Shown here: positions 1 through 39,653 of the stretch, one piece after another
Numbering within the stretch: position 1 is the stretch's first letter
Layout of the letters: every line of letters starts with the position of its first letter
Source: Olivibacter sp. XZL3
Lineage (GTDB): Bacteria > Bacteroidota > Bacteroidia > Sphingobacteriales > Sphingobacteriaceae
Direction: 5' to 3'
Assembly: GCF_004368405.1 (NCBI RefSeq)
Contig: NZ_SBJH01000016.1
Coordinates: forward strand, 1-39,653
DNA length: 39,653 bases
Position numbers and translations under genes: made by a program
Notes under the pieces: model-generated
Database searches by the model: none
The model's input: only the letters and a program-made list of their open reading frames with translations
What the model was told of the DNA's origin: nothing

Positions 1-124
1 TCGCTAAACTTACTTCTTTTCATTACCCCTAAATTATAAAACTACATTAATAATCGTAGCTGTTTTAAGGGAAGATTACAGATGGAAAATATTTCCAAAT
101 AAGTTTTAATAGAAAAAAGCGAAT

Positions 125-643
125 ATGATCGATAGGAAAAGACCCATGCTTAAACGGCCGGATGTGAAGCTGAAGATGAGGTTTAATGACAAAATGGTTG
201 AATTCTTCGGTGGATTACTCCTGTTGTCCTATTGGGGATTTGTAATATATTTTCAGCAGCTTATCAACGGAAAAGTCGCCACGCACTTTAATCTTGCCGG
301 AAGTCCGGACAGTTACGGCGAGAAAGAGACACTTACAACGCTCCCTGCCTATGCGACCGTGTTGTACGGAGTTTTAACGCTGGCAAGCTTCTTCCCCCGT
401 TACCTGAACTACCTTGATGAAATAACTCCCGAAAACGCAGAGTTCCAATACCGGAAGGCTGCCACCAACCTGAAATTATGGAAATTTCTTGTCGTAGCCG
501 TATTTTTATTGCTGAGCACACTTAGCGTAGCCAACTCGGAAGATTACCGTAATTCGGCTTTCAATTGGTTAATAAGTTTATTACCCTACGTGTTTATGGC
601 CCCTATTTTTTACTACTTGTTCACCAAAAAAAGTGGGATGTAG
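125..643 (+). CDS. DUF1648 domain membrane protein
   Basis: This 172-residue protein has a short basic N-terminal tail and about four hydrophobic segments (roughly residues 28-46, 75-90, 120-137 and 147-166). The stretch HFNLAGSPDSYGEK after the first segment is the signature of the DUF1648 family, in which a similar loop often occurs alone or beside SdpI-like immunity domains. The function of stand-alone members is not established. It is probably an inner-membrane protein. The ATG at 125 gives the longest product; ATGs at 149 and 176 would also leave the first membrane segment intact, so the start is uncertain. It is monocistronic on the plus strand and faces a minus-strand gene, with 195 bases of non-coding sequence between them. 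Confidence 0.75.
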   Translation: MIDRKRPMLKRPDVKLKMRFNDKMVEFFGGLLLLSYWGFVIYFQQLINGKVATHFNLAGSPDSYGEKETLTTLPAYATVLYGVLTLASFFPRYLNYLDEITPENAEFQYRKAATNLKLWKFLVVAVFLLLSTLSVANSEDYRNSAFNWLISLLPYVFMAPIFYYLFTKKSGM

Positions 644-838
644 GAAAAGGAGTGCTATTTTGCTTCGATTTCGGCTTCGGTGGTTATTTTGATTTTGAAG
701 AGCTGTTATACGGATGAACAAATTGGTGAAGGGAATGACCTTTCTGAAGGCCATCTGTGAGAAATGGTACTCGAACTACAGGATGTTCCTGAACTTGTAA
801 ACGCAAGGTAAAGCTATTGGTGGCCCCGCTCTTTTAAC

Positions 839-1249
839 TCATATATACGCGATAACCAAAGCTATTATAAATGGCAAAGAAAAAACAGCCCAATAAAAGA
901 ATTTGTCGCGCTGGGTCGGTTCAAACTGAAAGCGATCAGTCAGACCTGTCTCTTTTGAAGCCCCCGCTATGTTAAAGATCACGTGATAACATACATAAAA
1001 GATTAGGGATATTAATACGATGGAAAATAGATATCTGCCACCTTTTTTTGCGCCCGCAGACTGACCAAAAAAAACATCAAACATGTCCATAAAAGGCTCT
1101 AACAAACCTATAAGCCGGAGCAGAATCATTGTTATTGCTGTAAAGGATCCTGCTATCATGCCAATGGCACTAAGCCACGGAAGAGACATTTTTTTATTTG
1201 AGTGGTGTAAAAAACATACATAAAAGTATTCGTAAATAAATTTGATCAT
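839..1249 (-). CDS. small hypothetical membrane protein, three membrane segments
   Basis: I do not recognise the family. The 136-residue product has three clear hydrophobic segments (about residues 23-48, 73-96 and 117-136), and the last one runs to the C-terminus. The open frame extends upstream to a TTG at 1321, but those extra 24 codons read across a perfect 15-bp inverted repeat, so the ATG at 1249 is the better start. A GAGG lies about 6-9 bases upstream of it. It lies 3' of a decayed membrane-protein gene on the same strand and may once have belonged with it. Confidence 0.6.
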   Translation of the reverse strand: MIKFIYEYFYVCFLHHSNKKMSLPWLSAIGMIAGSFTAITMILLRLIGLLEPFMDMFDVFFGQSAGAKKGGRYLFSIVLISLIFYVCYHVIFNIAGASKETGLTDRFQFEPTQRDKFFYWAVFSLPFIIALVIAYI

Positions 1250-1261
1250 ATCATTCCTCAC

Positions 1262-1303
1262 TTTTTTCGGCTGACCAGCCAATAAGCCGGTCAGCCGAAA
1301 AAA
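1262..1303. repeat. perfect 15-bp inverted repeat in the leader of the small membrane protein
   Basis: The arms TTTTTTCGGCTGACC (1262-1276) and GGTCAGCCGAAAAAA (1289-1303) pair perfectly around a 12-base loop. On both strands the 3' arm ends in A's and not T's, so this is not an intrinsic terminator. It ends 12 bases before the minus-strand start at 1249, which fits an operator or a translation-controlling RNA hairpin. Confidence 0.7.
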
Positions 1304-1317
1304 TGTATTTTTTGTTA

Positions 1318-1639
1318 TCAATTCTGTTTAGATTCTTGATAGAGATCATATACTTGCCACACGGTTAGTACTATTCCAGCAGTAAAACCAATCCAGCCGG
1401 TTACATCGCAATCCCTAACAGAAGTAGGTACAGAACCGCCACAGCAAGGAAGCCCAACGAAGCACGAACAGCGCCGATACCGCTTTTACAACGAAAGCAC
1501 CCCAGAAGCTACCTAAGACATCCGCCAGAAAATGAGAAACTCCTCCTCAAGTCCACATCTAATCCACCTTATCCCCGCCTCAGGTCCACCCGTCATTTAG
1601 TATAGGTATAACGGCCCTCCTATGTTCCTGTTCTTCCAT
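1318..1639 (-). pseudogene. decayed small membrane-protein gene
   Basis: The 366 bases between the M20 peptidase gene and the small membrane protein hold no intact gene, but the minus strand carries protein-like fragments in shifting frames. There is an ATG start at 1639 (MEEQEHRRAVIPILN, then a stop), a hydrophobic run FLADVLGSFWGAFVVKA at about 1530-1480 that ends at a stop at 1415, and a last fragment GWIGFTAGIVLTVWQVYDLY ending at 1318. The order start, membrane segment, membrane segment plus polar tail suggests one roughly 105-codon gene broken by indels. I cannot name the family. The alternative is chance open sequence. Confidence 0.35.
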
Positions 1640-1687
1640 TGCTTCGGAGCAGTTCCAAGGAATATCCGCCAATAAAAGCCCTACTCA

Positions 1688-3013
1688 CTAGTTCAAACCC
1701 GCTTCTGCCAAAAGAATAAGGAGCGCATTTTGAATACCGACCTTCCCGTCTTTATTCACAAACCATTCGCCGAGGGAATGCGCTCCATGGGCCAGTCCAC
1801 CACCACCGATCGTTATCGACGGGATTCCGAGTGACAAAGGCACATTGGCATTCGTAGAGCTTGCGCTAAGTTTAGGCGTTCCGCCGCTCTGCTGGATAAC
1901 GGCCATCATCCGTTGTGTAAGGGGAGCGGTTAGTTCTCCGCCCCCAGAGGGTCTGTTCCCCATCATTTTCACTTCCAATGTCAAATCGTTCCCAAATTTC
2001 TTCCCCTCGTTCACCTCTTTCAGCGCCTTCTGTAAAGCCGATTGAAGGTATCCATCCACCTTTTGCAAACGCTCGTCGCTTTCCGAGCGCATATCCACTT
2101 CCATCCAAGCCTCAAAAGGAATAGAGTTTACCGAGGTGCCGCCTCCGATCACACTTACGCTGTATGTCGTCTTCGGGCCGGGTTGCGCAATATAGGCCTC
2201 GGCATCCTGACTCCAATAGGCAATTGCTTTACCCAATGCAACATGCGTATTTACCATTCCGAAACTGCCATAAGAATGCCCACCGTCACTTTTATAGGCG
2301 ATATGGTAACGGTGCGATCCTACCCCTCTATTCACAATCCGATCGGTGGAAGTACCATCAATGGCGATATGCGCATCAATTTTTAATCCGTCTTTGCCAA
2401 ACAGCTGCTTCATGCCCCTTAAGTCGCCCTGGCCCTCTTCCCCTACGGTTCCGGCAATCAACACATCGGCTTCGGTTTGAATTTCTACGGCGTTCATCGC
2501 TTTCAGCATGGTAAGCAATACCGCCAGCGCGCGGGTATCATCGCCTATCCCCGGCGCAGCAAGGGTGTCTCCGCGGGTTTCCACCTTCACGTCTGTCCCT
2601 TCAGGGAAAACCGTGTCAAGGTGGCCTTCAATGAGGATAGTCTTTCCTCCCTTCGCTCCTTTACGTTTTGCAATCACATTACCCGCTGCGTCTATCCAAA
2701 CAGAATCAGCTCCCACAACACGTAACATCTCAGCAAATTTTTTAGCACGCCGCTCCTCTTTAAAAGGCGGCGCCGGAATCTCCGTCAATAAGATATGGTT
2801 GGCCCTCGTTTCAGCTTCTAAATCAGCAATCGTTGCAAAGGCCTTTTTTACCTTCGCGTTGCTGCTAAGCTTGACAATTTCTTTAACATATTGCGGTTGT
2901 GCAAGACTGTCTTGGCGATCAGCACGCATGTACGCCGCTTCCACTTGAGAGACACTTAATGTAAGCATAAGCGCGATAAAACCGGTCGCCTTTACTTTCT
3001 TGTTTGGATTCAT
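1688..3013 (-). CDS. M20-family zinc metallopeptidase, exported
   Basis: This is an M20/M25/M40-type metallopeptidase of about 440 residues that probably acts in the periplasm on peptides or acyl-amino acids. The N-terminus is a signal peptide (basic start, hydrophobic core, VEA cleavage). Metal-site motifs, numbered on the frame that opens two codons upstream, are EGHLDTVF (His133, Asp135), GIGDD (around 157-161), GTVGEEGQGD (Glu194/195) and a late GGGGLAHGAH. The SDGGHSYGSF stretch around 245-254 marks the dimerisation-domain insertion of the family. The ATG at 3013 is preferred to an in-frame TTG at 3019. It starts 15 bases after the stop of the S9 peptidase gene, so the two form an operon, consistent with stepwise peptide breakdown. 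The exact substrate cannot be read from sequence. Confidence 0.88.
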   Translation of the reverse strand: MNPNKKVKATGFIALMLTLSVSQVEAAYMRADRQDSLAQPQYVKEIVKLSSNAKVKKAFATIADLEAETRANHILLTEIPAPPFKEERRAKKFAEMLRVVGADSVWIDAAGNVIAKRKGAKGGKTILIEGHLDTVFPEGTDVKVETRGDTLAAPGIGDDTRALAVLLTMLKAMNAVEIQTEADVLIAGTVGEEGQGDLRGMKQLFGKDGLKIDAHIAIDGTSTDRIVNRGVGSHRYHIAYKSDGGHSYGSFGMVNTHVALGKAIAYWSQDAEAYIAQPGPKTTYSVSVIGGGTSVNSIPFEAWMEVDMRSESDERLQKVDGYLQSALQKALKEVNEGKKFGNDLTLEVKMMGNRPSGGGELTAPLTQRMMAVIQQSGGTPKLSASSTNANVPLSLGIPSITIGGGGLAHGAHSLGEWFVNKDGKVGIQNALLILLAEAGLN

Positions 3014-3028
3014 GATCAATGTTTAGGG

Positions 3029-5191
3029 TTAATTAATAAAACGTTCAAAAAACTCATAGGTCCGCAGCATCTGATCGATCCGCTGCCTATTATCTCCACT
3101 TCGGGTAATTTCATGTGTGGCTCCCGGATGCCGTACGTACTCTACCGGTCTGCCCAATACTTTCAGGCTTTTATAGAGCATTTCGCTCTGTATCACTCCG
3201 GTGCGCAAATCCTGTTCACCATGAAAAATAATATAGGGAGTCTTTATATTTTCGACATAATTGATGGGCGATTCCCTTTCAATCACCCGCATGGTTCTCT
3301 CTTCCCAAGGATATCCGCCAAAGTAATTAGGCACCAGCCGCCAGGCATTTCCCTCGCCGAAAAAGGTTTTTAAGTCGTATACGCCACGCTGGCTGCATGC
3401 TGCTTTAAATCGCTGATCGTGCCCGATAATCCAACTTACCAAATATCCGGCGTACGACCCACCGGTAAGTAACAGCCGACTGGTGTCGGCCCAACCTTCG
3501 GCTACCGTACGGTCTAAAGCCTCTAAAACATCGGATGCGGGTCCCTTGCCCCAATTATCCATGTTCGCCCTTAGAAATTTTTCACCGTAGCCGCCAGAAC
3601 CTCTCGGATTGCTGTACACCACGCCGTAACCCTTCGCACAAAAAAACTGGTATTCGTGCCACATACTACTTTCGCCAGGCCCCCACATTGCACTTGGTCC
3701 ACCGTGAATTTCAAGCAATAGCGGATATTTTTTTCCTTCCTCGAAATTTACCGGCTTCATCACCCAATATTCAACGTCCATTCCCTCATCATTTTTAAAA
3801 ATGTGCTTTTCCGGTAAACTCAGCTTTTTCCCGTTCAGCCAATTTGTATTGAACGAACTGACGACCTTTGCTTGTTTCATGTTCAGGTCGGCCACGGCTA
3901 ACTCACAGGGATTTTCTACGCTCGTCTTGGCGTAAACCAATGTTTTCTCGCCTATCACATAATCATCAACCCCGGCATCTTCACTCGAAAGCTTTTCCAA
4001 TTTTGTTCCTTTCAGCGAAAATTTATAAAGTGGAACGCCTCCATTACTTTGCGCGGTGAAGTAGACTTCCTCTTCTTTCGGCGTCCATTTAAAATTATTC
4101 ATATTTCTATCCAAGGGAATAGAAATCAGATCCCTACCATCCTTTAAAGCTCTCACAAACACTTTCGGCACATTAGGTGTGCCTACCGCCGACTCGCTAT
4201 AGACGAGGTATTTACCAGATGGAGACACCGAGCCGATTCTAAACGAACGCTCTTTTTCTCCTATCAACGTTTGCTTGCTACCACCCCTTAGGTCTATTTT
4301 ATAAATGGCGCTCTCCAAAACCCGGTCAGGAAACTCTGTATCATTCAGCTTCGCGTTCACCAACACTTCGTTGTTACTGCAAAAATATGGATCGTTATAG
4401 CTGTTGAAACCGGAGGTCACCGCTTTTGGCTTTGTCGGCGATAATCGGTTCGATACATCGATAACAAAGAGATGCGAAAACTGCATATCGCTCGACGTGG
4501 AGGCCTCCCCCTGAAATTGCAGCTTGTTAATTACTTTTGCTTTATGCGCGCGTTCATTCTGCCTGAGATAAGCCCTAATTTCAGCCATATTTCCATTGGG
4601 GTCGGCTTTGTCTTTCGTTTTTCCGAGATAAGTATTATCTGAAAATCCGGGCTTCTCACTCAGCCACAAAGGGAATTTATCGGGCGAACTTAATAGGCTA
4701 TCGGCTAACAGCTCATCTATTTTTATCGAAGCGGTGAAGATGATCTTTGTCCCATCCGGGCTCCATTTTGGCTCAGTGGCTCCATATTTGAAGTCAGTAA
4801 GTTGCATGGGTTCTCCGCCCGATAAGGACATTAAGAACAGTTGCGATTTGCCTTTAACTGTCCGAACGAAGAGAATATCTTTACCATCTGGACTAAAAGT
4901 GGGTTGACTTGCCCTTTGCTCGCTATAGGTAAGCTGCCTCAAGGTGTAGGGCTGTTCGTTTTTTGCCATCCACAGTTGGTTGTCATATTCGTAGTTACCA
5001 GAGTCGCCCTCCCTTTCCTTAATCTTCTGAAGATTAAAAAGAAGAAGCTTCTTATCTGTCGAAATGTCCAGATGGGTGACACGCTGAATTTGAAGCATAT
5101 CTGTTACTTCAATGGACGGCGAAACCTCTTGTGCAGAAACCGCAGCAGCGATAAGGAATGTAATTTTGAATACAAGTAGTCTTTTTATCAT
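3029..5191 (-). CDS. S9-family prolyl oligopeptidase-type serine peptidase
   Basis: This 720-residue exported peptidase belongs to the S9 family (dipeptidyl peptidase / acylaminoacyl peptidase group). After a signal peptide (cleavage near AVSAQ), the N-terminal two-thirds form a beta-propeller with WD40-like PD40 motifs such as FSPDGKDILFV and WSPDGTKIIFT. The C-terminal alpha/beta-hydrolase domain carries the triad: Ser579 in GGSYAGY, Asp661 in HGEQDLRTG and His693 in GATHEI. Length and domain order are normal for the family. It is the first gene of a two-gene unit with the M20 peptidase. No clear Bacteroidota promoter element was found upstream. Confidence 0.92.
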   Translation of the reverse strand: MIKRLLVFKITFLIAAAVSAQEVSPSIEVTDMLQIQRVTHLDISTDKKLLLFNLQKIKEREGDSGNYEYDNQLWMAKNEQPYTLRQLTYSEQRASQPTFSPDGKDILFVRTVKGKSQLFLMSLSGGEPMQLTDFKYGATEPKWSPDGTKIIFTASIKIDELLADSLLSSPDKFPLWLSEKPGFSDNTYLGKTKDKADPNGNMAEIRAYLRQNERAHKAKVINKLQFQGEASTSSDMQFSHLFVIDVSNRLSPTKPKAVTSGFNSYNDPYFCSNNEVLVNAKLNDTEFPDRVLESAIYKIDLRGGSKQTLIGEKERSFRIGSVSPSGKYLVYSESAVGTPNVPKVFVRALKDGRDLISIPLDRNMNNFKWTPKEEEVYFTAQSNGGVPLYKFSLKGTKLEKLSSEDAGVDDYVIGEKTLVYAKTSVENPCELAVADLNMKQAKVVSSFNTNWLNGKKLSLPEKHIFKNDEGMDVEYWVMKPVNFEEGKKYPLLLEIHGGPSAMWGPGESSMWHEYQFFCAKGYGVVYSNPRGSGGYGEKFLRANMDNWGKGPASDVLEALDRTVAEGWADTSRLLLTGGSYAGYLVSWIIGHDQRFKAACSQRGVYDLKTFFGEGNAWRLVPNYFGGYPWEERTMRVIERESPINYVENIKTPYIIFHGEQDLRTGVIQSEMLYKSLKVLGRPVEYVRHPGATHEITRSGDNRQRIDQMLRTYEFFERFIN

Positions 5192-5445
5192 AATACGAAT
5201 GAATTACGACAGGAAAGTAAGGAAAAAAGACAAAAAAAGACCGATATGTACTTTGTTTTTTACAAAAACTCAGTGTTTTTTGATCCCGTTTGTCGCCCAA
5301 GCGCAATAAACCGTCATATGATTGCATGAAAGCAGGGTATAATAAGCCACTTCATGCTTATTGAGCATCGAACAGTATTGACACAACAAGAGGGGATGAG
5401 GAAATTATAAGGAGATAACCATTACGGCCAATGGAATTTAAAAGC
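5192..5445. other. intergenic region upstream of the S9 peptidase
   Basis: This is an A/T-rich stretch between the S9 peptidase start and the hairpin behind the OmpA-like gene. I see no convincing gene in it and no clear TTG / TAnnTTTG pair; it must hold the promoter of the peptidase operon. Confidence 0.4.
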
Positions 5446-5486
5446 TAGCCTTTAGCATAAAGCAATAAGCCTAAAGCTAAAGGCTA
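5446..5486 (-). terminator. hairpin downstream of the OmpA-like gene
   Basis: The arms TAGCCTTTAGC and GCTAAAGGCTA pair perfectly over 11 bp around a 19-base loop. It begins 11 bases after the stop of the OmpA-like gene, and on the minus strand the 3' arm is followed by GCTTTTAAATT. This suits a weak intrinsic terminator. Confidence 0.55.
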
Positions 5487-5496
5487 ATAGTCGAAG

Positions 5497-6003
5497 CTAC
5501 TTCAATATGATCACTTCGACTCTTCTGTTTTTTTGCCGGCCTTCTGCGGTACTGTTGCTCGCTACCGGTTTGCTTTTACCATAACCCTTGGTTTTCACAT
5601 TCGCGTCGTTTAATCCCAAGGAAACGGCATAGGCCTTTACGGAAGCGGCCCGCTTTTCCGACAACCATTGATTGTAATCTGCTTCACCGGTTGAATCGGT
5701 ATGGCCGTTAATCTGTATCTGTGCGTTCGGATAATTTTTGTTAATATAAGCCACCATATTCTTCATCGTTACCTTTGCTTTTTCGGATAAGTAAGAAGAG
5801 TTGGTTGCAAACAGAACATCCGACTCGAAAGTTAGTACAACGCCTTCGTTCGTCCTGGAAACGGTACCGCCTTCAATTTCATCCGAAGGAGTGGAATTGA
5901 TAACCTCCGCGCCATCATTCACAATGAGTTTTTTGCTCTTACAACTTGTAAAAAATGCAGCTGCACCTAATGCAACAACCAAAACCAATTTGTTAATTTT
6001 CAT
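5497..6003 (-). CDS. OmpA-family peptidoglycan-binding lipoprotein
   Basis: This 168-residue outer-membrane lipoprotein is likely to tether the outer membrane to peptidoglycan. The N-terminus is a lipoprotein signal with Cys21 in FFTSCK. Residues about 55-168 form an OmpA C-terminal domain: LFATNSSYLSEKAK opens it, and the binding loop NGHTDSTGEADYNQWLSEKRA includes Asp103 and Arg118, the positions expected to bind diaminopimelate. It ends with GRQKNRRVEV, typical of the family. It stands alone: the upstream gene is 223 bases away and a hairpin follows its stop. Confidence 0.92.
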   Translation of the reverse strand: MKINKLVLVVALGAAAFFTSCKSKKLIVNDGAEVINSTPSDEIEGGTVSRTNEGVVLTFESDVLFATNSSYLSEKAKVTMKNMVAYINKNYPNAQIQINGHTDSTGEADYNQWLSEKRAASVKAYAVSLGLNDANVKTKGYGKSKPVASNSTAEGRQKNRRVEVIILK

Positions 6004-6226
6004 CGATATTCATTTGTTTTTTAATGATGATGAAACTTGCCTGAGCGGCTTGACTACTCCTTCTTTTTTGAATAGTAATGCCTTGGCAGCTCTCATCGAT
6101 ATACGTTTATTTCTAGGCCCTCTGCATGTATCCGAACAACAATTATAGCCCGTTTAACAAAGGGTAAAATAACTCAAAAGAAGCATGAAAAACAAACTTT
6201 TCGATAAAACATAAACGAATTAGCGT

Positions 6227-7657
6227 TTACCAAACAAAAGTTGCGACAGACTCCCCTGGTAAACTAAGGCTAGCATACCGTTTCGCGTCTTCAATCGTAA
6301 AGCTTTGCTCTTGCGCGGCTTCATTTACCACAATTAACACCTTTTTTCCCTGCGGTGTTAAAAATGCAGCATTCGGCAAACTGTCGGCCAGCGTGGAGGC
6401 AATGCGTTTGGAGCCGGTAGGCACAAACTTAGAGGCATGTCCGATAATATAAAAAGCGACATTACGGCTCACCTGATCGCCATCGATCGTCAAGGCTCCC
6501 AAACAACTTGTGCAACCGCCATCCGGCGTATGAGGATTGTAGTTCGCGTCTGCAGCCAAATTCCATTCAAGCACATTACGGCTCCAATTGCGCGTGGCTC
6601 CAATAATAAGGGTAGAAACATGCCACTTTAAGTCTTCGGCAAAGTTTCCCGGCCCTCCTACCCATTGTTCCGTAAAGTAGAGATTCTTATCCGGGAATGC
6701 GTCGTGCACCGTTGATAGCGCCTCGATTTTACCGCCGTATAAGTGAAAGGCCGCGCCATCTACATATTTTGAAGCCTCTTTATCGGCATAAATTTCCATT
6801 GGGTAGTCGGGCCGATCCGCATTGTGATCGTAAACAATTATTTTAGTTTTAATACCGGCAGCCTCAAACGCTGGTCCTAAAGCCGTCTTAATAAACAGCG
6901 CTTGGTCCTTTGCTTCCATGTACATGCTAGGCGTATTACCGGGATGCAAGGGCTCGTTCTGAATGGTAATGGCATCTATCACGATACCTTCACTTTTCAT
7001 AGCCTCAATATATTTAACGAAATACTGCGCATAACTTGCATAGTACTCTTTTTTCAAGCTCCCTCCTTTAAAAGCACCGTTCGTTTTCATCCAAGTAGGA
7101 GCTGTCCAAGGTGAACCCAAGATTTTGATAGCCGGATTGATCGCTATGATTTTCTTTAACACCGGTATGAGTGACTTCTTCTCCTCGGCAATGGAGAAGT
7201 GTTTCAGCGAGGGGTCGCTTTGCCCTGCCGGCATTTCGTTATAGGTAAATGTGCTGGCACTTAAATCGGAGGCGCCAATACTTACACGTAAATAATTTAC
7301 CCGGATGGCTTGCTCTTTATCCGAAAAAAGCTCTTCTAACAAACTATCCTGTTTCGCTTCCGGCAGAGAGGCTATCAGATCGGCACTTCCGCCAGTTAGC
7401 GTATAGCCGAAACCATCGATTTCCTGAAACGTTTGTGTTGAATCTAGGGATATTCTTTTCGCTGCGTTGTCTTGGTCTGTAAAGGAAGTCTGAAGTTTTT
7501 GTAGTAGCGCCGATCGATCGCCTTTGGTTAAATAATAAGTTATTTTATCACCATCAGCCTCCACCTTTTCTTCGCTCCTCTCTTTTGACGCATTTTGCGC
7601 ACAAGACAAAAGCGAGAGAAAAAAGAGTAAGGTTAAAAGTTGTTTATCAAATTGCAT
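6227..7657 (-). CDS. GH30 family glycoside hydrolase, lipoprotein
   Basis: This 476-residue retaining glycoside hydrolase of family 30 is probably lipidated, with Cys19 in LSLLSC. The (beta/alpha)8 barrel starts at IDGFGYTLTGGSADL (about 80-95). SPWTAPTWMKTNGAF follows at 182-196, the acid/base Glu235 sits in TIQNEPLHPG, and the nucleophile Glu330 in LYFTEQWVGG. The C-terminal about 70 residues make the small beta-sandwich of the family. Family activities include beta-glucosidase, endo-beta-1,6-glucanase and xylan enzymes. Pairing with a SusC/SusD system resembles the beta-1,6-glucan loci of Bacteroides, so a beta-1,6-glucan target is a reasonable inference but not shown. It is the last gene of the susC-susD-GH30 unit, after a hairpin. 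Confidence 0.9.
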   Translation of the reverse strand: MQFDKQLLTLLFFLSLLSCAQNASKERSEEKVEADGDKITYYLTKGDRSALLQKLQTSFTDQDNAAKRISLDSTQTFQEIDGFGYTLTGGSADLIASLPEAKQDSLLEELFSDKEQAIRVNYLRVSIGASDLSASTFTYNEMPAGQSDPSLKHFSIAEEKKSLIPVLKKIIAINPAIKILGSPWTAPTWMKTNGAFKGGSLKKEYYASYAQYFVKYIEAMKSEGIVIDAITIQNEPLHPGNTPSMYMEAKDQALFIKTALGPAFEAAGIKTKIIVYDHNADRPDYPMEIYADKEASKYVDGAAFHLYGGKIEALSTVHDAFPDKNLYFTEQWVGGPGNFAEDLKWHVSTLIIGATRNWSRNVLEWNLAADANYNPHTPDGGCTSCLGALTIDGDQVSRNVAFYIIGHASKFVPTGSKRIASTLADSLPNAAFLTPQGKKVLIVVNEAAQEQSFTIEDAKRYASLSLPGESVATFVW

Positions 7658-7673
7658 AGCTAAAAATTAAGCA

Positions 7674-7699
7674 AGCTGTCTCGCAGAACCGAGACAGCT
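7674..7699 (-). terminator. hairpin between susD and GH30, possible attenuator
   Basis: AGCTGTCTCG and CGAGACAGCT form a perfect 10-bp stem with a 6-base loop in the 52-base gap between the two genes. On the minus strand it is followed, 8 bases later, by a T5 tract. Such a partial terminator would let susC/susD be expressed more strongly than the enzyme gene. Confidence 0.6.
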
Positions 7700-7709
7700 G
7701 ATAGAAAAA

Positions 7710-9191
7710 TTAATATCCTGTATTTTGGGTCAATTCTGTATTTCGATCTATTTCCTGCTGTGGTATTGGCAATACTAATTTCTCAGCAGTCATATTATAA
7801 TTCACCGGTTGATTTGTCCGTAAATCAATTTCATTCAATCCGTTCATTACTTCGACCGCTAATCCTGCACGCTTCAAGTCGTCCCACCGCTGCGCTTCCT
7901 GACATAATTCCAGTCGTCTCTCTTTCAATATCGCCACACGTAAATCCGTTTGGCTAACAGCTTGCGAAGGCGTAATCTGCGCCCTTTGGCGAATTTGGTT
8001 CAAGGCCTCCCTAGCTTCGACCGTCCTACCTAATTCATTTAAGGCCTCAGCCTTAAGCAAAATAATATCGGCTAACCGTAATAGATATTGCCTGTTGGAG
8101 CTGGCCCAACCACTGGCATTTTTCCATTTATAAGCAAAAGGAACTTCACTCCCAGCCTGATTTCCCCAAAACTCGTCCAACCAATCTACTTGCTCAAATA
8201 AGATGCTACTGTTTTTTCGCACCACATCCGATTCACTGTCAAAAGCATTTACCAGATCATGGGACGGTGTGACAAATTTCCGCCAAGTATCGCCACTTAA
8301 AGATGGCGGCAACAACATTTGCGGACCAAAATTGCCTTCGGGAGCGCCCACATATTGAACCTCCAAAATCGACTCGGCGTTATTATAATGTGCCCCGTCG
8401 AACAAGGCCGAAAAATCGTCGAGCAAACGGTAGTTTGCAGCACTGTTTATGACTTCATCGCAGTAAGTCAGCACACGGTTATAGTCTCTATCCGGCCGTT
8501 GCGCATGAACTTTTGCCAACAAAGCATTTGCTGCTCCTTTAGTGGCCCGCGCTTTGTTAATACTGCCCTCATCAGAAAAAGTATCCGGCAGCATCGCCGC
8601 AGCCTGCTCTAAATCCGCTATAATTTGATCATATACTTGTACCTCTGTCGACTGCGGAATAATATATTCTTCCGTCTTACTGGCCTCAACAGGTACCAGG
8701 ATCAATGGCACACCGCCAAAAAGCTTTACCAAATTGAAGTAATGAAAGGCCCTGAGAAAATAGGCTTCTCCTAAAATCTGATTCCGCCGATCTCCCGCAT
8801 CCAACTGTGGATCCTCAATACCGGGCACCTTTTCCAAAACGGTATTTGCCCTGGCAATCCCTCCATAAATCTGCCCCCAGTTGGTAAACAAGCGACTATT
8901 AGTAGGTACGATTTCCAATTTGTCAACTGCAAATATTTCGGGATTGTCTCCTCCGGCATAATAGTTATCAGAGATGACATCACTGAATATGACATTATCC
9001 CACACGTAGTACTCCTGCTGCAGGGCATCGTAAGCGCCTGTCAATGCAGCCTCCGCCTCCTTTGCGGTCGTATAAGCGTTCTCGTTAGTAGCTTCGGAAA
9101 TCGGCGCGAGGTCGGTAAACTTATTGCAGGAAATAAGGCTCGTCGCGAAAAGGGCGAGCGCCATACCAACGGTTATATATCGTTTTATCAT
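7710..9191 (-). CDS. SusD/RagB-family nutrient-binding lipoprotein
   Basis: This 493-residue surface lipoprotein caps the partner SusC channel and binds the incoming glycan. The signal ends in a lipobox with Cys22 (TSLISCNKF). A SusD-like N-terminal TPR core follows (EAALTGAYDAL, GEAYFLRAFHYFNLVKLFGGVPL). The C-terminal region shows the diagnostic YLLRLADIILLKAEALNELG followed by an ILKERRLELCQEAQRWDDLKR block. Length is normal. It starts 12 bases after the susC stop, so the two are co-transcribed. Confidence 0.95.
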   Translation of the reverse strand: MIKRYITVGMALALFATSLISCNKFTDLAPISEATNENAYTTAKEAEAALTGAYDALQQEYYVWDNVIFSDVISDNYYAGGDNPEIFAVDKLEIVPTNSRLFTNWGQIYGGIARANTVLEKVPGIEDPQLDAGDRRNQILGEAYFLRAFHYFNLVKLFGGVPLILVPVEASKTEEYIIPQSTEVQVYDQIIADLEQAAAMLPDTFSDEGSINKARATKGAANALLAKVHAQRPDRDYNRVLTYCDEVINSAANYRLLDDFSALFDGAHYNNAESILEVQYVGAPEGNFGPQMLLPPSLSGDTWRKFVTPSHDLVNAFDSESDVVRKNSSILFEQVDWLDEFWGNQAGSEVPFAYKWKNASGWASSNRQYLLRLADIILLKAEALNELGRTVEAREALNQIRQRAQITPSQAVSQTDLRVAILKERRLELCQEAQRWDDLKRAGLAVEVMNGLNEIDLRTNQPVNYNMTAEKLVLPIPQQEIDRNTELTQNTGY

Positions 9192-9203
9192 GTTCGTCTT
9201 TCT

Positions 9204-12152
9204 TTAAAATGAAACATTCAAACCAAAAATCACATTACGGGTTTGCGGATAAGTACCGTAATCAATTCCCACAAATGTATTTTTATTCTGTGTGCCATCA
9301 TTAGTATTCGTAAATGCGTTGACTTCCGGATCAAAACCCTTATAGCTGGTGATCGTGAACAGGTTTTCGCCGGTTACATATACTTTCACATTGCTTAGTT
9401 TTACTTTGCTAAGCCAGGTTTGCGGCAAATTATAGCTCAATGTTGCCGATTTTACCCGCAAGTAAGAGCCATTTTCAACAAAGCGGGTGGAGTTGCGGGA
9501 ATTATTGGTATTATCCGGAACGGCACGTGGTATCTCCGTCACCTGCCCTACCGACTTCCACCGGTCGAGTACAGCTACCGTTTGATTTTTCGCATCGATC
9601 ATCCCTTCGGTTTCTACCCGCGTGCCGTTATAAATATCGTTTCCTTGGCTGCCTTGTAAAAAGATACTGAGACCAAAATCTTTATAACTGAAGGTATTGG
9701 TCAATCCGTAAATGAAATCGGGGTTCGGGTTCCCTATAATCCGACGATCATCTACCGAAGGCGTATTGGAAGTCGTTCCGTCATTCCTCAGGTATAAGGC
9801 ATCCCCTGTTTGTGGATCTACTCCTGTGAACACATAGCCATAGAACATACCGATCGGATTGCCTACGGTAGTATAACTCAAATCTCCTCTTCCCGAAATG
9901 TTTGCACCAAAGACCGTTGTTCCTGCTAAATCGGTCACTTTATTGCGGTTGATCGATAAATTCAAATCGGTCTCCCATTTGAATTCGCCCACTAAATTCC
10001 TGGAGCTAACCTGAAACTCCAAACCTTTGTTCTCTAAAGCACCCGCATTTTGCAATACATAATCAAAGCCTGTTGCGCGAGGCACCGGAACATTAAGTAA
10101 TAAGTCGTTTGTCTTCTTCAGGTACGCATCGGCGCTAAAATTTAGTCTTGCTCCCAGTACACTCAGATCGACACCGATATTTGTTTGCTTGGTTTCCTCC
10201 CATTTCAAATTATCATTCTGTAAGGTTGACGGTCGGGTACCCGGTGATATGGCACCGCCAAAGGGATAATTGGCGTCGCTCGCTACTCTACCCCAGTACG
10301 CATATTCCCCCACGTTGTCATTTCCTACAATTCCCCAGCCCGCGCGTAGTTTCAAATCATCTAACCAAGAAACCTCGCTTAGGAAAGCTTCTTTTGATAA
10401 GCGCCATCCAGCAGAAAAAGACGGAAAGTACCCCCATTTGTTTTCTGACCCGAAATTGGAACTGTTATCAGCACGGAAGTTTGCAGTGAACAGGTATTTA
10501 CCATCAAAGTCGTAATTTACACGCCCAATAATAGACGCATTCGCTTTTTCCCGCTTGGCGACATTGGCGATACGTATTACAGAACCGGCATTCGGGGTGG
10601 TAATTGACGTGCCTGAGAATCCGGTACGTTCTATTTCACTGTTTTCCCATTGCGTTTTCTGGGCCACCATCCCTAACAAAGCGCCAAAGTTATGCTTGTC
10701 AATCTGTTTATTGTAAGTGAGGGTATTGTCGGCTATCCAATAATTCCGCTGATCGGTATTATAGCGCCCGATTCCTTCTTGCGCACGCCCATAACTGGTT
10801 CGAATTGGATCTAGGAAATACTCGTATACGCCACTGCCCGCATCAATACCAAAGTTGCTACGGAATTTCAGTCCCGGTAAAAAAGTCACTTCCGCGTAAG
10901 CATTTCCGATAACGCGTTGGTTTCTATAGCCTCTCTCGGAGCCGTCTGTAAAGGCAATCGGATTTTCCCAATCTTGAAAAGGATTGCTGGTAAAGGTGCC
11001 GTTTGCATTGTATATACCGATATTTGGCGGAGTAGACAGTATGCCCATAATCACGCCCCCTTGGTTCACCGCTTGATTGTCGGCAACATCTACGTCGTGA
11101 TAACGCGTATAACCTACATTGGTACCGAGCGTCAGCCAGTTGTTCACCTCCTGTTGTAAATTGACTTTAAAGTTATAACGGTCCATCTCCGAGCTCCGAA
11201 CCGCACCTTTTTGTTTCATCCAGCCACCCGAGATGTAATAATTCGTTCGGTTACTTTTTCCTGAAAAGGCCAACTGATAGTTCTGTGAAGCACCCTTCTG
11301 AAACACTTCGTCCTGCCAGTTCGTATTTTCGGTGTACCGGTCCCAATCTGTATTCCTCCCAAGCTCGGTCATGAGTTCCCGATATTGAGTGGCATTCAAC
11401 ACATCCAATTTCCGCCATACGGAGGAAAAACCGGTATAAGCATTCAAATCAACCCGCGTTTTTCCTTCCTTTCCTTTTTTGGTTGTAATCAGTACAACAC
11501 CATTGGCTCCTTGTGCACCATAAATGGCCGCCGAAGAAGCGTCTTTCAAAATCGACATGCTCTCGATATCGGCCGGGTTAATCGAGCGCGTATCTGCAAT
11601 AGGAACGCCGTCTACAACATAAAGCGGATCACTACTGGAAGTGATCGAACTGGTTCCACGGATTCGAATATTGAGTCCTGCGTTAGGCTTACCCCCCGGT
11701 GAAGATACCTGCACCCCAGCCGTTTTACCTTGCAGGATACTTCCAAACTGCGTATTGGGCCGGGATTCAAAGGCCTCCTGCGAGACGACGCCTACCGCTC
11801 CTGTAATATCGCCTTTTCGTTGCGTACCATAACCAACAACAACTACTTCATCCAGTTCTTGGTTGGAGGGAAGAAGTGTGACTTCCGCAAGGCCCTCACC
11901 CTGCACCGCTTCTTCCTTCATTTGGTAGCCGATATATGAGAAAACCAAAACAGCATTGCGGGGAGCCCGCAATGTAAACTGGCCATTTCCGTCGGTCGTT
12001 GTACCACCTGCTCCCCCCTTTACCCTAACAGATACGCCTGGCAGGGCCTCCCCAGACACATCTTTTACCACACCTCGCACGCTTGATTCTTGCGCGTACA
12101 CAGAGGTGAAGGCAAAAAACAGGAAAATCATTAGTAAAAAATTCCTCGACAT
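9204..12152 (-). CDS. SusC/RagA-family TonB-dependent outer-membrane transporter
   Basis: This is a 982-residue TonB-dependent channel for oligosaccharides. A signal peptide (cleavage after VYA) is followed by a carboxypeptidase-like domain (about 25-95, with ALPGVSVRVKG and FSYIGYQ), a TonB box region with DEVVVVGYGTQ, and a SusC-type plug (LQGKTAGVQVSS, DPLYVVDGVPI, SILKDASSAAIYGAQGANGV). The rest is a 22-strand barrel ending in an aromatic-terminated VIFGLNVSF. It is the first gene of the susC-susD-GH30 unit. A promoter-like TTG-N21-TATATTTG lies at 12220-12251. No ECF sigma/anti-sigma pair or hybrid two-component gene is adjacent; the nearest candidate regulator is the 7TMR-DISM protein upstream. 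Confidence 0.96.
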   Translation of the reverse strand: MSRNFLLMIFLFFAFTSVYAQESSVRGVVKDVSGEALPGVSVRVKGGAGGTTTDGNGQFTLRAPRNAVLVFSYIGYQMKEEAVQGEGLAEVTLLPSNQELDEVVVVGYGTQRKGDITGAVGVVSQEAFESRPNTQFGSILQGKTAGVQVSSPGGKPNAGLNIRIRGTSSITSSSDPLYVVDGVPIADTRSINPADIESMSILKDASSAAIYGAQGANGVVLITTKKGKEGKTRVDLNAYTGFSSVWRKLDVLNATQYRELMTELGRNTDWDRYTENTNWQDEVFQKGASQNYQLAFSGKSNRTNYYISGGWMKQKGAVRSSEMDRYNFKVNLQQEVNNWLTLGTNVGYTRYHDVDVADNQAVNQGGVIMGILSTPPNIGIYNANGTFTSNPFQDWENPIAFTDGSERGYRNQRVIGNAYAEVTFLPGLKFRSNFGIDAGSGVYEYFLDPIRTSYGRAQEGIGRYNTDQRNYWIADNTLTYNKQIDKHNFGALLGMVAQKTQWENSEIERTGFSGTSITTPNAGSVIRIANVAKREKANASIIGRVNYDFDGKYLFTANFRADNSSNFGSENKWGYFPSFSAGWRLSKEAFLSEVSWLDDLKLRAGWGIVGNDNVGEYAYWGRVASDANYPFGGAISPGTRPSTLQNDNLKWEETKQTNIGVDLSVLGARLNFSADAYLKKTNDLLLNVPVPRATGFDYVLQNAGALENKGLEFQVSSRNLVGEFKWETDLNLSINRNKVTDLAGTTVFGANISGRGDLSYTTVGNPIGMFYGYVFTGVDPQTGDALYLRNDGTTSNTPSVDDRRIIGNPNPDFIYGLTNTFSYKDFGLSIFLQGSQGNDIYNGTRVETEGMIDAKNQTVAVLDRWKSVGQVTEIPRAVPDNTNNSRNSTRFVENGSYLRVKSATLSYNLPQTWLSKVKLSNVKVYVTGENLFTITSYKGFDPEVNAFTNTNDGTQNKNTFVGIDYGTYPQTRNVIFGLNVSF

Positions 12153-12219
12153 AGTTTAATAAATTGGTGTAATTAAAATTGTTTATTGTTAGCTGGCATA
12201 TTCCTTTCAAATGCCGAAG

Positions 12220-12251
12220 CAAATATAGAGAGGAAATTTGTTAAAAAACAA
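12220..12251 (-). promoter_or_regulatory. Bacteroidota-type promoter for susC
   Basis: On the minus strand a TTG is followed after 21 bases by TATATTTG, matching the -33 TTG / -7 TAnnTTTG consensus of Bacteroidota. The downstream end lies about 67 bases before the susC start, leaving a plausible leader. Confidence 0.55.
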
Positions 12252-12298
12252 ATACTAAAACATCTAAATTGCTGATAATTAGTATTTTACAATAAAAT

Positions 12299-12402
12299 TG
12301 ATACGCTTTAATACCAGAAGCGATTACCATTTTGACCAGCTGTTTTTCAAGACGTTAACGAGTTAAACAAATGATGTGTACAAAACACACTATGATACGC
12401 TT
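12299..12402. promoter_or_regulatory. repeated TGATACGCTT sites upstream of susC
   Basis: The decamer TGATACGCTT occurs at 12299-12308 and again at 12393-12402. The first copy is half of a short inverted repeat (CGCTT, 9 bases, AAGCG). Between the copies sits a TGTGT/ACACA palindrome. All lie between the receptor gene and the susC promoter, where an activator could bind; the role is inference. Confidence 0.3.
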
Positions 12403-12449
12403 CCTTACCGCAACGTTTTTTTATAAATTTAGCAAAACAGTTTCGCGCG

Positions 12450-14348
12450 CTAGAAAAGCAGTTCGCTCCAACCTTGATCGTTCGACTTACTAAAGCCGAG
12501 CTTCTTTTCTTCTATTTGCTGTTTTATCTTTTTGCTATACGCCCAGCAGGTGCTTTGTCTGATGGCTAAAATGTCGGATAATTTATGGGAAGATATTTTT
12601 CCCTTCGTGGAGTATATCAAATAAATGAGGTAAAAAGATTTATTGATGGGAATGCGAACATTTTGTAGTAACGTATGTGCCGTAGGGGATTCTTCGTAGC
12701 CGCAGCTCGTACAACGTCGACTATAGGGCAAGTGCCCCGGATAAAAGGTATTTGAAGCGCATTTCTTACACTGATAGCCCTTTTGCCACTTTAATTCAGC
12801 TAAAAATTTCAGGCAACTTTCTTGGTCGGGATAGAGCTTACTGAATTCTTCAAATGGAACACCGGTTGAAAGGACCCGGGCACGTGTCACCTGTTCCACG
12901 TTTTCTTTCAATTCTTCGTTGTCCTTATTAAGTAGTGCATTGATGCGACTTATTTCGTCACGCTGCTCCTGAAGCGTTTGATTGGCTGCAGAAAGCGCTT
13001 CATTTTGCCTCGCTATAATGGCTGATTTCTCCAAAAGCTCCTGCGTCCGCGCTTTCACCTTCGTCTCCAGCTCTTTATTGATATTATCTTTTAGCTGCTG
13101 ATTGATTTTCATTTGGTTAATCGTAAGCTGTTGAGCTCGATCGCGACTATATTTAAGTACGCGCACTCGGTCGCCTATCGCAAGCGACAGAAAGGTCATT
13201 TCCATGATAAAGCAGAAACTTAATATGTAATAGGAAACCACCCCGAAATTCAACCAGGTAAATCCGAGCATAATCAGAAATTTGACAAGGTAGCCGAAGA
13301 ACAGGAAACCGTAGCCGATTACAAAGTAACGGGCAGGGCGGTAGCCTGTCAACCAAATATAAATTCCCGAGCCAAATGCCACGACGAGTGGAATTGCTTC
13401 CAAAAATTTATAATTGAAAAGATTCTTATCGAAAAATAGGCAATAAGCAAAAAACAGCAGTCGTAAAACGATAACGGAAGAAATGAACCTGTGCAGTCGT
13501 GGTGCTTTCCGCTGAAGTAATAACAACCGTTGGGTAAACAGTAAGGCGGATACACTCATTAAACATAAAACAACACCAAAAGCGAACTGATTCCAATTCG
13601 ACAGGCCCGGCCACAGGTATTGGTACGCTATACCATCCGTGCACATCTCAAATAGTGCAACGCATAACAGGTAACAAACATAGTAAAGATAGGCTCTTTG
13701 CCTTACGGCAAAAAACATAACCATGTTGTAAAAGCAAAATATAAAGATCATACCATAGAATACACCAAAGCTGAAATACTCACCCAACGCATATCCCACG
13801 AAATAATCGATAGATCGGAGCACAACAATCACATCGGCCAACTGGGACGATTTGATCCGGAAATAATAGTCGTATTCTCCCTGTAGTTCGTCATATAGCG
13901 GAATAACAAAATTCTTATGTTTAAAAGGCCGTGAAGAAAAGTTTAGCTCGTCTCCCAATAGAATCCGCGTATAGCGGTCTGCACTAACGGGAATGTAGGC
14001 GTCGATCTGGTCAATGGTTTGATCGAAAAACTCCAAAACAAAAAGCTTTTGCTTCGTATCCTGATGATTAATGCGTAGCTTATACCAATAGTAATCGTTT
14101 ATTTTTGTATTCTGAGGTGTGCTGCTTCTGTTTAGGGTAAACGCCGAATCAATAGATGACTTTCGAATTTGATTAAAAGTCAACCGCCCTGTGGTGTCTA
14201 TTAAAGTTTTCAGCTGACCAAAGGTGAACATATGCTGGCGCAAACTGTCTGTAAGCACCACCGACTGCTGTGCATGCATATGGAAGGAAATTCCGCATAA
14301 ACTAACAAGAATCAAAAATCTGGTAAGACGCAACCATCGATCAAACAT
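12450..14348 (-). CDS. 7TMR-DISM receptor fused to coiled coil and IS1595-type zinc ribbon/HTH
   Basis: This protein of about 632 residues combines four parts. A signal peptide (cleavage after HMHA, about residue 26) leads into an extracellular 7TMR-DISMED2-like beta domain (about 60-175, with YWYKLRI). Seven membrane helices follow (about 180-385). Next comes a coiled coil (about 390-485, Glu/Gln/Lys-rich heptads). Last is a C-terminal region with FLAELKWQKGYQCKKC and a second CTSCGY: Cys527, 530, 546 and 549 form the zinc ribbon found at the N-terminus of IS1595/ISXO2 transposases. The helical segment after it (SSHKLSDILAIRQSTCWAYS) matches the HTH that normally precedes the transposase catalytic domain. 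No DDE domain follows. The ATG at 14348 is preferred to a TTG at 14354. Co-orientation with susC suggests a membrane-bound, glycan-sensing transcription regulator; that role is inferred. Confidence 0.82.
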   Translation of the reverse strand: MFDRWLRLTRFLILVSLCGISFHMHAQQSVVLTDSLRQHMFTFGQLKTLIDTTGRLTFNQIRKSSIDSAFTLNRSSTPQNTKINDYYWYKLRINHQDTKQKLFVLEFFDQTIDQIDAYIPVSADRYTRILLGDELNFSSRPFKHKNFVIPLYDELQGEYDYYFRIKSSQLADVIVVLRSIDYFVGYALGEYFSFGVFYGMIFIFCFYNMVMFFAVRQRAYLYYVCYLLCVALFEMCTDGIAYQYLWPGLSNWNQFAFGVVLCLMSVSALLFTQRLLLLQRKAPRLHRFISSVIVLRLLFFAYCLFFDKNLFNYKFLEAIPLVVAFGSGIYIWLTGYRPARYFVIGYGFLFFGYLVKFLIMLGFTWLNFGVVSYYILSFCFIMEMTFLSLAIGDRVRVLKYSRDRAQQLTINQMKINQQLKDNINKELETKVKARTQELLEKSAIIARQNEALSAANQTLQEQRDEISRINALLNKDNEELKENVEQVTRARVLSTGVPFEEFSKLYPDQESCLKFLAELKWQKGYQCKKCASNTFYPGHLPYSRRCTSCGYEESPTAHTLLQNVRIPINKSFYLIYLIYSTKGKISSHKLSDILAIRQSTCWAYSKKIKQQIEEKKLGFSKSNDQGWSELLF

Positions 14349-14437
14349 AAACAAAGATACAGCTTCCTGACATAACGTTTTTTAACAAACCTATTTTTAA
14401 ATCGACTGTTGTATAGTAGTGATTTAAGAAAGATATT

Positions 14438-14854
14438 ATGAATAAGGATAAACCGAATATTAAGAAAAACGAAGAGATTCAAAATGACCAGGCTGATAGA
14501 GGCAACATAGAGAATCTACGCTATAACGAAGAGGCAGACAGCTTTGAGTACGATATTGATCCGGATACGAAGGATTTCCCTAACGAGGAGCGGGAATATC
14601 AACACGAGGACCCTTATGACACAGCGGCTCCACAAGGGGAAGATGATAATTCCGATTGGGACGAAGCAAATCAATATGTTGGAGACGAGTATGACCCAAA
14701 CAAATCACTCGAAACAGATGTGGAAAGCCTAGGTATGCATATTGATAGCGGAAAAATAACCCGCCTCAGTAAAGAAGACGAAAAGTTGGCCGAAACACCG
14801 GAAGATGAGCGCGATGATTTAGATGAAGAGGGCTATCCAAAGCGGGAACCATAG
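14438..14854 (+). CDS. hypothetical acidic, disordered protein
   Basis: This 138-residue soluble protein is dominated by Asp, Glu, Asn and Gln and has almost no hydrophobic core, so it is predicted to be largely disordered. It has no signal peptide, no cysteines and no recognised domain. Segments such as SLGMHIDSGKITRLSKEDEK are the least acidic part and may be the conserved motif. It is divergent from the 7TMR-DISM gene (about 90 bases between starts) and convergent with dnaX (18 bases between stops). Function is unknown. Confidence 0.6.
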   Translation: MNKDKPNIKKNEEIQNDQADRGNIENLRYNEEADSFEYDIDPDTKDFPNEEREYQHEDPYDTAAPQGEDDNSDWDEANQYVGDEYDPNKSLETDVESLGMHIDSGKITRLSKEDEKLAETPEDERDDLDEEGYPKREP

Positions 14855-14872
14855 AATCGTTGTTAATGCGAG

Positions 14873-15507
14873 TTAATCGAAACCTAAGTTAAACTCCTGC
14901 CTCAATTTATCTACCAAGGGATTTTTAGCAAGCATCGCTTGGTATTTTTCTTGGTTTGTGTAGGGTTTACGTACCACATTCGTTTCCGCTTGCACCGGAA
15001 TGAGGTCAATGGAGAAATTTTTCAGTTTGACTCGCAACTCGTTCAGTATATCGATCTTTGAAATAGATAGCAGATTTTCCTGAATCGCGTTTTCTACAGT
15101 TACTTCTACTTTAAAGTCGTCTCGAAGTTTTGGAGGGTTCGCCGTCATTAAGGTGAAAAGCGTGATTTTGCTTTCTGCTTTCGCCTTGTCAGCGAAGGCA
15201 TGCCACACTTTCAAGAAATCATCGTAGGTAAAGGCTTGCCTATCCGCACCCGAAATATATTCCGGCTCGGCATTCGAATCCGCTTCCTTTTTGTCTTTGA
15301 ATACGTCATTTAAGCTCGGAACGGATGCCGACAATTTCATATCCCTAAAGCTTGGTATCTTCACTTTAGGCTGCACCGCGGGTTCCTGCGGTGTCGGAGC
15401 TGCAACTGGATTAACAGGTCGCTCCACTGGCGCCTGCTCTAAGGCTTGCTTTGGTGTTTCCTTGGTTAAAGACGAGCTTGCTGAAGCGTCTGTGTTTAAG
15501 GTATCAG
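14873..15507 (-). CDS. dnaX: DnaX tau-specific C-terminal region, read in the -1 frame
   Basis: This is the continuation of dnaX after the A9 slippery run. Joined to the upstream frame by a -1 shift it begins ADTLNTDAS and gives a full tau protein of about 596 residues. It has a Pro/Ala/Ser-rich linker (PVNPVAAPTPQEPA) and then a folded tail (DDFLKVWHAFADKAKAESK, LLSISKIDILNELR) like the polymerase/helicase-binding end of Bacteroidota DnaX. There is no ATG near its beginning. A GTG inside it could be read as a start, but independent translation is less likely than frameshifting or slippage. A homopolymer sequencing error would also produce this picture. Confidence 0.75.
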
Positions 15508-16662
15508 CTTTTTTTTTACCGGCTCCGGCCGGTTAGTCATTTCAATGGGTAGTTTATTGAACTGGATGGCCGACAGGATATGACACATTTTCAGTAATGC
15601 AAGCTCTACCTGAAGTCGCTGGTTTTTACTGGTTCGATAGTTAATCTCGCATTGATTGGCGATATTTAACGCGGAGAGTAACAACCCTACTTCTGCCTGT
15701 TGTGCCTGTTCTAAATAACGCTGACGGATATTTTCGCTGACCTCCAGCAATTTGAGCGTGTTGGCATCCTTACCCACCAATAGATTTCGAAAATGGGAGG
15801 CCAAACCCGAAATAAAATGACTGCCGTCGAAACCATTGCCAAGTACTTCGTCAAAAACCAACAGTGCATTTACCGCATCTTCGGATAAAATGGCATCTGT
15901 CAACTTAAAATAATAGTCGTAATCTAAAATATTCAGATTGTCAATAACAGCCTGGTAACTGACATTTTTATTGGAAAAACTGACAATCTGATCGAACATC
16001 GACAAGGCGTCGCGAAGCCCCCCATCCGCTTTTTGCGCGATAAGATGTAAACCATCTTGATCGTAAGCCACCCCTTCTTTGGTGGCAATACCGGCTAAAT
16101 GCCGTGCAATATGCTCTACTTTAATCCGATTAAAATCAAAAATCTGACACCGCGATAGGATGGTCGGAAGTATTTTGTGTTTTTCTGTGGTTGCTAAAAT
16201 AAAAATGGCGTATGCCGGCGGCTCCTCCAACGTTTTCAAAAAGGCATTAAAGGCCTGTGTGGAAAGCATGTGTACCTCATCAATAATGTAGATTTTGTAC
16301 TTCCCTGTTTGTGGAGGAATCCGTACTTGCTCAATCAAACTCCGTATGTCATCCACTGAATTATTAGACGCCGCATCTAATTCATGGATACTAAAAGAAT
16401 TACCGTTCTGAAACGACCTGCATGAATCACAGGTGCCACAAGCCTCTACTTCCGTTGTTAGATTCTGACAGTTGATTGTTTTTGCTAAAATACGGGCACA
16501 GGTGGTTTTCCCCACCCCCCTTGGTCCACAAAACAGAAAGGCCTGTGCCAGTTGACTATTCTTAATGGCATTCTTAAGCGTTCCAGTAATGTGTTGTTGT
16601 CCAACTACCGTTTCAAAGGTTGAAGGCCGATATTTACGCGCAGAAACAATAAAATTATCCAT
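15496..16662 (-). CDS. dnaX: DNA polymerase III subunit gamma/tau, frame-0 (gamma-like) product
   Basis: This is the clamp-loader ATPase. The 388-residue frame-0 product starts MDNFIVSARKYRPSTFETVVGQ, the usual Bacteroidota DnaX beginning. It contains Walker A GPRGVGKT (46-53), zinc-binding cysteines 65, 75, 78 and 81, Walker B IIDEVHML (126-133), sensor 1 around ILATTEKHKI and the SRC motif, followed by the domain III collar. It ends with VKKKLIP and a stop at 15496, just after the collar, so the frame-0 protein resembles gamma of other bacteria. Full-length tau requires a -1 shift at the A9 run. It is single-copy in the window and essential in all bacteria, so a genuine null frameshift is unlikely. 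Confidence 0.93.
   Translation of the reverse strand: MDNFIVSARKYRPSTFETVVGQQHITGTLKNAIKNSQLAQAFLFCGPRGVGKTTCARILAKTINCQNLTTEVEACGTCDSCRSFQNGNSFSIHELDAASNNSVDDIRSLIEQVRIPPQTGKYKIYIIDEVHMLSTQAFNAFLKTLEEPPAYAIFILATTEKHKILPTILSRCQIFDFNRIKVEHIARHLAGIATKEGVAYDQDGLHLIAQKADGGLRDALSMFDQIVSFSNKNVSYQAVIDNLNILDYDYYFKLTDAILSEDAVNALLVFDEVLGNGFDGSHFISGLASHFRNLLVGKDANTLKLLEVSENIRQRYLEQAQQAEVGLLLSALNIANQCEINYRTSKNQRLQVELALLKMCHILSAIQFNKLPIEMTNRPEPVKKKLIP
15508..15533 (-). promoter_or_regulatory. dnaX slippery A9 run with adjacent upstream hairpin
   Basis: On the minus strand a perfect GC-rich hairpin (ACCGGC, loop CGGA, GCCGGT) ends directly at a run of nine A's followed by G. In frame 0 this reads GTA AAA AAA AAG, so the heptamer A-AAA-AAG used by E. 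coli dnaX is present in the correct phase. A -1 shift enters the tau frame exactly. The A9 run and 5' hairpin also fit transcriptional slippage adding one A. Confidence 0.65.
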
Positions 16663-16867
16663 CGATGCGAAGGTACGAAATTTAACGTGAAAATAAACGG
16701 CATGACGCTCTTGCTAACACGCCAACGGACGAGGGCCACTCAACTCATGGCAACGCAACGAATTCACTTACTAAAAGACGAAACACCATAGTGCAAATGG
16801 GTTTAAAAAAAAGTTTGCTATTTTTTGGGGACTTAAACTTATCAGCTAGACGGACATCTATTCTATG
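16663..16867. other. intergenic region between dnaX and the receptor terminator
   Basis: No gene is seen here. It should contain the dnaX promoter: a TACCTTCG (16666-16673 on the minus strand) is one mismatch from the TAnnTTTG element, but it sits only a few bases before the start codon and lacks a good TTG partner. Confidence 0.35.
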
Positions 16868-16899
16868 AAAAAAGGCGCCTCAAAAAATGAGGCACCTTT
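16868..16899 (-). terminator. intrinsic terminator after the TonB-dependent receptor
   Basis: AAAGGCGCCTC and GAGGCACCTTT pair at 10 of 11 positions around a 7-base loop. On the minus strand the stem runs into six T's. It lies 23 bases beyond the stop of the receptor gene. Confidence 0.8.
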
Positions 16900-16921
16900 A
16901 AAAAGACCAATCTTATATATC

Positions 16922-19747
16922 TTAAAAGTTGTAACTGTAACCAATCGTAAAAGTTCGTCTTGGTCTACGCAGCGAATAAATCTGATCAGTTGCCAGGTAT
17001 TCTTGATAAACACTAAGACGTTTTGCATCCAAAAGATTATCTACTTTTAGATTGATGGTACCCGCTTTAAAATCCTTTCCAATTCTTTTAGAAACGTTAA
17101 AGTTCAAACTGTTAAAAGGCTTTGCATATACATCCGGACTGCTTGTGGCACCGATAATTTCCAGGGTTTTACCTTGCACATTATAAAATGCCCCCGCTTC
17201 TAGCCCGTTGTCTACATTATTATAGCTCAATCCAGCATTAATCAGGTAAGGCGATTGCCCTTGCAATTGCCGTTTTCTAGAAATCTCTTGCCCTTCACGC
17301 GCAAAAGAGAGGCGTTGTGAGTATTCATTATCTGTCATTTCAATCTCCGACTCAACGACCGAGACATTCAGATTTAAACTCAGATTACGGAGACCTTCCG
17401 AAATAAAGCCAAAGTTTTTTCGCGCTTCTACTTCAAAGCCGTATACATTTGCTGAAGGAGCATTACGTGGTGTAAACTGTGATGGAGCAGAACCTGAAAA
17501 AGCTTGCAATTCTATTGGATCGGTGAATTTTTTGTAAAAACCACTTACCGCTACCATCTCTGCCTGATCACCGAAGATTTCATAGCGCAAATCGATATTA
17601 TTGATGTAGGTTGGTTTTAAATCAATATTACCTAAGAAACGCGTATCAGTCAAGGGGTCATAAATTTGGATTACAGAAAGCTCCTTAAAAGAAGGTCTTG
17701 CGGTAGTGCGCGAATAAGAAAGACGTAAATTATGGTTATCAACTACATTATACACCAAATTCAACGAAGGAAACAAATCAAGTTTATCAATCGTCTTTTC
17801 ATTATCGTAAACATCCGTCCCATCAATGTCTTCACCGGTAAAATAAGAAACATATTGCTCCCCTCTTAAACCGACAATAGCCTTAACATTTTCTGCAGGC
17901 TTGAATTCGCCTGAAACATAGAGTGACCGTGTATGCTGAGCAGCTTCAAACACATTAGCAGCCTGATAGTTCCCCGTCATATAGACCCCTCTATTAGTTT
18001 GCGGCGTCCAGATATTTTCAGGTAATAAAAGCCGATTCGGATCGCCGTCCAGTGAAGCAAAGTCGAAATTGACACCGTACAGCGTATATTCGTTAATCGA
18101 ATAATCACGGTGCTTATAACTATACAGACCACCGAACTTGAGCGACGCGTCGCGATTGAACAGCTGCATCTTTTTGGTAAAGTCAAGTTTGCCCACTACA
18201 TCAAACTCCTCGAGATCCCGCCAAATGCGACTTGGCATACCCGTTCCCGAATTCATCGTAAAAGTACCGTTCCGATTTACTAAAAAAGTAGAAGTTCGTA
18301 TATCTTTGTCACCTACCTTCGCCAAAGAAGGTGAAACTTTCCATTCGGTAATAAAATTAGCGTCCTCGTTACTATGTTTACCACTTAATAACAAGTTAGA
18401 AATCGAACGCTGACTGTAGTTTAGTGTATGCTTAAATCGGTCATCGGAATTAGCGATCCGCACGGTCTGATTATATAGAGCGGCACTAGACTCACCATTT
18501 TGGATATGCAATAAATTTAAGCTGTATTTTGAACGATCGGTTTTATAGTTCAACCCCAACATTCCTGACAAAAGCACATCTGTTTCGCCTAAATCACCGA
18601 AATTACGACGGTCCTCACGCAGCTCCGAACTTTGATCCGACTGATTTGGTCTCCAATAAATTCCGTTTTCAAAGCCTTCGTAGAACAAAGTAGTTCTTCT
18701 GTAGTTTACTACACCAATCAGACCTAATTTGTTACCCCAAAGGTCATACTGATTATTATAGTTAAAGCCCAAATTCATATCCGGCAAGTTATTCTGCTTC
18801 CGTTCAGCCGCCATTAAGGGATTGAATGATCGCGTTACGCCTTCCAAAGCTTCGTTATTACTGCCGGTACGCCTTGGGATACTGTATGTCTTTGCAACGG
18901 GAAGTTTGCGATCACCATTGTCGAATCCAAGAAAGTCCGTGCCACTTCCCTGATAGGTCACAAAATTGTCCTTAAAGTGCATATTCGGATTATAACCCAA
19001 AGAGAACGAAAGACCTATTTCCTTTTCTGCGGGGATATCTTTGGTTACAATATCAACGACACCACCGGTAAAATCAGCGGGCAATTCTGCTGAAGCAGAT
19101 TTCATAACCACCACATTTTCCAACACTCCGGTAGGAAAAATATCCATTTGTACGGTGTTCTTATCAGGGTCCAGACCTGGAATATCCACACCGTTAAGAA
19201 TAGATTTAGTATAGCGATCACCAAGACCTCTGACATATAAATACTTTCCGTCTTGAACCGAGACACCGGGAACAACGCGCACGGCGGAGGCGATATTACT
19301 TGCTCCTGAACGCACAATGGCTTGTGAGGACAAACCATCCATTACAATAGCCGAATTCCTACGGACACCCAAAAGCGAGCTTTCTGTATTACGTCGGGCC
19401 GAAACGGAAATCACCACTTCTTCCAATTCTTCGGAAGAAGAAGTCAGGGCAACATTCACTGTTGTCGCTTTCCCTGCTTCTACTTTCACATCTGTTATTT
19501 CTTTACTCGCATAGCCGATATAACTAAAGCGAAGCGTATATACGCCTGGAGCCAATTGAAGCGTGTAATCTCCTTCAAAATCTGATTTTGTAGCTTGTGT
19601 GCCACCTACTACATTCACACTTACCCCCGGTAAGGGAGCATTCGATCCTTCATCCACTAGTTGTCCATGGATACTGCTTTGCTGTGCGAAGAGCAACATT
19701 GGCGTCAACAGAAACAGTATAAGTGACAAAAAATAAAACTTGTTCAT
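16922..19747 (-). CDS. TonB-dependent receptor with carboxypeptidase-like domain (non-SusC)
   Basis: This 941-residue outer-membrane receptor has a signal peptide (cleavage near LLFAQQ), an N-terminal carboxypeptidase-like beta domain (LPGVSVNVVGG, LRFSYIGYASKEI), a TonB box region (ELEEVVISVSA) and a plug containing SAVRVVPGVSVQDGKYLYVRGLGDRYT. The plug ends with VVVMKSASAELPADFTGGVVDI, and a barrel ends in FTIGYSYNF. The RGLGDRYT plug type differs from SusC and is common among Bacteroidota receptors for non-glycan ligands; the ligand cannot be read here. It follows the beta-helix lipoprotein gene by 102 bases and ends at a strong terminator, so these two are a transcription unit. Confidence 0.92.
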   Translation of the reverse strand: MNKFYFLSLILFLLTPMLLFAQQSSIHGQLVDEGSNAPLPGVSVNVVGGTQATKSDFEGDYTLQLAPGVYTLRFSYIGYASKEITDVKVEAGKATTVNVALTSSSEELEEVVISVSARRNTESSLLGVRRNSAIVMDGLSSQAIVRSGASNIASAVRVVPGVSVQDGKYLYVRGLGDRYTKSILNGVDIPGLDPDKNTVQMDIFPTGVLENVVVMKSASAELPADFTGGVVDIVTKDIPAEKEIGLSFSLGYNPNMHFKDNFVTYQGSGTDFLGFDNGDRKLPVAKTYSIPRRTGSNNEALEGVTRSFNPLMAAERKQNNLPDMNLGFNYNNQYDLWGNKLGLIGVVNYRRTTLFYEGFENGIYWRPNQSDQSSELREDRRNFGDLGETDVLLSGMLGLNYKTDRSKYSLNLLHIQNGESSAALYNQTVRIANSDDRFKHTLNYSQRSISNLLLSGKHSNEDANFITEWKVSPSLAKVGDKDIRTSTFLVNRNGTFTMNSGTGMPSRIWRDLEEFDVVGKLDFTKKMQLFNRDASLKFGGLYSYKHRDYSINEYTLYGVNFDFASLDGDPNRLLLPENIWTPQTNRGVYMTGNYQAANVFEAAQHTRSLYVSGEFKPAENVKAIVGLRGEQYVSYFTGEDIDGTDVYDNEKTIDKLDLFPSLNLVYNVVDNHNLRLSYSRTTARPSFKELSVIQIYDPLTDTRFLGNIDLKPTYINNIDLRYEIFGDQAEMVAVSGFYKKFTDPIELQAFSGSAPSQFTPRNAPSANVYGFEVEARKNFGFISEGLRNLSLNLNVSVVESEIEMTDNEYSQRLSFAREGQEISRKRQLQGQSPYLINAGLSYNNVDNGLEAGAFYNVQGKTLEIIGATSSPDVYAKPFNSLNFNVSKRIGKDFKAGTINLKVDNLLDAKRLSVYQEYLATDQIYSLRRPRRTFTIGYSYNF

Positions 19748-19849
19748 TAATGTTTTAGTTAAAATAGTATGGTTTCCATAAAAAATCCACCTTCCAGTTT
19801 ACATCATGTGCTTGGAAGATGGATTCGGATACTTTTATGAAAATAGTCG

Positions 19850-21073
19850 TTATAGTGCACCTACGCCCAAAGAGCTTGTATAAGTCCAGCCGAAAACAGA
19901 TAAATCAGCTCCACCTTCTGTGCCCACAGCTGCATTGTTTGTGAATTTGCTTGCATCAGCTGCCGCATTTTCAGCGGAAGTAAATAAACCTGCAATCGTC
20001 ACGCCTTCCGGAGCGTTCAATACCCAGTTGGAAAAGGTCAATTGATCTGCATTTAAGTTCGCTGCGGTTTCTGCATCGTTTATATTAACCGTAGAACCGG
20101 TTGCATTGATGTTGGTCACAAAAATGTTTTCCAAGTGTCCCATTGCTCTGCTACGGAAATCAGCAATCAACTTGCTTTCGAAATTACCCATATCAATGGT
20201 CACGTTTCGCATAGTAAATAAACCAGTAGGATTTCCTTCCGGTCCGTCAATTTCCAAACCGCTTCCCGAATTTTGGGTCATCAAAACATAAGCATTGTTA
20301 ATGGTACCTGAATAGGCTTGATCAATATCTAAACCATCATCTTGTTGACCATAAACAAGTACATTAGTTACATTAACCGTCCCACCAAACCATTCAATAC
20401 CATCATCATTGTTTGAAAAGATTTCGATGTTTTCGATCGTTGTTCCGCTACCTACACCACCTAAGGTTAAACCTTGGATTTCGCTGTCATTTTCTAAAGC
20501 TACACCACTATAACGAATAGAAACATATCTCAATACACCGGAGTCATCTGCGGCATTCGTTCCTCCATATTCACCGTAGCTAAGGCCTGCAGGAATTCCC
20601 TCTATATATGCTACGCCTTCTGCATTAGCTACCGAAATAGGCGCATTACCCAACAAAATAACACCTCCCCATAGTCCGGCACTTTCAACAGGCAGGGTAC
20701 TCTCTTTTTCACCAACTCCAATTCCATCATCAACTGAAGTAAAAATGATCGGATTTTCTGTAGTACCTTCTGCCAGCAGTCTACCGCCACGGTCTACAAT
20801 TAAAGCGGAAGCATTAGCTCCTTGTTCACCCTCTGCCTTAATAATCGTACCAGGTTCAATAGTCAAAGTAACACCTTCATTCACAACAACACGGCCATCT
20901 AATATATAAATATTGTCAGCTGTCCAGGTTTCATTTTCTGTAAGAATGCCCGACTTCACAATCTCTTCCCCTGGCTCTGTTGGCGGCGTAGGTGTCGGAT
21001 CGTCATCGTTACTACAGCTCGCTGCAAAGCCTAGCACAAAAACGCTTAAAAAGGGTAATAAAAACTTTTTCAT
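19850..21073 (-). CDS. surface-type lipoprotein with parallel beta-helix
   Basis: This is a 407-residue lipoprotein with Cys20 in GFAASCSNDDD. The acidic Cys+ tail (SNDDD) is the type associated with surface export in Bacteroidota. A Pro/Thr linker (PTPTPPTEPGEE) is followed by a repetitive domain of Asn/Gly/Thr/Ile-rich rungs (GVTLTIEPGTIIKAEG, GRLLAEGTTENPIIFTS, NDDGIEWFGGTVNVTNVLV, DDGLDIDQAYSGTINNAYVL) typical of right-handed parallel beta-helices. I see no catalytic signature. It lies directly upstream of a TonB-dependent receptor, so I infer it captures the ligand for that receptor, in place of a SusD protein. Confidence 0.75.
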   Translation of the reverse strand: MKKFLLPFLSVFVLGFAASCSNDDDPTPTPPTEPGEEIVKSGILTENETWTADNIYILDGRVVVNEGVTLTIEPGTIIKAEGEQGANASALIVDRGGRLLAEGTTENPIIFTSVDDGIGVGEKESTLPVESAGLWGGVILLGNAPISVANAEGVAYIEGIPAGLSYGEYGGTNAADDSGVLRYVSIRYSGVALENDSEIQGLTLGGVGSGTTIENIEIFSNNDDGIEWFGGTVNVTNVLVYGQQDDGLDIDQAYSGTINNAYVLMTQNSGSGLEIDGPEGNPTGLFTMRNVTIDMGNFESKLIADFRSRAMGHLENIFVTNINATGSTVNINDAETAANLNADQLTFSNWVLNAPEGVTIAGLFTSAENAAADASKFTNNAAVGTEGGADLSVFGWTYTSSLGVGAL

Positions 21074-21342
21074 AATGTGTAATTTAAGATTATTCTGTCC
21101 TCGTTTTTTTTACAAAGAACCTCCTTTAATGTAAAGTGAAGATGTTTTTTAAATCAATTTTTTATTATATAAACATTAATATAATATTAAAATACAAGAT
21201 AATATGCTAGTATACAGACACATAAAAAAGAGGAAAGAGTAACCACACATGCGCTTTTTCTTAACATAGAGAAGAAATTCAATCATAAAGTTACGTTGTC
21301 CTTATCAGTTGATGATCAGCAAAAAAACAACAAGCACTGCAC
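21074..21342. other. divergent intergenic region, lipoprotein / rpsF
   Basis: This is strongly A/T-rich sequence between divergent genes. The right end leads into the rpsF promoter. For the lipoprotein I found only a weak TAACTTTA match near 21290 on the minus strand. No gene is seen. Confidence 0.35.
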
Positions 21343-21373
21343 TTGCTTGTTACAAATCTTATACTTATCTTTG
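21343..21373 (+). promoter_or_regulatory. Bacteroidota-type promoter for rpsF-rpsR-rplI
   Basis: TTG (21343-21345) is followed after 20 bases by TATCTTTG (21366-21373), a full match to the TTG / TAnnTTTG consensus, about 45 bases upstream of the rpsF ATG. Confidence 0.75.
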
Positions 21374-21418
21374 CCCTCCGTTTTATGCGGATTTTACAAT
21401 AACAAATTTTTTAACGAA

Positions 21419-21787
21419 ATGCAACAATACGAAACCGTAGTAATTCTTACCCCGTTGTTATCAGAAGAAGTTGCGAAAGAGGTAATTACCAAATTCAAAA
21501 ACATCCTTACTGAGAACGGAGCCGAAATTATCCACGAGGATAATTGGGGTTTGAAAAAATTGGCGTACCCTATTGAGAAAAAAACAACAGGGTTCTATCA
21601 CCTAACAGAATTTAAGGCTCCGGGTGAAGTAATTAGCAAACTGGAACTTGAATACAAACGTGATGAGCGCGTAATGCGGTTCCTTACCATTTCATTGGAT
21701 AAGCATGCGATTGCTTACAATGAGAAAAAGCGCAGTGGTGCTTTCAATAAAAAACCTGAAACGAAAACTGAGGAGGTAGCAAAATAA
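21419..21787 (+). CDS. rpsF: 30S ribosomal protein bS6
   Basis: This 122-residue ribosomal protein S6 starts [17 protein letters not shown] and contains the family signature ([36 protein letters not shown]). It binds the central domain of 16S rRNA as a dimer with S18. The open frame continues upstream to 21296, but the extra residues are not S6-like and would include the promoter, so the ATG at 21419 is the start. The TAA stop overlaps the rpsR ATG by one base, so translation of the two is coupled. Confidence 0.97.
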
Positions 21788-22050
21788 TGGCAAAAGAGCA
21801 AATTCAATACGTTACTGCCCCTAAAGTAGAGGATAACCGTAAGAAATATTGCCGTTTCAAAAAGAATGGTATTAAATATATCGATTACAAGGATGCAAAC
21901 TTTTTATTGAAGTTTGTAAATGATCAAGGTAAGATTTTACCTCGCCGCCTAACCGGAACTTCATTGAAATTCCAACGTAAAGTGGCACAGGCTGTGAAAC
22001 GTGCACGCCATATTGGTTTGTTACCTTATGTAACTGATTCATTAAAATAA
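21787..22050 (+). CDS. rpsR: 30S ribosomal protein bS18
   Basis: This 87-residue ribosomal protein S18 contains [35 protein letters not shown] and the closing [11 protein letters not shown]. It is a basic rRNA-binding protein of the 30S platform that partners bS6. It overlaps rpsF by one base and is followed 18 bases later by rplI, the usual order. A GGAGGT stands before the rplI start. Confidence 0.97.
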
Positions 22051-22068
22051 TCTGGAGGTAAGAACGAC

Positions 22069-22512
22069 ATGGAAATTATTTTAAAACAAGATATTAAGAA
22101 GCTTGGCGAGAAAGATGATATCGTAACAGTAAAAAACGGTTACGGTCGTAATTACTTGATTCCTCAAGGTTTGGCAATTTTAGCTACGCCTTCAGCCAAG
22201 AAAGTGCTTGCAGAAAACATTAAACAAGCACAATTTAAACAAGAAAAGATTAAAAAGGATGCTACCGATCTTGCTGCTAAACTAGAGTCTGTTAAATTGA
22301 CAATAGGCGCTAAGGCAGGAGAAACCGGTAAGATCTTCGGATCGGTTAACACCATTCAAATCGCTGATGCTTTGAAAAAAGAAGGCTTTGAGGTTGACCG
22401 CCGTCGTATCACCTTTGATGTGGAACCAAAAGAACTTGGCGAATATACCGCTAACTTAAACTTACACAAGGAAGTGAAAGTACAAGTTCCTTTTGTGGTT
22501 GTAGCAGAATAA
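22069..22512 (+). CDS. rplI: 50S ribosomal protein bL9
   Basis: This 147-residue ribosomal protein L9 has the N-terminal RNA-binding domain MEIILKQDIKKLGEKDDIV with NGYGRNYLIPQGLA, a long connecting helix (about 40-75), and the C-terminal domain beginning GAKAGETGKIFGSVNT. Last gene of the rpsF-rpsR-rplI operon, followed by a strong terminator. Confidence 0.97.
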   Translation: MEIILKQDIKKLGEKDDIVTVKNGYGRNYLIPQGLAILATPSAKKVLAENIKQAQFKQEKIKKDATDLAAKLESVKLTIGAKAGETGKIFGSVNTIQIADALKKEGFEVDRRRITFDVEPKELGEYTANLNLHKEVKVQVPFVVVAE

Positions 22513-22528
22513 GGATCCTCCTAAGAAC

Positions 22529-22566
22529 AAAAAGGCCCTACTCCTCCCGGTGTAGGGCTTTTTTTG
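22529..22566 (+). terminator. intrinsic terminator after rplI
   Basis: GCCCTAC and GTAGGGC form a GC-rich stem flanked by A-rich and T-rich sequence, and the 3' arm runs into seven T's. It lies about 17 bases beyond the rplI stop and faces the convergent DUF5703 gene. Confidence 0.88.
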
Positions 22567-22614
22567 TACGTCTAAAACAAAGGTTATACTTATTGGTACT
22601 TAAGCTTATACTTT

Positions 22615-24926
22615 TTATTCTTCCGGTAAAACGACATCCTTTCTTCGGTTTTCCGGACTCACTATTAATTTTTTGATTTTCCCATTCTTCACTTCCACTT
22701 CAACGGTCGTCCGCTTTGGGGCATGCAGCTTGAACACTACATCACAGGCCAACGGCCACGACGGAAGCACATAGATTTTATCTCCTACGGTTTGCAACAA
22801 CATTTCCTGCAAACCGATCATACCCGAGCCGCCCCAATTATGGTCGGGCACCCAATCAAAACCCGGCCCCCAGAACGCAGGAAATCGACGAGGTGCATTG
22901 CTTAATTTTAATCGATTTAATCGTAACGCTTCATCGGTTAAGCCGAGACGAGCAGCGAATATGTTATCCTGCTTCCAACCTAAATGGCTTCTAAACTTTA
23001 CCGCATCCGGATCGAACCAATAGGTATTACGAGCGGTGTCCAGTCCACTCTTTCCAACACCATATATTCCCCAAGGAAACACCGGATACAGTTGAGGCGC
23101 TTCGGTATTATTTACGCGTTCCCATAGTTTTGCAGGAGCCAATAGGGTATGGCTTTCAATGGTCCTATAGCTTAAGGGGGGGATACGGGATAATAGCTGT
23201 TTCCATTCGGCCTTTCGTGAAGGAAGCAATAATGTATCAGAAAGCGCTAACAATCCTTCCGTAACGGTTTTCAAAGCGGCTATGGTGGAATTTGCATTGT
23301 AAGCCATTTTATAGGTTTCGGCAGCCGATCCGGGATAAAGCACAAGATGTTCATCTCCATCCAGAGCCTTCCGTCCTCTCTTCTTCGCTAGGTATTGATA
23401 ATGTTCATCAAAAAACTGTAAACAGCTTTCTATTAAAGGTACATATGGACGAATATCAGCACCGATATATCGATGGCTCTCCAATACCATCATGCAGAAC
23501 TCCAGCACCGTGTCCCACTGATATTCCAACCAAGCATTATACTCCATCCCCCGATCAAAATCGGCCGGCCGCTTCCAACCATATTCAGCGGGGTTCGGCA
23601 GGCCAAAATTTTCGATTTGCTCGGTAAAGCTAGCGCCCTTGTGCCCCCAATAGGTCTGCGTCCGTAGCGCTGCGTTCTTCAACATGCGTTGATAAAATTC
23701 GAAAGCAGGCTTCATTAAATCCGCATCGCCACTCTTTAGCATGGGCCAGTATACCAAACGTTGATTTTGAGCCGTATGGGTGCCTCCACCCCAGTTTCTG
23801 AAATCAGGGGTATAGGTCATTGCCGTATCTATCCTCGACGGATCATAGGTAAAAAGTCCGCCATTAAATTTCGTTGGATACTCACCGTAGGCGTTACAAG
23901 CAAGCATATACCTAAACAACTGATAATTCCGGGCCATTTGCCAATCAACATCGCCAGTATCTTTGTTCCCCGGCTTGATGCAGATATAACTTCGATCCCA
24001 AAAATCCCTCCACCATTCTTTGTTTTTAACAGCAGCCTCTTTGTCTTTCTTCGTTTTAGCCAAGAGCAACAATTCTTTCTTCCAAGTATCTACCGATTTT
24101 TCTTGTTTTGTGTGAAGGTAAATTTTGATTGATTGTTTTTTTGTTAGTTTTTCGCTCTTTAGACACCATCCCTTATAATCTGTATCTTGGTATTTGCCTG
24201 AAGTTTCACCGGCTTGCTGCATGCCTTCACCAACTAGGTATCCACCGAAAGTTAAGTTCGACAAAGGATTGAATAACTGATTTTTAACACGATCCAAGCC
24301 CTGTTGTTTCACGGTTACATCAAAAACAGTACTGTCCCCATTTCGGTGATAAAATAAAATCCCATTAACACCTTCATAATCTACCCTATCCCTTTTTGTG
24401 ATGACATCACCAGGTGGCGCCCATTTATAGGAATTTGTGTTATTTTCCTTACCCTTGGTAATACGATCTTGATGTCGCCAATTTTCGTAAGTAGCTGTTA
24501 CTTGCATCGGTTTATCAGCCGTAATGTCTACATGAACGATCGGTGCAAACACCTCCACCCACAAGTTGATCTTTGCCGAAATCTCTTCATTCTTCGCTTC
24601 AATATATACGGCCCCCTCCCGAAGCTTTAACTCCTGTTTAAAGGTGCCACCATGAAATGGATTAGGAGATAAGCGCAATCTAACGCGTCCTAGTTTCAAT
24701 AATGTATTGTTTTCGTCGAAGGTTCCGCTGCGCGCCATGTAAAACAGCAGCTCATCGTTTTCGGACCACACGTTGAGGCCGACGTCCCCCCCTCCACAGG
24801 GCATCGATTCACTCGAATTAACACTCTGGCTATTCCATACAACATTATAAGAACTCAGGTCTACTTCTTGACCGGCGGATAACTTCCAAAGAAAAAAAGT
24901 AATACAATGAAATATTTTTGCTTCAT
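22615..24926 (-). CDS. DUF5703-family probable glycoside hydrolase, frameshift in signal peptide
   Basis: The main frame (from an ATG at 24804) gives 729 residues beginning MPCGGGDVGLNVW, LLKLGRVRLRLSPNPF: a DUF5703 N-terminal beta domain followed by an (alpha/alpha)6-barrel-like region (YNAWLEYQWDTVLEFCMMVLE, GPGFDWVPDHNWGG) resembling GH95/GH65-type enzymes. The same frame is open upstream with GQEVDLSSYNVVWNSQSVN, normal family sequence, so 24804 is not the true start. A signal peptide MKQKYFIVLLFFFG begins at 24926 in a different frame. One extra base in the T7 tract (A7 at 24892-24898 on the plus strand) would join them into a normal secreted enzyme. So the gene carries a one-base indel: mutation, phase variation or sequencing error. 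Last gene of the large locus; activity unknown. Confidence 0.8.
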
Positions 24927-25039
24927 TTTTACATTTTTTGGGCTGTAGACTATAGGCCTTCCGTTTTACTACGCGTTACTTCAGGTGCCACTACTACTAC
25001 CTAACGCTGATTTCGCGCTACTGTCACTGCTCCTAACAA
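24927..25039. other. low-complexity spacer between DUF5703 and GH127 genes
   Basis: The minus strand reads as GTTA/AGT-rich low-complexity sequence (GTTAGTTATTAGTTGTTAGG). I see no gene or clear promoter. A 12-mer GCTCCTAACAAC (25029-25040) recurs with one change in the next spacer at 27279-27290. Confidence 0.4.
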
Positions 25040-27079
25040 CTAATAACTAACCGGTATCCAAACCGTCATATCCGTATGCCCTCGATTGCCCCAGGTAAAA
25101 TAAGGCACAAATCGAAGCGGTACTGTTTCCTTAACGCCTGTGTCTATTTTCCGATAAAGAGCACCGTCCCAATTTTGCTGTTGATCGATTACTTTCGCCA
25201 CCCCGGTTAAAGAGGTAACAGGACAGTTGTCAATCAATTGGTTTTCTGTCTGAAAGGTCATATCAGCGGGAATTGCTACATCGAATATGGTCTTGCCTCC
25301 AGTCAAGTCCGAAGATTCCAAACAATACACAATAGGTCCGCGCTTCACGGCTACTTGGTTTCTGCTTTCCTCTACCAATGGATTCGCCTGCATCAAATGA
25401 GCCTCCATGGGCATCTTTAATAACACAACATCTCCTTTTTCCCATTTTCTTTTTATCCCCGCATAGGAACCTGGCTTCACAACTTCGTTGATATCTTCTC
25501 CATTTACCTGAATCGTAGCTCGGTCCGCCCATCCGGGAATACGCAAAAACAAAGAAAAATCATCTTTAACAGCTTCTTCTACCACAACTTTGATCGCCCC
25601 ATCCCAAGGATAAGCCGTTTCCTGTTTTAATTTAACCGTACCCCCATTCGGCAATGACGTATTTAACTCACTTCCACCGTATAGATTAATCCATATGCCC
25701 TCATCCGAAATACTATAAACATAACTATGCACTTCGGCAAACGTTCGTACTACATTGGGTGGGCAACAGTTAGACAATGCGATATAAGGCACTCTATCTT
25801 TCGACCATCGCTGCTTAAAAGGCAATTTATCCGAGTAAGCGAGCGGATTTGTATATAAAAACCGTTCTCCATCTAAGCTGATGCCCGACAGCACGCTATT
25901 ATAAAGTGCCAGCTCCAAAACGTCAGCAAACTTTGCGTCACCTGTTAGCAGTAGCATCCGCCAATTCCATAGCATATTTCCGATGTTGGCACAAGTTTCA
26001 TTATGAGCGGTGAAGTTGGGTAATTGGTAGTCGCGTCCATAAGCTTGATGGATCTTCTGCACCTCTTTGGGATCATAAGAGGTACCATCCGGCGAAACCC
26101 CATCATATAGCGAACCACAACCACCCGTTATGTACATTTTATGTGATGTAACGTCCTTCCACATTTTATGGAGTTGATTAAAAAGGCTGGTATCACCTGT
26201 CTCGGCATAGACGTCCGCAACACCGGCATAGAGGTAATTCGCGCGCACCGCGTGTCCCATTACCTTTTGCTGTTCCCGAAAGGGAATTCGATCCTGATTA
26301 TCGTCGGTTCCGTCCTCAATCTGGCCTTTTATATCAATAAGGTGTTTTGCCAGCTCCAGGTATCGTTTATCGCCTAAAGTACGATACATCTCAACTACAC
26401 CCATATAATGAGAAGGACAAATGGCATTTCGCGCTAAGGTTGGTGAAGCCGATTTGTAAAACCGGTATAAATAATCGGTAGCTTTAACGGCGACATCCAA
26501 TAGATTACGTTTTCCGGTAGCTCGATAATGTACGCAGGCGGCCGTCATTAAATGCCCAATGTTATAGGCTTCAAAACTTAAGCGATCTTCAAATTGATTT
26601 TTTACACCTGTTTTGCGTTGCTGAATCATCGACAGGGTATAAATGTAACCGTCTTCCCGTTGCGATAGGGCAATAGTCTTGATAACTTCGTCCATTTTCT
26701 TGTCCAGTGCCGGATCTTTCGTAACGGCATATATACTTGCCACCGCTTCCAACATCTTATAATAATCACCATCATGAAAAGATGGTCCGCTATGACTCCC
26801 GGTATCCAAACCGGCGGCTATTTCAAAATTCTTATAAGCATGACTGACATGTTCATCATTATAAACATTCCATAGTTGCGGAACCATATGCTCCCTGCAT
26901 ACCTCAAATCGGTTTGCCCAAAATCCCTCCGTCCAATGTACCTGGTCCATCCCCACCGGCTTTAACTTAGCATAAGGGCTTTTCGATGTGTTTACTAAAA
27001 AAGCGTCCTGAGCCTTTAAGTTGAAGATGGAGAATACTCCAAATAAAACAAGGATTACTACATTAATTTTTTTTATCAT
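25040..27079 (-). CDS. GH127 beta-L-arabinofuranosidase-type glycoside hydrolase
   Basis: This 679-residue exported enzyme (signal peptide ending LKAQ) belongs to GH127 (formerly DUF1680), whose characterised members remove beta-L-arabinofuranose. The (alpha/alpha)6 barrel contains DRLSFEAYNIGHLMTAACVHY, GHAVRANYLYAGVADVY and TGGCGSLYDG. The zinc/nucleophile site is visible: Glu361 and Cys363 in HNETCANIG, and Cys438-Cys439 in LSNCCPPN. These correspond to the zinc-coordinating Glu/Cys and the nucleophilic Cys of the family. C-terminal beta domains follow. Length is normal. Related families GH137/142/146 share the fold but this motif set fits GH127. It lies between GH106 and DUF5703 genes, as in pectin-side-chain or arabinan loci. 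Confidence 0.9.
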   Translation of the reverse strand: MIKKINVVILVLFGVFSIFNLKAQDAFLVNTSKSPYAKLKPVGMDQVHWTEGFWANRFEVCREHMVPQLWNVYNDEHVSHAYKNFEIAAGLDTGSHSGPSFHDGDYYKMLEAVASIYAVTKDPALDKKMDEVIKTIALSQREDGYIYTLSMIQQRKTGVKNQFEDRLSFEAYNIGHLMTAACVHYRATGKRNLLDVAVKATDYLYRFYKSASPTLARNAICPSHYMGVVEMYRTLGDKRYLELAKHLIDIKGQIEDGTDDNQDRIPFREQQKVMGHAVRANYLYAGVADVYAETGDTSLFNQLHKMWKDVTSHKMYITGGCGSLYDGVSPDGTSYDPKEVQKIHQAYGRDYQLPNFTAHNETCANIGNMLWNWRMLLLTGDAKFADVLELALYNSVLSGISLDGERFLYTNPLAYSDKLPFKQRWSKDRVPYIALSNCCPPNVVRTFAEVHSYVYSISDEGIWINLYGGSELNTSLPNGGTVKLKQETAYPWDGAIKVVVEEAVKDDFSLFLRIPGWADRATIQVNGEDINEVVKPGSYAGIKRKWEKGDVVLLKMPMEAHLMQANPLVEESRNQVAVKRGPIVYCLESSDLTGGKTIFDVAIPADMTFQTENQLIDNCPVTSLTGVAKVIDQQQNWDGALYRKIDTGVKETVPLRFVPYFTWGNRGHTDMTVWIPVSY

Positions 27080-27507
27080 AATTTATTATTTTATTTATTG
27101 TTCTTTATTCTTGATAATAAAGAACCAAACAATCAAGGCTTCATGGCTTTCGCTAAAGATTCAGGTCTGAACGCTCAATCCTGTGTAGCCGCGCAGCGCT
27201 ATGGCCAACCCTTCGCTTCCTCACATGATTTTCTTCCCATCACTTCCTGAATCTTTTTAACGCTCACTCCATGAAGCCGCTCCTACCAACGTGCCGTTTT
27301 TGATTGCATTGATGTTAATGTTTCCATCACTCATATACTCATCACTAAAAGGTGAGACCCATCCCGCAAGCGTGCTGTTCTTGCTAGTTAATCTTTCTAT
27401 CACTCAAAACTCGCAAAGACAACGCGTAACTCAAAACGCACAACTCGCAACTACACTGGCTCGTCATCATATTGGCTAATTAGCTAATTAGCTAACTGAG
27501 TAATTGG
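27080..27507. other. 428-base spacer between GH127 and GH106 genes
   Basis: No open frame here looks real. The spacer holds a long composite inverted repeat (27137-27278), a low-complexity block built of near-repeats of AACTCGCAA/AACTCAAAAC (about 27404-27452), and a tandem GCTAATTA array that runs into the GH106 stop codon. Confidence 0.5.
27137..27278. repeat. composite inverted repeat, 142 bases
   Basis: The outer arms GGCTTCATGG / CCATGAAGCC (10 bp) and inner arms AAAGATTCAGG / CCTGAATCTTT (11 bp) are perfect and are separated by an asymmetric 8/12-base bulge. The centre is 80 bases and contains a GCGC-rich hairpin. It could be a structured RNA element in the GH106-GH127 transcript or a small MITE-like remnant; no flanking target duplication was seen. 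Confidence 0.6.
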
Positions 27508-27513
27508 CTAATT
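27474..27513. repeat. GCTAATTA tandem repeat at the GH106 stop
   Basis: Three adjacent GCTAA(T/C) units of an 8-base period, then a fourth after a 16-base interruption. The last copy contains the stop codon of the GH106 gene. Confidence 0.6.
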
Positions 27514-30500
27514 CACTTCTTCTTCCATCAAACGCACCGTCCCAATAAGGCCGGCCTTCAACAAAGGCTGCCCTTCTAAACGGAAAGGTGCCGTTGTTTG
27601 CGTAATGCGTTTCTCCACTGGCAATGCCTGATCACCGATCAGTCGATTAGCCCAAGTATTCGTTACGGCTATCTCCAATTGGTTCTCGCCTTTCCGTAAC
27701 GCTTTACCAATATCAACACGGTATGGCGCCGTCCAAAGTGTTCCACAGTCTACGCCGTTTACTTTTATAGTAGCGATATTCGCCACTTCTTCTAACTGTA
27801 ACCATACTGGTGAAAGCTGATCTCCTTCCTCCCATTGAAAAGCGGTTCGATAATGCGCAGTACCGGAATAATGCCGTATCTCCGGATCTTCAAACTCGCT
27901 CCAGCTTCTTAGCTCTTTTAATGTAATTGCTTCTTTTGGTCCGCCGTAATCGGGATCAAACCTAATATCCCAAGGATTCATTAATTTCTTTGTCTCGCTT
28001 AACTGTGGCCAGTTTCTTGCTGATTTAGCTTCTTTTAAGTTGGTTTCTTCCTTAAAAAGGACAAATAAAGAAGCATTAGGAGCAAATTGAAGCGGGATCT
28101 CCGTACGATCCCCTACAATACGCCATTCGCCCAAGGGCTTCCCGATATTACTTACCGGATCATATAGGTACGGCACTTTACCTGTTATCCGGAATGACAC
28201 GAGCAGTTTCCGATCTTGCTCCTGTTGATTGGTCAAAAAGTAAATATCTTTTTCATCGGTTCGCCGATGGTTAAAGCCCAAGCCAGTGGCTTCTGAACCA
28301 TCCAATTCACTAAAACGAACATCAGGTTGCACCCCGAATTGATTAAATGAAGAGAGCAAATAGGGTGCCTTGATAATCATACCCTTCCCGAGCTTTTTAA
28401 AGAGCACAGATTTATTGCCTTCTTCCATTTGCTCGAAAGAGCCGTCCCAGATAAGTGCTGTTATTCGATTCAATTCAGTATCTACCATCGGGAAACCCGA
28501 TAATCCCAGCGTACGCAGTGGTTTATTACTTAGTACAACTTTGGCACCTTCAGTGATAAGCTGTTTCAGTTTACGCGCTACTTCCAAGCTCATGGCTTGA
28601 TCATTCGGCTGCAAAGCATGCTTACCCGGGAGTACCAATATTCCGTAAGCTGCGCCGGTAGGAAGTACAATGCGTCCGTCCTCAACTTTTGCCTGCAACA
28701 ATATTTCGGGATTAAAAGAATCATAAGCATAACCGCGCAATGCATTTATCCAATCTTCAGGCTGCACCATATTCGCACTTGTACTTACCCCGGCGATTTT
28801 CTGTATGGGCAAGCCTTTATTAGCTAACCGGGCCTGCTCCGTCAATACACGCTTTTCACCAAAGATACCCGGTAGGGTTGAGACCATGCGATCAGGAAGA
28901 ATGGCTCTTCTTGGGAGCTCTTCACCGGTAAAAACAGCCAAATCGGTAACCGGCGTCCCTGCCTGCAGCAGCTGTTGTACACGTGTTGCATAGTCAACCC
29001 ATACTTTTCCTTGCTTCCACCAAGTTTGATCACGCTGAAAGTACAGGCCAATACTACTAAGTGTCATTCCAGGTTTTCTATTCAGCCATGGATTATGTAC
29101 GTAAATGTGATAGACCAACCGATTTACGCCAAGGGCATAATTTCGATCTTGCAATGTTTTGAGATTTCCGGGATGCTCATCCCACTCCATTCGTATTTGA
29201 GTAAAGGCCTCCGCCTGCACAAGGGGTTTACCATAGATATGGGCTCCGGATACCGCATCGAGCACATCGTTGAACTTGTCATGCGAAGGGCTTCTTAACC
29301 AGAATTCTCCCATAGGTATATCTACCGTTTTAAAGTGAGCCATGCCATCAGTCAACATAACGGGTGCGGTTGTCTCTGCACTGAAGAGCGCCCCATGTTT
29401 GTGCGTAAAGGCTTTTATCGGCTCAAAGAAATTAGCATTGACCAGTTCGGCAATGGTTTGGCGAATATCATATAGATACCGTTCTGAAAAATCGGCACTT
29501 TCTATCGGATAGCCTGCCATAGCAGGTAGATAATCGACCGGGTCATATCCCCTTCTTTTTTTAAATTCATTGCGAAAAACGGGCGACCAGTTTTGGCTAC
29601 CGCATTCCCAGCTATCGACGTGAAAGATCTTTAAAACTTGATGAGCTAAACTATCACCTGCCGTATCAATGGCTTTCTGTAGCCAGCCCTGCAACTGTAC
29701 TTCAACTGCCTTCGGGTTCATCTTATCACATTCCAATCCTTTACCGTTTCCGGCAGTTTCGTTCATATGTCCGGTTGAAGTATGCCCCATGCGTAAAATC
29801 CTCCATAATCCTCCGTGGGGCTTCCATGTCAAGGTACCATCGGCCTGCATAAAAGAAGAGATATTAATCAGCTGGTCTTTCTTGATGCAATCGGTGTCTG
29901 CAATTTGCGTGGAGGTACTAGGCTCGCTAACTCGCCAAACTACACCCGATTTACCTTCATATTGATGAATGCGCGGTGTCGATAACAGATGAATGCCTGA
30001 TAATTTTAAGCTAGGCTTCCATTTTGCTGCGTCCAGGTCTTCTCCCCCTGGTTCGCTGCCTTCCGGGTTATACACAAAACGAAAATATCGGGCAGTAATA
30101 GGCTCTGTTGCATGGGTAAGCCCAACATCCCAGTCCAGCCAACCTGCACGTGGTGGTTTGAGGCGACTAACCTCCCGAAAATGCACACCATCGTTACTTG
30201 TCTGAATAATGAGTCTGCCTGATTGATAGTTAAAACCTTCGACATCTATTTGGATCGCGCGACAAGTGAAAGGTTGTTTATAGCTATACTGAATCCAGCA
30301 GGATTCTTTGCTACCAAAATTTTTCTTATTTCCTTTAATCGTTAAGAATTGAGCTTCGACCCCCGTACTGGTGCTTACAGTGGGTTGGTCATTGTAGGGC
30401 CGATCTTTAACCGGCAGAGCAAAAGTCGCTATATCACGGTAATAACCTTGGTAGGCTTCCGGTTGGGGCAGTGCCAGCTGCACATCTCTCCCACCAGCAA

Positions 30501-30945
30501 TCACCGTATCTGTCCATACCACTTTCTGCATCGATAACTCCGGACTTATCCAGTTTCCACCAGCAGTCGCAAAGCCATCTCCCGGTAATAGCGCGATTTT
30601 TATTCCGATACGATGGGCTTCCTCTAAGGTAAAGCGTATTAAATTCCACCAAGCCGGTGTCATCGTTTCGATTACCGGCTCATATAAAGGAGGATCTGTT
30701 TTGCCCTTAATCGGTGCTAAATAAGCACCTGCGATACCTATCTCCTTCATCGCTTCCAAATCAGCTGTAATCCCCTCCTTGGAATAAGCGGAATGCATCC
30801 AATACCAGAACACCCATGGCTTAGCTTGTTCAAGACCTTCCCCTTTTACATATTCCATATGGGAGGACAGCCTTTTATTCTGCGCAAAAATATCTTGCGA
30901 GCACAGTAAGAATAAAAACAAAAACCAACTCCCTTTTTTTTTCAT
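27508..30945 (-). CDS. GH106 alpha-L-rhamnosidase-type glycoside hydrolase
   Basis: This 1145-residue exported enzyme has a signal peptide ending DIFAQ. The opening PWVFWYWMHSAYSKEGITAD, LEAMKEIGIAGAYLAP and GDGFATAGGNWISPELSMQ are hallmarks of GH106, whose known members are calcium-dependent inverting alpha-L-rhamnosidases. Central blocks HVDSWECGSQNWSP and KPLVQAEAFTQ carry candidate catalytic Glu residues. A galactose-binding-like beta domain is inserted near residues 205-310 (CRAIQIDVEGFNYQSGRLII) and a second lies at the C-terminus (IKVNGVDCGTLWTAPYRVD). Length is normal for GH106. It lies 164 bases after the symporter gene and 428 bases before GH127. Rhamnose-containing pectin, hemicellulose or gum side chains are likely targets. 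Confidence 0.88.
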   Translation of the reverse strand: MKKKGSWFLFLFLLCSQDIFAQNKRLSSHMEYVKGEGLEQAKPWVFWYWMHSAYSKEGITADLEAMKEIGIAGAYLAPIKGKTDPPLYEPVIETMTPAWWNLIRFTLEEAHRIGIKIALLPGDGFATAGGNWISPELSMQKVVWTDTVIAGGRDVQLALPQPEAYQGYYRDIATFALPVKDRPYNDQPTVSTSTGVEAQFLTIKGNKKNFGSKESCWIQYSYKQPFTCRAIQIDVEGFNYQSGRLIIQTSNDGVHFREVSRLKPPRAGWLDWDVGLTHATEPITARYFRFVYNPEGSEPGGEDLDAAKWKPSLKLSGIHLLSTPRIHQYEGKSGVVWRVSEPSTSTQIADTDCIKKDQLINISSFMQADGTLTWKPHGGLWRILRMGHTSTGHMNETAGNGKGLECDKMNPKAVEVQLQGWLQKAIDTAGDSLAHQVLKIFHVDSWECGSQNWSPVFRNEFKKRRGYDPVDYLPAMAGYPIESADFSERYLYDIRQTIAELVNANFFEPIKAFTHKHGALFSAETTAPVMLTDGMAHFKTVDIPMGEFWLRSPSHDKFNDVLDAVSGAHIYGKPLVQAEAFTQIRMEWDEHPGNLKTLQDRNYALGVNRLVYHIYVHNPWLNRKPGMTLSSIGLYFQRDQTWWKQGKVWVDYATRVQQLLQAGTPVTDLAVFTGEELPRRAILPDRMVSTLPGIFGEKRVLTEQARLANKGLPIQKIAGVSTSANMVQPEDWINALRGYAYDSFNPEILLQAKVEDGRIVLPTGAAYGILVLPGKHALQPNDQAMSLEVARKLKQLITEGAKVVLSNKPLRTLGLSGFPMVDTELNRITALIWDGSFEQMEEGNKSVLFKKLGKGMIIKAPYLLSSFNQFGVQPDVRFSELDGSEATGLGFNHRRTDEKDIYFLTNQQEQDRKLLVSFRITGKVPYLYDPVSNIGKPLGEWRIVGDRTEIPLQFAPNASLFVLFKEETNLKEAKSARNWPQLSETKKLMNPWDIRFDPDYGGPKEAITLKELRSWSEFEDPEIRHYSGTAHYRTAFQWEEGDQLSPVWLQLEEVANIATIKVNGVDCGTLWTAPYRVDIGKALRKGENQLEIAVTNTWANRLIGDQALPVEKRITQTTAPFRLEGQPLLKAGLIGTVRLMEEEVN

Positions 30946-31109
30946 TTAATGTTTGTTTAAAATTAGCTTTCGGCTTTAGTTGGTGCCGCCGCTACTGCCT
31001 CAGTGAACAAGGGAACCGGGTAGTTGGGAACATGTCTTACGTCCCAAAAAGCTCCCATTAAATATTCCCTATCATTTATTCCCACAACTCATCACTCATA
31101 ATTCATTCA
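30946..31109. other. low-complexity spacer between symporter and GH106 genes
   Basis: The part next to the symporter stop reads GGAGTGAGTGAGTAATGAATG on the minus strand, a degenerate short-period repeat like those in the other spacers of this locus. No gene, clear promoter or terminator is seen. Confidence 0.4.
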
Positions 31110-32390
31110 TTACTCACTCACTCCTCTCCATCCATATGCCAATACCACTACAAAACACACCAAAGGCACCAGGTAACCAATCTGTATACTATCGCCGGTA
31201 TAATCAATTAAACTACCCATTCCATAGGGCAGAATAGCACCTCCGACAATGGACATAATAAGCCAGGATGAAGCAGCCTTCGTTTGATCTCCCAAACCTT
31301 CAATGCCCAGTGCAAAAATGGTGGGAAACATAATGGACATAAAAAAACCGATTGATCCCAATGCGTATACAACGGACATGCCTTCACCCAAGATAGCTAC
31401 CAGACAGAGAAGAACCGCAAACAAAGTAAAGAGGATCAACAGCTTGCGCGGTGAAAGAAAGCGTAGTAAAAAAGTTCCTACAAACCTGCCCAGCATAAAT
31501 AAGAAACCGTATATACCTAAATAATAACCGGCGGTCTTTTCATCTACGTTCGCTCCTTGCTGTGCCATACGAATAAAAAAGCTTGTAATACAAACTTGAG
31601 CTCCAACATAAAAGAATTGTGCTACCACACCGAGACTAAGATTCCGATACTTCCATACCGCAAAAAAGTTTCGCTTTTTGATATCCTCTTGCTGTTGATT
31701 CACCTCCGGAAACTTTACGAAAAAGAACACCACCGCTATTAAAAGCAATATCGATCCCAAGATAATATAAGGTAGTTTCACTGAGGATGCTTCCTCCATA
31801 AAATAACGCAAACGTTCGGTCTCCTGCATAGCGGCCAAGGCATCTTTACTATATTCCTTTCCGGACAATATAAAGTTGGCTCCTACTATGGGCGCTACCA
31901 TAGCAGCCAAACCGTTAAAGGAGGCCGCTAAATTTAATCGGCGCCCTGCCGTGGCAGGACTCCCCAAAACGGCAGCATAAGGATTGGCCGTGGTTTCCAA
32001 GATAGCTAAACCGCAACCTATGATAAACAGTGCGAATAAAAAAATCTCATAGCTCAAATTGTTGGCTGCCGGTACAAAAAGATAAGCTCCGCTCGCAAAA
32101 ACAAGTAAACCAATAATAATACAGCGTTTGTATCCGAAGCGCTTCAGTAGCATTCCCGCCGGGATGGCCATGATAAAGTAGGCAAAAAACACCGATGTGT
32201 CGACAAGTGCAGATTGACTATTGGTCAAATTACAGGCCTTTTTCAAATGCGGAATCAGAATGGAATCCAAATTGTGAGCCATTCCCCAAAGGAAAAACAA
32301 GCCTGTTACCAGTATAAAAGGCAATAGGTATTTTTTTGTTGTTTGGCTAGTTGTCGATTGAGCTAATGGCTCATTTACTAAAATTTCCAT
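31110..32390 (-). CDS. FucP-family sugar:proton symporter (MFS)
   Basis: This 426-residue inner-membrane transporter has about 12 helices. FFLWGMAHNLDSILIPHLKK at the first helix, ALVDTSVFFAYFIMAIPAGML, and the motif GLAILETTANPYAA identify the FHS/FucP branch of the major facilitator superfamily, which imports L-fucose, glucose/galactose and related hexoses or deoxyhexoses with protons. A cytoplasmic N-terminal tail of about 20 residues is Thr/Ser-rich. It is the last gene of the tightly packed seven-gene block, starting 14 bases after the MaoC stop, and probably imports the sugar released by the neighbouring hydrolases. Confidence 0.92.
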   Translation of the reverse strand: MEILVNEPLAQSTTSQTTKKYLLPFILVTGLFFLWGMAHNLDSILIPHLKKACNLTNSQSALVDTSVFFAYFIMAIPAGMLLKRFGYKRCIIIGLLVFASGAYLFVPAANNLSYEIFLFALFIIGCGLAILETTANPYAAVLGSPATAGRRLNLAASFNGLAAMVAPIVGANFILSGKEYSKDALAAMQETERLRYFMEEASSVKLPYIILGSILLLIAVVFFFVKFPEVNQQQEDIKKRNFFAVWKYRNLSLGVVAQFFYVGAQVCITSFFIRMAQQGANVDEKTAGYYLGIYGFLFMLGRFVGTFLLRFLSPRKLLILFTLFAVLLCLVAILGEGMSVVYALGSIGFFMSIMFPTIFALGIEGLGDQTKAASSWLIMSIVGGAILPYGMGSLIDYTGDSIQIGYLVPLVCFVVVLAYGWRGVSE

Positions 32391-32404
32391 CGGTCGGTTG
32401 GATG

Positions 32405-32848
32405 TTAAGGTTTCTTTTTAACCAACAAAATATGATCAGCAACCAGCACAACCTCTCCACGTTGATTGATGATCTCTACATGCTCCGTTACAGTGCCATA
32501 TGCCGGATTTTTTGCATCACTTTTATTACTTATGGTAACCTCCGCGTGAATTGTATCGCCGATAAAAACAGGTTTAATAAAACGTAGACGGTCATACCCC
32601 TTAGAGAAGGCCTCTGGGTTTATTTCAGAAGCGGTTAAACCAATACCAATGCTAAATACCATCGTTCCGTGTGCTATACGTTGACCGAATGGTTGCGTTT
32701 TACACCACTCTGCATCTAAATGATGTGGAAAAAAGTCGCCGGTATGCCCCGCATGAACAACGAAGTCTGTCTCTGTCAGCGTTCTTCCGAGGGTAATGCG
32801 CTTATTTTCCAAGTGATAATCTTCAAAAAAAATAGATTTAAAGTACAT
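32405..32848 (-). CDS. MaoC-type hot-dog hydratase
   Basis: This 147-residue cytoplasmic single hot-dog protein has the (R)-specific enoyl-CoA hydratase signature [12 protein letters not shown], with candidate catalytic Asp38 and His43 (spacing of five, as in PhaJ/MaoC), followed by [16 protein letters not shown]. Such enzymes add water to an enoyl-CoA; mesaconyl/itaconyl-CoA-type hydratases are similar in size. It lies 15 bases after the oxidoreductase gene and 14 before the symporter gene. With two CoA-transferases in the same operon it most simply acts on a CoA ester they form. The substrate is unknown. Confidence 0.9.
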
Positions 32849-32863
32849 GATAACCGGTTTATG

Positions 32864-33946
32864 TTAGAATTCCTTTTGTATAGATATTCCCCCTTGATCG
32901 CTACTCTGGTAAGCCGCTTCTACCACAGCCATCGTTTTAATTACATCTTCAACGTGGGTAGTTAACACATTGCTTTCGCCATTCTTGTACCGCATTAAAG
33001 CGGACATACTTCCTATAAAAGCATCCGGGAACCAAGATCCTTCGATAGCCAGACATTGCCATTGAGGCTCCTCCCCTTTTTGGCATATACAATACTCAAA
33101 AGCGTCCGGAACGCCGTGTGGATAATTCATTAACAGGCCCATCTTAACTTTTATTGCTCCTTTTGTCCCTTCCCATTTGATATAACTTTCTTGGTGCTGT
33201 GGACCGAAATCGTGGTCGTGGTTGGTATTAATAACGGCACGTAGGGTATCTCCATAGTCAAGTATAATCGTAGAACGGGAAGAAGACAAACTTTTCGCGG
33301 GATGTTTTAATGTCTTTGCCAATACACTTTTCGGATCGCCGAGGAAGGAACGAATTAGATCGATATAATGAATACTGTGATATTGTATTTCCAAGCGTGG
33401 GTGTACCTTCACCAACGGAAAAAGCTCCCAAGGTGTTTGTACGGTAACCTTAACTTCCATATCGTATAGCTCGCCGATAAACCCTCCTTCAATTAAATAG
33501 CGAGCAGCATTTATATAGGGTGCTACACGCAACTGACAGTTAATGGCTGCAGCTAGTCCTTTATCCCTGCAAACGGCTAAAATCTCCTTGCTTTGCTGAA
33601 AATAGTCTCCCATAGGCTTTTGAATAAGCACCGCACTTTCGTCCGGTAACTTCTTCAAAGTTTCCACAAATTGATCGGGCATAATGGTAATGTCGTAAAC
33701 CGCGTTAGGTGTTGCCTGTGCAACAGCCGCTTCTACGGAATTATATACATGTGGTATGGCAAATTGCCTGGCCAATCGTGTTGCTTTTTCTTTGGTCCTA
33801 TTCGTGATACCAATGACGTCAAATCCGGCTTTCTTATAGGCTGGTAAATGAGCGTCTCCGACAATTCCTCCCGCACCGATCACAATGATCGGCAATGGAC
33901 GTTTCGGCAAAACAGCTTGATAGGGTATTTGTATTTCTTTATTCAT
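32864..33946 (-). CDS. Gfo/Idh/MocA-family NAD(P)-dependent oxidoreductase
   Basis: This 360-residue cytoplasmic dehydrogenase has a Rossmann N-terminal domain (IIVIGAGGIVGDAHLPAY, about 20-37, with GAGGIVG) and a C-terminal alpha/beta domain used for substrate binding (HSIHYIDLIRSFLG). The usual EKP motif that positions the catalytic Lys reads QKP here (Lys110 in VLIQKPMGD), a tolerated but less usual variant. Family members oxidise or reduce sugar hydroxyl/keto groups. Its start overlaps the end of the solute-binding-like gene by 8 bases, so the two are translationally coupled. Confidence 0.92.
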   Translation of the reverse strand: MNKEIQIPYQAVLPKRPLPIIVIGAGGIVGDAHLPAYKKAGFDVIGITNRTKEKATRLARQFAIPHVYNSVEAAVAQATPNAVYDITIMPDQFVETLKKLPDESAVLIQKPMGDYFQQSKEILAVCRDKGLAAAINCQLRVAPYINAARYLIEGGFIGELYDMEVKVTVQTPWELFPLVKVHPRLEIQYHSIHYIDLIRSFLGDPKSVLAKTLKHPAKSLSSSRSTIILDYGDTLRAVINTNHDHDFGPQHQESYIKWEGTKGAIKVKMGLLMNYPHGVPDAFEYCICQKGEEPQWQCLAIEGSWFPDAFIGSMSALMRYKNGESNVLTTHVEDVIKTMAVVEAAYQSSDQGGISIQKEF

Positions 33947-35174
33947 GATCCAATATATTGATATCCTCTTGTGCCCGTTCTAATAAAGAGGCAATCACCT
34001 CATCTCCATTAAGCACTTCCTGTATTAACTGATCGATTCTAGAAGCTATAGCAGCCCAATTCTTTTTCCGAGGCAAGGTCTGCGATTGCTCATGCAAGAG
34101 CTCAAGTTTATAATAGTAAGGGATCATTTGATTCACAAAAGCGTCCTTCCAGGTTGATAAACGGCATCCAATGCCGCCGTTTAGCGTAAGCTGTTTGTCC
34201 ATCTGCCCACTAACGGCAAAGCGAATAAAATCATAGGCGATGGAAGCATACTTACTACCGGAGCCAATGGTATAGAGCCAATAGACATTCAGGGATGTTC
34301 CCTGTCCCTTATTTCCTGCCGGTACCGGTGCAATGTCAATTTTCCCTCTTAATGCCCCTTCTTTTGTTACCTCGCAAACCGAAGCAAAACCAAACCAATT
34401 CACCATCATTGCCGCTTCCCCCCGTGCAAAGGCGGCACCTGCCTGTACCGACTCATATTGAAAGGAGTTGGGGTGAATACAGTCCGACTGCGATACCAGG
34501 GTTTTATAAAACTGCAAGGCTTTCTCCGCTTCCGTTGTATTTAACCGGATTTTTCCAAGCGCATCCACTAAATCCCCCCCTCTACTCCATAATTGCAGGC
34601 AAAAATCAAATACAGCGTTATGCCCATCAGGATAGAGTGCCATCACACTTCCGTACAATTTATCTATTGGCCGATGGAAGAACTGTGCCACTTCCATATA
34701 TTCATCCCATGTTTGGGGGACTTTCAACTCTCTTTTGTATTGTTTGTAAAAGGCTGATTTATTTTCTTCTTGTTCGAATAGATCCTTTCTATAAATTAGG
34801 CATTCGGGTCCATCATGAAAAGGTAAACCGACCACTTGCTCATCAAAACACTGCATAGCAAGAAGGGACGAGCTCCATCCATCCGGATAATCTTCCGGTG
34901 GATTTGTCTGAAGCCAAGGTGTCAGATCACAAAGTGCATCGCTCGCATAGGCCTCACAGATCCAATCCGTATTGATATGAGCGACATCCCAAAGACCTTT
35001 TTTTAAACCTTGCTGCTGAATAGTTTCGTTATAAAGCTCATGTAAGTCCATAGCTACCAATTCGACCTCCACCGGGCAACCTGTCAGTTTAGCATAAGCC
35101 TCCCAAGCTTGCTTCATTGTCCGCTCAAATGGTTCGAACTTTCTCACCGCTATCCGTAGGGGTTTATGACTCAC
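33939..35174 (-). CDS. cytoplasmic family-1 solute-binding-like protein
   Basis: This 411-residue protein has the fold-level sequence of ABC sugar-binding proteins (SBP family 1/8): RIAVRKFEPFERTMKQAWEA, DVAHINTDWICEAYAS, DLTPWL, GLPFHDGPECLIYRKDLFEQ, AGAAFARGEAAMMVNWFG and YDFIRFAVSG. It has no signal peptide or lipobox. The start is well fixed: a perfect AGGAGG (35181-35186 on the plus strand as CCTCCT) stands 6 bases before the GTG at 35174, and an in-frame stop lies two codons upstream. No ABC permease or ATPase is in the window. It overlaps the CoA-transferase gene by 11 bases. It is likely to be a cytosolic ligand-binding partner, sensor or enzyme; the role is inferred. Confidence 0.85.
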   Translation of the reverse strand: MSHKPLRIAVRKFEPFERTMKQAWEAYAKLTGCPVEVELVAMDLHELYNETIQQQGLKKGLWDVAHINTDWICEAYASDALCDLTPWLQTNPPEDYPDGWSSSLLAMQCFDEQVVGLPFHDGPECLIYRKDLFEQEENKSAFYKQYKRELKVPQTWDEYMEVAQFFHRPIDKLYGSVMALYPDGHNAVFDFCLQLWSRGGDLVDALGKIRLNTTEAEKALQFYKTLVSQSDCIHPNSFQYESVQAGAAFARGEAAMMVNWFGFASVCEVTKEGALRGKIDIAPVPAGNKGQGTSLNVYWLYTIGSGSKYASIAYDFIRFAVSGQMDKQLTLNGGIGCRLSTWKDAFVNQMIPYYYKLELLHEQSQTLPRKKNWAAIASRIDQLIQEVLNGDEVIASLLERAQEDINILDHE

Positions 35175-36324
35175 GAGTCACCTCCTCTCCGAATTCCTTC
35201 CAAATCGACCCATTATCCTGCCCCAGTATCGGTGAGCCGAGCGAAGAAGTGAGATATTCACCATCGATTCGGATCGGACACCGCGTGGTTTGGTAGTTAT
35301 AACCGTCACGCATTGTTACGTTCTGTATCATCTCTAAGGTTTGGAAGCCTTCATGAGCCACCAGCCGATCCCAAGTTAATACATTTGCACACCATATGTC
35401 CGCCGGTTCCAAGATCTCTAACCATTGTTGAGTGCTTCCTCCTTTTAAATGCGTCGCGATAATCTGCTTTATCTCATCGCGCTTATCAAATGCATCAGAC
35501 ACCAATGGGTAGTTTTCGAGAACAGGGCATTTTAATAATTTGCCTAAAATCGGAATGGAGCCCATTGCTAAGGCGATGTAACCATCGGACGTCCGATAAA
35601 TTCCGTACGGAGCACCCAAATAGGCATGTGCATTATTCACTTTTGTTCGTTGAGGCAAAGCACCTCCGTCTCTATAAAAAGTCGTAATGGCTTCAAATTG
35701 AAAATCATAGGCTGTTTCCATCATGCTTACCTGCACGAGTGCCGCCTGTTCCGTGCGGGATTGTTGAATTAAACAAGCAAGTATTCCCTGCACAAGATTT
35801 GCTCCCGCCAACATATCGACTATAGACAGCCCCATAGGCACCGGACCATCATCCGCGTTTCCGCTTAACCAGGTTAATCCAGTAAGCGATTGCAATAACA
35901 AATCCTGGCCTGGCCGGTCCTTCCAGGGCCCTTCATTTCCGTATCCTGATATCTCCCCATACACGATACGTGGATTGACCTTTATAATCTCGTTGAAATC
36001 AAGTCCTAATCGTTCCATAACTCCCGGACGAAAGTTATGAATCATTACGTCGGCCTGCTTTAATAACCTCTTTATTAGAACGATATCATCCGGATTCTTC
36101 AAGTCAGCCGATAGACTTTCCTTATTACGGTTAATGGCATGAAAAACGGAAGACTCGCCATTCATAATCAAGTCCGACGTATACAGGCTTCTGCAAATAT
36201 CGCCCGTTATCGGTTTCTCCACTTTAATAACACGTGCGCCCAAATCCGCTAGGCGAAGGCTAGCCGATGGGCCAGATAAAAATTGGCTAAAATCAACAAC
36301 TAAATATCCTTCCAGTGGCTTCAT
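35164..36324 (-). CDS. CaiB/BaiF family III CoA-transferase (copy A)
   Basis: This 386-residue cytoplasmic acyl-CoA:carboxylate CoA-transferase has the class III features: MKPLEGYLVVDFSQFLSGPS, RLADLGARVIKVEKP, FHAINRNKESLSADLK, HNFRPGVMERLGL and GYGNEGPWKDRPGQDLL. The catalytic Asp170 sits in SIVDMLAGAN, matching the Asp169 position of formyl-CoA transferase. These enzymes form interlocked ring dimers and move CoA between carboxylic acids. It is followed by the solute-binding-like gene with an 11-base overlap and preceded by copy B with a single base between. About half the residues are shared with copy B by eye, so they arose by duplication. Substrate unknown. Confidence 0.92.
   Translation of the reverse strand: MKPLEGYLVVDFSQFLSGPSASLRLADLGARVIKVEKPITGDICRSLYTSDLIMNGESSVFHAINRNKESLSADLKNPDDIVLIKRLLKQADVMIHNFRPGVMERLGLDFNEIIKVNPRIVYGEISGYGNEGPWKDRPGQDLLLQSLTGLTWLSGNADDGPVPMGLSIVDMLAGANLVQGILACLIQQSRTEQAALVQVSMMETAYDFQFEAITTFYRDGGALPQRTKVNNAHAYLGAPYGIYRTSDGYIALAMGSIPILGKLLKCPVLENYPLVSDAFDKRDEIKQIIATHLKGGSTQQWLEILEPADIWCANVLTWDRLVAHEGFQTLEMIQNVTMRDGYNYQTTRCPIRIDGEYLTSSLGSPILGQDNGSIWKEFGEEVTRES
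35181..35186 (-). promoter_or_regulatory. strong Shine-Dalgarno fixing the start of the solute-binding-like gene
   Basis: The minus strand reads AGGAGG-TGACTC-GTG. Bacteroidota genes seldom rely on such sites, so the strong site together with the 11-base overlap argues for active reinitiation at a GTG and rules out a hidden upstream signal peptide. Confidence 0.65.
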
Positions 36325-36325
36325 C

Positions 36326-37471
36326 TTACACTATATTGAATTCAATGACAATATCGTCGGTGTCCTCACCTGCTTTCGGTGCCGCCTTAGCGGCATATAA
36401 CTTCTCGCCATTGATACGTATGGGATTTCGCGTTGTAATGAGCTTTTTTCCGTCAGCCAATTCCACTTCTTGTGTCATCTCCAAAACACGGAAGGCTTCG
36501 TGATCTAATGCTTGACGGTAATTGAGAACCGAAGAACACCAAATACCATCTTTTTCAAGGCGAACTCGCCAGTATTCGGTACTATTATGGCGAAAATGTT
36601 CGCCAAGTTTACTGATAATCTCATCTCTCTTTTCAAACCAAGAAATTTTATCTTGATAGGTGCTTAAGTCACAATCAATGCTGTTTCCGATTTTCATTAA
36701 GTCTCCCATGGCTAAGGTCAAATAGCCATCACTGGTTCGATAAATACCATAAGGAGCACTTAAATAGGCATGTCCGCTTCCCCGCATGACACTACGTTTT
36801 GGCAATTGTTTTCCATCGTTCAAAAAGGTGGTGAGTAGTTCAAACTGTAAATCGAGAACAGATTCCAATAAACTCACTTCAACCAAGACGCTTTTCCCTA
36901 TCTTATTACGCTTTAATAAGGCAGCCAGAATACCTTGTGCCAGATGCGCGCCGCATGCCATATCTGCTACCGCTAACCCAAAAGGCACAGGTCCATCGCT
37001 TTTAGTACCCGACAACCAACTAAGTCCCGACATGGCTTGTATTAATAAGTCCTGACCGGGCTTATTCGCCCAAGGACCTTTGCTTCCATAGCCTGTCACG
37101 ACGCCATAAACAATTCGGGGATTAATCTTACAGACATCTTCATAGGTTAGACCTATTTTCTCCATAACGCCTGGTCGAAAATTATGCGTCATGATATCTG
37201 CCTTCGCAATAAGCTGTTTCACCTTGTTAAGGTCTTCCGGGTCTTTCAAGTCGGCAGCATATGATTCTTTGTTTCGGTTGATCGTGTGGAAAACCAAACT
37301 ATCGCCGTCAATAAACAAATTCTTAATAGCAATTTGCCTTCCACCCTCACCTTTCCCCGGTCGTTCTATTTTAATAACTCGGGCACCCAAATCTGCCAGT
37401 TTAAGACCCGCTGTTGGACCGGCCATAAATTGGGCAAACTCTAACACCAATATTCCTTCTAATGGCTTCAT
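36326..37471 (-). CDS. CaiB/BaiF family III CoA-transferase (copy B)
   Basis: This 381-residue paralogue of copy A has MKPLEGILVLEFAQFMAGPT, KLADLGARVIKIERP, HNFRPGVMEKIGL and GYGSKGPWANKPGQDLL, and the catalytic Asp170 in AVADMACGAH. Both copies keep the active-site Asp, so neither looks like a dead partner; they may form a heterodimer or take two different acids. Its ATG overlaps the stop of the upstream solute-binding-like gene in an ATGA arrangement, and one base separates it from copy A. Confidence 0.92.
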   Translation of the reverse strand: MKPLEGILVLEFAQFMAGPTAGLKLADLGARVIKIERPGKGEGGRQIAIKNLFIDGDSLVFHTINRNKESYAADLKDPEDLNKVKQLIAKADIMTHNFRPGVMEKIGLTYEDVCKINPRIVYGVVTGYGSKGPWANKPGQDLLIQAMSGLSWLSGTKSDGPVPFGLAVADMACGAHLAQGILAALLKRNKIGKSVLVEVSLLESVLDLQFELLTTFLNDGKQLPKRSVMRGSGHAYLSAPYGIYRTSDGYLTLAMGDLMKIGNSIDCDLSTYQDKISWFEKRDEIISKLGEHFRHNSTEYWRVRLEKDGIWCSSVLNYRQALDHEAFRVLEMTQEVELADGKKLITTRNPIRINGEKLYAAKAAPKAGEDTDDIVIEFNIV

Positions 37472-38619
37472 ACTAATGCTTTAGACTCTTGATAGAGTTC
37501 ATTTAATTTTTGCAATACGGCCTGTTCGTTTCCGCCATCGATAATAAAATCGCGCACCACATCGCCTGCATGATCTTGGAAAAACATATGCCCATGGTAT
37601 CGTGGACGAAGGAAAGCACGCTCCAACGCCGGCAGCGTATTATAAAAGTAATTTCCGCTCATTTTATTGGTGTGTACCGACTGCCAAGCTTTCAAATGCC
37701 CCGGTTGACCGCCATTATCGAAATACAGCCCAAGTTGACAAGCAGGAGAAGCCACATAGCGTATATAATCCATTGCTTCTTCTAAATGTGCACATTTTGC
37801 AGACACCGCTAAACCGGTACCCCCTAAGGTACTCCGCATGTTCTCCTTCCCATCAAGACTTACCAGATCATGAAAGTCCAGTACGCGAGGGGCGTAGCCA
37901 TGACGCGCATAATTCGAATACCCATACGCAAAAGGGCAATAGGCAATCTCATCCGTATTGGTCATATATTCATAAACTTGAATGGGATTTAAATGATGGA
38001 AGCGCTCATCTACTTTGCTCGCCAACTGCTTGAAAAGTTGCAAAGCACGAATCCCCACGGCCTCACTGATAACGCGTTCATCTGTCTGGCACGGGTCTTC
38101 TCCCAGTGAGCAGCAAAACATGTAGAAACTCATTAGTGTATCAATCGGTATGAGCGCAAAACCTACTAATCCGCGGTCAGCGATTTCCAATAGCTCGGTG
38201 TAGGTATCGGGAAGTGTTAAGCCATGTTTTCTTAACAGATCGGGTCTGCTCGATGCGACCGGTGTAGCTGCATCAATAGCCAAAGCCCATTGATGACCAT
38301 CAAACTGATAACTTTTATGAGAATGGCCTACACTATTTTCTTCGAGATCTTTTAAAAAATGGGATGACAAATAGTCGTCTAAAGGTAAAATGCTTTTAGT
38401 ACGCGCCGCGAAACCTGCCCATGGATGATCGATGACCAATAAATCATAGCGCTCTGCCAACTCCTGAACCGAAAAATCGGCAAAGGCCTGTAATGAGCGC
38501 TTTTCCCATTTTATCTCGATTCCGGGGCGCATTTCGCTAAATCGCTGCGCCGTGGCATGCATAGGCGTAATCCCCCTGCTGTGATTCCAAGTGATTCCTT
38601 TCAGTTCAATTTGTTTCAT
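37468..38619 (-). CDS. second cytoplasmic solute-binding-like protein
   Basis: This 383-residue relative of family-1 sugar-binding proteins starts MKQIELKGITWNHSRGITPM and goes directly into the mature fold: FSEMRPGIEIKWEKRSLQ, YDLLVIDHPWAGFAAR, ILPLDDYL, GHQWALAIDAATPVASSRPD and LGGTGLAVSAKCAHLEEAMD. It has no hydrophobic signal segment or lipobox. The same frame is open upstream for only about ten codons without another start, so export by a classical signal is excluded. It is clearly different from the 411-residue protein and not a recent copy. The order is SBP-CoA-transferase B / CoA-transferase A-SBP, suggesting each transferase has its own binding-protein partner. Confidence 0.82.
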   Translation of the reverse strand: MKQIELKGITWNHSRGITPMHATAQRFSEMRPGIEIKWEKRSLQAFADFSVQELAERYDLLVIDHPWAGFAARTKSILPLDDYLSSHFLKDLEENSVGHSHKSYQFDGHQWALAIDAATPVASSRPDLLRKHGLTLPDTYTELLEIADRGLVGFALIPIDTLMSFYMFCCSLGEDPCQTDERVISEAVGIRALQLFKQLASKVDERFHHLNPIQVYEYMTNTDEIAYCPFAYGYSNYARHGYAPRVLDFHDLVSLDGKENMRSTLGGTGLAVSAKCAHLEEAMDYIRYVASPACQLGLYFDNGGQPGHLKAWQSVHTNKMSGNYFYNTLPALERAFLRPRYHGHMFFQDHAGDVVRDFIIDGGNEQAVLQKLNELYQESKALV

Positions 38620-38653
38620 TCCTATTTTGTTTAAGCACCTTCGTCTTATTCAG

Positions 38654-39631
38654 CTAGAATTTTATAGCGTTGATTTCTTCTGTCTTTCGACTTATATTTC
38701 CTTTGAATGGCAATAAGTAAAAGCTGTAGTGATAGTTTTTGGCCGGCACTTGATATTGCGGTAAGGGCTGCGAAACGGTAGACCAGGAATCATTGCCTCC
38801 AACGCCCATTTGTATCAGGTCGATGTTCAACGTAATATAACCGGCATCTTTTAAAAGATGATGATGTTTAGCGGTTACAATCTCTTCTTCCGTATAAGGC
38901 CAGGCACTCATGCTTAGCAAGCTATCGGCAACAACCAACAACCCTTCATGGCCCGTATTTGTCAATCCCATCCAACGCACATCCGTACGGTTCGCATTTT
39001 CCTGTGGATAGACGTAAGGCTCGATGAACGTTTCAAGTGGTGCCTGATAAATACCGGCAGCAAACCCCGATCTCCGATCTACATAGTTTTCAAGAGGCCC
39101 CTTACCGTACCAAGTCAATTGATCGAGATTCCGCTTGATACCTCCTTGCATCCCCACCTTCGGTAAATTAGGGAGCTTATCGGAAGCTTCTAGCTGGTAG
39201 TTCACTTTTAAAACCCCGTTACCATTAAAAGTATAGCGGACCTGTACCGAGGCACTGTCTTTGATCAGACGATAGGTGCTGGTAACGCTTAGCTGTCCCT
39301 TTACCGTACTGTCAACAGATAAAGCTGTTAAACTAGGTTTGGCATCATACCATACTTTTAATAGCTTGGATGGCTTCCACCCTTTCCGATCGTTATCGGT
39401 TTGTGGACGGGTGAAATGGGGTAAAAACGGCTGCGCGATCTGCTCCGTTCCATTGCTTTTGTAAGAAATGAGTGCGCCATTCTTTTTACTAATAATGACC
39501 TCCGCGCCATTATCACTTTGCATAAGGACCAGCTCCTTATCCAACCGGCTTCTCACTTCCCCAAATTTGCGGGTGTAAATCGTCAGCAAAAAGTGGACAC
39601 GATATTTTAAAAACTTAAGGAGTGTTTTCAT
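38654..39631 (-). CDS. C-terminal domain 5 of a LacZ-type GH2 beta-galactosidase, 5'-truncated
   Basis: The product corresponds to the last domain (Bgal_small_N) of LacZ-type beta-galactosidases: NGALISYKSNGTEQIAQPFL, FTRPQTDNDRKGWK, LTWYGKGPLENYVDRRSGF and WMGLTNTGHEGLLV. The catalytic barrel with both active Glu residues is absent. The first 25-30 residues (MKTLLKFLKYRVHFLLTIYT) do not resemble any part of LacZ and are encoded by sequence resembling an IS3-family end. A TAA lies in frame a few codons before the ATG. So this is probably a LacZ remnant cut by an insertion; the 5' part lies outside the window or is lost. It may still be translated as the first gene of the operon, 34 bases before the next start. 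Confidence 0.7.
   Translation of the reverse strand: MKTLLKFLKYRVHFLLTIYTRKFGEVRSRLDKELVLMQSDNGAEVIISKKNGALISYKSNGTEQIAQPFLPHFTRPQTDNDRKGWKPSKLLKVWYDAKPSLTALSVDSTVKGQLSVTSTYRLIKDSASVQVRYTFNGNGVLKVNYQLEASDKLPNLPKVGMQGGIKRNLDQLTWYGKGPLENYVDRRSGFAAGIYQAPLETFIEPYVYPQENANRTDVRWMGLTNTGHEGLLVVADSLLSMSAWPYTEEEIVTAKHHHLLKDAGYITLNIDLIQMGVGGNDSWSTVSQPLPQYQVPAKNYHYSFYLLPFKGNISRKTEEINAIKF
39574..39600. mobile_element. possible IS3-family terminal sequence
   Basis: The 27 bases start with TG and end with CAAAAAGTGGACAC, the style of terminus found on IS3/IS150-group elements. It lies exactly where similarity of the downstream frame to LacZ stops. The element would extend to the right beyond the window. 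This rests on resemblance only. Confidence 0.35.
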
Positions 39632-39653
39632 CAAAAACGTTAGATTTAATTAT

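Follow-up and report, generated by a model that had tools for sequence, protein, structure and literature searches.

The oxidative L-fucose pathway runs through FucDH, a lactonase, fuconate dehydratase, KDF dehydrogenase and an FAH hydrolase, and to our knowledge it contains no CoA-transferase, cytosolic solute-binding protein (SBP) or MaoC enzyme. We also know of no textbook route of sugar catabolism that uses CoA thioesters of intact sugar acids. Class III CoA-transferases take CoA from an existing acyl-CoA, and in the carnitine CaiB/CaiD module a transferase of this class and a crotonase recycle CoA. SmtAB and BbsEF are heteromeric class III transferases of two adjacent paralogous subunits, for which we know of no SBP partner.

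The DNA analysed here (the window) is 39,653 nucleotides long and is one whole contig of Olivibacter sp. XZL3. The best-matching named relative found for the window was Olivibacter jilunii. The first-pass annotation had claimed a seven-gene operon at 31110-38619 with overlaps of 4, 11 and 8 bases and gaps of 1, 15 and 14 bases. An ORF check of the window placed all seven ORFs there on the minus strand, and coordinates, overlaps, gaps and gene families all proved correct. Gene-product families were assigned with Pfam and NCBIfam profiles. The features of the operon and its flanks are as follows.

38654..39634, minus strand: GH2 beta-galactosidase, C-terminal part (Bgal_small_N), truncated at the contig end and lying 34 bases upstream of SBP1
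37468..38619, minus strand: SBP1, family-1 solute-binding protein, 383 aa, Pfam SBP_bac_1/8, without recognisable signal peptide
36326..37471, minus strand: CoA-T B, class III CoA-transferase, first paralogue, 381 aa, CoA_transf_3 E 4.4e-93
35164..36324, minus strand: CoA-T A, class III CoA-transferase, second paralogue, 386 aa, CoA_transf_3 E 2.5e-94
33939..35174, minus strand: SBP2, second family-1 solute-binding protein, 411 aa, GTG start, Pfam SBP_bac_1/8, without recognisable signal peptide
32864..33946, minus strand: Gfo/Idh/MocA oxidoreductase (Gfo), 360 aa, Pfam GFO_IDH_MocA
32405..32848, minus strand: MaoC hot-dog hydratase/dehydratase, 147 aa, Pfam MaoC_dehydratas
31110..32390, minus strand: FucP-type sugar:H+ symporter, 426 aa, TIGR00885 fucP 367.8 bits against a cut-off of 280.4
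27508..30945, minus strand: GH106 alpha-L-rhamnosidase, downstream of FucP, PF17132
25040..27079, minus strand: GH127 family protein, beta-L-arabinofuranosidase-like, PF07944
22615..24804, minus strand: DUF5703 protein, PF18961

A complete GH2 gene occupies the equivalent place in locus L001, and the DUF5703 family also lies beside the operon in L004 and, by annotation, in L085. SusC/SusD adjoin the operon in L085, again by annotation, and in the window they lie ~19 kb from it with other genes between.

Gene products and conservation of the operon

SBP1 and SBP2 share the SBP_bac_1/8 sequence family and the fold of ABC-importer binding proteins but differ from these in their CoA-transferase neighbours and in the features of export and import considered here. 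Using a simple hydropathy scan, a signal-like stretch was found in 0/120 SBP1 and 0/94 SBP2 ORFs (counts in which duplicate loci and a small number of over-long ORFs remain) compared to 10/11 usable ABC/TRAP SBP controls, bearing out the earlier claim that both proteins lack a signal peptide. The accompanying claim of no ABC permease also held within the PF00528 (BPD_transp_1) family, as the six permeases of this family in the window's genome are two PstC/PstA pairs, a MetI and one betaine type, with no carbohydrate type among them. Because neither a recognisable signal peptide nor a carbohydrate-type PF00528 permease was found, SBP1 and SBP2 are probably cytosolic.

The Asp column that we take to be the nucleophile of class III CoA-transferases was kept in 68/68 sequences (rows shorter than 300 aa or with stops were dropped), the presumably catalytic Asp and His of the MaoC motif in 89/89, and the QKP-motif Lys of Gfo in 96/97 relatives with a gap in the remaining one. 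Judged from these alignments the catalytic residues of the operon enzymes are conserved. In the MaoC2 paralogue the Asp was kept and the His was absent in 11 aligned sequences. MaoC matched PDB 4ffu (E 9e-65); the nearest solved structures to CoA-T A were YfdE and a formyl-CoA transferase, with the benzylsuccinate CoA-transferase 9fn0 among its PDB matches.

Like SmtAB and BbsEF, CoA-T A and CoA-T B are adjacent paralogues; they fall in two separate clades, and in 5 Hymenobacter loci a fused ORF of 793-815 aa even encodes both, although the substrates proposed here differ. As in CaiB/CaiD, a class III CoA-transferase and a hydratase share one operon, and by analogy a free acid could undergo net (de)hydration without a synthetase. 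The first-pass annotation had noted the absence of an acyl-CoA synthetase gene; the absence stands yet leaves no gap in the route, since the CoA donor of class III transferases is an acyl-CoA that is already present. The operon differs from CaiB/CaiD in its one or two SBPs, its deoxyhexose context and the replacement of crotonase by MaoC. The gene after CoA-T and SBP1 in L123 and L134 encodes an enoyl-CoA hydratase from a different family, as expected if CoA-level (de)hydration matters; the L123 CoA-transferase falls outside the main clade.

The order SBP1-CoAT-CoAT-SBP2-Gfo-MaoC was contiguous and on one strand in 53/81 loci, a set made up of the window and 80 loci retrieved by searching with SBP2. 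In keeping with the earlier view of these genes as one system, homologous loci thus carry several of the gene types and not usually one. In a draw based on SBP1 (15 loci plus the window, n=16) a CoA-transferase was near in 15/16, Gfo and MaoC in 13/16 each and SBP2 in 9/16. SBP1 directly adjoined a class III CoA-transferase in 97/99 SBP1 genes of the loci examined (96 plus L080, where an antisense ORF overlies the CoA-transferase), and this pair is the tightest unit, or core, of the module. Operon relatives were found in Bacteroidota, Balneolota, one planctomycete, one acidobacterial MAG and Alphaproteobacteria. SBP2, the second CoA-transferase and FucP were replaced or missing in L133, L134, L141-L144 and the Alphaproteobacteria, whose loci have a single CoA-transferase beside SBP1. 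Among the loci examined SBP2 was not found in L133, L134 or L140-L144, and other lineages carry a RhaT-type symporter in place of FucP. L048, L052 and L066 combine SBP2 with MaoC2 and GH29, with no CoA-transferase within the DNA stretch examined. Co-occurrence of both SBPs and both transferases held in part: the gene types co-occur across phyla, but SBP2 and the second transferase are variable. A literature search of incomplete coverage found no description of the gene set.

Relation to oxidative L-fucose catabolism

The operon is tied to the oxidative L-fucose pathway by shared neighbourhoods and strong co-occurrence, and differs from it in that CoA-transferase, SBP and MaoC genes belong to the operon. 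In Roseibium, Pararhizobium, Nitratireductor and Sinorhizobium meliloti, the last of which carries SBP1, CoA-transferase, Gfo and MaoC, the CoA-T/SBP1 genes adjoin Gfo and MaoC or lie ~18 kb off. The Gfo/MaoC neighbours in these four were amidohydrolase, IclR, ABC sugar importer, L-rhamnose mutarotase, SDR, FAH-family and L-fuconate dehydratase genes. One alphaproteobacterial operon holds the mutarotase, Gfo and MaoC genes side by side, suggesting early pathway steps. In the Bacteroidota locus L138 an L-fucose dehydrogenase gene lies beside the operon (353.9 bits against a cut-off of 300) together with fuconolactonase-like and FAH-type genes, both under their model cut-offs. L139, also of Bacteroidota, has by similarity the same gene order, and in L141 of the same phylum mutarotase, lactonase-like, SDR and FAH genes form a co-directional run with the operon.

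Among Bacteroidota an FAH-type hydrolase was found in 13/16 SBP1-positive genomes compared to 37/280 others (Fisher p 8e-9), an assignment made by similarity because every FAH match was below the curated model cut-off (0/296 over it). G107, G154 and G286 have SBP1 without FAH at E <= 1e-85. In Thalassospira, Martelella and Qingshengfaniella the DNA stretches examined, with incomplete annotation tables, had no annotated L-fuconate dehydratase, and SBP1 relatives in Jannaschia, Pseudosulfitobacter and Streptomyces sit in contexts without a fucose-specific gene. The proposed route for a sugar-derived acid was upheld as to its sugar-acid pathway context and not as to uronates in general; a 6-deoxyhexose, either L-fucose or a sugar closely related to it, is the most likely sugar of the operon.

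With two dehydratase families searched, a dehydratase lay <=10 kb from FAH in 7/13 SBP1-positive and 14/37 SBP1-negative genomes (p 0.35). The module as a genome-wide stand-in for the known dehydratases was rejected, as SBP1 genomes were not more often without a dehydratase of these two families beside FAH. G206 and 22 other genomes had neither SBP1 nor an adjacent dehydratase. Near L141 an enolase-family gene and the FAH gene are ~4-5 kb apart (G214 C3:135308 and 140376), and L141 may therefore possess its own dehydratase. At C108 the window's genome carries FucDH, lactonase-like, SDR, FAH and galactarate-dehydratase-like genes together, and because of this separate oxidative L-fucose cluster the operon should not be taken simply for the one fucose route of the genome. 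FucD also lies beside the module in several alphaproteobacteria, and given this and the C108 cluster the module must have some further function. 'A. marincola' HL-49 is presumably an Algoriphagus, a genus of Bacteroidota. FucD is reported as missing in 'A. marincola HL-49' (PMC5507952).

Proposed mechanism and alternative roles

We tentatively propose that the operon could encode a branch of oxidative 6-deoxyhexose catabolism, of the L-fucose type, that depends on CoA and runs in the cytosol. FucP would, on family evidence, bring in the deoxyhexose; the Gfo/Idh/MocA enzyme would oxidise it, and the lactone would be opened by a lactonase encoded elsewhere, with a candidate at C108. CoA-T A and CoA-T B, as a heteromer, would move CoA from an acyl-CoA to free 6-deoxyhexonate, and cytosolic SBP1, with SBP2 where present, would be the soluble partner capturing the acid, a role that invariant residues and constant adjacency point to. 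MaoC, paired in some lineages with a second MaoC-like protein, would remove water adjacent to the thioester. By analogy with carnitine CaiB/CaiD the CoA-transferase would take CoA back from the product and load it onto the next acid molecule, and because of this recycling no synthetase or ATP would be needed. The 2-keto-3-deoxy acid would be converted to pyruvate and lactate through SDR and FAH-hydrolase steps, for which the window's genome has candidate genes. More doubtful is a wider proposal that the cytosolic sugar-binding proteins may be substrate-presenting subunits of class III CoA-transferases, a new type of complex that would convert a deoxy-sugar acid to its CoA thioester for MaoC dehydration or for elimination of a blocking group such as methoxyl.

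Other roles for the binding proteins carry less weight. Cyclohexadienyl dehydratase and MqnA are enzymes on a binding-protein fold, and SBP1 and SBP2 might likewise be enzymes, or ligand sensors, and not transferase partners, which we consider unlikely. The invariant charged and aromatic residues (W11, H13, R15, D64, D116, Y234, Q305), placed without coordinates, fall largely at strand-to-helix loops, which hold the ligand in such folds, and SBP2 also occurs without a nearby CoA-transferase. However, SBP1 is almost always beside a CoA-transferase and the AF2 models of SBP1 (pLDDT 94.3) and SBP2 (pLDDT 93.0) had sugar SBPs as their best PDB matches, the best 50 structural matches of each being ABC-type binding proteins, mostly for sugars and some for dinucleotides. 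It is very hard to credit that the SBPs leave the cytosol along some unrecognised path and work with an ordinary importer: they belong to an extracellular SBP family, but the hydropathy scan detected no export signal in either protein, the genome's PF00528 permeases include no carbohydrate type, and alphaproteobacterial ABC importers possess their own SBPs, a signal being present in most controls.

For the module as a whole, a rather unlikely alternative is that its substrate is a 6-deoxyhexose in modified or epimeric form, such as a 2-O-methylated or C2-epimeric acid, on which the normal dehydratase does not act, and that it supplies an intermediate to the ordinary L-fucose route. This would fit the window's genome, G025, G033, G170, G222 and G214, where the module accompanies an L-fucose-type cluster that includes a dehydratase, and the FucD genes beside alphaproteobacterial modules. 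The flanking GH2, GH106 and GH127 genes, plus GH141 in L064, also favour it, as families that we take to be from breakdown of rhamnogalacturonan-II, which contains 2-O-methyl-fucose, as does an OiaX-like (D-apionate-type) gene beside the operon in Mucilaginibacter L055. This glycan assignment is tentative, however, no demethylating enzyme was identified among the genes annotated, without a dedicated search, and the alphaproteobacterial loci show no sign of methylated sugars. It is improbable that the CoA steps act on end products (lactate or pyruvate-derived acids) and not on the sugar acid. Pyruvate and lactate are indeed the end products of the known oxidative pathway, and class III transferases working with hydratases on small acids have been described, but the contiguity of mutarotase, Gfo and MaoC speaks against it, and a CoA route for lactate would presumably be unneeded in aerobes.

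Implications for sugar-acid catabolism

The hosts of the module are soil and plant-glycan degraders, marine flavobacteria and root symbionts. The module bears on the missing fuconate dehydratase of one such pathway, as described in PMC5507952. If the proposed CoA-dependent branch is correct, a CoA-dependent sugar-acid route would extend across several bacterial phyla, and it would have been overlooked because annotation treats its binding proteins as components of ABC transporters. Intracellular binding proteins working with transferases would overturn the "extracellular solute-binding protein" annotation for two conserved families.

Organisation and conservation of the operon

The seven open reading frames proposed in the first-pass annotation, with their overlaps and gaps, were all borne out on the minus strand (38619 to 31110), and Pfam and NCBIfam matched the family given to each gene. 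The operon encodes two family-1 solute-binding proteins (SBP1 and SBP2), two class III CoA-transferases (CoA-T B and CoA-T A), a Gfo/Idh/MocA oxidoreductase (Gfo), a MaoC hydratase and a FucP symporter. The window that holds it is one entire contig (C109) of a 5.36 Mb genome, and the operon has the following neighbours:

Ahead of the operon, which begins 34 bases after it: C-terminal part of a GH2 beta-galactosidase, cut by the contig end
3' of the operon: GH106, GH127 and DUF5703 genes

The best named match to SBP2 was from Olivibacter jilunii (93% identical), and the locus there had an identical operon make-up with a GH2 gene ahead and GH106- and GH127-sized genes behind. DUF5703 proteins, which may be uncharacterised glycoside hydrolases, adjoined the operon repeatedly (window 22615-24804, L004:3869-6205 and L085:7372-9564). 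Away from the sugar genes, window positions 16922-21073 encode a 941-aa protein that by eye resembled a TonB-dependent receptor and, adjoining it, a 407-aa protein with an N-terminus that looked lipoprotein-like.

Conservation was counted in the best 80 of 136 relatives confirmed by a scan with SBP2, a query that biases these counts towards SBP2 loci. All 80 loci had SBP2 and 76 had a CoA-transferase, followed by Gfo (75), SBP1 (74) and MaoC-type proteins (73; 69 for the window's kind). FucP occurred in 45 loci and a regulator of IclR type in 40 (one family-tested); a RhaT-type symporter was counted in 28 loci when genes were clustered and in 29 when they were compared by similarity (one family-tested). 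The first-pass annotation had asked whether both binding proteins and both transferases occur together across genomes. Among the best 80 loci plus the window, SBP1-CoAT-CoAT-SBP2-Gfo-MaoC was contiguous on one strand in 53/81 and the order up to Gfo, disregarding MaoC, in 65/81. In a draw based on SBP1 (15 fetched stretches plus the window), SBP2 was nearby in 9/16, a CoA-transferase in 15/16, and Gfo and MaoC in 13/16 each. A search with an SBP1 profile found SBP1 in 16/296 genomes of the window's phylum, and in the window's own genome one copy and no paralogue. A same-strand CoA-transferase directly adjoined SBP1 in 97 of the 99 SBP1 genes of the loci examined (96 plus L080, whose transferase was masked by an antisense ORF). 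The exceptions were L122, with the transferase about 4.5 kb away on the opposite strand, and L140, with none in 20 kb. A few loci come from an organism or species already represented (L130 and L031, L140 and L059, L145 and L041, L082 and L119).

The gene set or parts of it were also found in Planctomycetes bacterium CA13 (L061), a Bryobacterales MAG (L080) and Fodinibius (Balneolota, L059). In the Planctomycetota sample SBP1 was detected in 1/294 genomes, the centre genome itself. The alphaproteobacterial and other plasmid loci were chosen by eye among the matches and their gene tables are incomplete. The unit in Alphaproteobacteria was one CoA-transferase with SBP1, preceded in Pararhizobium and Roseibium by a second MaoC-like protein. 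On a Streptomyces plasmid, an SBP1 relative was accompanied by a divergent transferase. A plasmid of the archaeon Halostagnicola carried an SBP2 relative (34% identical) neighboured by MaoC, Gfo, mutarotase, amidohydrolase, fucosidase and divergent CoA-transferase genes; a search of that plasmid did not find SBP1.

Binding proteins, transferases and hydratases

Both binding proteins start near the first beta strand. A stop codon lies two codons upstream of the GTG start of the window's SBP2, and just a short stretch separates the preceding stop from the ATG of SBP1. The first-pass annotation had seen neither a signal peptide nor an ABC permease here. A simple hydropathy scan recognised a signal-like stretch in 0/120 SBP1 and 0/94 SBP2 ORFs, totals that include duplicates and a few over-long reading frames, while 10 of the 11 usable control SBPs were positive, the remaining one being annotated from a later start. 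A PF00528 search of the whole genome gave six permeases, none of carbohydrate type, with one PstA just below the cut-off. AlphaFold models of SBP1 and SBP2 (confidence 94.3 and 93.0) best matched ABC-type binding proteins in the PDB, mostly for sugars (for example maltose, trehalose and sulfoquinovose). An alignment of 63 SBP1 sequences had thirty invariant columns, including W11, H13, R15, W38, D64, D116, Y234, G266, G267, Q305 and P306. Many of these columns fell at strand-to-helix loops, the putative ligand-holding positions of such folds.

In the CoA-transferase alignment, limited to stop-free rows of at least 300 aa, the Asp column was Asp in 68/68, and CoA-T B and CoA-T A formed separate clades. 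Five Hymenobacter loci fuse the two into a single ORF of 793-815 aa, which argues for a heteromer. A racemase role was considered for the transferases. Racemases carry GHD at a position that was GQD in 67/68 of the transferases and GLD in one, so the racemase role was set aside.

The MaoC Asp and His were kept in 89/89 and the Gfo Lys in 96/97. The window's MaoC, which matched a structure from S. meliloti (PDB 4ffu), was 61-71% identical to the listed alphaproteobacterial MaoCs, in contrast to 34-40% for SBP1 against the alphaproteobacterial SBP1 rows. A second MaoC-like protein, the paralogue MaoC2, kept the Asp and lacked the His in all 11 aligned sequences, suggesting that it may form a heterodimer with MaoC. 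Examples of MaoC2 include L141:3335-3856 and L125:8262-8828, among others; at L048, L052 and L066 it accompanied SBP2 and GH29 with no CoA-transferases nearby.

L-fucose-type neighbourhoods and the fuconate dehydratase

The Gfo and MaoC genes of Roseibium, Pararhizobium, Nitratireductor and S. meliloti had as neighbours an amidohydrolase, IclR, an enolase-family enzyme and a sugar ABC importer that has its own SBP, together with genes for L-rhamnose mutarotase, an SDR, a FAH-family protein and L-fuconate dehydratase. In all but S. meliloti the CoA-transferase and SBP1 adjoined this run; in S. meliloti they were about 18 kb off, with MaoC at 751761-752204 and SBP1 at 732447-733580 of pSymB (NC_003078). 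The Sinorhizobium cluster is reportedly L-fucose-induced. Martelella had Gfo, CoA-transferase, SBP1 and MaoC as consecutive genes, immediately downstream of IclR, amidohydrolase and mutarotase. In the incomplete gene tables, no annotated L-fuconate dehydratase was seen in the stretches of Thalassospira, Martelella and Qingshengfaniella, and no fucose-specific gene in those of Jannaschia, Pseudosulfitobacter and Streptomyces. Beside the operon, L138 carried an L-fucose dehydrogenase over its cut-off, an SDR, a Zn-dehydrogenase, and fuconolactonase-like and FAH-type genes both below their cut-offs; L139 had the same gene order by similarity. Among flavobacterial loci, L006 and L022 carried GH29 fucosidases and L008 a sulfatase. 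A Sphingobacterium locus (L064:201-2711) encodes a GH141-type protein whose C-terminal domain is an L-rhamnose mutarotase (rhaM). Across the 296 genomes, a FAH-type hydrolase (matched at E <= 1e-85, in no case above the curated cut-off) was present in 13/16 genomes with SBP1 vs 37/280 others (odds ratio 28, p 8e-9, ignoring genome kinship).

Directly 3' of the operon in L055 (14216-18918) was a D-apionate-type set with a RuBisCO-like protein resembling OiaX (517 bits, cut-off 700), a DUF1537-type kinase, an Asp/Glu racemase and an SBF transporter. Clustering gave 6-7 similar loci, the family tests being on L055.

A gap at the fuconate dehydratase is noted for A. marincola HL-49 (PMC5507952). 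Loci L138, L139 and L141 prompted the idea that the module stands in for this enzyme, which the 296-genome sample did not support. A dehydratase of the two known families lay within 10 kb of FAH in 7/13 SBP1 genomes vs 14/37 other FAH genomes (p 0.35). As the enolase-family figures cover the stronger matches listed and many genomes are fragmented, absence is no proof. An enolase-family gene lies close to L141. A second L-fucose-type cluster, on contig C108 of the window's genome (L149:3265-10279), includes a FucP gene of its own together with galactarate-dehydratase-like, SDR, FAH-type and lactonase-like genes and an L-fucose dehydrogenase gene that scored 407.9 bits against a cut-off of 300. 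Together, the similar dehydratase rates, the enolase gene near L141 and the C108 cluster indicate that the module supplements the known pathway and is not its replacement everywhere.

The ~550-aa gene beside FAH was considered as an IlvD/EDD enzyme and rejected, both copies tested (L149 and L153) being galactarate-dehydratase-like at 249.6 and 292.7 bits, below the cut-off of 730.85. ILVD_EDD was found in 20/22 genomes, as a single copy in 16. In a 25-protein tree of the ~550-aa family, gene neighbours of 254-aa SDR size vs ~450-500 aa matched the branches only partly, so the roles of the copies were read from neighbourhood and size alone.

A proposed CoA-dependent dehydration branch

No description of this gene set was found among the papers listed in searches of the openly licensed PMC literature, outside which most subscription papers lie. 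Paired with a hydratase, class III CoA-transferases can bring about the dehydration of free acids while the CoA is recycled, as in carnitine metabolism (CaiB/CaiD). In L123 and L134, an enoyl-CoA hydratase of another family comes after the CoA-transferase and SBP1, which fits (de)hydration at the CoA level. Because of this chemistry and these hydratases, we favour a model in which the module would form a branch that dehydrates a 6-deoxyhexonate in a CoA-dependent manner and the binding proteins would act as partners of the transferases, capturing the acid. Candidate substrates are L-fuconate itself, one of its epimers and a 2-O-methylated form derived from pectin or algal glycans.
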